Assembly: GCF_002797685.1 (NCBI RefSeq)
Contig: NZ_PGFH01000001.1
Coordinates: 1,240,001 to 1,304,000 of the forward strand
Length of the DNA: 64,000 bases
Origin: Salinibacterium amurskyense
GTDB taxonomy: Bacteria > Actinomycetota > Actinomycetes > Actinomycetales > Microbacteriaceae
Reading direction: 5' to 3'
Positions within the stretch are counted from its first letter, which is position 1. Every line of letters begins with the position of its first letter. The notes below the pieces were generated by a model. That model ran no database searches and was not told the DNA's origin. It was given only the letters and a program-made list of their open reading frames with translations. The position numbers were made by a program, and so were the translations under genes. This document shows positions 1 through 64,000 of this stretch, one piece after another.

Positions 1-1
1 T

Positions 2-235
2 CCGATGGCGATGTACCTCAACGACGTCACGACGATTCCGGCCAACCTTGCGGGCATCCCCGGCATGGGTCTTCCGATGGGGCTCGCTCCTGAAGATGGA
101 CTGCCGACTGGTTTCCAGATTATGGCTCCGGCTCGCGGCGACGCTCGCCTGTACGAGGTCGGCGCCACGCTCGAGCGTTTGCTCGAAGCTCAGTGGGGTC
201 ACACCCTGCCGAGCCAGATTCCGGCCCTCGGCTAG
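2..235 (+). CDS. gatA: Glutamyl-tRNA(Gln)/aspartyl-tRNA(Asn) amidotransferase subunit A, C-terminal fragment
   Basis: This is the C-terminal 77 residues of GatA, cut by the left window edge. GatA is the amidase subunit of GatCAB and generates the ammonia used to convert Glu-tRNA(Gln) or Asp-tRNA(Asn) to the amide form in the cytoplasm. The visible part carries the conserved GatA tail: a [14 protein letters not shown] segment, then [20 protein letters not shown] and an [11 protein letters not shown] helix. The catalytic Ser-Ser-Lys triad lies outside the window. A hairpin at 252-288 follows the stop, and gatB lies 1.75 kb further on rather than directly downstream. Confidence 0.93.
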
Positions 236-251
236 CTAGTTCCGTTTCTGT

Positions 252-288
252 CAGTCGACCCGTGTTCATCATGAGCGCGGGTCGACTG
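252..288. terminator. Terminator hairpin between convergent gatA and CGNR gene
   Basis: Perfect 11-bp inverted repeat: CAGTCGACCCG at 252-262 pairs with CGGGTCGACTG at 278-288. It lies just after the gatA stop and before the end of the convergent CGNR gene, so it can serve both. No long T-run follows. Confidence 0.7.
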
Positions 289-319
289 CGTTAACGCGAT
301 CGTGGTGGCGGAGGGCAGG

Positions 320-877
320 CTACGCGTTGTCACTCGTTTGTCGTTCGCGGTAGGCGATTTGGTTCATCCGGTTTCCACAGCGGATGCTGCAAAAGCGGCG
401 TGAGCCGTTGCGCGAGAGGTCGGCCATGAGGCCTTCGCAGTCGGGAGCTTCGCAGCGCCGCAACCGCCACATCGCGTCGGACCGTACAACGTCGACGAGT
501 GCCAACCCCACTTCGGCCTGAATGCGCTCGGCGAGCGGTGCTTCGGGGTCGTTGGCGTGCAGGTGCCAGTCGAAGTCGCCGTGGCGCGCCAAGAATGGCA
601 AGGCTTTCGCCTCAGCGAGCATTGCGTTGATCTCGATCGCGGCGTCGTCGCGCGTGAGCTTCCAAACCCCGCGGATGCGGTCTCGCACGGCCCGCACTTC
701 GGCCACTTCAGCGTCGTTGCGGTCGATGCGGCCGCTGAATCGAAACTGCATGACGAGCTCGTGCACTTGCGCGACCGTCATGAGTTCGTCGACGCCTGAT
801 CTGCTTGCGAGTTCATGCGTGTTTCCGAGTAAAACGGCGAACTCGAGACTCTCCACTGTGTCAGGGGCAAATTGCAA
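320..877 (-). CDS. CGNR zinc finger / ABATE domain protein, putative transcriptional regulator
   Basis: A 185-aa protein. Its C-terminal CGNR zinc finger shows Cys142, Cys147, Cys163 and Cys167, the last two in the signature CSIRCGNR followed by a basic helix. The N-terminal part matches the ABATE domain that precedes this finger. Members are thought to be stress-linked DNA-binding regulators, with ligands generally unknown. The start is a TTG at 877 with GGAG five bases upstream. It is divergent from the EamA exporter at 949, and the 71-base gap probably holds both promoters. Inference: it may control that exporter. Confidence 0.85.
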   Translation of the reverse strand: MQFAPDTVESLEFAVLLGNTHELASRSGVDELMTVAQVHELVMQFRFSGRIDRNDAEVAEVRAVRDRIRGVWKLTRDDAAIEINAMLAEAKALPFLARHGDFDWHLHANDPEAPLAERIQAEVGLALVDVVRSDAMWRLRRCEAPDCEGLMADLSRNGSRRFCSIRCGNRMNQIAYRERQTSDNA

Positions 878-948
878 TTTGACTCCTTATTTGTTTCGAG
901 ACTAGCGTCAGCAGAAATACTCGTCAATCTCGTTCAAAGTAGTTGCCC

Positions 949-1992
949 ATGAATCGCTCGTCCACCACCCTCGGCCTGCTCATTGCTGTGATCGCTGCGG
1001 CCAGCTTCGGGTTATCGGGCGCGCTGATTAAACCGGTACTGGAAGCCGGGTGGAGCCCGGCGGCGGCGGTGACCGTTCGCGTTCTCATCGGTGGCACCGT
1101 GCTCGCGCCGTTCGCGATTCTGGCTCTCAAGGGCCGCTGGATCGCGCTCTGGTACGCGCGTAGCCGCATCCTGCTCATGGCCATCATTGGCGTCGCCGGT
1201 ACACAACTTGTCTACTTCGCGGCCGTAGAACGCATCCCCGTGGGCATCGCCATTCTGCTCGAGTACATGGCGCCGCTCCTCCTCGTCGGTTTCGCGTGGG
1301 CGACGACTCGCCGCATGCCGAAAGCGGTCGTGTTGATCGGCTCGGTGGTGGCGCTCGGGGGCCTTATCCTCGTCGTCTCTCCTGAAGGTTCAGGCGCCCT
1401 TGACCCCATCGGCATCATCTTCGGCGCCTGCGCGGCAGTCGGGGCGGCGGTTTACTACGTGGTTGCTGCGCGCTCGAGCGAGGGCTTGCCGGCCGTCGCC
1501 CTAGCCGCAGCAGGTCTGCTTATCGGTGGCATCATCCTGGGGCTTATCGGTCTCGTGGGTATTGTGCCGTTCGATATGCCGATGGTGGATGTCTCGGTGC
1601 TGGGTTTTGTCGCGCCGTGGTGGGTTCCGCTGCTCATCGTGGGTATCGTCGCGACCGGTATCGCGTACTCCACGAGCATCATGGCGAGCGAAATGCTCGG
1701 TTCCCGACTCGCGTCGTTCGTCGGATTGCTCGAGGTTGTCACGGCAGCGATTTACGCCTGGCTCTTGATCGGCGAAAACTTGTCGATCACGCAGTTCATC
1801 GGGGGAGCGCTGATTCTGGCGGGGATCGCCTTCGTTCGTTCCGAGAAGTCGGAGCATATTGGTGACTTCACGATCGAGGCCGAGGCCTTCCCGAGCGACG
1901 AAGATGAACCAATTTTGGCCCCGGCATCCGCGCCGCTCGAACCGGGTACCGATACGGTGCCGCTGCGCCACGTACAATCGTCTGGTGGCTAA
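949..1992 (+). CDS. EamA (DMT) family transporter
   Basis: A 347-aa integral membrane protein of the drug/metabolite transporter superfamily. It shows two tandem EamA repeats: residues about 8-140 with the [15 protein letters not shown] opening, and about 150-290 with the ending [15 protein letters not shown] roughly 50-residue hydrophilic tail follows. Family members export amino acids or metabolites, and the substrate cannot be read from sequence. ATG 949 is preferred; an in-frame TTG lies at 943. It is divergent from the CGNR gene and overlaps the GTG of gatB by 8 bases, so gatB is probably read from the same transcript. Confidence 0.88.
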
Positions 1993-3502
1993 AGCTGAAT
2001 TGATGGACTACGACAAAGCACTCGAACTATTTGAGCCGACGCTCGGTTTCGAGGTGCACGTCGAGTTGAATACCCAGACCAAGATGTTCTCGGATGCTCC
2101 GAACCCTGCCGCGGCGGGTGCTGAGCATGGCGAACCGAACACCATGATCACTCCGGTTGATCTCGGTTTGCCCGGCAGCTTGCCTGTCGTCAACGAAGAG
2201 GCGATCAAGTATTCGATCTCTTTGGGGCTCGCGCTCGGGTGCGAGATCGCGCCGAGTTCACGCTTCGCCCGCAAGAACTACTTCTACCCTGACCTCGCGA
2301 AGAACTACCAGATCAGCCAGTTCGATGAGCCGATCGCGTTTGAGGGCTCGGTCGAGATTGAGCTCGAGAGCGGCCGCACCATCACCGTGCCGATCGAGCG
2401 CGCGCACATGGAAGAAGATGCCGGCAAGCTGACCCACGTGGGTGGCTCGACTGGTCGCATCCAGGGTGCCGAGTATTCGCTGGTTGACTACAACCGCGCG
2501 GGTGTTCCTCTCGTGGAGATCGTCACGCACATGATCACGGGTGCTGAAGCGGATGCTCCCGAGGTCGGCAAGGCGTACGTCTCGGCTATTCGCGACATCG
2601 TTCGCTCGCTGGGCATCTCTGAAGCACGCATGGAGCGCGGCAACCTGCGCTGCGACGCCAACATATCGCTGAGCCCGCGTGGTTCGGGCAAGTTGGGTAC
2701 GCGCACCGAAACGAAGAACGTGAACTCGATGCGCAGCGTTGAGCGTGCGGTTCGTTACGAGATTCAGCGCCAGGCGGCCATTCTTCAGAAGGGTGGCACG
2801 ATCACCCAGGAGACCCGTCACTGGCACGAAGACACCGGTGTCACGAGCGCTGGTCGCCCCAAGAGCGACGCCGATGACTACCGTTACTTCCCCGAGCCCG
2901 ACCTGCTTCCTGTCGAGCCTTCGGCTGAACTGATTGCCGAATTGCGTGCGGCTCTTCCCGAGCCTCCCGCGCAGCGCCGTAAGCGCCTTCAGGCGGCATG
3001 GGGCTTCACTGACCTTGAATTCCGTGACGTCAACAACGCCGGACTCTTCAGCGAGATCGAAGCCACCGTTGAGGCCGGAACGACGCCAGCTCAAGCGCGC
3101 AAGTGGTGGACGGGCGAAATTGCTCGCCTCGCCAACATGCAGGGTGCTGACGCCAGTTCGTTGATTAGCCCCGCGGATGTTGCGGCTCTCGTTGCTCTTA
3201 TGAACGACGGTGTACTCAACGACAGTCTGGCCCGCCAGGTTCTCGAGGGTGTTATCGCCGGCGAAGGAACTCCCGCCGAGGTTGTTGATGGCCGCGGGCT
3301 CAAGCTCGTGTCTGACGACGGCCCGCTGATTGCTGCTATCGATGAGGCCCTTGCTGCCCAGCCCGATGTTCTGGCGAAGATTCGTGAGGGCAAGGTGCAG
3401 GCTGCTGGTGCTGTTATCGGTGCTGTGATGAAGGCGATGAAGGGTCAGGCTGACGCTGCTCGCGTTCGTGAACTGGTCTTGGAGCGCGCCGCCGCCGAAT
3501 AG
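1985..3502 (+). CDS. gatB: Aspartyl/glutamyl-tRNA amidotransferase subunit B
   Basis: GatB, 505 aa from GTG 1985. It binds tRNA and phosphorylates the Glu/Asp carboxyl on the charged tRNA before transamidation with GatA-derived ammonia. It has the family N-terminus ([15 protein letters not shown]), [10 protein letters not shown], the [14 protein letters not shown] motif, HMEEDAGKL, the EMRCDAN-like [11 protein letters not shown], and [13 protein letters not shown]. The C-terminal tRNA-binding YqeY-like helical domain ends with [16 protein letters not shown]. The start was chosen because family homology begins there; it overlaps the upstream transporter stop by 8 bases. Full length for the family. 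Confidence 0.96.
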
Positions 3503-3567
3503 GGTGCCCGAGGTGGTGTGGGCTTGGCGTAGCTCGAACGTCAGTTGTAGGCAGTACCGTTGAGGTC

Positions 3568-3900
3568 ATGTCTGAAACTGCCGATCTTGTCGTCGAAATC
3601 CATGTTCCCCTCACTCCCGACACCGAGGTAGCCGAGGGCGAGAGCCGCTTCCCGTGGATTGAGTCGCTCGTGGAGTTCACGAGCGAGCTCGACGAAGGTG
3701 GCGAAATTTTCGTCGTCGAAGAGGGCGACGTCTTCAACGAGGCCTACGTGATTGTGATCACGGGCGCCGACGAGTCGACGCTCATGGGTGTCGCCAACCG
3801 CGTAGCGAACCTGCCCGGCATTCCGACAGGCGTTTTCGCCGTACAAACGGATGCCGATGCTGACGAACTCGGTCAGGGTACCGTCGTCGAGATCTCCTAG
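3568..3900 (+). CDS. Conserved hypothetical protein, 110 aa
   Basis: A 110-aa, strongly acidic soluble protein with no signal peptide or membrane segment. I do not recognise a named domain. The pattern of alternating strands and helices (VVEIHVPL, EGGEIFVVEEGDV, AYVIVITGAD, TLMGVANRVANLP, TGVFAVQTD) suggests a small ferredoxin-like alpha/beta fold. It lies 65 bases downstream of gatB in the same direction and could share its transcript. GC-rich third positions support coding. Confidence 0.7.
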   Translation: MSETADLVVEIHVPLTPDTEVAEGESRFPWIESLVEFTSELDEGGEIFVVEEGDVFNEAYVIVITGADESTLMGVANRVANLPGIPTGVFAVQTDADADELGQGTVVEIS

Positions 3901-4068
3901 CGAGAAGCGCGGTCAAACTTAGTCAAATTTGTTTGTTTTGCGTCGGCTGCGGCGTACACTGAGAAAGCACCGCAGCCGCCAGTACACGCGCGTGATTGAG
4001 TCACCGCCCTGACGAGGGACGATCCGCCCCGTCTGCAGTAGCTTCGTACTACTGAAGAGCACAACACC

Positions 4069-5457
4069 ATGACAAGCAGCACCCCGGTGGGTACGCCCAC
4101 GAGCCCCATTCCGATTCCCTCCACCATCTTTTCGCCGCAGGTGATGTGGACCACGATCGGCGCTTTCTCGCTGATCTTCTTGGGAGCGTTCGAGACCCTC
4201 GCGGTCACGACGATCATGCCCACGATTAGTCGCGACCTTGATGGTGAATCGCTTTACTCCGTAGCCTTCTCGAGCACCCTTGCTGCGAGCGTGATCGGTA
4301 TGGTCCTAGCCGGGCAGTGGTCCGACCGCACGGGGCCAGCCAAACCCCTGATCGCCGCCATGGCGGTCTTCACGGTTGGGCTCCTCGTGGCGGGTTTTGC
4401 GGGCACGATGGGAGTCTTCATCATTGGGCGCTTCCTGCAGGGGCTCGGTTCCGGCGCACTTATCGTGGCGCTCTATGTGGTCGTGGCCCGGCTGTACCCG
4501 GCGGTGCTGCATCCGAAGATCTTTGGATTGTTTGCTTCGGCCTGGGTGTTGCCCTCACTGATTGGCCCGCCGCTTGCCGGTGTCGTGGCCGAGCAGATTA
4601 GTTGGCACTGGGTCTTTTTCGGTGTGGTCTTTCTCGTGATCGCGGCCGGTGCTGCGATTTTGCCTGCGGTGCGCGTGTTGCTCGACCAGCCGGTCACCGT
4701 GGGGGAGAAGTCGTCCGGTAAGCGAGCCGTCGTGTGGGCAGTCTTGGCTGCCGTGGCGATCGTCGCGATCAGCCTCGGCGGCGAGAGCGAGGGAGCCTTC
4801 GCGTGGCCGCTCGCGATTGCAGCCCTCGTGATTGCCATCATCGCTCTGCGCCCGTTGCTGCCAGCGGGCTCTCTCACTCTGCGTCGTGGCCTGCCCACCA
4901 CGATCGTGTTGCGTGGTGTCTTCGCCGCTGCGTTCTTCTCGACCGAGGTGTATCTGCCGTATCTCCTGAACGAGCGCTACGGTTTGCCCGCCTGGGCCGC
5001 GGGCCTCATCCTCACCGTCGGTGCGGTGTCGTGGGCCACCGGTTCTGCGCTGCAAGGGCGACTGCCGGAGTCTGTCTCGCACAGCCACGTCGTGGTCGTC
5101 GGATCCTTGCTGCTGAGCGTGGGCATCGCGACCCAGTTCGTGACGGCCTACTTCATGCTCTCGCTGTGGATCGCTGCCGCGGGTTGGCTTATCGCTGGCG
5201 CGGGCATGGGAATCACATTCCCTCGACTTTCGACTCTCGTGCTCAGCCATTCGAGCTCGCGCGACCAGGGCTTCAACAGCGCTGCGCTTTCCATTTCGGA
5301 TGCCGCGGGCGGCGCCGTAGCGATTGCTTTCGGCGGTCTCGTCTTCGCTGCCGTCGGCGGGCTCGTGAACGGTGCGGGATTCGTGGCGGCTCTCGGCCTT
5401 GCGGCGGTGCTGGCTGTGGCATCCATTCCTGTGGCCCTGCGCGTGCGCACGCGCTAA
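4069..5457 (+). CDS. MFS transporter (drug:H+ antiporter-like)
   Basis: A 462-aa major facilitator with long hydrophobic segments throughout and a central loop around residues 215-225. The GQWSDRTGPAKPL segment after helix 2 matches the MFS motif A loop, and the TTIMPTISRDL region resembles the 14-helix DHA2/EmrB group. Such proteins usually export toxic compounds by proton antiport; the substrate here is unknown. ATG 4069 follows a 168-base gap. The N-terminal 20 residues are Pro/Thr/Ser-rich and cytoplasmic. Confidence 0.88.
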   Translation: MTSSTPVGTPTSPIPIPSTIFSPQVMWTTIGAFSLIFLGAFETLAVTTIMPTISRDLDGESLYSVAFSSTLAASVIGMVLAGQWSDRTGPAKPLIAAMAVFTVGLLVAGFAGTMGVFIIGRFLQGLGSGALIVALYVVVARLYPAVLHPKIFGLFASAWVLPSLIGPPLAGVVAEQISWHWVFFGVVFLVIAAGAAILPAVRVLLDQPVTVGEKSSGKRAVVWAVLAAVAIVAISLGGESEGAFAWPLAIAALVIAIIALRPLLPAGSLTLRRGLPTTIVLRGVFAAAFFSTEVYLPYLLNERYGLPAWAAGLILTVGAVSWATGSALQGRLPESVSHSHVVVVGSLLLSVGIATQFVTAYFMLSLWIAAAGWLIAGAGMGITFPRLSTLVLSHSSSRDQGFNSAALSISDAAGGAVAIAFGGLVFAAVGGLVNGAGFVAALGLAAVLAVASIPVALRVRTR

Positions 5458-5614
5458 CCCAGCGGGGCACAGTCGGGCTGTCGTGGCTCGTAGCGCGCAC
5501 GCCACCGCCGAGAAAGCGGCAACACAGCGGCCAGCGTTGCACTGTGTTAAGCAGTGTTTCGGGGTGTTACGACTCTGCCGCGCAGTCGCGGGCAATTGCG
5601 ATTACCGTCGCCGC

Positions 5615-6166
5615 ATGACACTTCTCACTAACGAATCAACGTCCACCGATCTCGCCGCCGACCGCGCCGCACGCCTCACCGCTGCGGGCGCTGCGTGGAA
5701 CTCACGCATCGCCGCGAAACCCGCCGCTGCCGAACTCACTTACGCCGTTACCGGCAAGGGCGAAGGGTCTGTCGGAACGGTGCTCAAGGCCGGAAAGCAC
5801 GTGTTCCACATCGACGAGCCTGAGGGGCTCGCCGGGGATGACCTCGCAGCGAGCCCGGTGGAAATTGCCCTCGGCGCGCTCATCGCGTGCCAGGTTGTTG
5901 TTTTCCGCCTGTACGCTCAAGCGCTCAGCATCCCGTTCGATGACATCTCGGTCAAAGCCGAGGGAGACCTCGATGTGCGCGGCCTCTTCGGAATCGACGA
6001 CACCGTACGCAACGGTTTTGGCGCGATCCGCCTCAACATCACCATCACGGGTCCGGAGTCGCAAGAGCGCTACGACGAGCTTCGCGAAGCCGTCGACGCC
6101 CACTGCCCCGTTCTCGACCTCTTCGCGAATCCCACACCGATCACGACGCACCTCGTCTCGGCTTAA
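5615..6166 (+). CDS. OsmC family peroxide/organic hydroperoxide stress protein
   Basis: A 183-aa OsmC/Ohr-superfamily protein. Two redox cysteines sit at Cys92 (ALGALIACQVVVFR) and Cys164 (DAHCPVLDLF), the arrangement used for thiol-dependent reduction of organic hydroperoxides. The family SPVEIALGAL motif precedes the first Cys. The start is ATG 5615, because the upstream in-frame extension is arginine/alanine-rich non-coding sequence. Single gene with a long hairpin terminator at 6186-6250. Confidence 0.87.
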   Translation: MTLLTNESTSTDLAADRAARLTAAGAAWNSRIAAKPAAAELTYAVTGKGEGSVGTVLKAGKHVFHIDEPEGLAGDDLAASPVEIALGALIACQVVVFRLYAQALSIPFDDISVKAEGDLDVRGLFGIDDTVRNGFGAIRLNITITGPESQERYDELREAVDAHCPVLDLFANPTPITTHLVSA

Positions 6167-6185
6167 CTCCCGCACATCCCTCCTC

Positions 6186-6250
6186 GAAGTGTCAGGGGTG
6201 CAGCGTTGCTGCCGGTCACGAGGCCGGCAGCAACGGCACCCGAACACTTC
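6186..6250 (+). terminator. Extended hairpin downstream of osmC-like gene
   Basis: A 65-base hairpin. The inner 12-bp stem pairs CGTTGCTGCCGG (6204-6215) with CCGGCAGCAACG (6224-6235). The outer arms GAAGTGT (6186-6192) and ACACTTC (6244-6250), plus GGGTG/CACCC, extend it. It begins 19 bases after the stop, consistent with factor-independent termination, though no T-run follows. Confidence 0.65.
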
Positions 6251-6311
6251 AGCCCCCAACGGGGGTAGCTCAACCGTTCAGCGCGACCCGCGCCGTCGTT
6301 AGGCTGGAAAT

Positions 6312-7340
6312 ATGAGCCGTACTGCTGAACGTCGACCATGGATTCGCCGACGTTCGAGCACGATCGGCCTCAGCGCTCTCGCGCTCGGCCTCATCGCCAC
6401 GCTCGTGTGGACGCTCAGTCCGTGGCCAGCCACGCTTCTCATTCGTGCACTCTTCGATAAGGACGCCGTCTCGACGATTGAGGAGATGGAGCGGCACGCC
6501 ACTGACGTGCCGCTGACTGAATCGCTCGACGAGCAGTACGGCGACTCTGCAACCACTAACTCGCTCGACGTGTACTCTCCGGCGGGGTCATCCGGCCCGC
6601 TCACCACCGTCGTCTGGACGCACGGGGGAGCATGGATCTCCGGCGACAAATCGAACGTCACGCCCTATGCGCGCAACCTTGCTGCCGAGGGCTTCACCGT
6701 CGTCGCGCTCAACTACACCGTTTCGCCGGAAGCGACCTATCCCACGGCGCTCAACGAAATCAACGATGCGCTCGCCTATCTCATCGAGCACGCCGACCGT
6801 CTGCGCATCGATCCCGACAACATCGTGTTCGCGGGCGACTCCGCCGGCGCTCAACTCAGCGCTCAACTGGCAACGGTCGTCACCAACCCCGCGTACGCCG
6901 CAACTGTCGGCATCACGCCCGCACTCTCGACCGATCAACTCAAGGGCGTCATCCTCAACTGCGGAATCTACGACGTGAGTGGCATTCCCAACGCCCCCGG
7001 CCTCGGCGGCTGGGGCTTCCGTGTGGCGCTCTGGGGCTACATCGGAGTCAAGGACTGGTCGAACACTCCCGGCGGCGAGCAGATGTCGGTGCTCGATGAC
7101 GTGACAGCAGCCTTCCCGCGCACGTGGATTTCGGGCGGCAACGCCGACCCGCTCACGGCATCCCAGTCGGAGCCCTTCGCTGCACAGCTCGCCGAGCTCG
7201 GCGTTGACACGACACCGCTGTTCTATCCCGAAGACCACACGGAGCAGCTCCCACACGAGTACCAGTTCCACCTCGACTTCGAGGATGCTCGAGCGGCCTT
7301 CGACTCAACCGTTACGTTCCTCAACAGCATCGACGAGTAG
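6312..7340 (+). CDS. Alpha/beta hydrolase (HSL-type esterase), membrane-anchored
   Basis: A 342-aa serine hydrolase of the hormone-sensitive-lipase/esterase group. The oxyanion-hole motif HGGAW is at residues 104-108 and the nucleophile elbow GDSAG at 175-179, with Ser177 as nucleophile. The Asp probably lies in GGNADPL and the His in the EDHTEQLPHEY region. One hydrophobic segment at about 17-45 suggests an N-terminal anchor with the enzyme outside the membrane. Natural substrate unknown. A DUF1905 gene follows 10 bases after the stop, so the two are probably co-transcribed. Confidence 0.87.
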   Translation: MSRTAERRPWIRRRSSTIGLSALALGLIATLVWTLSPWPATLLIRALFDKDAVSTIEEMERHATDVPLTESLDEQYGDSATTNSLDVYSPAGSSGPLTTVVWTHGGAWISGDKSNVTPYARNLAAEGFTVVALNYTVSPEATYPTALNEINDALAYLIEHADRLRIDPDNIVFAGDSAGAQLSAQLATVVTNPAYAATVGITPALSTDQLKGVILNCGIYDVSGIPNAPGLGGWGFRVALWGYIGVKDWSNTPGGEQMSVLDDVTAAFPRTWISGGNADPLTASQSEPFAAQLAELGVDTTPLFYPEDHTEQLPHEYQFHLDFEDARAAFDSTVTFLNSIDE

Positions 7341-7350
7341 CCTCGAGGCT

Positions 7351-7647
7351 ATGAAGCCCGCCTTCGAATTCACGTCAGAGCTCACGCCGTGGGCGTCGAA
7401 GCCGAGTGTGCATTTTCTTCACGTGCCGCCGGATGTTGGGGTCGATATCAAGGAGATTCCGTCGCCGCCGCGGGGCTTCGGCGCCATCGCGGTCGAAGTC
7501 ACGATCGGTGTCACCACGTGGACGACGTCGATCTTTCCCGACAGCAGCGTTGAAGATAGCTACTTCTTACCCGTCAAGATCGCTGTGCGGCGCGCTGAAG
7601 GCTTAGAGGCCGGCGACACGGCCGAGGTTACGATCCAACTGATCTGA
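7351..7647 (+). CDS. DUF1905 domain-containing protein
   Basis: A 98-aa protein covering essentially the whole DUF1905 domain. It shows the family order of a FEFTSELTPW opening, a gap to PPRGFGAIAVEVTIG, the TTWTTSIFP core, then YFLPVKIAVRRAEGLEAGD. The domain occurs alone or fused to YdeI/OmpD-like regions, and its biochemical role is not established. ATG 7351 is used because it opens the domain and follows the esterase by only 10 bases. Confidence 0.85.
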   Translation: MKPAFEFTSELTPWASKPSVHFLHVPPDVGVDIKEIPSPPRGFGAIAVEVTIGVTTWTTSIFPDSSVEDSYFLPVKIAVRRAEGLEAGDTAEVTIQLI

Positions 7648-7707
7648 GGCCCCGCGCGGGCCGCTGGGGCGCCAGCGCGCAACGGCGACGGCCGGGTATC
7701 GCGGCGT

Positions 7708-8127
7708 TTAGGCGGGCCAGACTCCGATGATCAGCGCCATCACAACGATCGTGACGAACTCATGGCTCACGTTGAGCACCGTGAGGCCGTTGGGGCGCCC
7801 ATCAAACTGGTCATGGGTGATGAAACGAGCGGCCGTGAATCCGCCCCACAGCACGATGCTCGTCAGCAGTGTGTTCACAAAGAAACTGCCGCCGTAGAAG
7901 TCGAAGGCGATGAACGCTGCTCCCGCGAGTACCCAGGCCGTGATGAAGCTCACGATGACCGTGACGACGATCGGGCGGATGGCATCCGCTGAGTTGCCGC
8001 TGGGCGTCACTCCTGCCGCTTTCATCCAATAATTGCCGAAGACGCGAGGGGAGTACCAGATGGTGCCCACGATCATGCTGGAGAGAGTCGCGAGTATTAC
8101 GGCGATGTAGTTAATTTCGGGAACCAT
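7708..8127 (-). CDS. DUF1761 family membrane protein
   Basis: A 139-aa protein with four predicted hydrophobic helices. It matches DUF1761: the N-terminal helix ends in GTIWYSPRVFGNYWMKAAG, the family hallmark of a WYS-P motif followed by F...W. Function unknown. It converges with the DUF1905 gene; the 60 bases between them are GC-rich with self-complementary GCTGG/CCAGC segments that may terminate both. Confidence 0.85.
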   Translation of the reverse strand: MVPEINYIAVILATLSSMIVGTIWYSPRVFGNYWMKAAGVTPSGNSADAIRPIVVTVIVSFITAWVLAGAAFIAFDFYGGSFFVNTLLTSIVLWGGFTAARFITHDQFDGRPNGLTVLNVSHEFVTIVVMALIIGVWPA

Positions 8128-8175
8128 GACAACCTCCGGTTGATATTCGGTGCCCGAATCCTACTCTCGCCGCCG

Positions 8176-8925
8176 TTAGCCGGTGATGCTTTCTTCGAAA
8201 CGCTGAATGGGGTCGTACCAGCCTTGTTCCAGAACGTAGCTCTGGAATTGCTTGTCGAGTCCCAGGATCACGGCGAGACCGACGATCAACAGGATGATGC
8301 CGACCACGCGCTTGAACACCCCGTTGGGGTTGGCAAGCCAGCCCAGTTTGCGAGCGAATGCTTGCCCGAGGAATGCGATCATCAGCAGCGCAATGGCGAG
8401 GCCGAGGGCGTAGACAACGATGTAGAGCAGGCCTTCGCCAAACGACACGGGAAGTACCGTCGCCAAAATCAGCGCGTAGGTGGGGGAGCAGCTGCTGAAC
8501 GTGGGGCCGAGCGCGGCGCCCAGCATGACATCGCCGCCAAGGCCACCGCGCGAATACGAGCGGTTCATCACGGCGTTAGTGCGGTTCTGGATGCCCGTGG
8601 CCATCATGAAGCGTTCCCAGAGTGCGGGGAACACGAGGGTGAGGCCGAAGATGATGAGGATGCCGCCGGCGATGACTTGCCACACGAACTGTGGAATGCC
8701 CAGCAACGCTGTCGTTGCCTTGAGCAGCAGCGTGAAGAGGATGACCGAGCCGGCGAGGCTGACCGCGATCACGACCGGGCGGAACCACTGGCGTTCGGCG
8801 ACCTTCGCGTCACTGCTCGTGCGCACGATGGAACCGCCCACGATCACGGGCAGCAACGGCAAAACGCAGGGTGCCGCGACAGTGAGAATTCCCGCAACAA
8901 ACGAGAGCAGGATAAGACTGAGCAT
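8176..8925 (-). CDS. ccdA: Cytochrome c biogenesis/thiol-transport protein CcdA
   Basis: A 249-aa, six-helix membrane protein of the CcdA/DsbD-beta family, which passes reducing equivalents from cytoplasmic thioredoxin across the membrane. The first conserved Cys is in TVAAPCVLPLLPV and the second in GPTFSSCSPTYALILATVLP, the paired redox cysteines of the family. The upstream gene in the same orientation (8932-9444) is an exported thioredoxin whose stop lies 6 bases away. The two form a CcdA-TlpA-type relay probably serving disulfide reduction or haem-thiol chemistry outside the membrane. Confidence 0.92.
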   Translation of the reverse strand: MLSLILLSFVAGILTVAAPCVLPLLPVIVGGSIVRTSSDAKVAERQWFRPVVIAVSLAGSVILFTLLLKATTALLGIPQFVWQVIAGGILIIFGLTLVFPALWERFMMATGIQNRTNAVMNRSYSRGGLGGDVMLGAALGPTFSSCSPTYALILATVLPVSFGEGLLYIVVYALGLAIALLMIAFLGQAFARKLGWLANPNGVFKRVVGIILLIVGLAVILGLDKQFQSYVLEQGWYDPIQRFEESITG

Positions 8926-8931
8926 CGCGGC

Positions 8932-9444
8932 TTAGTTGAGCGCGGTGAGAACGGCGTTCAGCGTGGGGTCGGCGTAGGCGACGAAGTTGTCTTGAACCTT
9001 TGCACCGCTGGAATCAACCTCAACAAACGTCGTTTGTTGCGTCACGCCGTACTCGGCTCGCAGATCTTGGTTGGTGTCGTAGTCGACCTTCACGATCGTG
9101 ATTCCCGAAGGAACGCCCGAGGCCTTGATGTCTCCGTCTGCAGAAACGCACTGCGGGCACCAGGTGGCGTGGAAGAACAGGATGACTCGGCCATCGGCAT
9201 CCGCAATGGCACTTGGGCTGTAGTCGACGTAGTCGCCGCCGCCATCGTTAGCGATTGCAGCGCTCTCGTCGGCGTCGGGCTCAACGTTCGAGTCGGCATC
9301 ACTCGATTTTTCGGAGACTTGAGAGCCCCCGGTGGATGCCGCGGTGTCAGCGGGGTCGTTCGAGTTTTGGACTGCGACGATCGAAACTGCTGCAATAACA
9401 ATGACGGCAAGAGCGACAATGACCGCGAGAATTCGCTTGTTCAT
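8932..9444 (-). CDS. Membrane-anchored thioredoxin-like protein
   Basis: A 170-aa protein with an N-terminal hydrophobic anchor (residues 5-25) and an acidic Ser/Asp-rich linker (about 28-75). The thioredoxin fold has the active site WCPQC (Cys96 and Cys99). The cis-Pro position after the QQTTFVEVD stretch is occupied by T-T rather than T-P, which is unusual. It is likely the extracytoplasmic partner reduced by the CcdA encoded immediately downstream. No lipobox Cys is present, so it is an anchored protein, not a lipoprotein. Confidence 0.88.
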   Translation of the reverse strand: MNKRILAVIVALAVIVIAAVSIVAVQNSNDPADTAASTGGSQVSEKSSDADSNVEPDADESAAIANDGGGDYVDYSPSAIADADGRVILFFHATWCPQCVSADGDIKASGVPSGITIVKVDYDTNQDLRAEYGVTQQTTFVEVDSSGAKVQDNFVAYADPTLNAVLTALN

Positions 9445-9502
9445 GCCATCTAGTAACGCACGCGGCCGACGAAAACTTCCGCGTCGCGAGAAATTTCTGG
9501 GA

Positions 9503-9943
9503 CTATACCCAGACTTCAGCAGTGTGCGAATACAGCTTGAGATCGCCGAAAGTTAGCGCACCTGTGAATCTGGCTCGCGTATACGGGAGCAAAACCATCA
9601 ATGCTGCGCCCGCTTTGTGCTCGATACGCACCTCGATTGCGTCCGACTTGAGCGACGCGATTCGCGTGTTCGAGACGATAGCGCTGCAGCGCGAGATCGC
9701 AGCCATTTGGCGCAATTGCGTCACGGTCTGCGCGATCAACGCTTTGGCATCGAGATGCTTCTTCTTCAACGCGTCGTCTGCCGACATTTCCAGCACTCGG
9801 CCTGTGGCATCGGTCATCAACGCGAACGTCATGAACTCGCTGGCATGGCTCAAATGATTGCGCGCCACGTTAAGTGACGAGTCGAGAATTCGATCAACGT
9901 CAGCCTGCTGCTCGGCGTTGAGCGCGTCCCTCCACGATTTCAT
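9503..9943 (-). CDS. Hypothetical protein, 146 aa
   Basis: A 146-aa soluble protein of unknown family, starting at ATG 9943 (MKSWRDALNAEQQADVD). The sequence runs helix-rich, then strands around MTFALMTDATGRVLEMS and EVRIEHKAGAALMVLLPY, recalling Roadblock/GAF-like folds, but I cannot assign it. It has no membrane segments. An in-frame extension to 10027 exists but is basic and does not look like protein. It lies 58 bases upstream of the thioredoxin gene in the same direction. Confidence 0.6.
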   Translation of the reverse strand: MKSWRDALNAEQQADVDRILDSSLNVARNHLSHASEFMTFALMTDATGRVLEMSADDALKKKHLDAKALIAQTVTQLRQMAAISRCSAIVSNTRIASLKSDAIEVRIEHKAGAALMVLLPYTRARFTGALTFGDLKLYSHTAEVWV

Positions 9944-10088
9944 ATCCAAACCGTAGCGAGTCAAATGGCTCCTTGTCCTGCGAAGCGCCCAAATCACCCG
10001 CGTTTTGGTGTCAAGACTCTTTCTCACGTGTTGGGGTCGATTCCCGCGTTTTTCGCCGACTGTCGCCGTGCTGCGCTAACGTCGAAGC

Positions 10089-10715
10089 ATGCAAAAAGCG
10101 CAGCTCAGCAGTGCCCAACGTGGCCATTCCCTCGTCGCCGGCGCGGTCGCACACGCTCTCTTTTCGGTCGGCTGGCTCATGCTTGGGTTCGTTGCTCTCG
10201 GCGGAGGCATCACGCTGCTTCTCGGCGGCACGGCAAACGGCGTCAGTGGGCTTTTCGGTGATGTTCCGGTTGTGGCCGACTTCATCGGCAGCGCAGGCAG
10301 CGTCATCGGCACCGTCATCATCGTGGTCGCAGTGGTAGCCCTGTTGCTTGTGGCTCTGGCAGCCTTTGCGAGTGTTTTTCTTCTCAAGCGGGGTGCCGTG
10401 CGCAAGCCCTGGCAGGTGACATTCCAGTCGCTCGGTATCGTCGCCCTGCTCGACATTCCGCTCTTCGTGGCGTACCTGACGATCGCGGCGAACGCTACTG
10501 ATTCCGCCGTGGGTGGCACTGTGCTGCTCGGCCCTGTCGTCGGTATCATCGGTTCCGCCGTCGTGGGAGCACTCGTGTGGTGGTGGATGGCGTGGTCGCG
10601 CCGTGGATCAGCCTCGAAGTTTGCCGGAGTCACCGCCACCGCATCCGCAACCGCCGTTGCTCCTCAGCAATCGTCGAGCGCCGCTGGAGATACTGGCACC
10701 ACCACGTCGAAGTAA
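10089..10715 (+). CDS. Hypothetical membrane protein, 208 aa
   Basis: A 208-aa protein with four hydrophobic segments (about 15-45, 63-95, 110-130 and 143-167) and an Ala/Thr/Ser-rich hydrophilic tail. No family is recognised. It lies 49 bases ahead of the zwf-like gene in the same direction. Confidence 0.65.
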   Translation: MQKAQLSSAQRGHSLVAGAVAHALFSVGWLMLGFVALGGGITLLLGGTANGVSGLFGDVPVVADFIGSAGSVIGTVIIVVAVVALLLVALAAFASVFLLKRGAVRKPWQVTFQSLGIVALLDIPLFVAYLTIAANATDSAVGGTVLLGPVVGIIGSAVVGALVWWWMAWSRRGSASKFAGVTATASATAVAPQQSSSAAGDTGTTTSK

Positions 10716-10764
10716 TACGCCAGCGAGCGACACCCCGCAGCGGGCGAAACCGAGCAGAGAGCGC

Positions 10765-12132
10765 ATGATGACGGCACGCATTGACACCCTGATCATCTTG
10801 GGAGCGGGCGGCGACCTCACGTCGCGACTTCTGCTGCCCGGTCTGGCATCGTTTTTGGCGAGCGACCAGAGCCAGCCGCTGACGCTTATCGGGGCAGACC
10901 GCCAAGAAATGGATGACGCAGCCTGGCGCAACCGAGTGACGCAGTCATTCGACGCCATCGCTTCGCCCGCAGCCACCGCCGTGGCCAACGCAGCGCACTA
11001 CGTTCAGGCCGACGTCACCGATGCCGAGCAACTGCGTGAATTGATCGCGTCGGGCTCCGGCCGGGTGGCGCTGTATTTCGCTCTGCCTCCCGCGATTGCT
11101 CAGAAAGTTGTGGCGGTGCTGGCGACGCTCGAGCTCCCCGAGGGCATCGTGCTCGCGCTCGAGAAGCCATTCGGCACTGACGAAACCAGCGCTCGCGACC
11201 TCAACCGCATCCTGCAGACGATCGTGCCTGAAGAACAAGTTTTTCGAGTGGATCATTTTCTCGGCAAGTCAACGGTGCTGAACCTGTTGGGGTTGCGCTT
11301 CGCAAACCGAATCTTCGAGCCGCTGCTGGCGGCCCCTAACGTGGCGAAGGTCGAGTTAATCTTCGACGAGGCGCTCGCTCTTGAAGGGCGTGCGGGGTAC
11401 TACGACCGTGCTGGCGCGGTCGTTGACATGATTCAGAGCCACTTGTTGCTCGTGATGGCGCTGACGGCGATGGAGCCGCCGGCGAGTGTGAGTTCCGAGG
11501 ATCTCCGTGGCTCGATGGCCCAAGTGTTGCGCGCCACTCGGGTGCAGTCGGTGGATGGCACGTGCGCCCGCCGCGCCCGTTATACGGCGGGAACAATCGG
11601 CGATCGCAGCCTTCCGGCCTATGCGGATGAAGACGGCGTTGATTCCGAGCGAGGTACCGAAACTCTGGCCGAAGTCACGTTCGAGATCGACAACTGGCGG
11701 TGGGCTGGAGTTCCCTTCGTGTTGCGTTCGGGCAAGGCCCTGGGCGATTCGCGGCAAGACATCGTGATCACTTTTGCGCCCGTGCCTCACCTGCCCCGTG
11801 GGTTAACGGGCAGCGCTGACCCCGCTCAACTCACTATCTCGATCAAACCGGCGACGCTCTCCCTCGACCTCATCGTCAACGGCGAGGGAGATCCCTTCAC
11901 CCTCGATCGAACTCAGCTGAACACCACCCTCGGCGACGCCGCGATGAGCGCGTACGGCGAGGTAATCGCATCGTTGATCGATGGCGATCCCGTGCTCTCG
12001 GTTCGGGGCGATGTTGCCGAACAATGCTGGCGCATCGTGGCTCCAGTGCTTGAGGCCTTTCGTACCGCTCAGGTTCCGTTGGAAGAGTACCCGGCAGGCT
12101 CCAATGGCCCCGGAAGCTGGGACTCCGTGTGA
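10765..12132 (+). CDS. zwf: Glucose-6-phosphate dehydrogenase-like protein (divergent Zwf)
   Basis: 455 aa, shorter than the usual 480-515 aa Zwf. Seen: a dinucleotide-binding fingerprint GAGGDLTSR (13-21; canonical GASGDLxxRK), EKPFG (133-137), the substrate/catalytic motif RVDHFLGK (161-168; canonical RIDHYLGK), then FANRIFEPL and the VDMIQSHLL helix. The catalytic His and Lys are retained. The Lys of the GDLxxRK motif is Leu here. Likely oxidises glucose 6-phosphate, or a related sugar phosphate, with NADP or F420-independent chemistry. Start ATG 10765 or 10768 (two adjacent Met). It overlaps the next gene by 4 bases (GTGA). Confidence 0.78.
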   Translation: MMTARIDTLIILGAGGDLTSRLLLPGLASFLASDQSQPLTLIGADRQEMDDAAWRNRVTQSFDAIASPAATAVANAAHYVQADVTDAEQLRELIASGSGRVALYFALPPAIAQKVVAVLATLELPEGIVLALEKPFGTDETSARDLNRILQTIVPEEQVFRVDHFLGKSTVLNLLGLRFANRIFEPLLAAPNVAKVELIFDEALALEGRAGYYDRAGAVVDMIQSHLLLVMALTAMEPPASVSSEDLRGSMAQVLRATRVQSVDGTCARRARYTAGTIGDRSLPAYADEDGVDSERGTETLAEVTFEIDNWRWAGVPFVLRSGKALGDSRQDIVITFAPVPHLPRGLTGSADPAQLTISIKPATLSLDLIVNGEGDPFTLDRTQLNTTLGDAAMSAYGEVIASLIDGDPVLSVRGDVAEQCWRIVAPVLEAFRTAQVPLEEYPAGSNGPGSWDSV

Positions 12133-12620
12133 GTGCCACTGTTCGCGGCGTAACCGCCCGGGCCACGGCGCGTACTCGAGCGAGCGCCAGGCAAGCGTAC
12201 GAGCTTTCTGGTCCGCTCGATCCGACAGAGTTTTACCCGCGGTTCGGGCCGCTGCCCGCCGTCGTGGCGGTGCTGGATCAATCGGGAGAGTGGGACACGA
12301 TTGGCCGCACCCGTCGCCTCGTTCTCTCCGACAGCGGTCATGTGATCGAGACGATCACCGACGCTGAAGTTCCGGGGCTTTTCGCCTACGAACTCACTGA
12401 TTTTCAACGACTGTTCGGGATGCTCGTCTCGGGTGCTCGTGCGGAATGGCGTTTCGATGACAGCACCAACGGTGCGCGCATCTCGTGGAGCTACACCTTC
12501 TTTGCTAAGCCGGCTCGACGCGGAATCGTGTGGCTCATCGTGCGGCTGTGGTGGGGGCGCTACATGCGCCGTGTGTTGCCGCCCATCGCTCGCGAAATCG
12601 AACGGCTAGCAGCACAGTAG
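12129..12620 (+). CDS. SRPBCC-fold hypothetical protein
   Basis: A 163-aa protein whose start GTG overlaps the zwf-like stop as GTGA, implying translational coupling. Features such as WDTIGRTRRLVLSDSG, ETITDAEVPGLFAYELTDF and GARISWSYTFFAKP fit a START/SRPBCC lipid- or ligand-binding fold. The C-terminal RLWWGRYMRRVLPPIAREIERL forms the long closing helix of such folds. Ligand unknown. Assignment rests on fold pattern only. Confidence 0.65.
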   Translation: MSATVRGVTARATARTRASARQAYELSGPLDPTEFYPRFGPLPAVVAVLDQSGEWDTIGRTRRLVLSDSGHVIETITDAEVPGLFAYELTDFQRLFGMLVSGARAEWRFDDSTNGARISWSYTFFAKPARRGIVWLIVRLWWGRYMRRVLPPIAREIERLAAQ

Positions 12621-12720
12621 CGACGTCAGTTATCGAATCGTTGCGATAAAACGAGCCGTTCACACCCTGCACGCACCATTCTCACAACTTGCACGAAGAT
12701 GCGCTTGTGACAATATTCGT

Positions 12721-13164
12721 ATGTTCCGATCGAGATTCGCAGTGGCTGCCGCAGCAGCGCTGTACTTCGCCGCTCTGGCGAGTCTCGCATTCGTCATCGC
12801 GCCGGGCAGCGACGGTCGTTTCTGGCTCTGGACCACCGTGGCATTCATCCCGGTCGGAGTCTTTCTCGTGGGCATGTTCGGTCGCCGTCGGTGGTGGGCC
12901 GCTCTCGCTTTCAGCATTGTTGCCGCAGCGTGGCTCGAAGCAGCACAGACGGTGTGGATGCCCGCGGGCTACGCCGCCGTCGTCGACATCCTTCTGGCGA
13001 GCATCGGTGCCGCCATCGGAGTTTCTGTTGCTGTTGCGGTGGCTGTGTGGCGTGAGCACTCGGAGCGGCCAGCAGCGCGCACCGCGCACGCCGCTCCCAA
13101 CCTCGCGACCTCTCGTCGCGCCTCCGCCAGCAACTCGGCGGCACCGCTTAACCTCGATCGGTGA
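12721..13164 (+). CDS. VanZ-like small membrane protein
   Basis: A 147-aa membrane protein with four hydrophobic helices in the first 110 residues and a basic, Ala/Ser-rich tail. The short helices, the WLEAAQTVWMPAGYAAVVDILLASIGAAIG segment (helix with acidic residue, then D-x-x-x-N/S-x-x-G) and the length resemble VanZ-like proteins. It overlaps the DUF3097 gene by 4 bases (GTGA). Confidence 0.65.
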   Translation: MFRSRFAVAAAAALYFAALASLAFVIAPGSDGRFWLWTTVAFIPVGVFLVGMFGRRRWWAALAFSIVAAAWLEAAQTVWMPAGYAAVVDILLASIGAAIGVSVAVAVAVWREHSERPAARTAHAAPNLATSRRASASNSAAPLNLDR

Positions 13165-14012
13165 CTGACGACCGCTATTCCCACGACGTTCTCGCCGACT
13201 TTAGTATTCAACGCGGCCCGAAGGTTCTCCCGAAGGTCCCGATCGAACGCGACATGGTCGTTGAGGTTATTGCCGACGGCTACGTGGGAGCGCTCGTCCG
13301 TTTCACCGATGGCCTGATGGAACTTGAAGACCGCAGCGGCCGTTCCCGCGCCTTTCCACTGGGGAGCGGCTATCTGATCGATGGCGTACCTGTCGAGCTG
13401 GTGAAGCCCCTGCCGAAGGCCGGTGCCGCTGCCGTTCGCAAGACCGCATCGGGCTCGTTTGCGGCGCCAGAGCAACGCGCTCGCACGGCTCTCGCGAGCC
13501 GCATCTACGTGGAAGGCCGCCACGACGCCGAACTCGTCGAAAAAGTGTGGGGCGATGACCTGCGCGCCGAGGGCGTCGTCGTCGAGTTCCTCGGTGGCAT
13601 TGATGACCTCGAGAAGATCGTCGCAGACTTCGCGCCCACCTCCGAACGCAAGCTGGGGATCTTGGTCGATCACCTTGTTCCGGGGTCGAAGGAGAGCCGC
13701 ATTGCGGAGGCGGTGGGGCGCGGCAAGTACGGCAAGTACGCGCTTGTGGTCGGCCATCCATTCGTGGATGTCTGGCAAGCGGTCAAACCGCACAGCCTCG
13801 GTATCGCGGCGTGGCCCACCGTGCCCCGCACAATCGAGTGGAAGCACGGCATTTGTGAAGCGTTCGGCTGGCCGCACGAGGACCAGGCGGATATTGCGCG
13901 CGCTTGGCAGTTCATCCTCTCGAAAGTGAAGAACTTTGGCGATCTCGAACCGGAACTATTGGGTCGAGTCGAGCACTTGATCGACTTCGTGACGGTCGAC
14001 CAAGAGGCTTAG
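13161..14012 (+). CDS. DUF3097 family protein
   Basis: A 283-aa actinobacterial DUF3097 protein. The N-terminal half is a small beta-barrel-like region (VEVIADGYVGALVRF). The C-terminal part contains a Toprim-like core: IYVEGRHDAELVEKVWGDDLR with the acidic Glu, GILVDHLVPGSKESRIAE, and VVGHPFVDVWQAVKP. This pattern suggests a metal-dependent nucleic-acid enzyme, but the function is not established. The start GTG overlaps the preceding stop, so it is translationally coupled to the VanZ-like gene. Confidence 0.88.
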   Translation: MTDDRYSHDVLADFSIQRGPKVLPKVPIERDMVVEVIADGYVGALVRFTDGLMELEDRSGRSRAFPLGSGYLIDGVPVELVKPLPKAGAAAVRKTASGSFAAPEQRARTALASRIYVEGRHDAELVEKVWGDDLRAEGVVVEFLGGIDDLEKIVADFAPTSERKLGILVDHLVPGSKESRIAEAVGRGKYGKYALVVGHPFVDVWQAVKPHSLGIAAWPTVPRTIEWKHGICEAFGWPHEDQADIARAWQFILSKVKNFGDLEPELLGRVEHLIDFVTVDQEA

Positions 14013-14028
14013 CTAGCGCGCAGCGGCT

Positions 14029-14955
14029 CTAGTCGAGCTGCGGAATCACTTCGCGCGCGAGGAAGTCGAGCTGGTCGAGGTCGTGGAAGTCCATGACTTG
14101 GAAGTAGACGCGGGTAAAGCCGAGGGCTTTCAGTTCGGAGATCTTGTCGACGACTTCGCTTGCTGTTCCGGCAAAGCCACCGTGGCGTAACGCGTCGGGG
14201 GTGCTGTTGGCGGCGGTAGCGCGAGTGTCGATCTGAGCTTCGGTAGCGCCGACGGCTGTCGTTCCGGCGATCGAGAGCACAAGGGTCGCGGGGTCGCGGT
14301 CGAAGTGTTCGCACGCGGCGCGAACGCGGTCGATGCGTTCTTTGAGTGGTGCGATGGTGGCGAAGCCAGCGTTGTACTCGGCCGCAAACTTGGCGGTGAG
14401 CGCCGGCGTGCGGCTCGGTCCACTGCCGCCGATGATGATCGGCAGCGGATTCTGCACCGGCTTCGGCAGCGCGGGGGACTGGCTCAGCTGGTAGTGCTTG
14501 CCCTCGTACGAGAAGGTTTTTCCGGGGTTGGTGCCCCAAATGCCCGTAATTACGTCGAGCTGCTCTTCGAGCATCCCGAACCTCTTCGCCGGAAACGGGA
14601 TGCCGTAGGCGGTGTGCTCTTTTTCGAACCACCCGGTGCCGAGACCGAGTTCGATGCGCCCGCCCGACATGTCGTCGACCTGAGCCACTTGAATGGCCAG
14701 AATGCCCGGATGCCGGAAGGTTGCCGACGACACGAGGGTGCCGAGGCGAATGGTCGAGGTTTCACGCGCGAGACCGGCGAGCGTGGTCCAGGAGTCGGTC
14801 GGACCGGGCATCCCGCCATTGCGGTCATCCATCGTCAGGTAGTGGTCAGAACGGAAGTAGCCCTCGAAGCCGAGCTTCTCCGCGGCTTGGGCCAACTCAA
14901 GCTGATCGGTGTAGCTGGCGCCATTCTGAGGTTCGGTGAAGATGCGGAAGTCCAT
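14029..14955 (-). CDS. LLM-class F420-dependent oxidoreductase
   Basis: A 308-aa TIM-barrel luciferase-like monooxygenase family protein. Seen: MDFRIFTEPQNGASY, EKLGFEGYFRSDHYLTM, TSTIRLGTLVSSATFRHPGILA, GGRIELGLGTGWFEKEHTAYGIPFP, the PLPIIIGGSGPSRTPALTAKFA phosphate-binding segment and a C-terminal GFTRVYFQVMDF strand. This subgroup uses deazaflavin F420 rather than FMN in actinobacteria; the substrate is unknown. It is divergent from the TPP-riboswitch operon. Confidence 0.88.
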   Translation of the reverse strand: MDFRIFTEPQNGASYTDQLELAQAAEKLGFEGYFRSDHYLTMDDRNGGMPGPTDSWTTLAGLARETSTIRLGTLVSSATFRHPGILAIQVAQVDDMSGGRIELGLGTGWFEKEHTAYGIPFPAKRFGMLEEQLDVITGIWGTNPGKTFSYEGKHYQLSQSPALPKPVQNPLPIIIGGSGPSRTPALTAKFAAEYNAGFATIAPLKERIDRVRAACEHFDRDPATLVLSIAGTTAVGATEAQIDTRATAANSTPDALRHGGFAGTASEVVDKISELKALGFTRVYFQVMDFHDLDQLDFLAREVIPQLD

Positions 14956-14989
14956 ACCCCGAGCCTATTGATGATTAGACTGGGTGGCG

Positions 14990-15080
14990 AACACGGGAGT
15001 CCGGTGAGCCGGGCTGAGAGGGAGCTTCTCCAAGCTTCGACCGTCGAACCTGATCTGGATCATGCCAGCGCAGGGAGCAG
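14990..15080 (+). promoter_or_regulatory. TPP (thiamine pyrophosphate) riboswitch
   Basis: The thi-box elements appear in order: CTGAGAGG (15014-15021), then ACC..CGAACCTGATCTGG (about 15040-15058), and GCCAGCGCAGGGA (15064-15076). These are the conserved pyrimidine- and pyrophosphate-sensing arms of the TPP aptamer, ending 43 bases before the ykoE start. The expected effect is repression of the downstream transporter when TPP is high. A possible -10 TAGACT lies at 14976-14981. Confidence 0.95.
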
Positions 15081-15123
15081 ACACTCTTGAAACCCGTGCC
15101 ATTCACTAGTGAAAGGCACGAAA

Positions 15124-15756
15124 GTGACCACAACAGCACCATCTTCGTCCACTTCCTCCACGTCGACGCTCGGATCGCGTTTTCAGTGGCGCGTCATCGA
15201 CATCGTCGTGGCCAGCGTCATCGGTGTCGCGAGCGGATTGATCTTCGTCGTCTGGAACGTCGCATCCTCTCCCGCAATGGCTCCGTTTGCGGCGCTGCTG
15301 CCGGGACTGCAAGCCATCGGGGGTGGCTTCTGGCTGTTCGCCGGTGTGCTCACGGCCCTCGTCATCCGTAAGCCCGGTGCCGCCATCTACGGTGAAGTCG
15401 TCGCGGCGTCAGTCTCGGCCCTTATCGGCAACCAGTGGGGCATCCTGACTCTCGTCAGCGGTATCACTCAGGGTGTGGGCGCCGAGATCGTCTTCGCCGC
15501 CTTCCTCTACGCCAACTGGCGCGCGAGCGGTGCGATTCTCGCGGGAGCCGGCGCTGGCCTCGCGATGGCCATCACTGACCTGCTGCTCTGGTACCCCGGA
15601 TCAGCGCTGCCGTTCATCATCATCTACACGGTCGCTGCCGTCGTCGGCGGAATGATCATCGCCGGGCTGCTCTCGTGGCTCGCCACTCGCGGTCTTGCTG
15701 CTACCGGAGCGCTCAACCGCTTCGGTGCCGGTCGCGAGATTGCGAAGCGGGTCTGA
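15124..15756 (+). CDS. ykoE: ECF transporter S component YkoE (thiamine/hydroxymethylpyrimidine uptake)
   Basis: A 210-aa substrate-binding membrane subunit of an energy-coupling-factor importer. It has a Thr/Ser-rich N-terminus, then six hydrophobic helices. YkoE hallmarks are VVASVIGVASGLIFVVWN and ALLPGLQAIGGGFWLF, plus GEVVAASVSALIGNQWG and QGVGAEIVFAAFLY. The start is GTG 15124 because GAAAGG lies 8 bases upstream; GTG 15109 is possible. With YkoD and YkoC it should import thiamine or its pyrimidine precursor, and TPP control upstream agrees. Confidence 0.93.
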   Translation: MTTTAPSSSTSSTSTLGSRFQWRVIDIVVASVIGVASGLIFVVWNVASSPAMAPFAALLPGLQAIGGGFWLFAGVLTALVIRKPGAAIYGEVVAASVSALIGNQWGILTLVSGITQGVGAEIVFAAFLYANWRASGAILAGAGAGLAMAITDLLLWYPGSALPFIIIYTVAAVVGGMIIAGLLSWLATRGLAATGALNRFGAGREIAKRV

Positions 15757-17192
15757 CCCCCACTACGCCTGCTGGCGTCACCGTCGAAGGATGGGGGTGG
15801 CGCCACTCCAGCAGGCTCGCGTGGGCGGTGCGTGGGCTCGACCTGCGCATCGAACCGGGCGAACGCGTACTTCTCCTCGGCGAATCCGGTGCCGGAAAAT
15901 CAACGTTCCTGCACGCCCTCGCCGGGGTAGTCGGTGACGACGAAGGGGAATCCGAAGGCTCACTGCTCGTGGACGGCCAGCATCCGGCCGCCATGCGCGG
16001 TCGTACCGGGCTCGTCATTCAAGATCCGGATAGCCAAGTAATTCTGGAACGCGTCGGAGACGACGTCGCGTTCGGTTGCGAAAACCTCGGCGTGCCGCGT
16101 GACGAGATTTGGCAGCGGGTGCGTCACAGCCTCGACCAGATTGGGCTCGACGTTGCCCTTGATCGCTCGACGAGTGCGCTATCGGGCGGGCAAAAGCAGC
16201 GACTGGCACTCGCCGGTGTGCTCGCGATGCAACCGGGGCTCATCGTGCTCGACGAACCCACCGCTAACCTCGACCCTGCCGGTGTTACCGAGGTTCGGGA
16301 TGCTGTGATCCGAGTTGCTGAAGCGACCGGCGCCACGATTGTGGTCGTCGAGCATCGCGTGTCGGTGTGGAGCGATGTCGTCGACCGCGTCGTTGTACTC
16401 GCGGCGGGCGGGGGAGTCATCGCTGATGGAGCACCCGCCGACGTCCTGTCACGCCAGGGTAAAGAACTGGCCGCTCGCGGAGTGTGGATACCGGAGTTTC
16501 CGCCGCCGCACCCCGAACGGCGCACCCGCGGCGAGCAGCACACCCTGCTGACTGCAGAACGCCTCGCCTTCGGGCGGGCGAAGACGGCGCTCGGAGCGCC
16601 GTTTGATCGCGAAATTCTGAGCAGTCAGGCGCTCGCAATCACCGGGCCCAACGGGGCAGGCAAGTCCACGCTCGCGCTGACACTCGGCGGGTTACTCGCG
16701 CCGGTGGACGGTGCTGTGGTCGCGAGCCCTGCACTCGCGGCCGGCGCGGGCGAGCATCCGATTCGCTGGAAATCCCGTGAGCTACTCACCCGCATCGGCA
16801 CCGTGTTTCAAGACCCCGAGCATCAGTTCTTAACGAGCACGGTGCGCGCAGAACTCGAAGTCGGCCCGCGGGCGCTCAAGCTTTCGACCGCCGAGATGAG
16901 CGACCGAGTGGATGAACTGCTCACGCGATTGCGCCTCGACAAGCTTGCCGAAGCCAACCCCTTCACACTCTCGGGCGGTGAGAAACGTCGCCTCAGCGTC
17001 GCCACAGCGCTCGCTACGCGCCCCCAAGTGCTCGTGCTCGACGAACCCACGTTCGGCCAAGACTCGCGCACGTGGAGCGAACTGCTGGCGCTGCTGGCCC
17101 GCCTCGTGGATGACGGCAGCAGCGTCATCGCGGTCAGTCACGACCTTGAGTTCGTCGATGCGCTCGCAGACTCTACGGTGGTGCTCGAATGA
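15753..17192 (+). CDS. ykoD: ECF transporter ATPase YkoD (fused double ATP-binding subunit)
   Basis: About 479 aa with two ABC ATPase domains in one chain, as in YkoD. Domain 1 has Walker A GESGAGKST, signature LSGGQKQRLAL and Walker B IVLDEPTANLD. Domain 2 has GPNGAGKST, LSGGEKRRLSVA and VLDEPTFGQD (the D-loop Asp is shifted to QDSRT). The start is uncertain: the first homologous residues follow a CTG at 15753 overlapping the ykoE stop as CTGA, and the nearest upstream standard start is GTG 15675, 82 bases inside ykoE. The stop overlaps the ykoC ATG (ATGA). Confidence 0.92.
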   Translation: MTPTTPAGVTVEGWGWRHSSRLAWAVRGLDLRIEPGERVLLLGESGAGKSTFLHALAGVVGDDEGESEGSLLVDGQHPAAMRGRTGLVIQDPDSQVILERVGDDVAFGCENLGVPRDEIWQRVRHSLDQIGLDVALDRSTSALSGGQKQRLALAGVLAMQPGLIVLDEPTANLDPAGVTEVRDAVIRVAEATGATIVVVEHRVSVWSDVVDRVVVLAAGGGVIADGAPADVLSRQGKELAARGVWIPEFPPPHPERRTRGEQHTLLTAERLAFGRAKTALGAPFDREILSSQALAITGPNGAGKSTLALTLGGLLAPVDGAVVASPALAAGAGEHPIRWKSRELLTRIGTVFQDPEHQFLTSTVRAELEVGPRALKLSTAEMSDRVDELLTRLRLDKLAEANPFTLSGGEKRRLSVATALATRPQVLVLDEPTFGQDSRTWSELLALLARLVDDGSSVIAVSHDLEFVDALADSTVVLE

Positions 17193-17944
17193 TCCCCATC
17201 GCGGCCGTGAATCCCGTGGCCAAGCTCGGAGCGGGGCTCATTGTGAGCCTCTTCCTCATCGTCACGATCGACTGGGTCTCTGCGACGACGGCTCTCGTGC
17301 TCGAGCTCGTGATTATCGCGTTCATGGGCATCGAACCGAAGCGCTTTTGGCTGCGAACGCTGCCGGTCTGGATCGCGGCGCCCCTGACGGCGCTCACGAT
17401 CCTGCTCTACGGGCGTTACGAGGGCGAGGTGTACTTCGAGTTCCTGCTGATCAGCATTAGCGACGGTTCGATCGAGCTCGCTCTCGCGACGTTCCTGCGG
17501 GTGCTCGCGATCGGTCTACCCGCGGTGGTGCTCTTCATCTCGATTGACCCCACCGACTTCGCCGACGGTCTTGCTCAGCGGTTGCGCTTTCCCGATCGTT
17601 TCGTTCTCGGCGCGCTCGCAGCGGTGCGGATGGTCGGCCTCTTCCTTGAGGACTGGCGCTCCCTCGAGCTGGCCCGTCGCGCTCGCGGCGTCGCCGATCG
17701 CGGAAGGCTCCGCCGGCTCGCGGGACAGGCCTTCGCCCTGCTCGTGCTGTCGATTCGGCGCGGCAGCAAGCTCTCGATTGCGATGGAAGCTCGAGGCTTC
17801 GGCGGCTCTCAGCAGCGCACTTGGGCGCGGGAATCACGCTGGGGGGCGGCGGAGTGGCTCACGCTGCTCGTCGGGCTTCTGGTGGGCATCACCGCTACCG
17901 TGGTTGCTGTGCTCACGGGAAGTTGGAACCTCATTGTCAACTAA
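17189..17944 (+). CDS. ykoC: ECF transporter T component YkoC
   Basis: A 251-aa EcfT-family transmembrane coupling protein. It has the opening PVAKLGAGLIVSLFLIV and membrane helices to about residue 125. The family coupling helices with Ala-Arg-Gly motifs appear as LARRARGVADRG (the A-R-G motif contacting the ATPase) and AMEARGFGG. A final hydrophobic helix ends the protein. It couples YkoD ATP hydrolysis to YkoE movement. ATG 17189 overlaps ykoD by 4 bases. Confidence 0.93.
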   Translation: MIPIAAVNPVAKLGAGLIVSLFLIVTIDWVSATTALVLELVIIAFMGIEPKRFWLRTLPVWIAAPLTALTILLYGRYEGEVYFEFLLISISDGSIELALATFLRVLAIGLPAVVLFISIDPTDFADGLAQRLRFPDRFVLGALAAVRMVGLFLEDWRSLELARRARGVADRGRLRRLAGQAFALLVLSIRRGSKLSIAMEARGFGGSQQRTWARESRWGAAEWLTLLVGLLVGITATVVAVLTGSWNLIVN

Positions 17945-18485
17945 GCCGTCAGTGCCTAAGCTCTCACCAGCTCTGCCATCGCCTCTGCCGTCGCCGCGGT
18001 GGCGCTGTCTGATCGACGGCCGCTCCGGCTCGGGCAAGACCGAGTTGGGCCGAGCGATGGCGGCCGAGTGGCCAGAGATTCAGCTCATCAAGCTCGATGA
18101 CTTTTACCCGGGTTGGGATGGTCTGGATGCCGCTAGCGCCCTTGTTCCCCGCATCCTCACGCAATTGCGGTGGCAAGAATGGAACTGGGCTACCGATTCG
18201 CCCGGAGGCTGGCACGAGCTCGACGGCAATCGTCCCATCGTGATCGAAGGGATCGGATCGCTCAGCCGCGCCTCCCAGCCGTTGGTCGATCACAGCATCT
18301 GGGTCGATCTCGACGACTCCTCCCGCAAGAAGCGAGCCCTCGATCGCGACGGTGACACCTACGCCCCACACTGGGAGCGGTGGGCTCGCCAAGAAGAGCG
18401 CTTCATGGCGCGCGAGAACCCGCGAGAATTAGCCGCCGAAATCGTCGATGGAACCGACATCTCGCGCTGGTTCGAGCTGAGCTAG
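17934..18485 (+). CDS. P-loop kinase (uridine-kinase-like) in thiamine-transport operon
   Basis: A 183-aa P-loop NTPase. Walker A is LIDGRSGSGKTELG at about residue 23-36, followed by the LIKLDDFYPGWDGLD segment typical of the uridine kinase/PRK superfamily (DDFY), then RPIVIEGIGSLS and a basic SSRKKRALDRDGD LID-like region. Start TTG 17934 overlaps the ykoC stop by 11 bases, with GGAAG upstream; GTG 17952 is an alternative. Being the last gene of the TPP-riboswitch operon, it may phosphorylate the imported vitamin or precursor. That role is inference; the family mostly acts on nucleosides or small alcohols. Confidence 0.8.
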   Translation: MSTKPSVPKLSPALPSPLPSPRWRCLIDGRSGSGKTELGRAMAAEWPEIQLIKLDDFYPGWDGLDAASALVPRILTQLRWQEWNWATDSPGGWHELDGNRPIVIEGIGSLSRASQPLVDHSIWVDLDDSSRKKRALDRDGDTYAPHWERWARQEERFMARENPRELAAEIVDGTDISRWFELS

Positions 18486-18515
18486 TTCGAGTTGAACTAG
18501 CTCGAGCTGAGCTAG
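18471..18515. repeat. Three 15-bp tandem repeats, each carrying a stop codon
   Basis: Units: TTCGAGCTGAGCTAG (18471-18485), TTCGAGTTGAACTAG (18486-18500) and CTCGAGCTGAGCTAG (18501-18515). Unit 1 is the last four codons plus the stop of the kinase gene, so the gene end is tandemly triplicated. Unit 3 includes the stop of the convergent lipoprotein gene (18512-18514). Units 1 and 2 form a 10-bp inverted repeat (18479-18488 with 18494-18503) that could act as a terminator. Confidence 0.85.
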
Positions 18516-19102
18516 CTGGTTTTGGCCCAGACCTGGACGAGGTCTGTTCCGCGAGGGTTGACCGTCATCACGTCAGCCTCACACGTGATGATGAGGCCAA
18601 CGACATCATCGAAGTCGCTGCGCGGGATCGTGTACGCGAGTTCTTCGACGGGCTCGTCGGCGATCGTGGCTGACGTCTCAACGGTGTAGTCCGAGACATC
18701 CCAATCGCGGGGGATCGCGACATCCACATTGATCAGAGCCTTGCCCTTTACCGTGCCGGTGTAGGACTGCGTGATCGTCATGACCTGGTCCTTTTTGGGC
18801 TCTGCGGTAATCGTGAACACGAGGTCGGAGTCAATCGTGACGGCGCCGTCGCTGCCCCACGTGAGGGTCTGGCCGCCGCTGGGCTCAACGGCCTTAGCGG
18901 GAACGTCTTCGGAGGGGAGTTCTGCAAGCAGCTTCTCAGAGAGATCGGCGGTGTCGAGCGACCACGTGTGACCCATCGCGCACAATTCCATAGCCGTTGG
19001 CGGCTCGCTGGTATCGGCGGGTTCGATCAGTGCGCAACCAGACAGCACCAGCAGTGCGGCGGGGGCCATCAACAACGCACTCGCGCGCTTGCTCGAAATC
19101 AT
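18512..19102 (-). CDS. Hypothetical lipoprotein, 196 aa
   Basis: A 196-aa secreted lipoprotein with a basic N-terminus, a hydrophobic core and the lipobox LVLSGC, with lipidated Cys at about residue 23. The mature part is acidic, with an M-x-LCAMGHTW segment and a later Cys (ITCEAD) that may form a disulfide. No known domain. ATG 19102 is chosen because AGGAGG precedes it; an upstream start at 19126 exists. It converges with the kinase gene inside the 15-bp repeat. Confidence 0.75.
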   Translation of the reverse strand: MISSKRASALLMAPAALLVLSGCALIEPADTSEPPTAMELCAMGHTWSLDTADLSEKLLAELPSEDVPAKAVEPSGGQTLTWGSDGAVTIDSDLVFTITAEPKKDQVMTITQSYTGTVKGKALINVDVAIPRDWDVSDYTVETSATIADEPVEELAYTIPRSDFDDVVGLIITCEADVMTVNPRGTDLVQVWAKTS

Positions 19103-19172
19103 CAATCCTCCTGAGGTTCGTGACACTCACGAAATCCTACGCGGTTGCGGCCGCAAGACTGCTCAACGACAG

Positions 19173-19523
19173 CTACGCCCAGCCGAGTTCGTGCAATTGC
19201 TCGTCGTCGATGCCGTAATAGTGGGCGATTTCGTGCACGAGAGTGATGTGAATCTGCTCTTTTAGTTCGTCGAGCGACTCACTCACGGCAAGGAGCGGTT
19301 CGCGAAAGAGGATGATGCGGTCGGGTAGTTCGCCGAAGCCGTACTGCCCGCGCTCGGTGAGAGCGACGCCGTCATAGAGCCCAAGCACCGAAAGCGAGCC
19401 GTCTTCGGGGCGATCTTCGGTCACGAAAACTACGTTGTCGAGGCCGTCAACAATCTCGTCAGAAAGCGCATCCAAGCCTTCGACCACGAGCGCTTCGAAC
19501 TGTTGCTCGTCCAGATTCTCCAT
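19173..19523 (-). CDS. Metallopeptidase family protein (zinicin-like, DUF1025)
   Basis: A 116-aa minimal zinc peptidase-like protein. The zinc motif HEIAHYYGID is at residues 97-106 (HExxHxxGxxD; His97, His101, Asp106, Glu98). The upstream GELPDRIILFREPLL segment is typical of this family of about 115-125 aa. No signal peptide, so cytoplasmic; physiological substrate unknown. It lies alone, divergent from the CotH-like gene. Confidence 0.87.
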   Translation of the reverse strand: MENLDEQQFEALVVEGLDALSDEIVDGLDNVVFVTEDRPEDGSLSVLGLYDGVALTERGQYGFGELPDRIILFREPLLAVSESLDELKEQIHITLVHEIAHYYGIDDEQLHELGWA

Positions 19524-19631
19524 GAGTCCATCCTGTCAGTCGCCGCGCATCCTCGCGCTCCCACACTTCTCCGATCAAACTCCCGCTCGCGTCTTAGCAA
19601 ACCGATAGAAAGTGCCTTTAGCGTCGCCGTC

Positions 19632-21137
19632 ATGCAAAGAAAAAAGTTCTGGGGCGCAGTCAGCGCTACCGCCGTCCTCACCCTGACCCTCGCGAGCTGC
19701 TCCGTGGGCGCGACCGACGCCGTCAGCGGCGGTACTGGCACCACCGACTTTGTGAACGTGAGCCTCACGAGCGATTCGGGTTCGTTCTTCGACGCTGCGG
19801 TTGTGCACTCCATCGAAATTGATGTCGATAGCGCCGCAGTTGACGCAATGCTGCAGACCTACCTCGATTCTGGCGACAAAGAGTGGGTGGAAGCCACGGT
19901 GGTCATCGACGGCACAACGTACGAGCAGGTCGGCATCAAGCTCAAAGGAAACTCGAGCCTGCGTGGTATCACGGCGGACACTCCCATTGAAGAACTGCCC
20001 TGGCGAATTCGTCTCGATAAGTTCGTCGATGGCCAGAGCATCGAGGGCGTCACGGATGTCGTGGTTCGCTCGAACGTGACAGAGACGTCGATTAACGAGG
20101 CTGTTGCCCTCGAGACGCTGAGCGCGGCTGGGCTGGCCACTGAAGAGTCAATCGCTACCCGATTCTCCGTCAACGGCAGCGATGAAGACTTGCGGCTGAC
20201 CGTCGCCGTGCCCAACGAATCGTGGCTAGAGCGAAATTTTGACGCCGGTTTGCTTCCCTCAGAAGACGGCATCCTCTGGAAAGCAGAGAGCGAGGGAGAT
20301 TACTCCTGGCTGGGCGACGACCCCGACCTCTACACGGAGGTATTCGATCGTGAGGTCGGAGACGACGACTACCAGCCGTTGGTCGACTTTCTCGACGTCG
20401 TGAACAACACCACAGACGAAGAACTTGTCGCGCAGCTTCCCGAAGTTCTTGATGTGGATGCCTTCGCCCGCTATCTCGCGATTGAAGATCTCATCGATAA
20501 CTTCGATGACATCGACGGCCCCGGCAACAACTCGTACCTCTATTACGACCCCGCTTCCGGGCTCATGACCGTGGTGGCCTGGGACCATAACTTGGCATTC
20601 GGCACGGTCAACGAGGCCGGTGGTGCAGCACCTGCTGGCGCGCTTCCGGGGGAGGAACTGCCGGAGGGCGCTCTGCCCGACGGTGCTCTGCCGGAGGGTG
20701 GAGCCCTCGACGGAGCTTCCGAAGGCGCGGCACCCGGCGTGCCGGGTGCTGGGGAGCGTCCGGAGGGTGCCGCCGACGGTGTCGCTCCGGGAGGGCAACC
20801 TGCCGATGGCGAGGCGGGTGCCGGTGCCGGCGCTGGCGGAAACGCTCAGCAAGGCAACAACATTCTGACGACGCGTTTCCTCGAGATTCCGGAGTTCGCG
20901 GCGTTGTACGAGGCTGCACTCAGCGATCTGCAGGAAGAGATCTTCGAGAGCGGGCAGTTTGAAAGCATCCTCGAGTCGCGTTCTGACACGCTCTCTGAAG
21001 AGGCAGCCGACCTTGTAGAGAGCGCTGTGCTGCAGACCGAGACCGAGGTGGTTCTTGCCTACGCTGCCGGGGAAGTGCAAGAAACCACAATTGGTGGTCG
21101 CGACGCTCAAGAGGCCACGCGTCCGGGCGGCCGATGA
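19632..21137 (+). CDS. CotH kinase-family lipoprotein with low-complexity insert
   Basis: A 501-aa lipoprotein with signal peptide and lipobox LTLASC at about residues 17-22. The CotH fold spans about residues 50-330: HSIEIDVDSAAVD, VGIKLKGNSSLRG, PWRIRLDKFVDGQ, VVVRSNVTETSINEAVALE, then FARYLAIEDLIDNFDDIDGPGNN and SYLYYDPASGLMTVVAWDHNLAFG. The last holds the DHN/D metal-binding part of the atypical kinase site. From about residue 333 to 415 comes a Gly/Ala/Pro/Glu-rich repetitive insert, then a helical C-terminus. CotH proteins phosphorylate extracytoplasmic proteins in Bacillus spores; here the target is unknown and cell-surface. Confidence 0.85.
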   Translation: MQRKKFWGAVSATAVLTLTLASCSVGATDAVSGGTGTTDFVNVSLTSDSGSFFDAAVVHSIEIDVDSAAVDAMLQTYLDSGDKEWVEATVVIDGTTYEQVGIKLKGNSSLRGITADTPIEELPWRIRLDKFVDGQSIEGVTDVVVRSNVTETSINEAVALETLSAAGLATEESIATRFSVNGSDEDLRLTVAVPNESWLERNFDAGLLPSEDGILWKAESEGDYSWLGDDPDLYTEVFDREVGDDDYQPLVDFLDVVNNTTDEELVAQLPEVLDVDAFARYLAIEDLIDNFDDIDGPGNNSYLYYDPASGLMTVVAWDHNLAFGTVNEAGGAAPAGALPGEELPEGALPDGALPEGGALDGASEGAAPGVPGAGERPEGAADGVAPGGQPADGEAGAGAGAGGNAQQGNNILTTRFLEIPEFAALYEAALSDLQEEIFESGQFESILESRSDTLSEEAADLVESAVLQTETEVVLAYAAGEVQETTIGGRDAQEATRPGGR

Positions 21138-21177
21138 TGCGGTGCTCGCTCTCGGCAGTGCTCTAGCGGGCAACAAA

Positions 21178-21234
21178 AATGAGGCCCAAACCCTCGCGAG
21201 ACGCAATGCTCGTTTCGAGGGTTTGGGCCTCATT
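21178..21234. terminator. Strong bidirectional terminator hairpin
   Basis: A 19-bp perfect inverted repeat: arm 21178-21196 (core GAGGCCCAAACCCTCG) pairs with 21216-21234, loop 19 bases. An A-run (21175-21179) on the left supplies a U-tract for the minus strand. It sits between the CotH-like gene and the tRNA-His gene and can end both. Confidence 0.88.
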
Positions 21235-21241
21235 ATCTTGG

Positions 21242-21315
21242 GGTGAACGACGGGGCTCGAACCCGCGACATCCGGCTCCACAAGCCAGCGCTCTACCAAC
21301 TGAGCTACGCCCACC
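21242..21315 (-). tRNA. tRNA-His (anticodon GTG)
   Basis: 74 bases including the extra 5' G(-1) paired with C73, the identity element of tRNA-His. Acceptor stem 5' GGTGGGCG, D-arm GCTC...GAGC, anticodon stem CTGGC/GCCGG with loop TTGTGGA, T-arm loop TTCGAGC. CCA is encoded at 21239-21241 immediately 3'. The strong hairpin at 21178-21234 lies just downstream. Confidence 0.96.
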
Positions 21316-21360
21316 AAGGTCGTTTTTCGCCTTGCGGCGATAAGCAACTCTATAAGTGTA

Positions 21361-21981
21361 TTACAGTCGCGAGGCGAATCCGTCCACTACGTCAGCAGAA
21401 ATTGCTTGAACCTGCTCTGTAGTGGGCCCTGGCTCGCCGACAAACACTGCTTTTCGGTAGTAATCGAGCTCGCGGATCGATTCCAAAATATCTGCCAGAG
21501 CGCGGTGACCACCGTTTTTGTCGGGGGCGTTGAAGTACACGCGGGGGAACCAGCGCTTAGAAAGTTCTTTGATCGACGAGACATCAACGCTGCGGTAATG
21601 CAGGTGAGTGTCGACGCTCGGCATGTATTTCGCCAAGAACGTGCGGTCGGTGCCGATAGTGTTGCCGGCCATCGGAGCGGTGCGCGCGTTCGGCACGTAC
21701 TGCAGGATGTAGTCGCTCACGGCGGTCTCGGCTTCAGCAAGCGAGACACCAAGCGGCATCTCTTCGATGAGGCCGCTCGAGGTGTGCATCGCGGTAACAA
21801 ACTCGCCCATGTTGGCGAGAGCTGCCTCGCTGGGCTTGATGACGATGGTCATGCCTTCGTCAACGGGAACGAGGTCGTAGTCGGTGATCACCACCGCAAC
21901 TTCGACGAGTTCGTCGATTTCGACATCCAACCCCGTCATCTCGCAGTCGATCCAAACCAGATAATCAGCGTGTGATGCCAT
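21361..21981 (-). CDS. orn: Oligoribonuclease
   Basis: A 206-aa DEDDh 3'-5' exoribonuclease that finishes RNA decay by degrading 2-5-mers. Motif I is LVWIDCEMTGLD (Asp12, Glu14), motif II is in TIGTDRTFLAKYMP, and motif III is GGHRALADILESIREL with the catalytic His. KELSKRWFPRVY matches family members. It is full length and lies directly upstream of the tRNA-His gene in the same orientation. Confidence 0.96.
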   Translation of the reverse strand: MASHADYLVWIDCEMTGLDVEIDELVEVAVVITDYDLVPVDEGMTIVIKPSEAALANMGEFVTAMHTSSGLIEEMPLGVSLAEAETAVSDYILQYVPNARTAPMAGNTIGTDRTFLAKYMPSVDTHLHYRSVDVSSIKELSKRWFPRVYFNAPDKNGGHRALADILESIRELDYYRKAVFVGEPGPTTEQVQAISADVVDGFASRL

Positions 21982-22047
21982 GAGTCGATTCTACCGTCGA
22001 ACAAAAGTCGCCAGCGTTCGCTCATTCTGGTCTGCTAAACCTGAGGT

Positions 22048-22326
22048 ATGAGCGAAACAACTCCCACACTCGCGCACGGCGACGAGTACATCGTGTTTTT
22101 TGTCGGAGGTCCGTACAACGGCCAGAACGATACGCGTATTGCAACCGAAGCAGGATGGGATGATTATGTGACCCTGATCGCTGCAGATGCTGTCGGTTCC
22201 GAGACGCAATTGCGTTACGAATCTCCAGTAGCGAAGCAGGTCGGTGACAAAGTCCACGTGACGTACACGTGGGATCAAGCCGATAGCGAACCTCTGGAAG
22301 ACCTTGACGAACGAAACGACCTCTAA
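22048..22326 (+). CDS. Hypothetical protein, 92 aa
   Basis: A 92-aa soluble acidic protein (YIVFFVGGPYNGQNDTRI opening, then DDYVTLIAADAVGSETQLRYES) of unknown family, probably a small all-beta fold. Its last 23 bases overlap the start of the thioredoxin-like gene in another frame, suggesting coupled expression. No signal peptide. Confidence 0.6.
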   Translation: MSETTPTLAHGDEYIVFFVGGPYNGQNDTRIATEAGWDDYVTLIAADAVGSETQLRYESPVAKQVGDKVHVTYTWDQADSEPLEDLDERNDL

Positions 22327-22606
22327 CAGCACTCCTACTGAACAGCCCACTGTGCTGTTCTTTTCGTCTGCTTTTTGTGACCCGTGTGCCGCGGCGCGCC
22401 GCACTCTCGATGAGGTGGCGCGCCTCGTGCCCGCGGTGACATATGCCGAGCTGGATGTCGCGCGCGAATCTGATCGTGCCGAACAAGCCGGAATTACCTC
22501 TACGCCCACGATCGTCATCGTGTCTTCGGCGGGAGAAGAAGTTTTTCGCGCCCAAGGCGCTCCCACGGTGAATCAGATGCTCGTGGCGCTCGCGAAAGCC
22601 GTTTAG
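22304..22606 (+). CDS. Thioredoxin-family protein
   Basis: A 100-aa minimal thioredoxin fold. The active site FCDPC (Cys25, Cys28) sits after strand VLFFSS, followed by AELDVARESDRAEQAG and the cis-Pro motif STPTIVIVS. The C-terminal helix QMLVALAKAV completes the fold. The start is TTG 22304, overlapping the previous gene by 23 bases. It is probably a cytoplasmic disulfide reductase; the unusual D-P dipeptide prevents a firm substrate guess. Confidence 0.82.
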   Translation: MTNETTSNSTPTEQPTVLFFSSAFCDPCAAARRTLDEVARLVPAVTYAELDVARESDRAEQAGITSTPTIVIVSSAGEEVFRAQGAPTVNQMLVALAKAV

Positions 22607-22659
22607 AGGCTGAGACATTCCAGTGCGGCTGACACGCTATCGTTTAAGCCGTATACCCC

Positions 22660-22732
22660 GCCCTCGTAGCTCAGGGGATAGAGCAGGAGCCTTCTAATCT
22701 CTTGGTCGCAGGTTCGAATCCTGCCGAGGGCA
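22660..22732 (+). tRNA. tRNA-Arg (anticodon TCT)
   Basis: 73 bases. Acceptor GCCCTCG pairs with CGAGGGC, D-arm GCTC/GAGC, anticodon loop CTTCTAA with TCT at 22693-22695, T-loop TTCGAAT. The closing pair of the anticodon stem is a C-T mismatch. CCA is not encoded. It reads AGA, a rare codon in this GC-rich genome. Confidence 0.95.
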
Positions 22733-22755
22733 CCCGCAATGAAGGGGACGGTCAC

Positions 22756-23196
22756 GTGTCGAGCAAGCCGAATAAGACTACCGAGACAGCAGCGAGTGTC
22801 GAGCAGTTCATCGCTGAGGTTCCCACTGACCGTCGCCGTACTGAAGCAGAGACTCTTCTCGAGATCTTCTCTCGAGCATCGGGCCAACCCGCAGCGATGT
22901 GGGGGCCAACGATCATCGGCTTCGGCTCAACGCACTATCGCTACGCGACCGGTCGCGAAGGTGACACCGCCACGATCGGGTTCTCTCCTCGTAAGCCTAA
23001 GATTTCGCTTTACACCGCACGCAACTTTCGCGAGTTTCCCGAACTATTGGAGCGCCTGGGCAAGCACGAGCTTGCGGTGGGGTGTCTCTACATTAAGAAG
23101 CTCGAGGATGTCGATCTTGCGGTTCTCGAAGAACTGCTGACGCGCAGCTACGAAGTGGCTCGTTTCGATTACGACGCGCGAGCAGAGGGTAACTAG
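22756..23196 (+). CDS. DUF1801 domain-containing protein
   Basis: A 146-aa YdhG/DUF1801 protein. Hallmarks are VEQFIAEVPTDRRRTEAETLLEIFSRASG, WGPTIIGFGSTHYRYATGREGD, GFSPRKPKISLYTARNF and GCLYIKKLEDVDLAVLEELL. Related to frataxin-like folds; role unknown. GTG 22756 is chosen (AAGGGG upstream) and lies 23 bases after tRNA-Arg, so it may be co-transcribed with the tRNA. Confidence 0.87.
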   Translation: MSSKPNKTTETAASVEQFIAEVPTDRRRTEAETLLEIFSRASGQPAAMWGPTIIGFGSTHYRYATGREGDTATIGFSPRKPKISLYTARNFREFPELLERLGKHELAVGCLYIKKLEDVDLAVLEELLTRSYEVARFDYDARAEGN

Positions 23197-23199
23197 CCT

Positions 23200-23646
23200 G
23201 TGGCGGTGGCTCCGCGGTGGGGGCGAACTCTGCCAATATCCCGAACTGTGCGGACATCCCGATCGCTGGCAATTCTCGCGGTGACGGCGCTCACGCTGAC
23301 TGCGGCGGGGTGTACCGGCCCGAAGCCGACGGTCGCGGTCTTCGAAGTCTCGGGTGGCGAGCAATTCACGATCGAACTGGCCACGCCGGAGCTGGTGGAA
23401 CACGCTCAGGGGTTGCTGGCAGGCGAAAACCTCGCAACGGTACCCAGCGGCGAAGTGGTGCCGGGAAAGTCCAGCGTCAATGAGCCCTGGTCGTGGCACA
23501 TCGATCCGGCAACGTTAGAGTTCACCAACGTGACGGTCGAATCGTGCGACGGCAGTCCTCAACATGTCGAAGACGACATCTCGGCGTTCGAACGCTTTTG
23601 CCCGTGGTCAGCCCGCGTGGTTGCCGTCGAAGGCCCTGACGCCTAA
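23200..23646 (+). CDS. Secreted BP74-domain-like lipoprotein
   Basis: 148 aa from GTG 23200, or 132 aa from GTG 23248, which gives a cleaner signal peptide. The lipobox is LTAAGC. The mature part reads as a BP74-N-like calmodulin-binding domain: VAVFEVSGGEQFTIELATPE, then IPSG-like VPSGEVVPG, WSWHIDPATLEFTNVTVESCDG and FCPWSARVV, with two conserved Cys. Function in bacteria is unknown. Three bases downstream of the DUF1801 gene. Confidence 0.72.
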   Translation: MAVAPRWGRTLPISRTVRTSRSLAILAVTALTLTAAGCTGPKPTVAVFEVSGGEQFTIELATPELVEHAQGLLAGENLATVPSGEVVPGKSSVNEPWSWHIDPATLEFTNVTVESCDGSPQHVEDDISAFERFCPWSARVVAVEGPDA

Positions 23647-23665
23647 GCGGTGAGCCTTCCCTCCG

Positions 23666-24331
23666 CTAGTTGCGGTCGGGAGTGACGACGACCGTGGGCG
23701 TGGCTTCTGACGTGGAACTCGACGTGGTCGACGTTCCCGCAGTGGTCGACGGCGTTGTAGTCGATCCTTCAGCGGCCTGACGTGACGCCCACTCCTGCTG
23801 CTTGACGACGAGTTCGTCTTCAGCTTCGCCGGTCTCGTACTTCCAGCTCGCGAGGTCTTGTGCGAAAAGCTTCTTAGCGCGGCCGGGACGGGCCTGCCAG
23901 TCAATGAGGCCGTCTTGCAGCTCAGCCAAGTCCTGTTCGGCTTGGAAGCTGTAGTTGACCGAGTTCTTCTTCATGGCGGCCAGCTTGTGGGCTGCCCAGT
24001 CGGCGGCGATATTCGCACCCTTGAGGGGGAGTAGGCGTACGCGCACCTCGGCCTCGCTGGCCTGGTGGTCGACGTGTTCCTTTTCGCCGGCCGAGAGCGT
24101 GCTCCACACAGCAGCGCGACGCCCGGAAGCGATGAGCGCCGCAACGGCAGCTGCCTTTGCCTGGCGGTCCTGTTGCGCAATGAGGCGACGCAGCGACGAG
24201 CGCGCGATCATGCCCACGATGATTCCTCCGACAACAATCGCGAGGAAGGGCACGAGAGCGCTCGTAATGAACGTCCACCCCTGATCGGAGTTGAACCAGT
24301 CGACGAGATCGTTCCACCACTCAAGAATCAT
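23666..24331 (-). CDS. Hypothetical membrane protein with long cytoplasmic helix and Thr/Ser tail
   Basis: A 221-aa protein: one transmembrane helix (about 20-42, ALVPFLAIVVGGIIVGMIA), a long Ala/Lys/Glu-rich helical region (about 50-170) likely forming a coiled coil, and a Thr/Ser-rich low-complexity tail. No family recognised. It is convergent with the BP74-like gene with a 19-base gap. Confidence 0.65.
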   Translation of the reverse strand: MILEWWNDLVDWFNSDQGWTFITSALVPFLAIVVGGIIVGMIARSSLRRLIAQQDRQAKAAAVAALIASGRRAAVWSTLSAGEKEHVDHQASEAEVRVRLLPLKGANIAADWAAHKLAAMKKNSVNYSFQAEQDLAELQDGLIDWQARPGRAKKLFAQDLASWKYETGEAEDELVVKQQEWASRQAAEGSTTTPSTTAGTSTTSSSTSEATPTVVVTPDRN

Positions 24332-24386
24332 GTTGGCACTGTAACCCCGCTAACGGCCGCTAACGCAGAGCGACAGGCGCGTCACA

Positions 24387-24632
24387 TCAAAACCGGAAGA
24401 TATCCAAAGCATCGTCGATCGTCCAAAAATCTCCCAACGGTAAAAAGCGGCGCTGGCGTTGCAGCATTCGCTTCGCTTGGTAGCGTGCTCCGGCCGCTGA
24501 CATCCAGCGGTGAACATAGCCCAGCACTTCGCCGTCGGGACGAGTGATGCGCCAGAGATCGTCGTTGAGCTGCACCGTTACGATGCCCGAGCGGATCGAT
24601 TGCGCCGGGCCGGCGAAGTCGAGAGTGGTCAT
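24387..24632 (-). CDS. Hypothetical protein, 81 aa
   Basis: An 81-aa small basic protein, start ATG 24632 with AAGGAG seven bases upstream. It reads as a three-strand sheet (GIVTVQLNDDLWRITRPDGEVLGYVHRW) followed by an Arg-rich helix (ARYQAKRMLQRQRRFLPLGDFWTID). It may bind nucleic acid; unassigned. Confidence 0.65.
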   Translation of the reverse strand: MTTLDFAGPAQSIRSGIVTVQLNDDLWRITRPDGEVLGYVHRWMSAAGARYQAKRMLQRQRRFLPLGDFWTIDDALDIFRF

Positions 24633-24734
24633 GGAAAGCTCCTTCAGCTGCTGGGCACGAGTATCGAGTAATTCGAATATATGTTCGAACACTGACATTC
24701 GGCTGCGGCAGCGCGGAAACAGCTGACATGACAA

Positions 24735-24770
24735 AGGCCGGATTCCGCACGAGCGTGCGAAATCCGGCCT
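24735..24770. terminator. Terminator hairpin after the aldo/keto reductase gene
   Basis: Arms AGGCCGGATT (24735-24744) and AATCCGGCCT (24761-24770) plus CGCAC/GTGCG (24746-24750 with 24755-24759), one mismatch, GAGC loop. On the minus strand it is followed by TTTG. It lies 20 bases downstream of the reductase stop. Confidence 0.85.
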
Positions 24771-24790
24771 CTGTTGAGGTGCGGGAGTGG

Positions 24791-25798
<1,008 letters not shown>

Positions 25799-25888
25799 TC
25801 GCTCAGCATATGCCCAGCGACTGAGGGAACACAGCGTGCGAGGTGTGCGTTGTATGAGACATCCAGCCCAAGAAAGTAGGCTCAACTT

Positions 25889-26410
25889 ATGCACACATTT
25901 CATCTCGCAGGCGGCTGTTTCTGGTGCCTCGATGCGGTCTACCGCACCCTCAATGGCGTTACTGACGTAGTTTCCGGCTACACCGGCGGAACCGTGCCCA
26001 ACCCCAGCTACGAACTGGTGTGCACGGAGACCACGGGTCACGCTGAAGCGGTTGCGGTGACGTTCGACCCCGAGGTCATCCCCGACGAGGTCATCCTCGA
26101 CGTCTACTTCACGTTGCACGACCCGCGCCAGCTCAACCGACAAGGCAACGACATCGGTTCGTCATACCGTTCGGCGATGTTCTATGTCGGGGACGAGCAG
26201 AAGGCGCTGTTCGAAGCAGCCCGTGACCGCGCATCCGAATATTGGGATGGTGGCATTGTGACCACGATCGAGCCACTCGACACCTACTACAACGCTGAGG
26301 AATACCACCAGGACTTCTTCGCGAAGAACCCCGGTCAGGGCTACTGCATGGCAGTGGCATTGCCGAAGGTCAACAAAATCCGTTCGTCGTTCTCGAGCTA
26401 CATCAAGTAG
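25889..26410 (+). CDS. msrA: Peptide-methionine (S)-S-oxide reductase
   Basis: A 173-aa MsrA that reduces methionine-S-sulfoxide in proteins. Active site GGCFWC with nucleophile Cys10 and Cys13; VSGYTGG, VCTETTGHAEAV, FTLHDPRQLNRQGNDIGSSYRS and AEEYHQDFF are the family motifs. The Glu that normally follows GCFW is Asp here (CLDAVY), as in many actinobacteria. Divergent from the aldo/keto reductase; both are probably oxidative-stress functions. Confidence 0.95.
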   Translation: MHTFHLAGGCFWCLDAVYRTLNGVTDVVSGYTGGTVPNPSYELVCTETTGHAEAVAVTFDPEVIPDEVILDVYFTLHDPRQLNRQGNDIGSSYRSAMFYVGDEQKALFEAARDRASEYWDGGIVTTIEPLDTYYNAEEYHQDFFAKNPGQGYCMAVALPKVNKIRSSFSSYIK

Positions 26411-26533
26411 CTCCCGCAGCGACACGCACTGTGCGCCGTCTGGCACGAAGGTCTTTATCTTCGTCGCGAGGCGGCGTACGGTCGTTAACAAGCGACACTG
26501 GCGTCGTTTCACTAATTCGAAGGAGGTTCGGAA

Positions 26534-26746
26534 ATGACAAACCACACTCTGACCGGACAGACCTGGGTGGCATTCACTCAGGCAGGAGCAGTTGGCTCGG
26601 TTCACCGGGTAACCGACGGGTTCACCTTCAAGTTATTGAAAGACGAAGACTATCGAGGGGTGTATCCCACTCTGGATGCCGCGAAGTCTGCCCTGCACGC
26701 AAGCCTGTTGCCCGGCACAAGCTGGCCTGAGTTCCGCGAACACTAG
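26534..26746 (+). CDS. Small hypothetical protein, 70 aa
   Basis: A 70-aa protein with a very strong ribosome-binding site (AAGGAGG, 26521-26527). Compact alpha/beta pattern: TWVAFTQAGAVGSVHRV, FTFKLLKDEDYRGVYPTLDAAKSALHASL. The D-A-A-K-x-A-L helix after a strand recalls short DUF-type domains. Unassigned; GC3 bias and the SD support expression. Confidence 0.72.
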   Translation: MTNHTLTGQTWVAFTQAGAVGSVHRVTDGFTFKLLKDEDYRGVYPTLDAAKSALHASLLPGTSWPEFREH

Positions 26747-26770
26747 GTCGCGCGCGGGCCTCGCCCAAAC

Positions 26771-26826
26771 TGACTACTCCTGCGCTGCTCAACGTGTGCG
26801 GGCGAACATGCGCTGACTACTCCTGC
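26771..26826. repeat. 13-bp direct repeat upstream of ssb
   Basis: TGACTACTCCTGC occurs at 26771-26783 and again at 26814-26826, spaced 43 bases start to start (about four helical turns). Similarity extends to CTG on both sides with one mismatch. It lies 180-235 bases upstream of ssb. Confidence 0.5.
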
Positions 26827-27005
26827 ACTGAGTGTTGAAAGCCGGTGCCGTCCACAGAAGGTGGCATCGAACGCTCAGGCCTGTGCGCCCAAAGAACACT
26901 GGTGTCAGACGGATGCCGGGTCGGCTTCCCGGCACGAGTGTCGACCCGCATCTGTCTCCCATCCGGTCGCGCTATTCGTTGTGCGGCCCAGAACTAGGAG
27001 TAGCT

Positions 27006-27503
27006 ATGTCAGACACCATTACCGTTTCCGGGCTCGTCGCTACCGCACCGCGTCACATCGTGACAGGGGAAGGCTTGCCCATCACGTCATTCCGGCTTGC
27101 GTCAACGCAGCGACGTTTCGATCGAAGCAACCAGCGCTGGATCGACGGCGAGACCAATTGGTACACGATCACTTCGTTCCGTCAGCTCGCGATCAACAGC
27201 GCGACATCGATCGGTAAAGGCGATCGAGTTGTGCTTACGGGCCGACTAAAGATCCGTGAATGGGAGAACGCCGATCGCAGCGGAATCAACATCGAGATTG
27301 AAGCTGACTCTCTTGGTCACGACCTTATGTGGGGAACGGCCCAGTTCTCGCGCACTATTTCGAGCGGGAACCAGTCGAACAGCCACAGCGACAACGATGA
27401 CAAGTTCCCTGCTGCGGACGATGCGGATGACGCAGACGCCGGAGACAACGCAGAAGAAGGCGAACTCGTTGGCGTCGCAAGCGGAGAGGCTAAACCCTTC
27501 TGA
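27006..27503 (+). CDS. ssb: Single-stranded DNA-binding protein (secondary SSB)
   Basis: A 165-aa OB-fold SSB. ITVSGLVATAPRHIVTGEGLPITSFRLASTQRRFD and NWYTITSFRQLAINSATSIGKGDRVVLTGRLKIREWE are the DNA-binding strands. The C-terminal third is an Asp/Glu/Ser-rich tail ending GEAKPF rather than the usual DDDxPF tip. This suggests a paralogue with altered partner binding instead of the replicative SSB. AGGAG precedes ATG 27006. Confidence 0.9.
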   Translation: MSDTITVSGLVATAPRHIVTGEGLPITSFRLASTQRRFDRSNQRWIDGETNWYTITSFRQLAINSATSIGKGDRVVLTGRLKIREWENADRSGINIEIEADSLGHDLMWGTAQFSRTISSGNQSNSHSDNDDKFPAADDADDADAGDNAEEGELVGVASGEAKPF

Positions 27504-27573
27504 GTGGATCGTGCGCGCAAGCAATCTAGACTTGACGCGGCCCGGAAGAATCGTGGCCGACGAAGGGAATGCA

Positions 27574-28059
27574 ATGCGCGTACGACCTACCGGCCGACTC
27601 GGTGCTGCTCTCGCCCTCACCATCGCGGCAGTCATTGCCCTCAGCGGTTGTGTTGCGCAAGAGCCCGAACCGACCGCAACGCCGACCGCAGAAGCCAGCA
27701 ACACACCCGAACCCGATGCCACACCCACGGGCCCGATTCTTCGTCCCGGAGAAGCTGCCGCAGGTAACCGCCAGTTCTTCGACATGCTCAACAATGAGTC
27801 TTTTGACGCGAATGGACGCGGAGACGGCCGCAGCATCGTCGACAAGCTCGTAGAAAACGGCTTCGAGAAACAAGACATGGAAGTCACGCCCGACGCGACC
27901 GCTATTGGTCTTGCAGCAGACTCGATCGTCGTTTCAGTGCGCATCAAGGGGGAGTGCCTTATCGGGCAGTTCACTGCGGACAACTACTCGTCATCCATCG
28001 AGCCCTTGCTCGGAACGGGAAGCTGTCTCGTCGGAAAGACCCGACCGATCGACTGGTAA
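27574..28059 (+). CDS. DUF6993-type lipoprotein
   Basis: A 161-aa lipoprotein: signal peptide, lipobox IALSGC, then a Thr/Pro/Glu low-complexity spacer (PTATPTAEASNTPEPDATPT). A compact C-terminal domain follows with two Cys (GECLIGQF, TGSCLVGK) spaced to form a disulfide, as in DUF6993. Function unknown. ATG 27574 has GAAGGGA upstream. Confidence 0.78.
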   Translation: MRVRPTGRLGAALALTIAAVIALSGCVAQEPEPTATPTAEASNTPEPDATPTGPILRPGEAAAGNRQFFDMLNNESFDANGRGDGRSIVDKLVENGFEKQDMEVTPDATAIGLAADSIVVSVRIKGECLIGQFTADNYSSSIEPLLGTGSCLVGKTRPIDW

Positions 28060-28106
28060 CTTCTCAACGGGTTCGACTGAGCCCGAACGCTCCGTAGAAT
28101 GGTCAC

Positions 28107-29789
28107 ATGGCCGAATTCATTTATTCCATGGTGCGCGCGCGAAAAGCGGTCGGCGACAAGCTCATTCTTGACGACGTCACAATGTCGTTCTACCCCGGCG
28201 CGAAGATCGGTGTGGTTGGCCCCAACGGTGCCGGTAAGTCCACGATCCTCAAGATCATGGCCGGTCTCGACACCCCCAGCAACGGCGAAGCTCGACTGAG
28301 CCCCGGCTACAGCGTGGGCATCCTCATGCAGGAGCCCGAGCTCGATGAGACCAAGACCGTTCTCGAAAACGTGCAAGAAGGTGTTGGCGAGATCAAAGCC
28401 AAGGTTGACCGTCACGCTGCTATCGGCCTCGAAATGGCTGAGCCCGACGCTGACTTCGACGCCCTCATGGCCGAAATGGGCTCGCTGCAAGAAGAAATCG
28501 ACGCCGCCGACGCGTGGGACCTCGACTCCCAGCTCGAACAGGCAATGGATGCTCTGCGCACCCCTCCCGGAGACTGGCCCGTCAACAAGCTCTCCGGTGG
28601 AGAAAAGCGCCGCGTAGCGCTCACCAAACTGCTCCTGCAGAAGCCCGACCTGCTGCTTCTCGATGAGCCCACTAACCACCTCGACGCCGAGAGCGTTCTC
28701 TGGCTCGAGCAGCACCTCTCCAAGTACCCGGGCGCCGTACTGGCCGTCACTCACGATAGGTACTTCCTCGACCACGTCGCCGAATGGATTGCCGAAGTCG
28801 ACCGCGGTCACCTTTACCCCTACGAGGGCAACTACTCGACCTACCTCGAGAAGAAGCAAGAGCGACTTCAGGTGCAGGGCAAGAAAGACGCCAAGCTCGC
28901 GAAGCGCCTCTCAAGCGAACTCGAATGGGTGCGCTCAAACTCCAAGGGCCGCCAGACCAAGTCGAAGGCTCGACTCGCACGCTACGAAGAAATGGCGAAC
29001 GAGGCAGAGAAGACCAGAAAGTTGGACTTCGAAGAAATCGTCATCCCCATGGGCCCGCGCTTGGGATCACAGGTCATCGACGCCAAGAACCTGAAGAAGG
29101 GCTTCGACGAGCGCATTCTCATCGACGGCTTGAGCTTCACGCTTCCCCGAAACGGAATCGTCGGCGTCATCGGCCCCAACGGTGTCGGAAAGACCACGCT
29201 TTTCAAGACCATCGTTGGTCTTGAACCCCTCGACGAGGGAACGCTCAAGGTCGGCGAGACCGTAGACATCTCGTACGTTGACCAGAGCCGCGGTGGAATC
29301 GACCCCAACAAGACGCTGTGGGAAGTTGTCTCCGACGGGCAGGACTACATCCAGGTCGGCAAGACCGAGATCCCGTCGCGCGGTTACGTATCGCAGTTCG
29401 GCTTCAAGGGTCCCGACCAGCAGAAGAAGGCCGGCGTGCTTTCCGGTGGTGAGCGCAACCGTTTGAACCTCGCGCTCACGCTCAAGCAAGGTGGAAACCT
29501 CTTGCTGCTCGACGAACCGACTAACGACCTCGATGTTGAAACCCTCGGAAGCCTCGAGAACGCACTGCTCGAATTCCCCGGCTGTGCTGTGGTCATCACT
29601 CACGATAGGTGGTTCCTCGACCGCATCGCGACTCACATCCTTGCCTACGAAGGCAGCGAAGAGACGCCCGGCTACTGGCACTGGTTCGAGGGAAACTTCG
29701 AAGCATACGAAGAGAACAAGATCGAGCGTCTCGGTCCTGACGCCGCTAAGCCGCACCGCAGCGCCTACCGCAAGCTGACCCGCGACTAA
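28107..29789 (+). CDS. ettA: Energy-dependent translational throttle protein EttA (ABC-F)
   Basis: A 560-aa ABC-F ATPase that binds the ribosomal E site and gates the first peptide bond according to the ADP/ATP ratio. Domain 1: Walker A GPNGAGKST, signature LSGGEKRRVAL, LLLDEPTNHLDAES. The EttA arm and linker follow (WVRSNSKGRQTKSKARLARYEE). Domain 2: GPNGVGKTT at about 355, LSGGERNRLNLAL, LLLDEPTNDLDVET. Full length, high GC3. The thioesterase start lies 2 bases after the stop. Confidence 0.96.
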   Translation: MAEFIYSMVRARKAVGDKLILDDVTMSFYPGAKIGVVGPNGAGKSTILKIMAGLDTPSNGEARLSPGYSVGILMQEPELDETKTVLENVQEGVGEIKAKVDRHAAIGLEMAEPDADFDALMAEMGSLQEEIDAADAWDLDSQLEQAMDALRTPPGDWPVNKLSGGEKRRVALTKLLLQKPDLLLLDEPTNHLDAESVLWLEQHLSKYPGAVLAVTHDRYFLDHVAEWIAEVDRGHLYPYEGNYSTYLEKKQERLQVQGKKDAKLAKRLSSELEWVRSNSKGRQTKSKARLARYEEMANEAEKTRKLDFEEIVIPMGPRLGSQVIDAKNLKKGFDERILIDGLSFTLPRNGIVGVIGPNGVGKTTLFKTIVGLEPLDEGTLKVGETVDISYVDQSRGGIDPNKTLWEVVSDGQDYIQVGKTEIPSRGYVSQFGFKGPDQQKKAGVLSGGERNRLNLALTLKQGGNLLLLDEPTNDLDVETLGSLENALLEFPGCAVVITHDRWFLDRIATHILAYEGSEETPGYWHWFEGNFEAYEENKIERLGPDAAKPHRSAYRKLTRD

Positions 29790-29791
29790 CA

Positions 29792-30259
29792 ATGAGGCTT
29801 CACGTACCTCTCCCGCTGCGTTGGTCAGACGTTGACGCGTACCAACACGTCAACAACGCCGAAGTGTTTCGCCTCCTCGAAGAGGCGCGCATTCACGCGT
29901 TCTGGCCAGCAGCGGGAGAGGATGCGCCCCTCACCGCCGTTCTCGACGGTCGCCCGGGCGGCCCGACGATGACGCTCATCGCACGTCAAGAGATCGAGTA
30001 CCTGCTGCCGATCCCGTACCTGCGCGAACCGGTCGACATCGAGATGTGGATCGGTCGAGTCGGGGGAGCGAGCCTCGAGGTCTGCTACGAGATCTATACC
30101 CCGGTGAACGTTGCACCGCGCGAGTTGTATGTGCGAGCGTCCACGACTTTGGTGCTCGTCGACGCTGCCAACTCGCGGCCACTGCGGATCAGCGCTGAGC
30201 AACGCGAGGTCTTCGCGCAGTATGCCGAAGAGCCACTGCAGTTCGGCAAACGGCGTTAG
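29792..30259 (+). CDS. Acyl-CoA thioesterase (4HBT fold)
   Basis: A 155-aa single hotdog-fold thioesterase. Seen: LRWSDVDAYQHVNNAEVFRLLEEARIHAF (the D-x-x-x-HxN-N...E catalytic region of 4-hydroxybenzoyl-CoA-type enzymes) and IEYLLPIPYLREPVDIEMWIGRVGGASLEVCYEI. It starts 2 bases after ettA and is probably in the same operon. The acyl-CoA substrate cannot be told. Confidence 0.88.
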   Translation: MRLHVPLPLRWSDVDAYQHVNNAEVFRLLEEARIHAFWPAAGEDAPLTAVLDGRPGGPTMTLIARQEIEYLLPIPYLREPVDIEMWIGRVGGASLEVCYEIYTPVNVAPRELYVRASTTLVLVDAANSRPLRISAEQREVFAQYAEEPLQFGKRR

Positions 30260-30262
30260 CGC

Positions 30263-31495
30263 CTAGTCGTCAAGAACTCCGAGGCCGTCGCCCTCATCGT
30301 CGCGAAATTCTTCGTCAAGATCGGTCGGTTCGAGCCACTCGGCAATCGCGTGCGCGCCACGCGCTTCGAGCAGGGGAGCCGCGAACTGGAACAGTTCTTT
30401 GCGGTTCTCGACACCAGATCCCAGCGGCAGAGCTACGTCGATTCCGGCGGCCGCTGACTGCTCAGGCGTGAGATCGATACCCGCGGCCACCACGACGAGG
30501 AAGGCCGTAGGCCCCTTGGAACCGCGCAGGTAATCAACAACCTTGCCATCGAGCGATTGAGCGTCGAGCCGGCCCTCGCCGCTGATGATCACGTCTGCGG
30601 TGCCAATTACTTCGCTCAGCCCGATTGTGTCGGCGACCAACTGGGCGCCACGCACAAGCTCGGCGCCAAACAGTGTTATGAGCGGGGCTGCCGTTCCACC
30701 GGCGGCTCCGATTCCGGGCAGGGCGGCGATTCCCGCAGCCGAGAACCCGCGTTGGGCGACCAGCGGCGTCTCTGCGAGCACTTCCGCCAAGCGGGCGAGC
30801 CCGGCATCCAGCACCGCGACGTCGGATGCCGTTGCCCCCTTTTGAGGTCCGAAAACGTGGGCTGCGCCGTGGGTTCCTGTCAGCGGGTTGGTCACATCAA
30901 CGGCGATACGCCACTTCGTCTCCAGCGCGCCGGGCACCAGCCCGCTGAGGTCGATGGTTTCGAGGGAGGCTAGCGCGCCACCGCCGGGTGCCAGTTCCTT
31001 GCCGTCGGCGTCGAGCATTCGCGCACCGAGGGCGCGCAGCAGGCCAGTGCCGCCGTCGGTGCTGGCGGAGCCTCCGAGAAAGAGGGTCACGTCGCGGGCG
31101 CCGCGTTCGATGACGCTCGCGGCGATGACCCCAACGCCATAGCTGTCGGCGCGCAGTGGTTCTGCGGTGACGTCGAGAACGTGGGGGAGTCCGTTAGCTT
31201 GAGCGGCTTCGATGACAGCGCGGCGGCCATCAAGGTCGAGTCCGAAGCGCGCGTCGCGGTCGCGCCCGAGGGCGTCGACGGTCGGCATCGTGAGCGCCGG
31301 CTGAAGCCAGGCGGCGAGAACGGCGTCGAGCGAACCTTCTCCGCCGTCGGCCATGGGAAACGTCAGCACGGTTGCGGTGTCGGGAAGCATCTCGCGTGCG
31401 CCGCGCTCAAGGGCTGCTGCGGCATCCGCAGCGCTCAAGCTCCCTTTGAATGAATCGGGGGCGATGATGACGACAGGGTTCTCGGTAGCTGACAC
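30263..31495 (-). CDS. Glycerate kinase
   Basis: A 410-aa type I glycerate kinase (GlxK/GarK family), phosphorylating D-glycerate. Opening VIIAPDSFKGSLSAADAA, then FPMADGGEGSLDAV, DGRRAVIEAAQANGL, FLGGSASTDGGTGLLRALGARMLDA, VDVTNPLTGTHGAAHVFGPQKGA, and the GEGRLDAQSLDGKVV active-site segment. A 30-residue acidic tail exceeds the family core. It converges with the thioesterase and shares no promoter. Confidence 0.94.
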   Translation of the reverse strand: MSATENPVVIIAPDSFKGSLSAADAAAALERGAREMLPDTATVLTFPMADGGEGSLDAVLAAWLQPALTMPTVDALGRDRDARFGLDLDGRRAVIEAAQANGLPHVLDVTAEPLRADSYGVGVIAASVIERGARDVTLFLGGSASTDGGTGLLRALGARMLDADGKELAPGGGALASLETIDLSGLVPGALETKWRIAVDVTNPLTGTHGAAHVFGPQKGATASDVAVLDAGLARLAEVLAETPLVAQRGFSAAGIAALPGIGAAGGTAAPLITLFGAELVRGAQLVADTIGLSEVIGTADVIISGEGRLDAQSLDGKVVDYLRGSKGPTAFLVVVAAGIDLTPEQSAAAGIDVALPLGSGVENRKELFQFAAPLLEARGAHAIAEWLEPTDLDEEFRDDEGDGLGVLDD

Positions 31496-31533
31496 CCTTC
31501 GACCCTAGCGCGCGCAAACCCGTCGGGCGCGCA

Positions 31534-31563
31534 AAAAGGGGCCGCCCGAAGGCGACCCCTTTT
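31534..31563. terminator. Bidirectional intrinsic terminator
   Basis: Stem AAAAGGGG-C-CGCC (31534-31546) with GGCG-A-CCCCTTTT (31551-31563), loop CGAA, one internal mismatch. The A-run and T-run on either side give a U-tract in both directions. On the minus strand it lies downstream of the promoter side of glycerate kinase and upstream of the betaine-binding gene end at 31604. Confidence 0.85.
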
Positions 31564-31603
31564 CGTGAGTTACAGCACCGAAGTGCTGAAAGCTAAAACA
31601 GTA

Positions 31604-32497
31604 TTAGCTGGTGAGGCCGTCTACGTAGTCCTGGTTCGCTGCAATCCAGTCAGCAACGATGGGCTCGAAGTCGGTTCCGTCGTACTCGTTGTACATGACG
31701 TTCTCGAGCGAGTAGAGCAGCTCGGAGTCCATCTTGAAGTTCGAGATCCACTCGGTGACCTCAGGCATGTCGTCGCTCAAGGTGTCGCGTGCGAAGGAGT
31801 GAATTTCTTCAACGTCTCCGAGCGTTCCCTCGGGGTCAGCAAGGTCCTTGATGTCGAATGCATCGTAGGCCCAGTGCGGACGCCAGAGCGTAACGGCAAT
31901 GTTCTCGCCGTTGTCGAGTGCAGCCTGCAGTTCAGCAAGCATGGCGGGAGTCGACGAGGTCAACAGTTCCATGTCCTCGAGGCCGTAGGTCGGCATGGTG
32001 TTGTTCAGTACTGCCTCGGTGAGGCCTGCACCAGGCTCGATTCCAACGATGCGGTCGCCGAAAGCGTCAGCGTTTGCTGCGAGCTCTTCGAGCGAGTCGA
32101 TCGGTGCATCAGCGTTTACAGCAACGGTCAGTCCCGCTTCGCTGTTCCAAGCGCCGAGGTCCTCGATCGTGTCGCCGTATTCTTCCATCAGGCTTGCGTG
32201 AGTGATGGGGAGCCATCCGTCAAGCGCGACGTCGTAGTCTCCGGTGCTGAGACCCGAGAAGATCGGGGTTACGTCAGCGTATTCGAGCTCTACGTTGTAG
32301 CCCTTTTCTTCAAGGATTGCCTTCCAGAGGTACGAAACTGCTTCGCCCTCGGGCCATCCGTTGAATACGGCAATGCTGAGATCCTTGTTCTCAGCAGCGT
32401 CTCCGCTAGCCGTGTCGTCTCCGCCTGCAGCGCAAGCTGAGAGACCGAGGAGCGCAGCGGCTCCGATTGCAATTGCAGCGCGTGTCTGCTTCTTCAT
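31604..32497 (-). CDS. Glycine betaine/proline ABC transporter substrate-binding lipoprotein
   Basis: A 297-aa OpuAC/ProX-type lipoprotein: signal peptide with lipobox GLSAC, then DLSIAVFNGWPEGEAVSYLW. Conserved ligand-cage region includes DVALDGWLPITHA with a Trp, and VTLWRPHWAYDAFDIKDL with two further Trp. ALDNGENIAVTLW fits the second lobe. It captures betaine or proline outside the cell for the permease encoded upstream. Start ATG 32497 with AAAGGA eight bases before. Last gene of the operon. Confidence 0.93.
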   Translation of the reverse strand: MKKQTRAAIAIGAAALLGLSACAAGGDDTASGDAAENKDLSIAVFNGWPEGEAVSYLWKAILEEKGYNVELEYADVTPIFSGLSTGDYDVALDGWLPITHASLMEEYGDTIEDLGAWNSEAGLTVAVNADAPIDSLEELAANADAFGDRIVGIEPGAGLTEAVLNNTMPTYGLEDMELLTSSTPAMLAELQAALDNGENIAVTLWRPHWAYDAFDIKDLADPEGTLGDVEEIHSFARDTLSDDMPEVTEWISNFKMDSELLYSLENVMYNEYDGTDFEPIVADWIAANQDYVDGLTS

Positions 32498-32600
32498 TGT
32501 GTCGTCCTTTTCTGTCAACGCTAAAGCGCGACGATGTTGACGTCGATGCACACAGGGTTCTCTGCATGCGGGGAAACGAGCGCGGGTGGGCGCCCGAAAA

Positions 32601-33560
32601 TTAGCGAACGGGAGGAGTGAGTTCCGCAGGTTCGGTTGTTGCAGCGTCGCTGTTTGCGGCAGCATCCACTGCAGCAGATTCTGCGCGACGACCGCGAACG
32701 TTGAATGATTCGATGATGAACCGGAAGTAACCCTTGCCCGAACCGAAGGATGCGGTGAGGCGGTCAAGGAAGATGGCCAAGATCACTACCGAAAGTCCAG
32801 CTTCGAAGCCGAGTGCGACATCCGCACGGCTCAGGCTCTGGATAACGGGCTGACCGAGGCCGCCAGCACCAACCATGGACGCGATAACGACCATGGAGAG
32901 CGACAGCATGATCACCTGGTTGATACCGGCCATGATGGACGGCAGCGCCAGGGGAAGCTGAATTTGACGCAGGATGCGGCCCGGCGACGAACCGAAGGCC
33001 TGGCCGGCTTCGACAACTTCGCTGTCTACACCGCGGATTCCGAGTTCGGTGAGGCGTACGCCGGGAGCAAGCGCGAAGAGCACGGTTGCAACGATTCCGG
33101 GAACATCACCGATACGGAACAGGATGAGAGCAGGGATGAGGTAAACGAAGGCCGGCATTGTCTGCAGGAAGTCGAGAACGGGCTTCACAATGGTGGAAAC
33201 CGTGCGGTACTTCGCGGCGAGGATGCCCAGCGGAACGCTGATGAACACGGCGATAGCCGCGGCCACCAGAACGAGCGCCATGGTGTCCATGGCGTTTTCC
33301 CACTGATCCAGGCTGAGGATCAAAAGGAAGCCGAGGGTGGTTCCGAGCGAGAACAACCAACCGCGAGCCACGAAGGCAAGCACGGCGAAGATGATCAGCA
33401 TGATCCAGAACGGCGGCGACGTGAACACAAAGTTCATTCCGTCGGCAACCGAGGAAATGATCAGCTTGATGAAGTCAAAAACAAAACCGAAGGTGTCGGT
33501 GATGAAATCGATGCCATTTTCGACCCACTGGCCGAGGGGAATTCTGAGGAAGTCGTTCAT
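32601..33560 (-). CDS. Glycine betaine/proline ABC transporter permease
   Basis: A 319-aa permease (ProW/OpuAB-type) with N-terminal amphipathic region then six or seven hydrophobic helices. The EAA-loop motif contacting the ATPase is at VVEAGQAFGSSPGRILRQIQLPLALPSIM. Further matches are PLGILAAKYRTVSTIVKPVLDFLQTMPAFVYLIP and NQVIMLSLSMVVIASMVGAGGLG. Its ATG overlaps the ATPase stop by 4 bases, so the complex is co-translated. Confidence 0.94.
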   Translation of the reverse strand: MNDFLRIPLGQWVENGIDFITDTFGFVFDFIKLIISSVADGMNFVFTSPPFWIMLIIFAVLAFVARGWLFSLGTTLGFLLILSLDQWENAMDTMALVLVAAAIAVFISVPLGILAAKYRTVSTIVKPVLDFLQTMPAFVYLIPALILFRIGDVPGIVATVLFALAPGVRLTELGIRGVDSEVVEAGQAFGSSPGRILRQIQLPLALPSIMAGINQVIMLSLSMVVIASMVGAGGLGQPVIQSLSRADVALGFEAGLSVVILAIFLDRLTASFGSGKGYFRFIIESFNVRGRRAESAAVDAAANSDAATTEPAELTPPVR

Positions 33561-34855
33561 CGTGCGTCCTCCTTCGCGTCGGAGCTCGTATCGCTGGCAT
33601 CGAGGGCATCAGTGATGACGTCCGTCGAGACGGTTAGTGGTGGTTCCATGACCTGCAGTTCACCGGTGTCGGTAGTGACGTTGCCGAGCGCAGCAAGCAG
33701 CGTGACCCGCGGAACAACGCCCTTGAGGCGACCACGCTCGTCGATAACAGCCAAGGGAAGAGGGCTTTCGACCGACGGAACAAAGAGTTCTGAGAGGTAG
33801 GTGTTCTCGTCGACAGCGTTGTACTCGTCGCTCAAGATCGTTGTCATGTCGGTAACGCCCTTGCGAACCAGCTTCATGACATCGGCGTCGCGAACGACAC
33901 CCTGAAGCGTGCGGTCGCGGCTGATCACGAATGCGGTTGAGGTCTGAAGATCGCGCATGACCTTCAACGCTGCGCGCGGTCCGCCACTGGCGAATACCGT
34001 TGCGCGGACTGGCTCCATAACGCTGGCGGCCGTGAGAACACGCGAGCGGTCGACATCCTGAACGAACTGAGCAACGTAGTCGTTGGCCGGGTCAGTGAGG
34101 ATGTCTTCTGGCGTACCGATCTGAACGATGCGACCGTCGCGCATAACCGCAATGCGGTCACCCAGGAACATGGCCTCGTTGAGGTCGTGAGTAATGAAGA
34201 TGATGGTCTTGCCGAGTTCGGTCTGAAGCTCGAGCAGCTGCTCTTGCATTTCGCGACGGATCAGCGGGTCGAGCGCACTGAAAGCCTCATCCATAAGGAG
34301 AACGTCAGTGTCGGCGGTCAGGGCGCGGGCGAGGCCTACGCGCTGCTGCATTCCACCGGAAAGTTCGGAGGGCATCTTGTGGCCCCAGCCCTTGAGGCCA
34401 ACGAGGTCAATCGTCTTCTGGGCGCGAGCGAGTCGCTCTTCGCGGGCGATGCCCTGAACTTCGAGCGCGTACGCGGCGTTTTCGAGAACGCTGCGGTGCG
34501 GGAAGAGTGCGAAGTGCTGGAACACCATCGAGATGCGGCGACGACGAACGTCGCGCAGCTTGGGAGCTGAGATTCCGGTGATGAGGTCGCCACCGACGGT
34601 GACGGTGCCGGATGTCGTGTCCCAGAGACCGTTCAACATGCGAATGAGGGTGGATTTTCCGGAACCGGAAAGACCCATTACGACGAAGATCTCGCCGGGC
34701 AGAACGTCGAAGCTCGCATCGATAACGGCTGCGGTGCCCAGTTCTGTGATCTCATCACGGGAGGCGCCGTGCTGGAGCCTCTCTACTGCTTCATTGGGAC
34801 GACGCCCAAAAACCTTGTAGATGTTTTTGGCGCTGACAGCAAATTTCTCGGTCAC
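33557..34855 (-). CDS. Glycine betaine/proline ABC transporter ATP-binding protein with CBS domains
   Basis: A 432-aa ATPase (ProV/OpuAA-type). Walker A GLSGSGKST, signature LSGGMQQRVGLARAL, Walker B VLLMDEAFSALD, then two CBS domains (about 280-430). In OpuA such CBS domains sense ionic strength, so the importer is probably osmotically gated. The start is GTG 34855, because AGGAG precedes it and the long upstream extension lacks family similarity. Confidence 0.95.
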   Translation of the reverse strand: MTEKFAVSAKNIYKVFGRRPNEAVERLQHGASRDEITELGTAAVIDASFDVLPGEIFVVMGLSGSGKSTLIRMLNGLWDTTSGTVTVGGDLITGISAPKLRDVRRRRISMVFQHFALFPHRSVLENAAYALEVQGIAREERLARAQKTIDLVGLKGWGHKMPSELSGGMQQRVGLARALTADTDVLLMDEAFSALDPLIRREMQEQLLELQTELGKTIIFITHDLNEAMFLGDRIAVMRDGRIVQIGTPEDILTDPANDYVAQFVQDVDRSRVLTAASVMEPVRATVFASGGPRAALKVMRDLQTSTAFVISRDRTLQGVVRDADVMKLVRKGVTDMTTILSDEYNAVDENTYLSELFVPSVESPLPLAVIDERGRLKGVVPRVTLLAALGNVTTDTGELQVMEPPLTVSTDVITDALDASDTSSDAKEDAR

Positions 34856-35279
34856 GTTCTCCTGATTACTCGGCACCTTGAGGGCTTCGCTTCTCTCGAT
34901 TACGGTCCGGGTTGAACGCAGGGCTCTGTCGAATCCTTGGGTGATTCTGGTGGGAAACGATAGGGGAGCGCTTTCGGAGCAACTCCACTGCGAAACAACC
35001 ATACGAACGACATCCCATTGCTGGGGTGGCGCGCGCGGCCTGATTCGTAGCACCTTGCCGACAGGACCCAAAAACGGGCACACCGGGGGCAAGGCCGATA
35101 TCAACGGTAACGTTTTTTGAGGGTTCTTGCAGGGTGGAGTCCACCAAATTGGGGACATCTCGCGCCGGGCGTAGTCGCCGATCCGCGGCACAGTAGGGAT
35201 CGAGCGGGGTCGCCTTCGTTATTCTTTTGTTACCCAACGGTGTCGAATTAACCGTCCAATTTGACGAAAAGGGCCTGCG
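34856..35279. other. 424-base non-coding gap upstream of the betaine operon
   Basis: No gene-like reading on either strand. It should contain the minus-strand promoter of the osmolyte operon, but I find no convincing -35/-10 pair. A 12-base dyad AACG-GTAA-CGTT lies in 35100-35120, and a weak long-range pairing (CCTTGCC 35053-35059 with GGCAAGG 35088-35094) is visible. Confidence 0.5.
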
Positions 35280-36146
35280 CTAGCGCGGCCGTCGGACCAT
35301 TCCCTCTTGCGCAACGCTGGCGATCAGGCGCCCCGCACGGTCGTAGATGCGTCCCTGGGAGAGGCCGCGCCCGCCAATTGCGTTCGGCGACTCCTGCACA
35401 TAGAGCAGCCACTCATCCACGCGGGCATCACGGTGCCACCACATGGCGTGGTCGAGGCTCGCGACCTTGATGCCGGGCGTGACCCAGGCCAAGCCGTGGC
35501 GGCGCATGATCGACTCCAAGATCGAGTAATCGCTCGCGTAGGCGAGCGCGGCGCGGTGCAAGTTCATGTCGTCGGGCATCGGGCCTACCGATTTGAGCCA
35601 GACCGCCTGATGCGCAACTTTTCCGCCCTCGACGCCGAGGAAGATCGGCGACGTGACGTAACGCATGTCGAACGGGCGTTCGGAGGCCCAATAGCGAGCG
35701 ACTGGATGATCGAAGGCCGCGAGAACCTCCGCCGTCGTCGGCAGCGATTCGGGGTCCGGCAAGTCAGTGGGCATGTCGATCTGGTGGTCGAGCCCCTCAT
35801 CGTCATCTTGAAACGATGCGATCGCCGAGAGAATCGGCACGCCATCCTGATACGCCTGCGTGCGGCGAGTAGAGAACGAACGGCCGTCGTGAATGCGATC
35901 AACCGAGAAGGTGATCGGAAGGTTCACGTCACCCGGGCGGAGGAAGTATCCGTGCATTGAGTGCACCGAGCGATCTTCGGCGATGGTGCGCTGGGCGGCA
36001 ACGAGGGCCTGCGCTAGCACCTGCCCTCCGAACACCCGGCCCTGGGGCATCCACTGGCTGGGACCAGTGAAAATGTCTTCGCTTGTTCGTGCGCCGGTGT
36101 CGGTCAGATCGAGGGCAGTCAGAAGCCCAGACATAGGGTCGCTCAT
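35280..36146 (-). CDS. tesB: Acyl-CoA thioesterase II
   Basis: A 288-aa double-hotdog thioesterase. Seen: DIFTGPSQWMPQGRVFGGQVLAQALVAAQRT, SMHGYFLRPGDVNLPITFSVDRIHDGRSFSTRRTQA, and the second half with the catalytic Asp in LDHAMWWHRDARVDEWLLYVQESP, ending RGLSQGRIYDRAGRLIASVAQEGMVR. It hydrolyses medium/long-chain acyl-CoAs. Divergent from the next gene. Confidence 0.94.
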   Translation of the reverse strand: MSDPMSGLLTALDLTDTGARTSEDIFTGPSQWMPQGRVFGGQVLAQALVAAQRTIAEDRSVHSMHGYFLRPGDVNLPITFSVDRIHDGRSFSTRRTQAYQDGVPILSAIASFQDDDEGLDHQIDMPTDLPDPESLPTTAEVLAAFDHPVARYWASERPFDMRYVTSPIFLGVEGGKVAHQAVWLKSVGPMPDDMNLHRAALAYASDYSILESIMRRHGLAWVTPGIKVASLDHAMWWHRDARVDEWLLYVQESPNAIGGRGLSQGRIYDRAGRLIASVAQEGMVRRPR

Positions 36147-36165
36147 GCCTGTAGTTTAGAGGCCT

Positions 36166-36846
36166 ATGACTGCAACGTTTACTTTGGTTGATTCCCTTGC
36201 GCTGGGCGACCTGCAGGTTTTCTTGGGCCGAGCTGCCCGAGTGGATGAGGGCTCCGTTCGCCTTATCGGTGGCGCCGGCGTTCTCGCCGTCTATGTCTCT
36301 GTGCTGCACCCCGCCGGACTGCTCGATCAGAGCCCCACGGTTCTCGGCCTACGCACCTTTGCTCTCGCCTCGAAAGACGAGTTCGATGCAGTGGTTCCCG
36401 TTCGTTCTCTGCTGGCGCGCATTGAGAGTGCTGCCGAGGAATCGGCGGATACCGTGGGCGAGCCAGTCGCGGTCCGTTTGCCGATGAGCGTCACCACCGT
36501 CACGTGGGCGGCCATCACTCCGCCACGCGGAGGATGGGTGGCGATCGATTCTGTGCCGAGTGCCGTGCTCGAAGAAGCCGCCCGCGCCGGAATCGACGAA
36601 GTTGCCGAAGCGATTCCCACCGGCACCGGCGAAGCGCTCGTGCACAAGGTGCGCACCGAAGTTTGGGGGCGTCCGCTCGACGAACCCGACTACATTCCTG
36701 CGGGTGCAGGATTCGCGGCTGTGAGCCTTGGTTTCTTGGGGGATGACGAAGCGGCATCCATCTACGAATCAGGAGCCTGGACGCGGCTGACGACCAAGCG
36801 CGGTCACGTTCTCGTGAAGCGACGGGCCTGGTCAGTAGCGCGTTAG
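36166..36846 (+). CDS. Conserved hypothetical protein, 226 aa
   Basis: A 226-aa soluble protein typical of actinobacterial hypothetical proteins. N-terminal half: ARVDEGSVRLIGGAGVLAVYVSVLHPAGLLDQSPTVLGLRTFAL. C-terminal half: GWVAIDSVPSAVLEEAARAGIDEVAEAIP and GFLGDDEAASIYESGAWTRLTTKRGHVLVKR. No domain recognised. Its stop overlaps the stop of the convergent DUF2510 gene by three bases. Confidence 0.72.
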   Translation: MTATFTLVDSLALGDLQVFLGRAARVDEGSVRLIGGAGVLAVYVSVLHPAGLLDQSPTVLGLRTFALASKDEFDAVVPVRSLLARIESAAEESADTVGEPVAVRLPMSVTTVTWAAITPPRGGWVAIDSVPSAVLEEAARAGIDEVAEAIPTGTGEALVHKVRTEVWGRPLDEPDYIPAGAGFAAVSLGFLGDDEAASIYESGAWTRLTTKRGHVLVKRRAWSVAR

Positions 36847-37595
36847 AACGACTCTGAGATTTGGGCGACGAGCGACACGAAGAAGATTATGTTTGCGATG
36901 AAGCCCAAGAGCACAACGCCAACTGAACCCCACAACGGAGCGAGTCCCTGACCGGTTCGGCGGCGCACCACCACTGAACGTCCGATGGCGTAGACGAACC
37001 AACCAATGAAAACGAACGCCCAGTGGAAGGGACGGTCGACGCCGCGGCGGTCAAGAGCGCGGCGGTCAAAGATCGCGAGCGGGATCGCAGCAAGGAAGAC
37101 TAGCCAGCCGGAGAGCGACACCCACAGGTAGCCCGGGTCGAGCATGAGTCGAAGCTGCGCGTCTGCAGGGCCATCGGTTGGGCGGGGAATGAAGGCGCTG
37201 GCATCGATCGCCAAGAGTCCGGGAATCTGCAGCAGCGGCAACAGAACGATGAGCCAGATTTGCCACGTGTTGGTGCCAGCGTCGCTGACATTGCTCGGTG
37301 CTGCGTAGCTGTAGCTGGGGGCTGATCCCACGCCGGGAGTCGTCGCGGCGGGTGTTGGCGACATTGCCGGGGCAACGGGGGCAACGGGGGCGGCAGGTGC
37401 AACCGGGGCGACCGGGTTCGCGGATGCCGCGGGCGGCGTAACAGGCGCCGGAGCTGGGGTCGGCAACGGCGTGGCATCCGCGGGAACCGTGTTGGCGGCA
37501 GCCCACGCTGTTCCGTTCCACCAGCGAGGAGCAGCTCCTCCGGCGGGGTCGCGGTACCAGCCAGCAGCGGGGAGGGGGTTTGATGCGTCAGTCAC
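36843..37595 (-). CDS. DUF2510 membrane protein with proline-rich linker
   Basis: A 250-aa protein. The N-terminal DUF2510 segment (AGWYRDPAGGAAPRWWNGTAWA) is followed by a 70-residue Pro/Ala/Val repeat (PVAPVAPAAPVAPVAPA), then three or four membrane helices. Actinobacterial DUF2510 proteins are surface or envelope components of unknown function. GTG start at 37595. Confidence 0.85.
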   Translation of the reverse strand: MTDASNPLPAAGWYRDPAGGAAPRWWNGTAWAAANTVPADATPLPTPAPAPVTPPAASANPVAPVAPAAPVAPVAPAMSPTPAATTPGVGSAPSYSYAAPSNVSDAGTNTWQIWLIVLLPLLQIPGLLAIDASAFIPRPTDGPADAQLRLMLDPGYLWVSLSGWLVFLAAIPLAIFDRRALDRRGVDRPFHWAFVFIGWFVYAIGRSVVVRRRTGQGLAPLWGSVGVVLLGFIANIIFFVSLVAQISESF

Positions 37596-37858
37596 TCTGC
37601 GATTCTAACCGTCTGGGCGGGCGAAGCTGACACTTGCTCGCGGGCGAGGCCCCGTGTTTTCAGGACTGAACGTGAGCTGGGCATCCTCTCAATCTGCGGC
37701 CACTTTCGTGCGGCGTCTTGTGAACCGCCCAGTGTGTAGGTACCGTCAGATTAACTCCGAGCGACGAGGCTCGGGTCAACCTGCGATTTACCAATCGCGG
37801 TTGTGAGGATCGCTAGAGCGCGGCTTACCTGCAGGCGCAAAGGCGGATCGGAGAAACG

Positions 37859-38977
37859 ATGAGTACCACCGTGCCCGTGAAAGCCCAGATGTCTGGGGCG
37901 AAGAAGCAAACTCCTGAGTTTGTACAACTTCTTGACCCTGATGGAAAACGGCTGAGCGACGAACTCTACGACCCCTGGGTCTCTGACGTCACCGGTGATC
38001 AGCTCGCGAGCCTCTACGAAGACCTCATCATCGTGCGCCGTATCGATACGGAAGCAACCGCCCTGCAACGTCAAGGCGAACTCGGCCTCTGGCCACCACT
38101 CTTTGGGCAGGAAGCTGCGCAGGTCGGCTCTGCCCGCACGCTGCGCCCCGACGACTTCGTATTCTCCAGCTACCGCGAGAATGCTGTCGCGTACTGCCGT
38201 GGCGTCAAGTTGCCTGACCTTCTGCGCGTCTGGCGCGGCACGGCATCGTCGGGCTGGGATCCCTTCGAGGTCGGTATGGCAACGCCCGCCGTGATCATTG
38301 GCGCTCAGACGCTGCACGCCACCGGGTATGCGGTCGGGTGCACATTCGACGGCGTCGACAGCGTTTCGGTCGCCTACTTCGGCGACGGTGCTACGAGTGA
38401 GGGGGATGTCAACGAAGCGATGGTCTTCGCCGCCTCCTTCAACGCTCCCGTGATTTTCTTCTGCCAGAACAACCAGTGGGCGATTTCTGAGCCCGTGGGG
38501 CTTCAAGCTCAGCGGCCGATTGCCGATCGGGCTCCGGGGTTCGGGATTCCGAGCATCCGAGTTGATGGCAACGACGTGCTGGCTGTCATGGCGGCGACCC
38601 GCAGTGCTCTCGACCGTGCCCGCACCGGCGGTGGCCCGACCTTCATCGAAGCGGTGACCTACCGCCGAGGACCGCACACGACCTCTGACGATCCGAGCCG
38701 CTATGTTGACCCGCTTGTCGCGAAGGAGTGGGAAGCGCGCGACCCGATCGCGCGCGTGGAAGCGTTTTTGCGCAGCGAAGGGGTGCTGACCGACGAACTG
38801 GCGGCATCCATTCAGGCTCGAGCAGACGAGGTGGCGGCAGAATTCCGCGCCGGATGCTTGGCGCTCGAGAACCCCGAACCGCTCAGTGTGTTCGACAACG
38901 TCTATGCGACCGAGCACTCGGGGCTCGCGCGTCAAAAGAGCCAGTACAAGGCCTACCTCGAGGGATTCGACAAATGA
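37859..38977 (+). CDS. bkdA: Branched-chain 2-oxoacid (or pyruvate) dehydrogenase E1 alpha subunit
   Basis: A 372-aa thiamine-diphosphate-dependent E1alpha. It decarboxylates the 2-oxoacid and transfers the acyl group to lipoyl-E2 with E1beta. The ThDP/Mg motif is GDGATSEGDVNEAMVFAASFNAPVIFFCQNNQ in family order (GDG...NN). YEDLIIVRRIDTEATALQRQGELGLW and SSYRENAVAYCRG are further E1alpha markers, and phosphorylation-loop-like RRGPHTTSDDPSRY is present. Placement with the leucine-catabolic genes in M. tuberculosis synteny favours the branched-chain role over pyruvate. GGAG precedes ATG 37859; palindromes GCGATTTACCAATCGC at 37783-37798 lie in the promoter region. Confidence 0.88.
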   Translation: MSTTVPVKAQMSGAKKQTPEFVQLLDPDGKRLSDELYDPWVSDVTGDQLASLYEDLIIVRRIDTEATALQRQGELGLWPPLFGQEAAQVGSARTLRPDDFVFSSYRENAVAYCRGVKLPDLLRVWRGTASSGWDPFEVGMATPAVIIGAQTLHATGYAVGCTFDGVDSVSVAYFGDGATSEGDVNEAMVFAASFNAPVIFFCQNNQWAISEPVGLQAQRPIADRAPGFGIPSIRVDGNDVLAVMAATRSALDRARTGGGPTFIEAVTYRRGPHTTSDDPSRYVDPLVAKEWEARDPIARVEAFLRSEGVLTDELAASIQARADEVAAEFRAGCLALENPEPLSVFDNVYATEHSGLARQKSQYKAYLEGFDK

Positions 38978-39975
38978 CAGAACTCACTCTCGCGAAAGCT
39001 CTCGGCTCTGGACTGCGTCGCGCTCTCAGCGACGACGACAAGGTTGTCTTGCTTGGTGAAGACATCGGAACCCTCGGTGGTGTTTTCCGCGTCACCGACG
39101 GGCTGCAGCGCGACTTCGGCAAAGACCGCGTGATCGACACTCCGCTCGCCGAAGCCGGCATCATCGGTATGGCCGTTGGCCTTGCGTTCCGGGGCTACCG
39201 CCCGGTCTGTGAGATCCAATTCGACGGCTTCATCTACCCGGGCTTCGACCAGATCGTCGCCCAGGTCGCCAAGCTGCACTACCGCACTGCCGGCAAGGTG
39301 CGGATGCCGCTGACAATTCGTGTGCCGTATGGCGGAGGTATCGGCGCTGTCGAGCACCACTCGGAGTCACCGGAGGCGTACTTCGCGCACACCGCGGGAC
39401 TGCGCGTTGTCACGTGTTCGACGCCGCAGGATGCCCACAGCATGCTGCGCGAAGCGATTGCCAGCGACGACCCGGTGCTGTTCTTCGAGCCCAAGCGCCG
39501 CTACTGGACTAAGGGCGAGGTTGACGAAGACGCCACCGCTCTGCCCATGGGCAAAGCGCGCGTCGTGACCGAAGGAACCGACGTCACGCTCGTGACCTAT
39601 GGCCCGCTCGTCGCCACGGCTCTGGATGCCGCAGTCGCCGCCGCCGATGATGGAATTTCTATCGAAGTGGTTGATCTTCGCTCGCTCTCCCCGGTCGACT
39701 TCGACACTGTTTCGGCGAGCGTGCGCAAGACAGGGCGGCTCGTGATTACCCACGAGGCTGCGGAATCTGGCGGCATCGGCGCCGAGATCGCCGCGACGCT
39801 CACCGATCGTTGCTTCTACTACTTGGAGGCAGCGCCCGTGCGCATTACGGGCTTCGATGTGCCGTACCCAGCCGCGAAGTTGGAGGACCACTTCTTGCCC
39901 GACCTCGACCGCATCCTCGACGGTGTTGACCGTGCGCTGGGTCGCGTGAACTCACTCACCGGTTGGAGCGCATAG
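38974..39975 (+). CDS. bkdB: 2-Oxoacid dehydrogenase E1 beta subunit
   Basis: A 333-aa E1beta, ATG 38974 overlapping E1alpha by four bases (ATGA). Markers: LLGEDIGTLGGVFRVTDGLQRDFG, RVIDTPLAEAGIIGMAVGLAFRGYRPVCEIQF, IRVPYGGGIGAVEHHSESPEAYFAHTAGL and the C-terminal transketolase part FEPKRRYWT and VDLRSLSPVDFDTV. It provides half of the ThDP pocket. Co-translated with the E1alpha and E2 genes. Confidence 0.92.
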   Translation: MTELTLAKALGSGLRRALSDDDKVVLLGEDIGTLGGVFRVTDGLQRDFGKDRVIDTPLAEAGIIGMAVGLAFRGYRPVCEIQFDGFIYPGFDQIVAQVAKLHYRTAGKVRMPLTIRVPYGGGIGAVEHHSESPEAYFAHTAGLRVVTCSTPQDAHSMLREAIASDDPVLFFEPKRRYWTKGEVDEDATALPMGKARVVTEGTDVTLVTYGPLVATALDAAVAAADDGISIEVVDLRSLSPVDFDTVSASVRKTGRLVITHEAAESGGIGAEIAATLTDRCFYYLEAAPVRITGFDVPYPAAKLEDHFLPDLDRILDGVDRALGRVNSLTGWSA

Positions 39976-41474
39976 TGGCTGTCAAAGAGTTCGCGCTGCC
40001 CGATTTGGGCGAGGGGTTGACCGAATCTGAGCTCGTGGAATGGCATGTTGCTGTTGGCGATCTCGTGACGCTCAATCAGCCCATTGCTGAGGTGGAGACC
40101 GCCAAGGCGATCGTCTCCCTGCCTTCGCCCGTTGCCGGCAAGATCTCGGCACTGCACGCCGAGCCAGGCTCGACCGTGCAGGTCGGCACGCGCATCGTGA
40201 CGTTCGAGCTTGAGGGTGGTGCGCCCGCGGGCGACAGCGGTTCGAGCAGTGCCACCGATTCAAGCGGTGCCACCGATTCAAGCCGTGCTGCGGACGATGC
40301 GACACAGGCGAACGGCGAAGACACCGCGGCTGCGGCAGAGGCCGCCCCCGAACGAAACTCGGTGCTCGTCGGCTACGGCCCCGCCGTGGAGAGCGGTAAG
40401 CGCCCCACGCGCAAGCCGCGCAAGGGCGGTGGCGCACCGGCGGCGGCAGAGTCAGCGGCAGTGTCATCGCCAGCTGCGGATGCCGCATCCGGCACCGTGG
40501 CAGAGCCTGCGACATCCATTTCCGACGCGTCTATGGCCGCATCCTCAGAGCCCGCAGTCTCGCAGGCAGACGCCCGCACTAAGACAACGCCACCAGTGCG
40601 CAAGCTTGCCGCCGACCGTGGTGTTGACCTCACGCAGGTGACCGGAACCGGGCCCGAGGGCATCATCACTCGGGATGACGTGCTGAGCGCGGCTGAAGCT
40701 TCAGCCACCGGAGCGCTGGCTGACGACGCCACGGGAGCGGGAGCATCCGCCCCGACTCGCACGGGAGTGCTGGCGAACTCGCGTCCGCGCGAAACGCGCA
40801 CGCCGATCAAGTCAGTGCGCAAGGCAACCGCGGCGGCGATGGTCGCGAGCGCGTTCACGGCACCGCACGTTACCGAGTTCTTGACGATCGATGTCACGCG
40901 CACGGTAGAACTGGTCGCCAAGCTCAAGGCGAAGGGCACCGCAGCGTCGGTGCTCGCTGTTGTCGCGAAGGCGCTGTGCATTGGGGTGGCTCGCAACCCG
41001 TCGCTCAACTCGCGGTGGGATGCTGACGCTAACGAAATCGTGGAGTTCGGTTACCTCAACCTCGGGATCGCCGTCGCGACGCCGCGAGGGCTCATGGTGC
41101 CGAACCTCAAGGATGCTGATGCCATGAATCTGGCCGAACTCACTGAGGCCATCGGTGACTTGGCTCGCAATGCGCGAGCGAGCAAGGCAACTCCGGCATC
41201 GCTCAATGGTGGAACCATTTCGATCACCAACGTGGGCGTCTTCGGCATCGACGCGGGCACTCCCATCCTGAATCCGGGGGAAGCCGCGATTCTGGCGATG
41301 GGTGCCGTACGCAGGATGCCGTGGGAACACCACGGAGAAGTCGCGCTGCGCGACGTGATGACCCTGAGCCTGTCGTTCGATCACCGACTCGTGGACGGCG
41401 AGCAGGGCGCCCGATTCTTGACCGATGTTGGCTCGATTCTGAACGACCCCGGCACCGTTCTGACAATGGTGTGA
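39975..41474 (+). CDS. bkdC: Dihydrolipoamide acyltransferase (E2) of 2-oxoacid dehydrogenase
   Basis: A 499-aa E2 core. Residues 1-80 are the lipoyl domain, with the lipoylated Lys in VETAKAIVSL. A Ser/Ala/Pro-rich linker runs to about 200, with the peripheral-subunit-binding domain (TPPVRKLAADRGVDLTQVTG) at about 202-240. The acyltransferase domain carries FDHRLVDGEQG (catalytic His-Asp). One lipoyl domain only. GTG 39975 shares one base with the E1beta stop (TAGTG). No E3 gene is nearby; a shared lipoamide dehydrogenase is expected elsewhere. Confidence 0.92.
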   Translation: MAVKEFALPDLGEGLTESELVEWHVAVGDLVTLNQPIAEVETAKAIVSLPSPVAGKISALHAEPGSTVQVGTRIVTFELEGGAPAGDSGSSSATDSSGATDSSRAADDATQANGEDTAAAAEAAPERNSVLVGYGPAVESGKRPTRKPRKGGGAPAAAESAAVSSPAADAASGTVAEPATSISDASMAASSEPAVSQADARTKTTPPVRKLAADRGVDLTQVTGTGPEGIITRDDVLSAAEASATGALADDATGAGASAPTRTGVLANSRPRETRTPIKSVRKATAAAMVASAFTAPHVTEFLTIDVTRTVELVAKLKAKGTAASVLAVVAKALCIGVARNPSLNSRWDADANEIVEFGYLNLGIAVATPRGLMVPNLKDADAMNLAELTEAIGDLARNARASKATPASLNGGTISITNVGVFGIDAGTPILNPGEAAILAMGAVRRMPWEHHGEVALRDVMTLSLSFDHRLVDGEQGARFLTDVGSILNDPGTVLTMV

Positions 41475-41509
41475 CAGCGGTAGTGGCCGCAACAGGTAAG
41501 AATGGTCTT

Positions 41510-42097
41510 ATGACCGAGAATCTCGACCCTGCTGCGGCCACCCCTGCTCCGGCTCCTACTGCCACGCGCGCACCGCGCCGTTTGCTCGTGGGCCTCTTTG
41601 CGCTCGCCGCATTCGTGATCGCTGCTGACCAGCTCAGCAAGTGGTGGGCTGAAGCCAACCTCAGCGGTGGCGAGAACATCCCGATCATCGGTGATCTGCT
41701 GTCGTTCCAGCTCGTCTACAACCCCGGCGCTGCCTTCTCGCTTGCCGAGGAATTCACGTGGGTGCTCACGATCATCGCCGCGATCGCCGTCGTCGCCATC
41801 ACGTGGTACGCGTGGACCGTTCAGTCGCGTGCGTGGGCCGTCGCCCTCGGCATGCTTCTCGGTGGAGCCATCACTCACCTCGGTGACCGCCTGTTCCGTG
41901 ACCCCGGGTTTGCCCGCGGCCACGTTGTCGACTTCATCAACTACAACGGCTACTTCATCGGCAACATCGCCGACATTGCTCTCGTTGGCGGCGCGATCAT
42001 GATCGTCATCATTTCGATCATGGGCATTGCAGCAAAGCCTGAACCTGCAACGACCGGTGACGCGGATGCCGCGACCACTCCCACCACGACGGGATGA
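41510..42097 (+). CDS. lspA: Signal peptidase II (prolipoprotein signal peptidase)
   Basis: A 195-aa inner-membrane aspartyl protease that cleaves lipoprotein signal peptides. It has four membrane helices. Motifs: ADQLSKWWAEANL, FQLVYNPGAAFSLAEEF, and the catalytic aspartates in GDRLFRDPGFARGHVVDFINYNGYFIGNIADIALV. The Asn usually three residues before the first Asp is replaced in ITHLGDR. A 30-residue Pro/Thr N-terminal cytoplasmic extension is unusual. The stop overlaps the next start (ATGA). Confidence 0.9.
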   Translation: MTENLDPAAATPAPAPTATRAPRRLLVGLFALAAFVIAADQLSKWWAEANLSGGENIPIIGDLLSFQLVYNPGAAFSLAEEFTWVLTIIAAIAVVAITWYAWTVQSRAWAVALGMLLGGAITHLGDRLFRDPGFARGHVVDFINYNGYFIGNIADIALVGGAIMIVIISIMGIAAKPEPATTGDADAATTPTTTG

Positions 42098-42867
42098 CCG
42101 ACCTCAGCCTTCGCATGCCCAACACGCGGCTGCGGGCAGTACTCAACTTGGGCACGCGGCGCACTCCGCCGATCGATTTGCCGCCGACGCTTGCGGCGCC
42201 GGAACTCTTTGCTGGCTGGGATGACGAAGCCCAGTTAAGTGATCTGCACGTTGAGTATCCGGATGGGCAACTGCACTGCGAAACCACCGCAGAGGGCGTC
42301 AGTCACCACTTTCACACGCTGCACGGAGAACCTCGCGAGTCGAGCCCATGGTCGGCAAACGACACTCGCATCCTCGTGCTGTGGGCAACGCGACTAGCCA
42401 GCGACTTTCATGCGCTGCTCCCGACTCTGCTCGACGACATCACGCAGGCTGCGGCCTGGCACGATGCCGGTTTCGATCTCTACATCTGCGAAGTGGCAGA
42501 ACCTGTGCAACTCGACCTGCTGGAGATTGAGGTGGAGGGCGAGCTGCTGACGCTGCCGTGGCTCGGTGCGGGCACCGTGAGCCATGACCACATCGACGGC
42601 GAGAATCATCCGATCGCCCTGCTGTGGGGCGCGGGGGAGTCAGAACCTGACCAGCCCATCGCTGAAGCCTGGACTGACCCGCGCACGGGAGAACCGCGCT
42701 CGAAAGCGGTACCCGGCGTCGACTGGAACACCATCGGTCTTGCGGCCGAAGAAGTTCTGCCGTGGCTCGAGGGCATCTACCTCAACCACCACGTGATTCC
42801 GGATGCCGAGGGCACGTTGCTCAACGCCGTGCTGCGTCGACTCGGCAGCCTCGACGGCGGCGCGTAG
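42094..42867 (+). CDS. Hypothetical protein, 257 aa, coupled to lspA
   Basis: A 257-aa acidic soluble protein of unknown family: LHVEYPDGQLHCETTAEGVSHHFHTLHGEPRESSP, then LWATRLASDFHALLPTLLDDITQAAAWHDAGFDLYICEV and LLWGAGESEPDQPIAEAWTDPRTGEP. No signal peptide. The ATG overlaps the lspA stop by four bases. Its last 91 bases run antisense through the end of the glycosyltransferase gene, so the two convergent genes overlap. Confidence 0.75.
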   Translation: MTDLSLRMPNTRLRAVLNLGTRRTPPIDLPPTLAAPELFAGWDDEAQLSDLHVEYPDGQLHCETTAEGVSHHFHTLHGEPRESSPWSANDTRILVLWATRLASDFHALLPTLLDDITQAAAWHDAGFDLYICEVAEPVQLDLLEIEVEGELLTLPWLGAGTVSHDHIDGENHPIALLWGAGESEPDQPIAEAWTDPRTGEPRSKAVPGVDWNTIGLAAEEVLPWLEGIYLNHHVIPDAEGTLLNAVLRRLGSLDGGA

Positions 42868-43907
42868 CTCTCCGCTGCCTTCGCTACCGCCCCGGGCTTG
42901 AAGACGAAGCGTCGCTGCACCTGGAAGCTGATGATGTAGAGCGTCACGTCAGAGAAGACCTTGGCGACCACGAGCGGCACGCCCCAGTCGACCAGCACCG
43001 CGAGCCAGACGTAGCTGGAGGCGACGAGTGCCAGCGCCAGAATCACGTAGCGCAGGGCATCCCTCGCCACGTGCTCGTGCGTTCCTGATTGGAAGACGAG
43101 GTGGCGGTTGATGAGGAAGTTTACGGATGCACTCACGAGCCGCGCCCCGATCACCGAGACGAGCAGCGAATCGGTGAGGGCAAAGAGCAGAAGCAGGCCA
43201 ACGGCGTCGATCACGAAAGAGGCGAGGGATGACGAGATGTAGCGCAGTAGCGGCGCGAAGACTCGAATGGAGTCGACGATGGGCCGAAAGTGCGAAGAGG
43301 CATTGTGCTGCAAGTAGACCGTCTCAATCTCGATTTCTTCGATGCGGATGCCGGCCGAGCGTGACCCGAGCAACAGGTTCAGTTCGTATTCGAACCGTTC
43401 GCCCTTCACATTGAGCAGCCAGTCGAGCATGTTCGCGGGGTAGCCGCGCAGCCCGGTCTGGGTGTCGCGCACGGCAACTCCGGTGGCGAACTTGAATGCT
43501 GCACGCGAAACGGCGTTGCCGAAGCGACTGCGGGCGGGAACCTCACCGGCAAAGGCGCGGCCGCCCAGCACCATGGCGCCCTCCGAGGCGTGCAGCTGGG
43601 CCGCGACCCGAAGGATGTCGGCCACCGTGTGCTGGCCATCACTGTCGGCGCAGACAACAGCCTCGCCCGGGTGGTTCTTGCGGCTGTAGTTGAAGCCGAA
43701 CTTGAGGGCGTGTCCCTTGCCGCGGTTGTCGTCGTAACCGATCACGTCGGCTCCGGCGAGCTGGGCGGTGGTGAAGAGATCGGCGTACTCGGGCCCGCTG
43801 CCGTCATCGACGATGACGACCTGCAGCTGTGGGGCGGCCTCGCGAAGGGAACTAACGAGCTGCACGAGCCGCGCATCCGGTTCGAAAGAAGGAATCAGGA
43901 TGATCAT
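42777..43907 (-). CDS. Glycosyltransferase family 2 / GtrA fusion protein
   Basis: 376 aa in two parts. Residues 1-215 are a GT-A glycosyltransferase: VIVDDGSG with donor-binding Asp34/Asp35, NRGKGHALKFG and VVCADSDGQH with the DxD-like Asp88/Asp90. Residues about 225-345 are a GtrA-like membrane domain with four hydrophobic helices (RYISSSLASFVIDAVGLLLLF, INRHLVFQSG, KVFSDVTLYIISFQVQRRFVF). Typically such fusions make a polyprenyl-phosphate-linked sugar and flip it outward for cell-surface glycan decoration. Its start overlaps the glycosidase stop by four bases. Confidence 0.9.
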   Translation of the reverse strand: MIILIPSFEPDARLVQLVSSLREAAPQLQVVIVDDGSGPEYADLFTTAQLAGADVIGYDDNRGKGHALKFGFNYSRKNHPGEAVVCADSDGQHTVADILRVAAQLHASEGAMVLGGRAFAGEVPARSRFGNAVSRAAFKFATGVAVRDTQTGLRGYPANMLDWLLNVKGERFEYELNLLLGSRSAGIRIEEIEIETVYLQHNASSHFRPIVDSIRVFAPLLRYISSSLASFVIDAVGLLLLFALTDSLLVSVIGARLVSASVNFLINRHLVFQSGTHEHVARDALRYVILALALVASSYVWLAVLVDWGVPLVVAKVFSDVTLYIISFQVQRRFVFKPGAVAKAAESYAPPSRLPSRRSTALSNVPSASGITWWLR

Positions 43908-44890
43908 GATGCTGCTCCTACGTAGAGGATGTCGGAGGTTTCGCGTTCGCCGCCGTTGGACGGCTGGTTGATTACGGAACCGTTGAAGTACATGGTTGAG
44001 GAGCCGCCGCCGTCGAGGTTGTAGGCCGTCGTGGCCCCGAGACTCTGCATGATCTCGGCAAGCTCGGGCAGGGTGACGCCGGCGCTGTAGCCGGGGTCGC
44101 GACCATCAACGACCACGAACACGAGGTGGTTGTCGTCGATCACGCCGACCGCGGTTCGCGGCTGATCGCCTTGAATGGAGTGGTTGCCGAAGTTGGTGTC
44201 GATTTCGACGTTCTCGATGCCGGCAACAACATCGCCGTCCTCGACGATCGCGGGACCGAACGAGAGTGTATTCCAGACGCCGTCGGCGATCAGCTCGTCG
44301 GCAGAGGTCGTGGTTTCGTCGTACACCTCAACGCTGCCGTCGAGGGAGAACGCGAGACCATCGCGTGCTGGCTCGTCACGGTAAGCGACGCCATTGCGGA
44401 TGACGATGCCGGTGTCTCGAAAGCCGTAGTAGTCGCCGTTGATGGCAAAGATCGCATCGTGTTCAGCGGCGATCGACGAGGTGAGGTCGATGATGTTCTC
44501 ACCGAAGCTGTTCTGGGCAAATGCTGACCGCAGGGCGGTGGCATCGGTGAGTTCAACATCCGCGACGTAGTAGGTAACGGTGTCGGCACCGCTGCCGGTG
44601 ACGACGGTGGAGATTGAGACGCTGGCGTCGTCGGAGGTGTAACTCGTGGCGGTGAGAACCGGCTCAGTCGAGGTGGTGACCGTGGGCTCGGTGGCCGTGG
44701 TGGTGCTGTTCTCGGCCTCGTATTGGGCGACATCCGAAATCTCGACGTGCTCGATGACGAAGCGGTCGAGGGCCCACGCTGCGGTGCTGCCCAGGCCGAG
44801 CACGACCACCAGCACGGAACCGATGATGATGTTCCGCTTTCGGAGCGTTCTCTTGTGCGCTGCTCTCTTTCGCGCTGTTCTGTCTCGCAT
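43904..44890 (-). CDS. Phosphodiester glycosidase (NAGPA) family protein
   Basis: A 328-aa membrane-anchored protein: basic N-terminus, one transmembrane helix at about 20-42, then the NAGPA/DUF2233 domain. Markers: TYYVADVELTDATALRSAF, AIFAINGDYYGF, GIVIRNGVAYRDEPARDGLAFSLDG, PRTAVGVIDDNHLVFVVVDGRD and YNLDGGGSSTMYFNG. The family removes phosphodiester-linked sugars. Being co-translated with the GT2-GtrA gene, it likely trims the same surface phospho-glycan. Confidence 0.9.
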   Translation of the reverse strand: MRDRTARKRAAHKRTLRKRNIIIGSVLVVVLGLGSTAAWALDRFVIEHVEISDVAQYEAENSTTTATEPTVTTSTEPVLTATSYTSDDASVSISTVVTGSGADTVTYYVADVELTDATALRSAFAQNSFGENIIDLTSSIAAEHDAIFAINGDYYGFRDTGIVIRNGVAYRDEPARDGLAFSLDGSVEVYDETTTSADELIADGVWNTLSFGPAIVEDGDVVAGIENVEIDTNFGNHSIQGDQPRTAVGVIDDNHLVFVVVDGRDPGYSAGVTLPELAEIMQSLGATTAYNLDGGGSSTMYFNGSVINQPSNGGERETSDILYVGAAS

Positions 44891-45009
44891 ACGTCAAGAA
44901 GTACGCGGGGCGGCTATCACTCTCTAATGGGGACGCTGTGAGCTTGCCATGACGCTCGCGGGAGTGCGCTGAGAGTGCGTGCGCTGGGTCGTGCTAGGGG
45001 GAGTGGCGC

Positions 45010-45351
45010 CTAGAAATCGCGCGTGGTTGCCGCGTCGGTGTCTGATTGTGCAGAGTAACGGCCGAGGTGCACTCGGCGCGAGAAACGGATGATCGGGCGA
45101 ATCAGCATCTCGACGCTACCCAGCACGAAGAGCCAGGTTCCCGCGTGCGTGAGCTCGGGCGTGAAAAAGAAAATGCTGCCCACGAGAAAGAGCAGGCCGA
45201 TCAGGATGTCGTTGACGATGCTGATGACTTCGTAGCGTTGGCGAATCACCAGTTCTTCGCGCCCGATCCGCAGTACGAGCGGGTTCGAAGTGCCGCTGTT
45301 GCGGTTGTCACCGCGAGTGCTGTCGGAGGCTGCGGAAGTGGTGTCGCCCAT
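45010..45351 (-). CDS. YrhK-family membrane protein
   Basis: A 113-aa protein, start ATG 45351 with AAAGGA eight bases upstream. The YrhK domain: LVIRQRYEVISIVNDILIGLLFLVGSIFFF, then GTWLFVLGSVEMLIRPIIRFSRRVHLGRY, comprising two membrane helices. Role unknown in the family. Confidence 0.85.
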   Translation of the reverse strand: MGDTTSAASDSTRGDNRNSGTSNPLVLRIGREELVIRQRYEVISIVNDILIGLLFLVGSIFFFTPELTHAGTWLFVLGSVEMLIRPIIRFSRRVHLGRYSAQSDTDAATTRDF

Positions 45352-45475
45352 GCGTTCGGTCCTTTGCTTGGTCAGCGCGCGTGGCCCACAGTTTCGCAGG
45401 CTCCGCGGCGGGATGCCACACGGGGCTGTCTGTGAGCCAAGCGATGTGCTGGGATCCACCGCACTCCGGGCACAC
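45308..45475 (-). CDS. Candidate 55-codon zinc-ribbon-like peptide
   Basis: A reading of 55 aa from GTG 45475 that begins VCPECGGSQHIAWLTDSPVW, with a single CPxCG knuckle. Third positions are almost all G or C up to about 45351, where it runs into the YrhK gene in another frame. No Shine-Dalgarno is seen; the terminator hairpin at 45478-45509 directly precedes it. It may be real, a fragment, or chance in GC-rich DNA. Confidence 0.3.
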   Translation of the reverse strand: MCPECGGSQHIAWLTDSPVWHPAAEPAKLWATRADQAKDRTHGRHHFRSLRQHSR

Positions 45476-45477
45476 GA

Positions 45478-45509
45478 AAGGGCCTGCGACCGATCAGTCG
45501 CAGGCCCTT
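45478..45509. terminator. Intrinsic-type hairpin
   Basis: 13-bp perfect stem (45478-45490 with 45497-45509, core AGGGCCTGCGAC) and a six-base loop CGATCA. It lies 29 bases downstream of the minus-strand secreted-protein gene (45539) and can terminate it. Confidence 0.85.
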
Positions 45510-45538
45510 CGTCCTGGGGGAGGTGTGCGGGGTAAGGC

Positions 45539-46117
45539 TTACTCCTCGGTGTCGCTTTCGGTGTTGGTGCTGTCGTCAGCGGAGCCGCTGCGGTCACCCA
45601 TCTGGCCGCGATCTCCGCGCTCACCACGATCGGCGCGGTCGCCACGGTCTCCGCGCTCGCCGTTGCCGGCGTCGGGGTTGGCTTCGCGCTCGGCTTCATG
45701 CTCGGCGCGAAGTTCGGTAAGGGCAGCGGTAAGGGTGTCTTCGTCCACGTTGAGTTCGGCGGCGAGGGCGGTCACGAGGGCTGCTCGGCGCTCATCCTTC
45801 GCTGTCGTTCGTTCTTCTTCGGTGGCGTCGGAATCGAGCCGCTCGGGGCGCTCAGAGCTGTCGCGCAACGCTGCAAAAGCATCCGATACTTCGGTTTCGG
45901 TGAGGTCAAGCTTGGTGGCGAGGCCTGCCGCGTCGAGGCCGCGAGCGTGACCGCGCCCGGCGTGCTCGCCGCTGGTCGTCTTGTCTGTGGTGGTATCGGA
46001 GGCAACTGTCGTGCTGGCGGTCTCGATGGTGTCAGCCTGGGCGGGCAAAGCAATGCCCAGTCCGACACAGGAGGCCAAAACTACGCCGGCTGCTCCTGTG
46101 ATCAGTTTCTTGTTCAT
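45539..46117 (-). CDS. Secreted Arg-Gly-Asp-rich repeat protein
   Basis: A 192-aa exported protein: signal peptide (residues 1-30, cleavage near PAQADT), an Asp/Thr-rich segment, then a helical DUF-like domain with two short helix-turn segments (AAGLATKLDLTETEVSDAFAAL and ALVTALAAELNVDEDTLTAALTEL). These resemble ClpR-type or SHOCT-like helical pairs. The C-terminus is repetitive (GERGDRGDRADRGERGDRG). ATG 46117 with AAGGAT. Function unknown. Confidence 0.75.
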   Translation of the reverse strand: MNKKLITGAAGVVLASCVGLGIALPAQADTIETASTTVASDTTTDKTTSGEHAGRGHARGLDAAGLATKLDLTETEVSDAFAALRDSSERPERLDSDATEEERTTAKDERRAALVTALAAELNVDEDTLTAALTELRAEHEAEREANPDAGNGERGDRGDRADRGERGDRGQMGDRSGSADDSTNTESDTEE

Positions 46118-46249
46118 GGTTGATCCTTTTCGTCCTATCCGGAATCTCCGGTGTACGTGATCAACAGTGCGCGCCAGTTCTATCAAAACGCTGTGGTGAG
46201 TCTGCGCAGGTCATGGGCAAGTTCTGCCGTTCGGCTATGAAGTGTGCGG

Positions 46250-47155
46250 CTATGAAGAGTGAACGGGCTTGTTTGTCGGCGCGAAGGCGAGAACGACCAG
46301 TGAGAGCCCAATAACGCTGAGGCCGATCCAGCCCAGGCTGCTCAAACGCTCACCAACGACTAGCACCGCGAGAATTGCGGCGACCGCCGGTTCGCTCAGG
46401 GTGATGGCGGTTGCGGTGCTGGCGGGCACGCGCGCAAGTCCGTACCCAAAGAGCAGGTAGCCGAGGAACATCGGAACGATGACCATGTAGGCGGCGACGC
46501 TGAAGTTCTGCGCATTCGCGAGGAGCGGGGCCCCGGTGACCGCGAGCACGGGCATCAGCAGGGCTCCACCCACGCCGAAGATTGCGCCCATGGATGCGGC
46601 ACGGCTAACGCCGCGACTCATCAGTCGTTGTGCGGACCACGAGTAGGTGGCGTAGGTGCCGCCGGCGACGAGACCCAACAGGATGCCCAGCACGGTCTGC
46701 ACGGTTTCGCTGGGTTCGTTGCTCATTTTGGCGAGACAGAGCACGATGCTGCCGATGATTCCGAGACCTGCGGCGAATAGCCACCACTTGCTCAGCGGGG
46801 TGCGCTGAATGATGCGCTCGAGGAGCCCGGATGCGAGCGGTGCCGAAGCCAAAGAGACCACCGAGCCGAGCGCGACGCCAGCGAGGTGCATCGAGCTATA
46901 AAAGGCGAGGGGATAGATCGCGACGGCGATCGCTCCGACAATGAGCGAGGTGCGGTTGGCTTTCAGCTGGGGGAGCGCTCGGCGTAACGCAGGGATGGCG
47001 ATAAGGGCTTGCAGGAGCCCGCCAAGTCCGAGCGCGGCGGCACCGATCGCGAGGGGGCCGACGTCGGGGGCGAAAGTTGCCACGGTGCCGGTGGTGCCCC
47101 AAAGGATCGAGGTCGTTGTGATTGCGGCGAAGGCCAGCGAACGCTGACGGTTCAT
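46250..47155 (-). CDS. EamA (DMT) family transporter
   Basis: A 301-aa transporter with two EamA repeats. Seen: TSILWGTTGTVATFAP at the first helix, GSVVSLASAPLASGLLERI closing repeat 1, and VPASTATAITLSEPAVAAILAVLVVGERLSSLGWIGLSVIGLSLVVL closing repeat 2. Likely a metabolite or amino-acid exporter. A TetR gene lies 52 bases upstream in the same orientation and is probably co-transcribed. Confidence 0.9.
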   Translation of the reverse strand: MNRQRSLAFAAITTTSILWGTTGTVATFAPDVGPLAIGAAALGLGGLLQALIAIPALRRALPQLKANRTSLIVGAIAVAIYPLAFYSSMHLAGVALGSVVSLASAPLASGLLERIIQRTPLSKWWLFAAGLGIIGSIVLCLAKMSNEPSETVQTVLGILLGLVAGGTYATYSWSAQRLMSRGVSRAASMGAIFGVGGALLMPVLAVTGAPLLANAQNFSVAAYMVIVPMFLGYLLFGYGLARVPASTATAITLSEPAVAAILAVLVVGERLSSLGWIGLSVIGLSLVVLAFAPTNKPVHSS

Positions 47156-47207
47156 GCTCCGTCTCGCAGTCGTGTTCGTGCGGGTCGATTTCGCACCGAA
47201 TTCTCGT

Positions 47208-47783
47208 TCATGCGTCGAGGGCGGCTAGCGCCATCCGCTCGAGCACGGCACTGGTGGCGCCGGCACGCCCGCTGTGGGGAGTGGAGTTGATGAGCCCGAA
47301 GGTGGCGTGGGCGCGGGTGCGCAGCTCGGTGGTCGCGGCATCCGGATGCAGTTGTGAGAGCACGCCAACCCACAGTTCAACGTAGCTGCGCTGCAGGGCG
47401 CGCACGTCGTGTTGGTCGCTGGCGGTGAGGCTGTCGAGGTCGCGATCTTGAACGCGGATGACGTCGGCATTGCCGAGCGCAAATTCAACATGAAATTGAA
47501 CGAGGCTTTCGAGCGCGGCTCGCGGTGTGGCAGCGTGCTCGATCACGGTCTGCGCCCCGCGACACAGGTTGGAGCTGGCGTCGACCAGAATCGCGGCGAG
47601 CACATCTTGTTTGCCGTCGAAGTGGCGGTACACAGCGGGGCCGCTCACGCCGGCGGCGGAGCCGAGTTCTTCGAGCGAGACGCGCGTGAAGCCGCGCTCG
47701 GCGAAGAGGCTGGCGGCGGCGTCGAGGAGGGCCTCGCGTCGGTCGGCCTTCGCTTGGCTGCGCGGAGTTGGCGTCTCGTTCAT
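47208..47783 (-). CDS. TetR/AcrR family regulator of the acyl-CoA carboxylase operon
   Basis: A 191-aa TetR repressor. N-terminal HTH: REALLDAAASLFAERGFTRVSLEELGSAAGVSGPAVYRHFDGKQDVLAAIL. The C-terminal ligand-binding region is all helical. It is divergent from the accD1 gene across a 99-base gap holding two GTTA...TAAC palindromes, and it holds the place of the TetR gene (Rv2506) in the M. tuberculosis cluster. It probably represses both directions until an acyl-CoA intermediate binds; the ligand is inferred. Confidence 0.88.
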   Translation of the reverse strand: MNETPTPRSQAKADRREALLDAAASLFAERGFTRVSLEELGSAAGVSGPAVYRHFDGKQDVLAAILVDASSNLCRGAQTVIEHAATPRAALESLVQFHVEFALGNADVIRVQDRDLDSLTASDQHDVRALQRSYVELWVGVLSQLHPDAATTELRTRAHATFGLINSTPHSGRAGATSAVLERMALAALDA

Positions 47784-47804
47784 GTTCTGAGTCTAGACAG
47801 TTCG

Positions 47805-47845
47805 GTTAATGCTCGCTAACCTAAATTCAGTTAGTAATGACTAAC
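47805..47845. promoter_or_regulatory. Putative TetR operator pair
   Basis: Two 16-base palindromes: GTTAATGCTCGCTAAC (47805-47820) and GTTAGTAATGACTAAC (47830-47845). The second has perfect 6-bp arms. Centres are 25 bp apart. They lie between the divergent TetR and carboxyltransferase starts, 22 and 37 bases from them. Confidence 0.75.
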
Positions 47846-47882
47846 CCAAGTGGCCACAAGCTACGCAGAACGAAGGTGTTCG

Positions 47883-49484
47883 ATGGAGAAGATTTCCACG
47901 GCCGCTCAACCGTCCCACCCGACGTTTGCGGCTAACGAAGAGTCAATGCGCGGCCTTGTCGAGCAATTGCGCGAACGACTCGCGACGACGGCTCTCGGCG
48001 GCTCGGAGAAATCTCGCGAACGCCATGTTTCCCGCGGCAAGCTGCTGCCTCGCGATCGCGTCGATGAACTGCTCGATGAGGGCAGCCCCTTCATAGAGAT
48101 CGCCCCGCTCGCCGCGAATGGAATATACGACGACCAGGCTCCCGGCGCTGGCGTGATTGCGGGTATCGGCCTCATCCACTCTCGCCCCGTGCTCGTGATC
48201 TCCAACGACGCGACGGTCAAGGGCGGCACCTACTTTCCGCTCACGGTGAAGAAGCATTTGCGGGCTCAAGAGATTGCGCTCGAGAACAAGCTGCCGTGCG
48301 TGTACCTCGTTGACTCGGGTGGCGCTTTTCTCCCGATGCAAGACGAGGTCTTTCCCGATCGCGATCACTTCGGGCGCATCTTCTACAACCAGGCTCGGCT
48401 CTCGGCGGCCGGCATCCCCCAGATTGCTTCGGTTATGGGCTCCTGCACCGCCGGTGGTGCTTACGTGCCGGCGATGAGCGACGAAACGATCATCGTGCGT
48501 AATCAGGGCACGATCTTCTTGGGCGGCCCGCCGCTCGTGAAGGCCGCCATTGGCGAGATCGTCACGGCCGAAGATCTCGGCGGGGGAGACGTGCACGCGC
48601 GCACCTCCGGCGTCACCGACCACCTCGCCGACGACGACCGCCACGCGCTCGAAATTGTGCGGGACATCATCAAGACGATCCCGAAGCCTGCTGCTCCCGC
48701 GTGGGATGTTGTTGCCTCGCGGCCTCCCGCCGTCAACCCTGACGAGCTTTACGGGGTCGTACCCACCGACGTGCAAAGCCCCTACGAAGTGCGCGAAGTG
48801 ATCGCGCGGCTCGTCGATGGCAGCGAGTTCCACGAGTTCAAGAAGGAATACGGCACGACGCTCATCACCGGGTTCGCGACGCTGCACGGGCATCCGATCG
48901 GCATCGTCGCCAACGCCGGGGTGCTGTTCAGCGAATCGGCGCTCAAGGGCGCTCACTTCATCGAACTGTGTGATCAGCGCGGCATCCCGCTGCTGTTCCT
49001 GCAGAACATTTCTGGGTTCATGGTCGGCAAGGAATATGAAGCCGGCGGCATTGCCAAGAACGGCGCCAAAATGGTGACCGCGGTCGCAACGACGCGCGTT
49101 CCCAAGTTCACGGTCGTGATCGGCGGCTCGTTCGGTGCCGGCAACTACTCGATGTGTGGCCGCTCGTATTCGCCACGCTTCTTGTGGATGTGGCCCAACG
49201 CCCGCATTTCGGTCATGGGCGGCCCTCAGGCTGCTGCCGTGCTCTCCACGGTGCGCCGCGACCAGCTCGGCGAAGACGCCTTCACCGACGACGACAAGGT
49301 CGCGTTCGAGAAGCCCATCCGCGAGCAGTATGAACGCCAGGGCAGCCCCTACTATTCGACAGCTCGCCTGTGGGATGACGGAATCATTGACCCCAAAGAC
49401 ACCAGAGACGTGCTCGGCATGGCCCTCGATATCGCCGCGGCCACCCCGCTGCCTGAGCCGGGCTTCGGCCTCTTCCGGATGTGA
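47883..49484 (+). CDS. accD1: Acyl-CoA (methylcrotonyl-CoA) carboxylase carboxyltransferase beta subunit
   Basis: A 533-aa biotin-dependent carboxyltransferase. Two crotonase-like lobes; [40 protein letters not shown] and the tail [34 protein letters not shown] are typical of methylcrotonyl-CoA carboxylase beta. It should carboxylate 3-methylcrotonyl-CoA in leucine degradation. ATG 47883; the GTG upstream frame is not used. The stop overlaps the GTG of the next gene. Confidence 0.92.
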
Positions 49485-49489
49485 TTGCC

Positions 49490-51523
49490 ATGTTCTCTGC
49501 CGTTCTGGTCGCCAATCGTGGCGAAATTTCCTGTCGCATCACGCGCACCCTGCACTCGATGGGCATCCGTTCGATCGCGGTCTACACCGAGCACGATCGT
49601 GACGCGAAGCACGTTCAAGTGGCGGATGCCGCGGTGCTCATCGACAGCTACCTCTCGGTCGAATCGATCGTTGCTGCCGCTCATGCCGTAGACGGCATGC
49701 ATGCTGAGGCGGTTCACCCGGGCTATGGCTTCCTCTCCGAGAATGCACAGCTGGCTGAGGCCTGCGCCGCTGCCGGAATCACGTTCATCGGCCCCGGTGT
49801 CGAAGCACTCGAGATCATGGGTGACAAGATCGCGTCGAAGAAGCACGTGACTGAGCGTGGCGTCGCTGTGATCCCCGGCATCGCTGAGCCGGGCATGACG
49901 AACGATGATCTGGTCGCTGCTGCTACCGAGGTCGGATTCCCGCTGCTGATCAAGCCATCGGCTGGTGGTGGTGGCAAGGGCATGACGATCGTGCGCCAGC
50001 CCGACGCCGTTGCTGGTGCACTCGACTCTGCTCACCGTGTGGCCAGTGCCGCGTTCGGCGATGACACTCTCTTCCTTGAGCGCCTCGTCGAGAAGCCCCG
50101 CCACATCGAGGTGCAGGTGCTGGCCGATAGTCACGGCACGATCATCCACTTGGGCGAACGCGAATGTTCGCTGCAGCGTCGCCACCAGAAGATCATCGAA
50201 GAAGCCCCATCCCCGCTGCTCGATGAGGCAACGCGGCAGCGCATTGGCGAAGCAGCGTGCGAGGTTGCGCGCAGCGTGAGCTACATCGGTGCCGGAACCG
50301 TCGAGTTCCTCGTCTCCGACAATGCTCCCGACGAGTTCTTCTTCATGGAGATGAACACGCGACTGCAAGTGGAGCACCCGGTCACCGAAATGGTCACCGG
50401 CATCGACCTTGTGGAGTGGCAAGTGCGAATCGCTGCTGGCGAGAAGCTCACGGTGGAGACACCGGTGCTTACGGGTCACTCGGTTGAGGCGCGCATCTAC
50501 TCCGAAGATCCTGCCAACGACTTCTTGCCCTCCGCCGGTCAGATCGTGCACCTGCACGAGGCCGGCGACGGCAGTGCGGCCAGCGCTGGCACAAGCAGCG
50601 CCAGCACGACCGACACCGCAGCGGCCAACGTCCGCGTCGACAGCTCGCTCATCCAGGGCGGCACAGTCTCGGCCAACTACGACCCGATGCTTGCCAAGGT
50701 GATCGCCCACGGCGCCACGCGCGCCGAAGCACTCCGAGCCCTCGACCGTGCTCTCGCCGACACCGTCATCCTCGGCGTCACCACCAACATCGAATTCCTC
50801 CGCGCCCTCCTCAACCGCGACGACGTACAAGCCGGCGATCTCGACACCGGCCTCATCGAGCGCGCGCTTGCCGAGATCGAGTTCACCGCCCCCACTCCGG
50901 CGGTGCTCGCAGCGGCGGCTCTGAGCATCCATTCCGAGCGCTGGATGCCGGGCTCACCTTGGCAGCAGCCCAGCGGATGGCGTGTGGGCCAGCATCGCCC
51001 TGCCCGCTACCGTCTCGCTTGTGCGGGGCAGGTGCACGAGGTTCTGGTTGCCGGCCCACCCAACGCAGCGGAAGTCACGATCGACGGCACCACCACTCCG
51101 GCGCGCTTGACGAGCACCGGTGTCGAGTGGGGTGCGCAGAGCATCCGTCTCGCCATGGAAACAGTCGACGCCACGGTGTGGGTTGGGCAGGAGGGCACTT
51201 CCTGGGCTCTCACTGCGCAGTCTCGCGCCGAGTCGTTGGCCGACCACCGCGCCACGCTCGCGAGAGTCGCCGGCGTGGTCGATCCCGAGTTGCGTTCGCC
51301 CATGCCCGGCACCGTTGTGGCCGTTGCGGTGGCGAACGGAGATTCTGTGACTGCCGGTCAGACGGTGCTCACGATTGAAGCCATGAAGATGGAACACCCC
51401 GTTGTCGCAACCCTCGATGGGGTTGTCGACATCAGCTTGAAGCCTGGCGATCTGGTCACACGCGATCAGATCGTTGCCCGAATCGAATCGCCACAAGCGA
51501 GCACTGAAGGAGAAACCTCATGA
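49490..51523 (+). CDS. accA1: Biotin carboxylase / biotin carboxyl carrier alpha subunit
   Basis: A 677-aa alpha subunit. Biotin carboxylase N-domain (AVLVANRGEISCRI), ATP-grasp (KPSAGGGGKGMTIV, ECSLQRRHQKIIEEAPSP, EMNTRLQVEHPVTE) and C-domain, then a linker and BCCP domain with the biotinylated Lys633 in EAMKMEH. A Ser/Ala/Thr-rich insert (about 365-385) interrupts the C-domain. ATG 49490; GTG 49481 overlapping the accD1 stop is an alternative. Partner of AccD1. Confidence 0.93.
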   Translation: MFSAVLVANRGEISCRITRTLHSMGIRSIAVYTEHDRDAKHVQVADAAVLIDSYLSVESIVAAAHAVDGMHAEAVHPGYGFLSENAQLAEACAAAGITFIGPGVEALEIMGDKIASKKHVTERGVAVIPGIAEPGMTNDDLVAAATEVGFPLLIKPSAGGGGKGMTIVRQPDAVAGALDSAHRVASAAFGDDTLFLERLVEKPRHIEVQVLADSHGTIIHLGERECSLQRRHQKIIEEAPSPLLDEATRQRIGEAACEVARSVSYIGAGTVEFLVSDNAPDEFFFMEMNTRLQVEHPVTEMVTGIDLVEWQVRIAAGEKLTVETPVLTGHSVEARIYSEDPANDFLPSAGQIVHLHEAGDGSAASAGTSSASTTDTAAANVRVDSSLIQGGTVSANYDPMLAKVIAHGATRAEALRALDRALADTVILGVTTNIEFLRALLNRDDVQAGDLDTGLIERALAEIEFTAPTPAVLAAAALSIHSERWMPGSPWQQPSGWRVGQHRPARYRLACAGQVHEVLVAGPPNAAEVTIDGTTTPARLTSTGVEWGAQSIRLAMETVDATVWVGQEGTSWALTAQSRAESLADHRATLARVAGVVDPELRSPMPGTVVAVAVANGDSVTAGQTVLTIEAMKMEHPVVATLDGVVDISLKPGDLVTRDQIVARIESPQASTEGETS

Positions 51524-52707
51524 GTCACGACGCTACCCGCGGCGAAATCACCCACCTCGGCCTCACCGATGAGCAATTGAAGTTGAGCGCTGACGTGCGC
51601 GATTTTGCGGACAAGGTTGTTGCCCCGGCAGCGTATGAGTACGACACGAAGCGTGAACTGCCTTACGGCATCATCGCCCAGATGGGTGAGATGGGTCTCT
51701 TCGGTTTGCCGTTCCCCAAGGAGTTTGGCGGGCAGGGCAAGGACTACGTTTCGCTGTGCCTCGCGATTGAGCAGCTTGCTCGCGTTGACCAGTCGATCGC
51801 GGTGACGCTCGAGGCCGGCATCGGTCTTGGCGCGATGCCGATCTTCAAGCACGGTAGCGAAGAGCAGAAGCAGCAGTGGGTTCCGATGCTCGCGCGCGGT
51901 GAAGCTCTCGCTGGTTTCGGGCTGACCGAAGCGGATGCCGGCTCCGATGCTGCGGGAACCAAGACCACTGCCGAGCTCGTCGATGGCGAATGGGTCATCA
52001 ATGGCACGAAGCAGTTCATCACTAACTCGGGCAGCGAGATCACGAAGGTCGTGACGGTCACGGCGGTCACGGGTCGTCGGGAGAATGGCAAGCCTGAGCT
52101 GAGCGCCATCCTCGTTCCAAACGGTACGCCCGGCTTCACGGTGCACCCGCCCTACGACAAGGTCGGCTGGCACACTTCTGACACGCATCCGCTGTCGTTC
52201 GACAACGTGCGCGTGCCCGAAGAGAACCTGATGGGGGAGCGCGGCCGTGGCTTTGCGAACTTCATTGAGGCTCTGGATGAGGGTCGCGTCGCTTTCTCGG
52301 CACTCTGCACCGGTGCGGCTCAGGGCTGCCTGGAGGAGTCGATCCGTTACGCCAACGAGCGTCACGTCTTCGGTCGTTCGATTGGCTCGAACCAGCACAT
52401 TGCGTTCAAGATTGCGCGGATGCAGGCGCGGGTTCACTCGGCACGCTTGGCAACGTACGACGCAGCCCGCAAACTGGTTGCCGGAGTTCCTTTCAAGATG
52501 GAGGCGAGCTTGGCGAAAATGATCAGCAGCGAGGCGGCCATGGATAACGCTCGGGATGCCACCCAAATCTTTGGTGGCTATGGCTTCATGAACGAGAACC
52601 CTGTCGCTCGCCACTACCGTGACTCGAAGGTGCTGGAGCTCGGTGAGGGCACCACTGAGGTGCAGATGATGGTCATTGCTCGTGAGCTGGGATTCGCGAC
52701 CCTATGA
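51520..52707 (+). CDS. Acyl-CoA dehydrogenase (FadE19/AcdH-type short/branched-chain)
   Basis: A 395-aa FAD enzyme, co-translated (ATGA). Motifs: AGFGLTEADAGSDAAGTKT, SFDNVRVPEENLMGERGRGF, RHVFGRSIGSNQHIAFKIA, and DATQIFGGYGFMNENPVARHYRDSKVLELGEGTTEVQ. The catalytic Glu376 is in the EGT motif, as in medium/short-chain enzymes; isovaleryl-CoA dehydrogenase normally uses a Glu elsewhere. The cluster position implies oxidation of a branched acyl-CoA, and 2-methyl-branched as well as isovaleryl-CoA are possible. Confidence 0.92.
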   Translation: MSHDATRGEITHLGLTDEQLKLSADVRDFADKVVAPAAYEYDTKRELPYGIIAQMGEMGLFGLPFPKEFGGQGKDYVSLCLAIEQLARVDQSIAVTLEAGIGLGAMPIFKHGSEEQKQQWVPMLARGEALAGFGLTEADAGSDAAGTKTTAELVDGEWVINGTKQFITNSGSEITKVVTVTAVTGRRENGKPELSAILVPNGTPGFTVHPPYDKVGWHTSDTHPLSFDNVRVPEENLMGERGRGFANFIEALDEGRVAFSALCTGAAQGCLEESIRYANERHVFGRSIGSNQHIAFKIARMQARVHSARLATYDAARKLVAGVPFKMEASLAKMISSEAAMDNARDATQIFGGYGFMNENPVARHYRDSKVLELGEGTTEVQMMVIARELGFATL

Positions 52708-53183
52708 CCGGCAAACGTATTCAGCAGCGCGGTCTCTGGTTCGACGAGTTCGAGGAGGGCGCGGTCTATCTGCACGCGCCCGGCCGCACCGTCACCGAGG
52801 CTGACAATGTTCTCTTCACGACGATGACGATGAACACGCAGTCGCTGCACTTGGATGCCGCGTGGTCGGAGCAGCAGCCGTTCGGGCAGCGTTTGGTGAA
52901 CTCGATGTTCACGCTCTCGACGATGGTGGGGGCATCCGTCGCTCAACTGACTCAGGGCACGATTGTGGCGAACTTGGGCTTCACCGAGGTCAACTTTCCG
53001 CATCCGCTGTATCACGGCGACACGATGTATTCCGAGAGTGAGGTGCTGGAGAAGCGGCTCTCGAAGTCGCGCCCCGGCCAGGGAATCATCTCGTTGCGTC
53101 ACACGGCCAAGAACCAGGACGGTGTTGTGGTGGCTGTCGCAACCCGTTCGGTGATGGTGTGGACTGAGGAGGGCGCACCGTGA
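52704..53183 (+). CDS. MaoC-family hydratase
   Basis: A 159-aa hotdog-fold enoyl-CoA hydratase. The hydratase region reads MTMNTQSLHLDAAWSEQQPFGQRLVNSMFTLS; the usual D-x-N-x-x-H triad is reduced to N...H with Thr in place of the Asp. In the M. tuberculosis order (Rv2499c position) the family hydrates 3-methylglutaconyl-CoA or mesaconyl-CoA. ATGA overlap with the dehydrogenase. Confidence 0.88.
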   Translation: MTGKRIQQRGLWFDEFEEGAVYLHAPGRTVTEADNVLFTTMTMNTQSLHLDAAWSEQQPFGQRLVNSMFTLSTMVGASVAQLTQGTIVANLGFTEVNFPHPLYHGDTMYSESEVLEKRLSKSRPGQGIISLRHTAKNQDGVVVAVATRSVMVWTEEGAP

Positions 53184-53995
53184 TTTTCACTTTAGGGCCG
53201 TCGATTCTGTTTGTTCCGGGCGATCGCCCCGACCGTTATGCCAAGGCGCTGGAGCGCGCGGATGCCATCATCATTGACCTTGAGGATGCCGTTGCCAGCG
53301 TCGATAAGGCTGCGGCCCGCGCTGCTCTGATCGCTAACCCGATGGATCCGGCCCGCACGATTGTGCGACTGAATCCGGCGGGCACCGAGGATCACGATAG
53401 TGACCTCGAGGCGTTGGAGCAGACGGAGTACCGCACGGTGATGCTCTCCAAGTCGGAGTCGGTTGCTGACTTCGATGCGCTGAAAGAGCTCGACGTGATA
53501 GCCCTGTGCGAGACGGCGCGGGGTGTGCTGGCGGCCACAAGTCTGGCGGCGCTGGATTGCGTGGTTGCCCTCATGTGGGGTGCCGAAGATTTGGTGGCAT
53601 CGCTCGGCGGATCATCGTCGCGCGAAGATTCCGGCCCGTACCGTGGTGTCGCGTTGCACGCGCGCTCGTCGGTGTTGTTGGCAGCCGGTGCCTATTCGAA
53701 GGCTGTGATTGATGCGGTGCATCTCGACATCGCAGACCTGGAGGGTCTCGGTGCTGAGGCTCGGGATGCCGCGGCTCTCGGGTTCACGGCAACGGCCTGC
53801 ATTCATCCCTCTCAGGTCGCTATTGTGCGCGAAAGTTATGCGCCCACGGTCGAGCAAATCGCGTCGGCACGGGCACTTCTCGCCGCCGCGGAATCGCAGC
53901 CTGGCGTCTTCAGCTTCGAGGGCCGCATGGTCGACGGCCCCATCCTGCGGCACGCGGAGTGCGTGGTAGCGCGGGCGGGGTTGCGGGAGGGTTGA
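53180..53995 (+). CDS. CitE-like beta-hydroxyacyl-CoA lyase
   Basis: A 271-aa aldolase-type TIM-barrel lyase (HpcH/HpaI CitE family). Opening SILFVPGDRPDRYAKAL, IIIDLEDAVASVDK, then Mg ligands in IALCETARGVLAATSL (Glu) and VALMWGAEDLVASLGG (Asp). The Rv2498c orthologue position gives (R)-HMG-CoA or citramalyl-CoA cleavage to acetyl-CoA plus acetoacetate or pyruvate. GTGA overlap. Last gene of the operon. Confidence 0.9.
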   Translation: MIFTLGPSILFVPGDRPDRYAKALERADAIIIDLEDAVASVDKAAARAALIANPMDPARTIVRLNPAGTEDHDSDLEALEQTEYRTVMLSKSESVADFDALKELDVIALCETARGVLAATSLAALDCVVALMWGAEDLVASLGGSSSREDSGPYRGVALHARSSVLLAAGAYSKAVIDAVHLDIADLEGLGAEARDAAALGFTATACIHPSQVAIVRESYAPTVEQIASARALLAAAESQPGVFSFEGRMVDGPILRHAECVVARAGLREG

Positions 53996-54483
53996 AGCCA
54001 ATCTATTGCCCGGGAGAACTGCGGACACGGCACTCGGTCGGCTGCGTTCGCGTTGAAACTGGGGGCATACCCGATCAGCTGCGTGGTTTGGGCCAATGTG
54101 CCTCATATCTGTCGAGGTGTCTGCTGATTTAAACAGATGGTTGTGACACGTAGTTATGAGAATTCATTCTGATTTCCGAGCCGCGGAAAATCAGGAGTAC
54201 GGGGAAAGGCGGGACGGCGCCAACGAGACTTCCAATATTTCTAGGTTTGTAAAGCTCTAGGCGGGCGGACCGATATGGAGCTGGGTGGGGCGGGCATTCG
54301 TTCGCTGATCCCACGCGCACGCCAAGGGCGTGGCCGGTGACGCCTCGTCGTGAACGTGAAAAATTAGCCATAACAGTCGGCCATATCGGTCGAAGCTCCC
54401 TAGTGGGTTCTGTCACCGCAACGGCCGATTGTGCCATAGATTGAGTTTATGTTCGATATTCTGGCGCTCGAGGGCGTGACCCA
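53996..54483. other. 488-base non-coding gap at the edge of the accessory region
   Basis: No supported gene. The right half is visibly AT-richer. A hairpin with CTGATTT/AAATCAG arms is at 54169-54194. A 14-codon ATG reading (54449-54493) ends inside the start of the next gene in another frame and could be a leader peptide. Confidence 0.5.
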
Positions 54484-55815
54484 GTGCGTCTAGGAGAGAA
54501 TCCCTTTTCCGATTCAGCGATAGCGAATCTTGTCAAGACGAAGTCCGATAATGGCATCCTCCACGTACTGACGCGTGAAAGTGCGACTAAGGAGTTCAAG
54601 GAGACTTTCATGTGGGGGTCGATCGGGCTTTACGCTCGAACGATGGCGGCTTTCGCCAACTCACGCGGCGGGTACATCTTGTTCGGAATCGAAGACAAGC
54701 CCCGTGTGGCCGTAGGGCTAACTGGCAAATCGAAGATCAACTTCGATGATTTGGACCAGGCGAAGCTCACAGAGTCCCTTAATCAACTTTTTTCACCAGA
54801 AATCCACTGGACGCTCGGTCTGATCGAATTGGCGGGTGGCCTCACTCTTGGTGCTATTTACACGTTTGAATCCGACGATAAGCCGCTCGTCGCGACCAAA
54901 AACTACCAACAGCAGAATGCCAAGATTCTCGAAGGAGACATTCTCTATAGATATAATTCTCGATCGCAGCGGATCAAGTTTCCGGAGTTGAAACGACTTC
55001 TGGACGATGCGAAACTGCGGGAGCAACGTGCCATGATGAGCCACATCGAAACCCTCGTAAGAGCAGGCGCGTCGAACGCGGCAGTCTTGGATTTCTCAGA
55101 AAACATCCTCAAAGGGCCGAATGGACAGACAGTCCTCATCGATGAGGGACTTCTCGATCAGATCTCCTTCATAAAAGAGGGCGAGTTCGACGAGGTAGCC
55201 GGCGCACCGACCCTAAAACTCGTGGGCGACCTCCAGCCCGCAACCGCAATTACACTCGGTGAGAACCGCATTGTGCGTACAGCACTTTCCAGCGACGACG
55301 TGCTCGGTGATTTCCTGATCCGCCAGAATGTCGGCAACCCGGAGCAATACATCCGCCAGGCGGCAGCTGGGACAACAGGATACCTCCCAGTTCAGTTCTA
55401 CCGCGTACTAGCTCGGCTGTCCCATGATGAGCTATATGCATACGTCGCGGAGGTTGCTACGCGATCACCCGCTAAGAAAAGACTTCTGGAGCGGCTTTCC
55501 ACTGCAAGCGATATGAAAGTAAGTCCACCGTTAGCTGACTCTCCGCACCCCTCGACAGTAGAACGCCGCCGCTTTTACGACCAGTTGGTAACGGGCGGAG
55601 CAGGAGAGATCGAGATTGTCACCGCGAGTGAAGCGCAACACTTCCTCGTGTCTATCAAGAGCCTAGAAGACGAGCAGATTCACGCCGACGTGGGGGGAGT
55701 GCTTGAGCTCATGAAGATGTGTTTTGATGTTTACTACGCCACAGATTCAAAGGTGGCGGACGCTCTTCGTCGAGCCTCATGCCGAGTAGATAGCGCGATG
55801 TTCGGATCCGCGTAG
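54484..55815 (+). CDS. AlbA_2 (Schlafen-like) domain protein
   Basis: 443 aa from GTG 54484 (no Shine-Dalgarno beyond GGAG inside the codons). Residues about 33-160 match AlbA_2: TKEFKETFMWGSIGLYARTMAAFANSRGGYILFGIED, then PLVATKNYQQQ. The acidic Glu/Lys pair EFKE37-40 and ANSRGGYILFGI are the signature of Schlafen-type RNA/DNA-binding cores. The rest (160-443) is an unassigned helical region with no HTH recognised. It is the first gene of the accessory region and is divergent in content from its surroundings; a defence or regulatory role is inferred. Confidence 0.75.
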   Translation: MRLGENPFSDSAIANLVKTKSDNGILHVLTRESATKEFKETFMWGSIGLYARTMAAFANSRGGYILFGIEDKPRVAVGLTGKSKINFDDLDQAKLTESLNQLFSPEIHWTLGLIELAGGLTLGAIYTFESDDKPLVATKNYQQQNAKILEGDILYRYNSRSQRIKFPELKRLLDDAKLREQRAMMSHIETLVRAGASNAAVLDFSENILKGPNGQTVLIDEGLLDQISFIKEGEFDEVAGAPTLKLVGDLQPATAITLGENRIVRTALSSDDVLGDFLIRQNVGNPEQYIRQAAAGTTGYLPVQFYRVLARLSHDELYAYVAEVATRSPAKKRLLERLSTASDMKVSPPLADSPHPSTVERRRFYDQLVTGGAGEIEIVTASEAQHFLVSIKSLEDEQIHADVGGVLELMKMCFDVYYATDSKVADALRRASCRVDSAMFGSA

Positions 55816-56255
55816 TTCGACCTTTGTTAGGTGAATGGCTGGTTATTCACTCGAGGGTTCCTGTTCGACACGCCATTTTACGTGCTCCGAATCGGTCTTC
55901 GATTGCTGCTTGTCGCTTTCTCTTTTCGCTCGCTTGCCCGAGTCGCACGCGAGGTCTTTCTCTACGTCCGCACATGGGTGAACACCCATCCATAGATGTG
56001 CTCCTAAACGGCGGGATACGTGGCACCGTTTCGACTTGATCTATTTTCCCACAGATGCGGAAGTCAATCGATGCTCGAATGCGCGACCATCTATTTTCAC
56101 GCAGAGCCGCCGCGACCGTGTCTCGTAACCGCCCAGCCTCGCTGTTCATGCGTTTCGAGACACTTCGGTTACCAGTCAATCCGGGGGCTTCGGGGAGAGA
56201 TGCGAAGCACAAGAATTAACGCCTGGTGACGCAATAGGTCGAGCTGTACGAAGCA
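55816..56255. other. 440-base non-coding gap
   Basis: No convincing gene; a 121-codon minus-strand reading (55847-56212) is Arg-rich with poor composition and no SD. A 16-base palindrome ATGGGTGAACACCCAT lies at 55974-55989. Confidence 0.5.
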
Positions 56256-57122
56256 TCAAGTCACCGTCGCGCTGGTCGCCCCATCACCGCCCGGGAGAAT
56301 GTGCACATCTCGGAACCGAGAGGACGGAAACGGAGGTCGTCGATCTGCCGGCGACCAAGTATCCGCGCTTACAGCCCTCATTTGGATGAGTTCGGGGCGC
56401 TGGAATAATGCAGCGAGCATCGCGTCGGTCGCCTCCTCGAAGATCTGTCGCTTCAACACCTCTAAGGCTTCTGTAAGCCGGCCGATTAAGCTGTCTATCA
56501 TCTCGCGAACTCTTTCAACGAAGTCCCGTGGTAACGGCTGCTCGAACGTCATGCTCCGAATCTTCACGAGCTCGACTGAACCGTCTGACAGCCGTTCCAA
56601 ATCGAAAAGTGGCACCGTTACCGTCATCGTGTTCTCGGAGTGCACCGCAAATCGATTACGGAGAATACGAATGCTTTCGGTCAGCTCGGAGTCGTCTGGG
56701 GAGAATTGGACATAATCAGCCAAGTCGCCTCGTACTTTCGACCCCCACGTACGTCCATAGATGCTCACTGCTTGCACTATGAGGTGGCGTTGAGTATCCG
56801 CTTTGTCTGCGCCTGCGGCAGCGTCGATAGCAGATAAGGATTGACGAAGGTCGTGCATGTGGCTCGAGGCAGCGATGTACTTTTGCACAGCCTTCGTGTC
56901 AAAGCCCATTGTCTGCACCCGTGTTCCGCGCTCCTTGTCAATCCCCGCTATCACGGCTTGACGCGCGGCATCCTCGGTGTTCCCCCACGCGCGAAGCTCC
57001 CACTGGGCCTCCTCGCCATCGAGTTTGCGGAAAGATGCGACCGCTCGCCATGCTCCGCGTTTATCAGCCGGTGCCGGGGCGACAATTGGGTCCGAGTGTG
57101 CTCCAGGCGTCAGCTGCTCCAT
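56256..57122 (-). CDS. Unknown protein with HEPN-like motif
   Basis: 288 aa, no recognised family. A helix-rich middle (about 75-170) contains R155-x5-H161 (RNRFAVH) preceded by TESIRILR, the pattern of HEPN ribonuclease/toxin domains (R-N-x4-H near the end of the fourth helix). Flanks: a Trp/Arg-rich N-terminal beta part (WELRAWGNTEDAARQAVIAGI), then a helical stretch REMIDSLIGRLTEALEVLKRQIFEEA, and a Pro/Ser-rich tail. It may be an RNase-type effector. Assignment is pattern-based only. Confidence 0.6.
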   Translation of the reverse strand: MEQLTPGAHSDPIVAPAPADKRGAWRAVASFRKLDGEEAQWELRAWGNTEDAARQAVIAGIDKERGTRVQTMGFDTKAVQKYIAASSHMHDLRQSLSAIDAAAGADKADTQRHLIVQAVSIYGRTWGSKVRGDLADYVQFSPDDSELTESIRILRNRFAVHSENTMTVTVPLFDLERLSDGSVELVKIRSMTFEQPLPRDFVERVREMIDSLIGRLTEALEVLKRQIFEEATDAMLAALFQRPELIQMRAVSADTWSPADRRPPFPSSRFRDVHILPGGDGATSATVT

Positions 57123-57463
57123 GAACCGAAGCGTACAGGGCGGCAGTCAAAATCAAACTTGGCCTAGGTGGTCGTTCTGGGTTGGGGAGAATTTAGTGTC
57201 AAGACGCCATCGAGAGTGGGGTGCAAGGTTCTTGTCCTGTGACGCTCTGGAATCGGCTCAAGGGCACCAGCCTGAACAACATCGCCGACGTCTGATCCAC
57301 CGACCCAAAAACTAGCGCGCTAGAGAACTTTTGATTGGTGAGTAATCGTAGGGTTTGAAGTGTATGGAAGCTGGTGGTGAGGGCTCCCCCCGAGAACGGA
57401 GTCCTCATTATTGTTCGCGGGTCAGCAAGCGCTGTGTCAAGAACCGACTAGAGGGTTCAGGGC
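57123..57463. other. 341-base non-coding gap
   Basis: No supported gene. A hairpin GAGGGCTCC (57379-57387) with GGAGTCCTC (57398-57406) could terminate the neighbouring gene. A short plus-strand stretch ending at 57295 reads like a degraded coding tail (LWNRLKGTSLNNIADV) but cannot be assigned. Confidence 0.45.
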
Positions 57464-58843
57464 TTACAAAACAGGTCCGGCCCCTTCGTCGATGAGTCCC
57501 TGCCCAGTGGCGTTTAGACCGACCCACGTCGCCTCCTCCACCTTGTATTGAATTACTGCAACGGGTCCTAATTCAGCGAACTCGAAGGCCGCTTTTGTGA
57601 GGGATCCGGAAGTCCAGAGCACGGGGGTCTTGTTGAGGGTGATTGCAACCCCGAAGATTTCGCGTATTTCTTCGACTGGTACGGCTCCTGCGTAGTGTTT
57701 GACGCTTACTGCAAAACGGCTAGTCACGACGTCGACCCCGCCATCTTGAGACTGCTGAGTGACCGTTGCGTCATGAGCTCCAAGTGATCGCATGGCATCA
57801 GCAACCCATAATTCGGCGCCACGGGGCGACACTCCGTAAGGCTGAGCGACCGGTGCAGCAAACCCAGTCTCCGCACGTTTGCTCCTCAATTTCTGGTCCC
57901 TCTCCGCGAGAGCTGCCGTTAACAACAACCAACGCTCAGTAAGAGGCGCAACGAGTTCTTCAATGGCTAATCTCGCCCTCTGTATCGCTATCAACCGTTG
58001 CGCGGCTCGCCTCTCCTCTTCTTCCCTGCGTTCGTCATCGCCGAGGGGGAGCGGGGTGCCCAACGGAAAGTCTTCAAGATACTGGTCCCGAGCTAGTTCT
58101 ACCTGTTCGAGCATGTTCGCTTGGAATTCAGTTGAGACGTCGCTCCATGTGAGAGTGATGAACTTCGCGCCAGAATTGTCGAACCTGCGTTCTTCCGTCA
58201 TTCGCTGCACGTACGCCACGGTGATGACTCGGATCGCTTGGGAAACGGCGCCCGCACCGCTATCTTCCTCAAGCGCATGCAACGGTCCTGCGAGTCTCCC
58301 TAATTCTCGGTGGAGATGGAGGAGGTCATCGAACGATACAGACTCATCTCGATTGGTATTGGTGCGTTCGACGAACTCAATCGCTCTTGTGCTGGCGTGC
58401 GCGCGATATTCCTCCCGCGACGCAAGGGCTGCCTGTTCGCGGGTCCAGCGCCTTGTTGCTAGGTTCATGGCTGCCTTCCGCGCAGCGCGTTTATTCTTCT
58501 CTTTTTCCCTGTTTGCGAAGTCCTGAATGCGCTCATTGCGGGATACGCCGTCCAAACCGGATATCCGGCGAAGCACTTCGGAAATTTCCAAATCTCTGAG
58601 GCCCGCTTCAACGAGCGCACCGCTTTTACATTTCCGGGCAGCCGCAATGAAGACTCCGAACAAAGAAGTCTGCTCATCCTCCGTCACGGCCGCGAGATCG
58701 TCTCGAAGTTCTGTTGTTAGGAGCTCAAGATGCATTTTTACGATTTTGGGCTCGCCCTCGACAGCCCAATCGGCAACAGAACCCGCCAGTTTTCCTTCGC
58801 GCATGAAGAACATCCTGAGCTCACGGAGCGTCAGAAATTCCAT
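57464..58843 (-). CDS. Mrr-like restriction endonuclease (PD-(D/E)xK) with long N-terminal region
   Basis: 459 aa from ATG 58843 (GGAGAG upstream; TTG 58897 possible). The first 340 residues are helical and of unknown family. The C-terminal Mrr_cat-like domain begins GVSPRGAELWVADAMRSLGAHDATVT. The core is D367-GGVDVV (D371)...FAVSVKHY (S380-V381-K382), followed by VPVEEIREIFGVAI and PVLWTSGSLTKAAFEFA. The usual acidic/Gln residue before K is Ser. It is downstream of the HNH gene (63-base gap) and probably co-transcribed. Confidence 0.82.
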   Translation of the reverse strand: MEFLTLRELRMFFMREGKLAGSVADWAVEGEPKIVKMHLELLTTELRDDLAAVTEDEQTSLFGVFIAAARKCKSGALVEAGLRDLEISEVLRRISGLDGVSRNERIQDFANREKEKNKRAARKAAMNLATRRWTREQAALASREEYRAHASTRAIEFVERTNTNRDESVSFDDLLHLHRELGRLAGPLHALEEDSGAGAVSQAIRVITVAYVQRMTEERRFDNSGAKFITLTWSDVSTEFQANMLEQVELARDQYLEDFPLGTPLPLGDDERREEEERRAAQRLIAIQRARLAIEELVAPLTERWLLLTAALAERDQKLRSKRAETGFAAPVAQPYGVSPRGAELWVADAMRSLGAHDATVTQQSQDGGVDVVTSRFAVSVKHYAGAVPVEEIREIFGVAITLNKTPVLWTSGSLTKAAFEFAELGPVAVIQYKVEEATWVGLNATGQGLIDEGAGPVL

Positions 58844-58906
58844 AGTTCTCTCCAATTCGAACTCACGGGCACCCGCGAGCACGTGCGCGTCGGGCAACCG
58901 CGCGAT

Positions 58907-60331
58907 TCAATATCCCAGCTCGATTCGCCGATTCAACTTTGCGGGGTCAGGAGGACTCGAAGCTGGCTTAGCTAGTTCGACGTCATCGATCTTTCTCAGC
59001 TCGGCTTTGAGGATCGGGTCGCTTTTGACTTTGTCCCAGCGGACAGAGGTCCGGGCGTTCGGGCGTATTTCGAGGAAGCCCGCGTCAAATGCGCGATCGA
59101 CAAAGGTCGACAGGCAAATGCCGTTGCTAGGGTCGGTCCGAATATTCTCGTCATCGCTCCACGGAACGATATGGGATGCCACCAAGAACTCGCGTGTGCT
59201 GATGCCAGTCACGGCGCATTCCCCGCCATAGTTCGCCTTCACTGCCTTCGAGAAGACGCGCTGGGCGCTCCCGCGTATCTTCGTCGTTCCGGTCTGATCC
59301 TCGACGCGGAAAACTCCTAAGTCGAAGTCCTTTTGGATCGCAGAAGTCAACTTCGGGTCAGCGTCTGCAGCCTCGGCGATCTGGTCGTTTAGGACACCGC
59401 GAACAATTGTGGGCTCAAAGCTGCACCAGCCGTTACCGTCGAAGTAAATGGTGTCGGCTACGCGTCGATATACCCATTTGGTGTTGTCTGAAAATTCTGA
59501 CTCACCCTTGAAAACTCCAAGGAACGCGTAATAGTTGGGGCCCGGTCGGGACTTCATGTGGCCGAAGGTGAATACATATTCCCGAAGTTGCTTCGACTCC
59601 ATAACATCTGCGTACTCGCCCCCGAGAACAGGAACCATGGTGATCGTGTCGCCCATGTCGGAAAGCGAGTTGGCCCAGTCCTTGTTCTCATACATCTTCG
59701 GGAACCAGACCTCTATGGACTCATCGAGCCGTATCGTCGCCCTTTGGTGGCCTTTAAAGTCGTGACCGAAGAGCTTAGCTACTTGTACATGGGTGCTAAA
59801 CGGGACGTGGTCGTTCACCGATAGACGGCCGTGTTCGATTAGATCTTCGAGCCAGACCGCGTCGGCATTGGGAACGAGACTCTTGCGGCGCCGGACTGTA
59901 ACCTGTGGCGTGAGCGTCGGCTGTCCGCCGTCTTCCGGCAGATCTTTGGCGTAACGCTTGTAGCAGAGCAGCCTGTGCTCGGCAGCCATATCGTCAACAT
60001 CAGAAGCCGTGCTTTCTGCTCCGAACCGAGGCGCCCGTTCGTACCCTGGCCCCATGGACCCGTCAGCGCGTATACAGAGCGATGTCAGTGGTGGTTCTTC
60101 AGCGTCAGCTGCACGTTGCGCTGCAATCTCAAGAACATCGCCAATCCAGTGTTTGATTAGTTGATCTGTTTTGATGCCCGTTCTGCTTTGCAAAAGCAGC
60201 GCAAGCTTCTTGTAGGTAATCGTGTTGTTGTATCGATGAGCAACTTCTTTGAGTGTCTCGTAGGCCACAGGTGCCCATAGCGCGAGCGTTTCGGCAGGGG
60301 CAACTTCAGTGCCATCAGATCGGGAATACAT
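58907..60331 (-). CDS. HNH endonuclease-domain protein
   Basis: 474 aa. Residues about 350-425 form an HNH_2 domain: SAQRVFSKAVKANYGGECAVTGISTREFLVASHIVPWS, His387, DPSNGICLSTFVDRAFDAGFLEI with Asn403. A Val411 sits where some relatives have His. The N-terminal 340 residues are unassigned; LREYVFTFGHMKSRPGPNYYAFLGVFKG looks like a PUA/ASCH-type binding module. A restriction-like function is likely. ATG 60331 has no SD; -10 CATACT six bases upstream suggests a leaderless transcript. Confidence 0.82.
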   Translation of the reverse strand: MYSRSDGTEVAPAETLALWAPVAYETLKEVAHRYNNTITYKKLALLLQSRTGIKTDQLIKHWIGDVLEIAAQRAADAEEPPLTSLCIRADGSMGPGYERAPRFGAESTASDVDDMAAEHRLLCYKRYAKDLPEDGGQPTLTPQVTVRRRKSLVPNADAVWLEDLIEHGRLSVNDHVPFSTHVQVAKLFGHDFKGHQRATIRLDESIEVWFPKMYENKDWANSLSDMGDTITMVPVLGGEYADVMESKQLREYVFTFGHMKSRPGPNYYAFLGVFKGESEFSDNTKWVYRRVADTIYFDGNGWCSFEPTIVRGVLNDQIAEAADADPKLTSAIQKDFDLGVFRVEDQTGTTKIRGSAQRVFSKAVKANYGGECAVTGISTREFLVASHIVPWSDDENIRTDPSNGICLSTFVDRAFDAGFLEIRPNARTSVRWDKVKSDPILKAELRKIDDVELAKPASSPPDPAKLNRRIELGY

Positions 60332-60676
60332 GGGCCCAGTATGGCGTGACGGTCACGCTGTGCGTGGATTCCACGCTCTATGGAGAGAAGTGGCTTTTGG
60401 TGCGGGCGGCGCGGAGGCATTGTTCGGATCAGCCATTACCGTTGTTGCCTACTTGGTTATAGAGCGCGTGTACGCAATCGGTGAGCACAAGTTCGATTAC
60501 GCAGGTCTTCCATTTGGTGGTTCGGGAGAGCGGCCGGCGGTTTGCCGCATGTGGCGCATGCGAAGCCCGGTGACCGAACTCCGTGCTGTGTGTATTCGGG
60601 CCCGCCGGATGCTGCTCAAAAAAGCACGTCATGCGCTGCACCGTCAATACCGGGCTATTCCGAGCACCTAACCGCC
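60332..60676. other. 345-base non-coding gap with operator
   Basis: Apart from the palindrome at 60344-60358 and the promoter of the HNH gene, no gene is supported. The 120-codon plus-strand reading 60309-60671 has an irregular composition and no start signal. Confidence 0.5.
60344..60358. promoter_or_regulatory. 15-bp perfect palindrome in the restriction-unit promoter
   Basis: GCGTGACGGTCACGC (7-bp arms around one base), 12 bases upstream of the ATG and directly upstream of the candidate -10 (60338-60343). It overlaps the promoter spacer, so a bound protein could block transcription. The cognate regulator is not known. Confidence 0.65.
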
Positions 60677-62032
60677 TCAGACCATCGACCCCAGATCTGA
60701 CCCGGTCGACGGGTAAGCGGCGGTTGTCGCCTTGATTTGGCGGGTGGTGAGGCCGTTCTTCATGGCGAGAGCGATCGTGTTGGCGAGTTCGGCGTAGTCG
60801 TGGCCGAGGAGGTGGGCGCCGATGATGCGGTCGGTGCTCTTGTCGACCAGAATCTTTGTCGCACCGGTCGTTTCACCAATGCGGTAGCTGGAGAACCATC
60901 CGCTCGTGTCAGTGAATCGCACGTCAACGTTGAGCCCGCTTTCCTTGGCCTCGTGCTCGAGCATGCCGACTCTCACAAGTTCCGGAATGGTGAGCACCGC
61001 AGTGGGAATGGCGCTGTAATCCGGTGTCGCCGAATTCGGCTTCAACATGTTGGATGCCGCGATCTTGGCCTCGAACACCGCCACCGGTGTCAGCGGCATC
61101 CCTGGGGTGTCCGCAGCATCGCCGGCCGCATACACGTCAGGGTTCGTGGTGCTCTGAAGGTGCTCCGAAACTTGGATGCCGCGAGGGCCGAAAGCGACAT
61201 TGGCCGCTTCGAGGTTCAGGCGATCGAGGTCTGCGGTGCGCCCCGCACCGTGCACGACGAGGTCAACATCCATCGTGGATTCTGTGTCGCCCTGTTGAGT
61301 CGTAACCCGGAAACCTTGGGTGAGTTTCTCGACACTCGTGATGGTTGTCTCGCGGCGCACGGCGACGCCAGCGCTCTCACCACGCTTGAGCAAGAGTTCG
61401 ACGAGGTCGGGGTCAAAACCCTTCAGCGGGATGCGGCCGCGGTCGATGACTACCGGGGTGCTTCCCGCGCGGGCAGCGATGTGCGCAAACTCGAACGACA
61501 CAAAGCCGCCGCCGATGAACGCAATCCGTCGCGGAAGCTCGGGGAGATTGAGAAAGCCCGTGCTGTCGATGAGGTGCTCGTGGCCGGGGAAGTTGAGCTC
61601 GCGGGGCACTGCACCGGTAGCGATCAAGAACTTGTTTGCCTGAAACTTGGTGCCGTCGATCTCGATGTGGTTGTTGTCGACGAACGTCGCGATGCCGTGC
61701 AGGGTGTCAACGCCGGCCGCCTTGAGCCCCTTCTCCATGCTCTCGGGCACCGGATCGGTGAAGCCGTGCTTGTGCTGCATGAGGTCAGCCCAGTTGACGC
61801 TGAGGTCATCCGCGTTGATTCCCTTGTCGGCGAAGAGGCGGGCAGAGTCGACGATCTCTGCAGCGCGCCGAAGGATCTTCTTGGGGTCGCATCCACGAAG
61901 CGCGCACGTGCCGCCATAGGGGAGTGCATCCACAATTCCGACGCGCCACCCGCGTGACGCCGTCTTCTTCGCGGCGGCAATGCCGGCCATTCCGGCTCCG
62001 ATGACGAGCAATTCATAGTTGTTGTCACTCAT
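60677..62032 (-). CDS. NAD(P)/FAD-dependent disulfide oxidoreductase (merA/lpd-like)
   Basis: A 451-aa class I flavoprotein disulfide reductase. FAD site VIGAGMAGIAAAK, redox pair Cys43/Cys48 in GGTCALRGCDPKK, NAD(P) site FIGGGFVSFEFAHIAARAG, VYAAGDAAD. The C-terminal motif that usually holds HPT-E is AAYPSTGSDL, with Tyr440 in place of the His. The family is related to mercuric and dihydrolipoyl reductases; the substrate is not certain. Overlaps the thioredoxin-like gene by 8 bases. Confidence 0.88.
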   Translation of the reverse strand: MSDNNYELLVIGAGMAGIAAAKKTASRGWRVGIVDALPYGGTCALRGCDPKKILRRAAEIVDSARLFADKGINADDLSVNWADLMQHKHGFTDPVPESMEKGLKAAGVDTLHGIATFVDNNHIEIDGTKFQANKFLIATGAVPRELNFPGHEHLIDSTGFLNLPELPRRIAFIGGGFVSFEFAHIAARAGSTPVVIDRGRIPLKGFDPDLVELLLKRGESAGVAVRRETTITSVEKLTQGFRVTTQQGDTESTMDVDLVVHGAGRTADLDRLNLEAANVAFGPRGIQVSEHLQSTTNPDVYAAGDAADTPGMPLTPVAVFEAKIAASNMLKPNSATPDYSAIPTAVLTIPELVRVGMLEHEAKESGLNVDVRFTDTSGWFSSYRIGETTGATKILVDKSTDRIIGAHLLGHDYAELANTIALAMKNGLTTRQIKATTAAYPSTGSDLGSMV

Positions 62033-62327
62033 GGCTGTTCAACTTCTCTCTCAGCTGGTCAACGGTGGGTGCGCCGGCAAAGCCAGCCGGGGTGATGTAG
62101 CGGCGGCAGGCAAGCCCGACCGGGGCATCCGGCTGGGCAAAGGGATCCACACCATCGAAGAGGATGCTCGGCGACCCGCGGAACCCCACACGCTCAGCTT
62201 CCTCGACCGTGTCGACCAGGTGTCGCGACACGGTTATCTGCGTGAACTCCTGTACGAGTTCGGTGATGTGCTGATCGGCAACCTTCCAGTTGGGGCAGCC
62301 CTCGAAGTATTGCAGCGTGATTTCCAT
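62025..62327 (-). CDS. Thioredoxin-like small protein (alkylmercury-lyase-associated)
   Basis: 100 aa. N-terminal MEITLQYFEGCPNWKVAD with Cys11 but no second Cys in the motif; another Cys74 lies in GLACRRY. cis-Pro region RGSPSILFDGVDPF. This short family is often annotated as thioredoxin or alkylmercury lyase and accompanies MerR-controlled flavoprotein reductases. ATG 62327 sits about seven bases from the -10, so the message may be leaderless. Confidence 0.82.
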   Translation of the reverse strand: MEITLQYFEGCPNWKVADQHITELVQEFTQITVSRHLVDTVEEAERVGFRGSPSILFDGVDPFAQPDAPVGLACRRYITPAGFAGAPTVDQLREKLNSHE

Positions 62328-62334
62328 ACCTTCA

Positions 62335-62365
62335 CCGTAAACCTTGAAGTGCACTTGAAGGTCAA
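62335..62365 (-). promoter_or_regulatory. MerR-type promoter/operator with 19-bp spacer
   Basis: On the minus strand -35 TTGACC (62360-62365) and -10 TTACGG (62335-62340) are separated by exactly 19 bases, the elongated spacing that MerR activators correct by DNA distortion. The palindrome ACCTT-G-AAGTGCACTT-G-AAGGT covers 62341-62362 and is the activator site. The arrangement parallels the CueR-copA promoter. Confidence 0.85.
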
Positions 62366-62381
62366 GCGTTAGTGTTGCCCC

Positions 62382-62780
62382 ATGCTTATTGGAGAAGTAG
62401 CCGATCGCCTGGATGTTCCCCGCCACACGATCCGTTTTTACGAAAAGCAAGGGCTTCTGCCCGAGCCTCAGCGACAAGGCAACGGGTATCGCGACTACGA
62501 TCCCGCCGTCGTCGACCGCGTCACGTTCATCCGCAACAGCCAAGCCGCGGGGCTCACGCTCTCGGAAATCATGAGCATCCTGTCGCTGCGGGATGCCGGC
62601 GAAGCACCCTGCACCCACGTCTCAAGCTTGCTCGAACACAAACTAGAAGGCGTGCAGGAGCGCCTGACAGACCTGGCGGCGCTCGAAGCGGAGCTGAAGC
62701 AACTCATCCACGAGGCTAAGGCTCTCGACCCGGCCAACTGCACCGAGGCTGAGATCTGCACCATCATCCCGCGCACCTAG
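62382..62780 (+). CDS. MerR-family metal/thiol-responsive regulator
   Basis: 132 aa: N-terminal winged helix (MLIGEVADRLDVPRHTIRFYEKQGLLPEPQR), dimerisation helix, and Cys77, Cys120 and Cys126 positioned like metal-binding cysteines of MerR/CueR/ZntR. Divergent from the reductase operon across 54 bases holding its operator. Likely senses a soft metal or thiol stress and activates the reductase pair. Confidence 0.92.
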   Translation: MLIGEVADRLDVPRHTIRFYEKQGLLPEPQRQGNGYRDYDPAVVDRVTFIRNSQAAGLTLSEIMSILSLRDAGEAPCTHVSSLLEHKLEGVQERLTDLAALEAELKQLIHEAKALDPANCTEAEICTIIPRT

Positions 62781-62900
62781 CTGTACGTGTTCGGCCCGCC
62801 CCAAACAGTGTGCCAAGAAGCCGGTGAGGCGCTGGATCGCACCTCTTTGTGTTCCTGATCGTCCTCGCCCTCAGGAAGGCGCGACCAATATAGTGGCGTC

Positions 62901-63617
62901 ATGGCCATCACTAGCCCCGCAATCGAGACGCTTCGAAGTGCCGGGGTCACCTTCCGGCTCATGCCAGATGCGGATGCTCGCGGCGAGGAACCTACCGAGC
63001 AGACCCAGGGTCTGATCAAACCGTTCCATTCGGTCGCCTGCCACTGGGTGTACCGAGAGAAACTCCCGCCGGTGTTCGTAGTTCTGTCACCGGAGCGCAC
63101 AATATCTCGGCTCAAGGTTGCCGATGCGGTAGAGGACACCGTCACGTCAATCAAGCAACGAAAGCCCAGCGACGTGGCGACGCAGTTGGGCGCCAAACGT
63201 CCCCGAGGAGAACCCTCGCGGGTCATCGTGGATGCTGCTCTGGCTCGGGCATCCAGACACGTCATGTTTCCCAGCGGCGCCAAGGACCAGACGATCGTCG
63301 TCACTGCTGCGGGCCTCATCGATGGTTTCGACGCGCATATCTGGGATGTGAGCGACGTACCGGTGTTGCAACGCGTGGAGCCCTACTTCGCGGTCACCGC
63401 CGATGGGATCAGATCACTCGAGCCCGACAAGGAACACTCCCACGTGAGCCCCGGCGAAATCTACTTTCCCGAGGTTCGCCAAATCGTGAGCATCGGCGCT
63501 ACGGAGGAGTACCTGGAGTGCTTTGATCGAGCGCTCCTGGCGGCCAAGAAACATCATCCCAAGCCGTCAGAGTCCGAACACGCGGCAGCACATTTCGCCT
63601 TCCTCAAGGAACACTAA
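62901..63617 (+). CDS. YbaK/aminoacyl-tRNA deacylase-domain protein
   Basis: 238 aa. The first 150 residues fit the YbaK/EbsC fold: VFVVLSPERTISRLKVADAVEDT, VIVDAALARASRHVMFPSGAKDQTIVVTAAGLIDG. The usual conserved Lys sits in the RLKVADAV region. Typical members edit misacylated tRNA. The C-terminal part adds a strand-rich and helical region (SHVSPGEIYFPEVRQIVSIG), longer than the core family of about 160 aa. Confidence 0.72.
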   Translation: MAITSPAIETLRSAGVTFRLMPDADARGEEPTEQTQGLIKPFHSVACHWVYREKLPPVFVVLSPERTISRLKVADAVEDTVTSIKQRKPSDVATQLGAKRPRGEPSRVIVDAALARASRHVMFPSGAKDQTIVVTAAGLIDGFDAHIWDVSDVPVLQRVEPYFAVTADGIRSLEPDKEHSHVSPGEIYFPEVRQIVSIGATEEYLECFDRALLAAKKHHPKPSESEHAAAHFAFLKEH

Positions 63618-63628
63618 AAGACCTGACC

Positions 63629-63657
63629 GCACGGTGGGGTGCAAAACCCCACCGTGC
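63629..63657 (+). terminator. Terminator hairpin after the YbaK-like gene
   Basis: 12-bp perfect stem GCACGGTGGGGT (63629-63640) with ACCCCACCGTGC (63646-63657), loop 5 bases. It lies 11 bases after the stop and also faces the converging partial gene. Confidence 0.8.
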
Positions 63658-63696
63658 GCGGCCCCGTAGAGCTACTCGATCAGAGCTCTGCTCTTC

Positions 63697-64000
63697 CTAG
63701 CTGATGCCGTTTCCGGTGTAGGCATACATGTCGAGGTTGTCGCCGCTGACCTCAAAAGTCACGACAACGTTGGTGTCATTGTCTGCATACCAGCCGTGAT
63801 ATTCGAAGATGACCCCACCGGCGTCGTAGTCATTGTTCACGTAGTAAGCGCCGTCAACACCAAACATGTCGGCAACATCCTGATAGCTCGTGGCGTCCCC
63901 GCTGAGGTTTGCCGCCTTCAGCTCTTCGAACGCCGCCGCAAAATCATCCGCTGGGATCAGAGGGTAGTCCTCGGGGAAAGCTGTGACATCCAGCTCTTCG
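63697..64000 (-). CDS. Hypothetical protein, C-terminal fragment
   Basis: A minus-strand reading open from the right edge to TAG at 63697-63699. It encodes about 101 residues: acidic, alternating strand pattern (YPLIPADDFAAAFEELKAANL, AYYVNNDYDAGGVIFEYHGWYADND, VVVTFEVSGDNLDMYAYTG). It has no start in the window and no membrane segment in the visible part. It looks like the end of a secreted or surface protein; unassigned. Confidence 0.65.
   Translation of the reverse strand, partial: EELDVTAFPEDYPLIPADDFAAAFEELKAANLSGDATSYQDVADMFGVDGAYYVNNDYDAGGVIFEYHGWYADNDTNVVVTFEVSGDNLDMYAYTGNGIS

Follow-up and report, generated by a model that had tools for sequence, protein, structure and literature searches.

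Four genes that lie outside core metabolism stand together in the chromosome of Salinibacterium amurskyense, and they raise the question whether they form one defence system or several, and how they came to be there. In the 64,000-nt stretch of DNA that was analysed (the window), they occupy positions 53996-60676, a 6.7-kb low-GC block. On its left lies a citE-like gene of an HpcH/HpaI lyase (P0008, 53180..53995, plus strand; PF03328, 2.4e-25), and on its right the gene of an FAD disulphide oxidoreductase (P0007, 60677..62032, minus strand; PF07992, 1.3e-50), so the initial impression of four non-core genes between ordinary neighbours was correct. The weaker GC bias noticed by eye is borne out as well: GC content is 0.556, versus 0.621 in the rest of the window, a value matched by none of 474 overlapping segments of the same length on the left side, and the island genes have a GC3 of 0.59-0.63, compared with 0.69-0.81 for five genes in the flanks. 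In left-to-right order, the four genes encode an AlbA_2 protein (P0001), a HEPN-like protein (P0002), an Mrr-type protein (P0003) and an SRA-HNH protein (P0004). Gaps from the citE-like gene through to the oxidoreductase measure 488, 440, 341, 9 and 345 nt. Non-coding gaps of 340-490 nt, as first described, are thus found at four places, but not between P0003 and P0004, where 9 nt make the two DNA-nuclease genes nearly contiguous. An Rfam scan of the region at gathering scores gave no structured-RNA match, and direct repeats bounding the island were rejected, the 20 repeat families listed of 45 being short ones only. We suggest that each of the four is an anti-phage module acquired on its own, and that together they occupy a hypervariable slot, which extends from the citE-like gene to the convergent disulphide-reductase-like gene. 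Judging from sequence comparison, we give this reading a probability of roughly two in three.

P0004 (58907..60331, minus strand) combines an N-domain, a PvuRts1I-type SRA domain (PF18491, 7.7e-24; 84.7 bits against a cut-off of 30.2) and an HNH domain (PF13391, HNH_2, 3.7e-10; 40 bits against 21); among PADLOC profiles it matches mREase_II and HNH (HNH 2.3e-29). Of these domains the preliminary description recognized HNH and made no mention of the SRA. In comparison with known enzymes, the SRA matches AbaSI (1.8e-11) and PvuRts1I (1.7e-06), in whose family this domain is the reader for 5hmC and glucosyl-5hmC. Equivalents of the PvuRts1I residues W205, P207, Y210, W215 and N217 are retained, whereas two pocket positions are altered (E228 to M, R244 to V). 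According to the available part of the published work, W215A, E228A and E228K each abolish PvuRts1I activity; of this pair of pocket residues P0004 keeps W215 and has M in place of E228. Unlike the PvuRts1I family, with its PD-(D/E)XK nuclease domain, P0004 carries HNH C-terminal to the SRA, plus the extra N-domain. A reader domain and an HNH nuclease in one chain are also described, in excerpts of PMC6212794 and PMC11037411, for the SRA-HNH and PUA-wH-HNH modification-dependent endonucleases TagI, ScoA3IV, HhiV4I and HtuIII, from which P0004 differs by the PvuRts1I type of its reader and by the modular N-domain. The His-Asn-His residues are essential in TagI, as the same excerpt of PMC6212794 states; by eye, P0004 keeps the first His and the Asn and has Asp at the third position, as do several relatives among those read on the correct strand, and the Asp at the position of TagI Asp258 is kept. 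The N-domain is a separate module, which also stands alone (about 200 aa) and recurs in a 610-aa protein whose middle part differs and whose C-terminal part looks HNH-like by eye. A single-sequence model of the N-domain (pLDDT 47.5) has the order helix-strand-helix-helix-strand; this would fit a winged helix, too weakly for such a fold to be claimed. We hypothesize that P0004 is a type IV modification-dependent restriction enzyme, in which the SRA would probably bind phage DNA at a modified base, with the HNH domain cutting nearby.

The neighbouring P0003 (57464..58897, minus strand) is a putative Mrr-type DNA nuclease with an N-terminal part of unknown kind and Mrr_cat at residues 356-449 (PF04471, 1.2e-13; 51.6 bits against a cut-off of 21). 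Its start is likely ATG 58843, which reads as preceded by an SD-like GGAGAG and which would widen the gap to P0004 to 63 nt. The catalytic motif of Mrr enzymes is D...(Q/E)xK. P0003 has DGGVD-x9-SVK instead, with D389 and K400 kept; of the 13 sequences compared, itself included, three have SVK as the third part of the motif and ten have QxK, two of 14 loci having contributed no sequence. A search of solved structures with P0003 gave no meaningful match, and neither P0003 nor P0004 found relatives in the genome-contig collection.

The remaining two genes probably encode RNA-cleaving or RNA-binding effectors, which may act via growth arrest. P0002 (56256..57122, minus strand) matches no family above cut-off, HEPN included, in the profile searches. 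HEPN RNases are defined by the motif Rx4-6H, often with RN. P0002 carries it as RNx4H, and R155, N156 and H161 are invariant in all five sequences aligned (P0002 and four of its nine family relatives). No solved-structure relative of the P0002 profile was found, and a plasmid search with P0002 gave no match. P0001 (54484..55815, plus strand) contains an SLFN_AlbA_2 domain at residues 32-164 (PF04326, 3.8e-17; 63.4 bits against 25.3) and is a putative RNase or RNA-binding effector. A viral-contig search with P0003, P0002, A1, P0001 and A3 yielded no relatives. Profile search agrees with the preliminary assignments for HNH, Mrr_cat and SLFN_AlbA_2, adds the SRA beside HNH, and left P0002 with no family.

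Are these genes intact defence genes at all? Because P0003 has S where the Q of QxK is commoner, and P0004 has M for E228, either could be altered or weak, and such catalytic and pocket deviations would be expected of genes that are degenerate or do housekeeping instead of defence. We consider this very unlikely. Each of the four genes has an uninterrupted frame of 288-477 codons. SVK is seen again in a G012 protein (same genus, 45% identity) and in one from G191 (another genus, 55%). P0004 has an 89%-identical homologue in the sister genome G026, which keeps it in this slot beside other genes, and the dN/dS of 0.156 between the two indicates that P0004 is under purifying selection; its dS in this comparison (0.37) is close to that of the flanks (0.34 and 0.25). 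Finally, slot-mates in six sister genomes include known or candidate defence genes. Universality in the genus can be rejected: full-length homologues of P0001 to P0004 exist in 1, 1, 1 and 2 of 27 genus genomes, that of P0001 being the own one. Of 299 family genomes drawn, the own one alone has P0001, the other 298 giving no match, and PF18491 occurred in one of 394 class genomes, again the own; because these genomes were drawn, rarity at class level is a sample estimate.

The preliminary description had further proposed a single locus, composed of a modification-dependent restriction unit and an RNase effector. In such a compound system P0004 and P0003 would form a two-gene restriction unit, and the two putative RNases would act as back-up effectors. 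The tandem of P0004 and P0003, 9 nt (or 63 nt) apart, speaks for it, as the two are probably co-transcribed, and an excerpt of PMC12839542 describes HEPN and Schlafen RNases as back-up effectors beside BREX cores. We nevertheless judge it unlikely. P0004 is the sole island protein found in the ten sister slots compared, once, in G026, where P0001, P0002 and P0003 are absent and nucleotide homology stops at the P0004 stop. An obligate system of four genes or of two was rejected on this basis. Linkage is likewise missing elsewhere: no P0004 relative is encoded in 16 loci around P0003 relatives (flanks of about 1.5 kb per side in 14 of them), and no relative of P0001, P0003 or P0004 in nine loci around P0002 relatives (most flanks about 1.5 kb per side). 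Besides, P0001 lies on the opposite strand, 440 nt from P0002.

Our suggestion of independently acquired modules depends on what occupies the same place in related genomes. The slot was compared in those 10 of 26 sister genomes whose citE orthologue reaches 93% protein identity or more (93-99%); from the remaining sisters, four citE stretches were compared by BLAST only. Synteny with all ten ends at window 53985-53995, at most 10 bp from the citE stop codon, and is followed by 1.45-9.66 kb of other sequence. The post-stop sequences of the 11 full citE copies are unrelated to one another (in 55 pairs, ungapped identity across 60 nt averages 0.26 and reaches 0.40 at most). The left border thus shows differing cassettes in the own genome and in all ten sisters, as in a minimal mobile element between two conserved genes. 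On the right, five of the ten sisters have the whole border gene, 90-96% identical; in the remaining five, the slot has part of it or lacks it. The slot is not alone in varying: all ten sisters also show synteny breaks close to 37 kb and in the 42-47 kb interval. Cargo in the six defence-bearing sister slots includes Gabija, OLD, Shedu, CAP12-type TIR and KAP/PifA-like genes; no recognized defence gene was seen in the slots of G006, G010, G011 and G012, where the ORFs of G011, like some smaller ORFs elsewhere, were unprofiled. With nuclease and defence profiles in the island and defence genes in the same slot of sisters, the original defence-island reading is supported.

How does the cargo enter? 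The junction at the citE stop in all ten sisters is what elements inserting at gene 3´ ends would leave, so the island might be the decayed remains of a prophage or integrative element, inserted site-specifically at the citE 3´ end. In G010, a weak citE-end copy (25 positions, 7 of them mismatched) is found near the right border, about 1.43 kb past the stop, as such an element would also leave. We find this improbable for three reasons. Firstly, the only match to the citE end in the window is that end itself, and apart from the weak G010 match the copies listed for sisters sit within truncated citE genes; classical att insertion was rejected on these grounds. Secondly, those truncated 3´ copies, six in five of the 11 genomes, are 286-540 nt long and have six different 5´ ends (citE nt 275-527), with 3´ ends at nt 798-816. 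Thirdly, 29 profiled slot ORFs contain no integrase, transposase or recombinase family (E up to 0.01). An integron core, GTTRRRY, was also considered at the junction and rejected; by eye, agreement at the positions following GTT is close to chance level.

The truncated copies rather suggest one-sided joins. Window 53639-54232 matches locus L098 of G026 at 84.5%; the part of it past the citE stop, 53996..54232, is thereby shared with what follows the truncated citE copy in G026, and the post-stop sequences of the other copies are unrelated. Recombination breakpoints were tested in three genomes, with split points chosen after viewing the data. One lies in G005 at window 53674, inside citE, and one in G018 at about 52.1-52.3 kb (for each, 0 of 2000 permutations as strong); G012 has none (460 of 2000). 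Among 20 control segments, mutually overlapping and taken from one 35-kb stretch with 7 instead of 8 reference genomes, the observed value was reached by one for G005 (at 46.5-49.8 kb) and by none for G018. In these controls the rest of the flank shows no particular closeness between G005 and G012; the most plausible reading of the G005 signal is therefore a tract, at about 48-53.7 kb, that the two genomes share and that ends inside citE. We propose that cargo is exchanged among species with no integrase encoded in it, that homologous recombination within the flanking genes is the most likely mechanism, and that one-sided events would leave truncated citE 3´ copies as scars; the direction of transfer we infer from sequence. 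It may also be that homologous recombination is the only means of incorporation.

A more specific and rather doubtful extension is an integrase-free cassette system, in which each defence cassette would travel with a 3´ piece of citE as homology handle. A cassette would enter through one RecA-type crossover within the citE already present, which would restore a full citE each time and push the older cassette with its citE stump downstream, so that defence genes would be stacked additively; excision might occur by recombination through the 286-540 nt direct repeats. In the same scheme, the P0004 pocket with M for E228 would recognize a base other than hydroxymethylcytosine.

Two known kinds of locus come closest to the slot. 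The minimal mobile element (Saunders and Snyder 2002, as presented in part of PMC3898611) consists of whole-gene cassettes between two conserved genes, moved by homologous recombination. Our slot likewise holds different cassettes between two genes, but much of its recognized cargo is defence genes and it keeps truncated 3´ copies of a border gene. Pseudomonas aeruginosa cDHS1/2, as far as the excerpt of PMC10250203 goes, hold variable defence cargo between core genes, with flank homologous recombination proposed for transfer; they are flanked by tRNA or tmRNA genes, transposases are their commonest mobile gene, and 29% and 47% of sites lack a detectable one. The slot described here differs in that it is bounded by two protein genes and has no mobile-element gene among its profiled ORFs.

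The slot is a stronger discovery than the four-gene island itself. P0004 would add a PvuRts1I-type SRA, a putative reader of a modified base, to the reader-plus-HNH toolbox. The slot is an addressable place for harvesting candidate defence genes, by fetching the DNA after one conserved stop codon; slot proteins of 663 aa and 619 aa, which match no Pfam or PADLOC family, are examples of such candidates. At the sequence level, it also documents how new genes may reach defence islands when no integrase is involved.

By content and location, the island at 53996-60676, between a citE-like gene (53180-53995, + strand) and a reductase-like gene (P0007, 60677-62032, -), is a putative defence locus, as the preliminary description had proposed. 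Its four accessory genes, the SLFN/AlbA_2 gene P0001 (54484-55815, +), the HEPN-like P0002 (56256-57122, -), the Mrr-type P0003 (57464-58897, -) and the SRA-HNH gene P0004 (58907-60331, -), do deviate in composition: GC content is 0.556 against 0.621 elsewhere in the window, and 0 of 474 overlapping segments of the same length left of the slot are as low. Gaps of 340-490 nt had been described between the genes. From left to right they measure 488, 440, 341, 9 and 345 nt, so the description holds for four of them and fails between P0003 and P0004, the two DNA-nuclease genes, which nearly touch. The longest frame of P0003 opens at TTG 58897; because GGAGAG precedes an alternative ATG at 58843, this gap may be 63 nt.

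Of 26 sister genomes, the 10 whose citE orthologue reaches a protein identity of 93% or more were compared with the window. Synteny breaks at 53985-53995, the citE stop, in all 10, and other DNA of 1.45-9.66 kb follows before homology returns. This DNA encodes Gabija GajA and GajB in G001, the same pair with a KAP/PifA-like protein in G016, an OLD/GajA-like ATPase in G005, a CAP12-type TIR protein in G018, and Shedu SduA with a DEDDh exonuclease of the candidate family PDC-S48 in G021. G012 has a DUF4145 protein and G006 an HTH protein; nothing was recognised in the one ORF scanned in G010. Among 29 sister-slot ORFs profiled with Pfam (20 + 9, a set outside which the G011 ORFs and some smaller ORFs fall), none matched integrase, transposase or recombinase families at E up to 0.01. 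Two slot proteins of 663 aa (L097 8382-10373) and 619 aa (L099 8922-10781) have no match to Pfam or PADLOC families with E up to 0.01 and are candidate defence genes. Universality in the genus, which would speak against a defence island, is not seen: full-length homologues of P0001, P0002, P0003 and P0004 occur in 1, 1, 1 and 2 of 27 genomes. In family draws that include the own genome, matches were found for P0001 in 1/299 genomes, P0002 in 10/398 (9 weak), P0003 in 20/299 (19 partial) and P0004 in 39/299 (38 partial).

The second P0004 homologue lies in the slot of G026 (window 58906-60348 = L098 7056-5614, 89.2% identity). Homology ends at the P0004 stop codon, and the next genes there encode a PDC-S60-similar protein (Pfam DUF4062 below cut-off) and a Hypoth_Ymh protein. 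No P0001, P0002 or P0003 was found in any of the 10 sister slots, and P0004 only in that of G026. The suggestion of one locus combining a restriction unit with an RNase effector is thus not supported, since G026 has P0004 without the other three. Relatives elsewhere are unlinked as well, in loci mostly covering 1.5 kb flanks: no P0004 relative is encoded in 16 loci around P0003 relatives, no relative of P0001, P0003 or P0004 in nine around P0002 relatives, and none of the other three proteins in nine around P0004 relatives. A single system of four genes is therefore unlikely, and we are probably dealing with three to four separate modules. The left end of the island shares 237 nt with DNA behind a truncated citE copy in G026; from this and the common P0004, the two lineages seem to have inherited both ends of an older slot, differing in the middle.

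The SLFN_AlbA_2 domain of P0001 was detected at 3.8e-17. Its closest plasmid relative (42% identity across half of the protein) adjoins a type I restriction operon on a Psychrobacter plasmid. P0002 has no family match above cut-off in profile searches; R155, N156 and H161 are kept in all four relatives aligned (of nine in the family), and RNx4H is a signature characteristic of HEPN RNases. At its C-terminus P0003 has an Mrr_cat domain (1.2e-13), and its first ~260 residues lie outside the best matched stretch of every relative found. DGG(V/I)D...QxK is present in 10 of the 13 sequences compared and SVK in three, P0003 among them. For bacterial Schlafens as anti-phage genes, PMC12839542, in the part available, cites a 2025 preprint.

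P0004 joins a PvuRts1I-kind SRA domain (PF18491, 7.7e-24; detected in 1 of the 394 genomes drawn from the class) to HNH_2 (3.7e-10). The SRA part aligns with AbaSI (1.8e-11) and PvuRts1I (1.7e-06), the HNH part with 6yex, deposited as an HNH endonuclease (1.1e-08). The enzyme is predicted to work like the SRA-HNH and PUA-wH-HNH enzymes of the available parts of PMC6212794 and PMC11037411, but differs in its PvuRts1I-type SRA and its N-domain. Titles and abstract openings of the literature found on such enzymes do not name this combination, and P0004 would be a restriction enzyme of new domain architecture. With pocket residues numbered after the accessible parts of two PvuRts1I crystal papers and read off the alignment, W205, P207, Y210, W215 and N217 are kept, and K, N (as in AbaSI), M and V stand at the positions of R208, A212, E228 and R244. 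M also stands at position 228 in the G026 homologue, Q in a Streptococcus phage relative and E in two plasmid AbaSI-family proteins. Because changes of E228 abolish PvuRts1I activity according to the same papers, it is uncertain which base P0004 recognises. DNA_methylase (PF00145) matches at two places in the host genome, so that cleavage at 5mC in general might endanger the host's own DNA. Against the G026 homologue dN/dS is 0.156 and dS 0.37, similar to flank dS (0.34 and 0.25). In Streptococcus phage YS225, a 279-aa protein annotated as hypothetical (L135 2051-2890) shares 39% identity with the P0004 SRA in its C-terminal part and aligns with AbaSI-family proteins.

The N-domain of P0004 (~residues 5-150), whose model would fit a winged-helix order with low confidence, also stands alone in ~200-aa proteins and occurs in P0011, a 610-aa protein of G016, which suggests a swappable module. 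P0011 has no Pfam family; by eye its middle is EVE-like and its end HNH-like. It is encoded away from the slot (L116 1492-3324; G016:C5, ~62.5-64.4 kb).

How does the cargo change? Of 11 genomes, 5 carry truncated citE copies in the slot, six in all, which begin at citE nt 275, 291, 318, 394, 460 and 527 and end at nt 798-816. The first 60 nt after the citE stop have a mean ungapped identity of 0.26 (maximum 0.40; 55 pairs of full copies). In the own window the citE end occurs once, and the further copies listed for sisters sit within truncated citE genes, with the exception of a weak match (7/25 mismatches) near the right border in G010. Site-pattern scans of three genomes placed breakpoints at 53674, within citE, in G005 and at 52.1-52.3 kb in G018 (each 0/2000 permutations as strong) and found none in G012 (460/2000). 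Control segments were as strong in 1/20 cases for G005 (46.5-49.8 kb, where this tract probably has its other end) and 0/20 for G018. At 48000-53670 the number of variants common to G005 and G012 is unusually high compared with elsewhere in the flank, which looks like an exchange of the tract between their lineages. We take the truncated copies and breakpoints for traces of homologous recombination within citE, the border gene: cargo would enter this way, and one-sided joins would leave citE stumps behind. Two observations count against this. In all 10 sisters the synteny chains have further breaks, near 37 kb and within 42-47 kb (42000-47200), which makes the whole neighbourhood plastic, and only 5 of 10 sisters have an intact P0007 as right border gene. 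The same internal deletion of P0007 (~codons 1-367; 60930-62040) is seen in G006, G010, G012 and G026, the last of which has an intact copy too. Elsewhere, near 1.2 Mb of G012:C1 (L105 1228-3272), another truncated citE copy stands directly behind a gene that resembles IS110-type transposase genes. A further citE 3´ fragment lies far from the slot in G018:C1 (L109 4157-4293), and the DNA after it resembles that behind the own citE of G018.

As defined in the available part of PMC3898611, a minimal mobile element would be a fitting name for the slot, provided that recombination alone brings in the cargo. It also resembles the Pseudomonas core defence hotspots, for which PMC10250203, in the part available, proposes flank-mediated recombination and leaves it to future work; a literature search for Microbacteriaceae with defence islands and hotspots found none. 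The way in which this slot changes is, in our opinion, the more interesting part of the finding.
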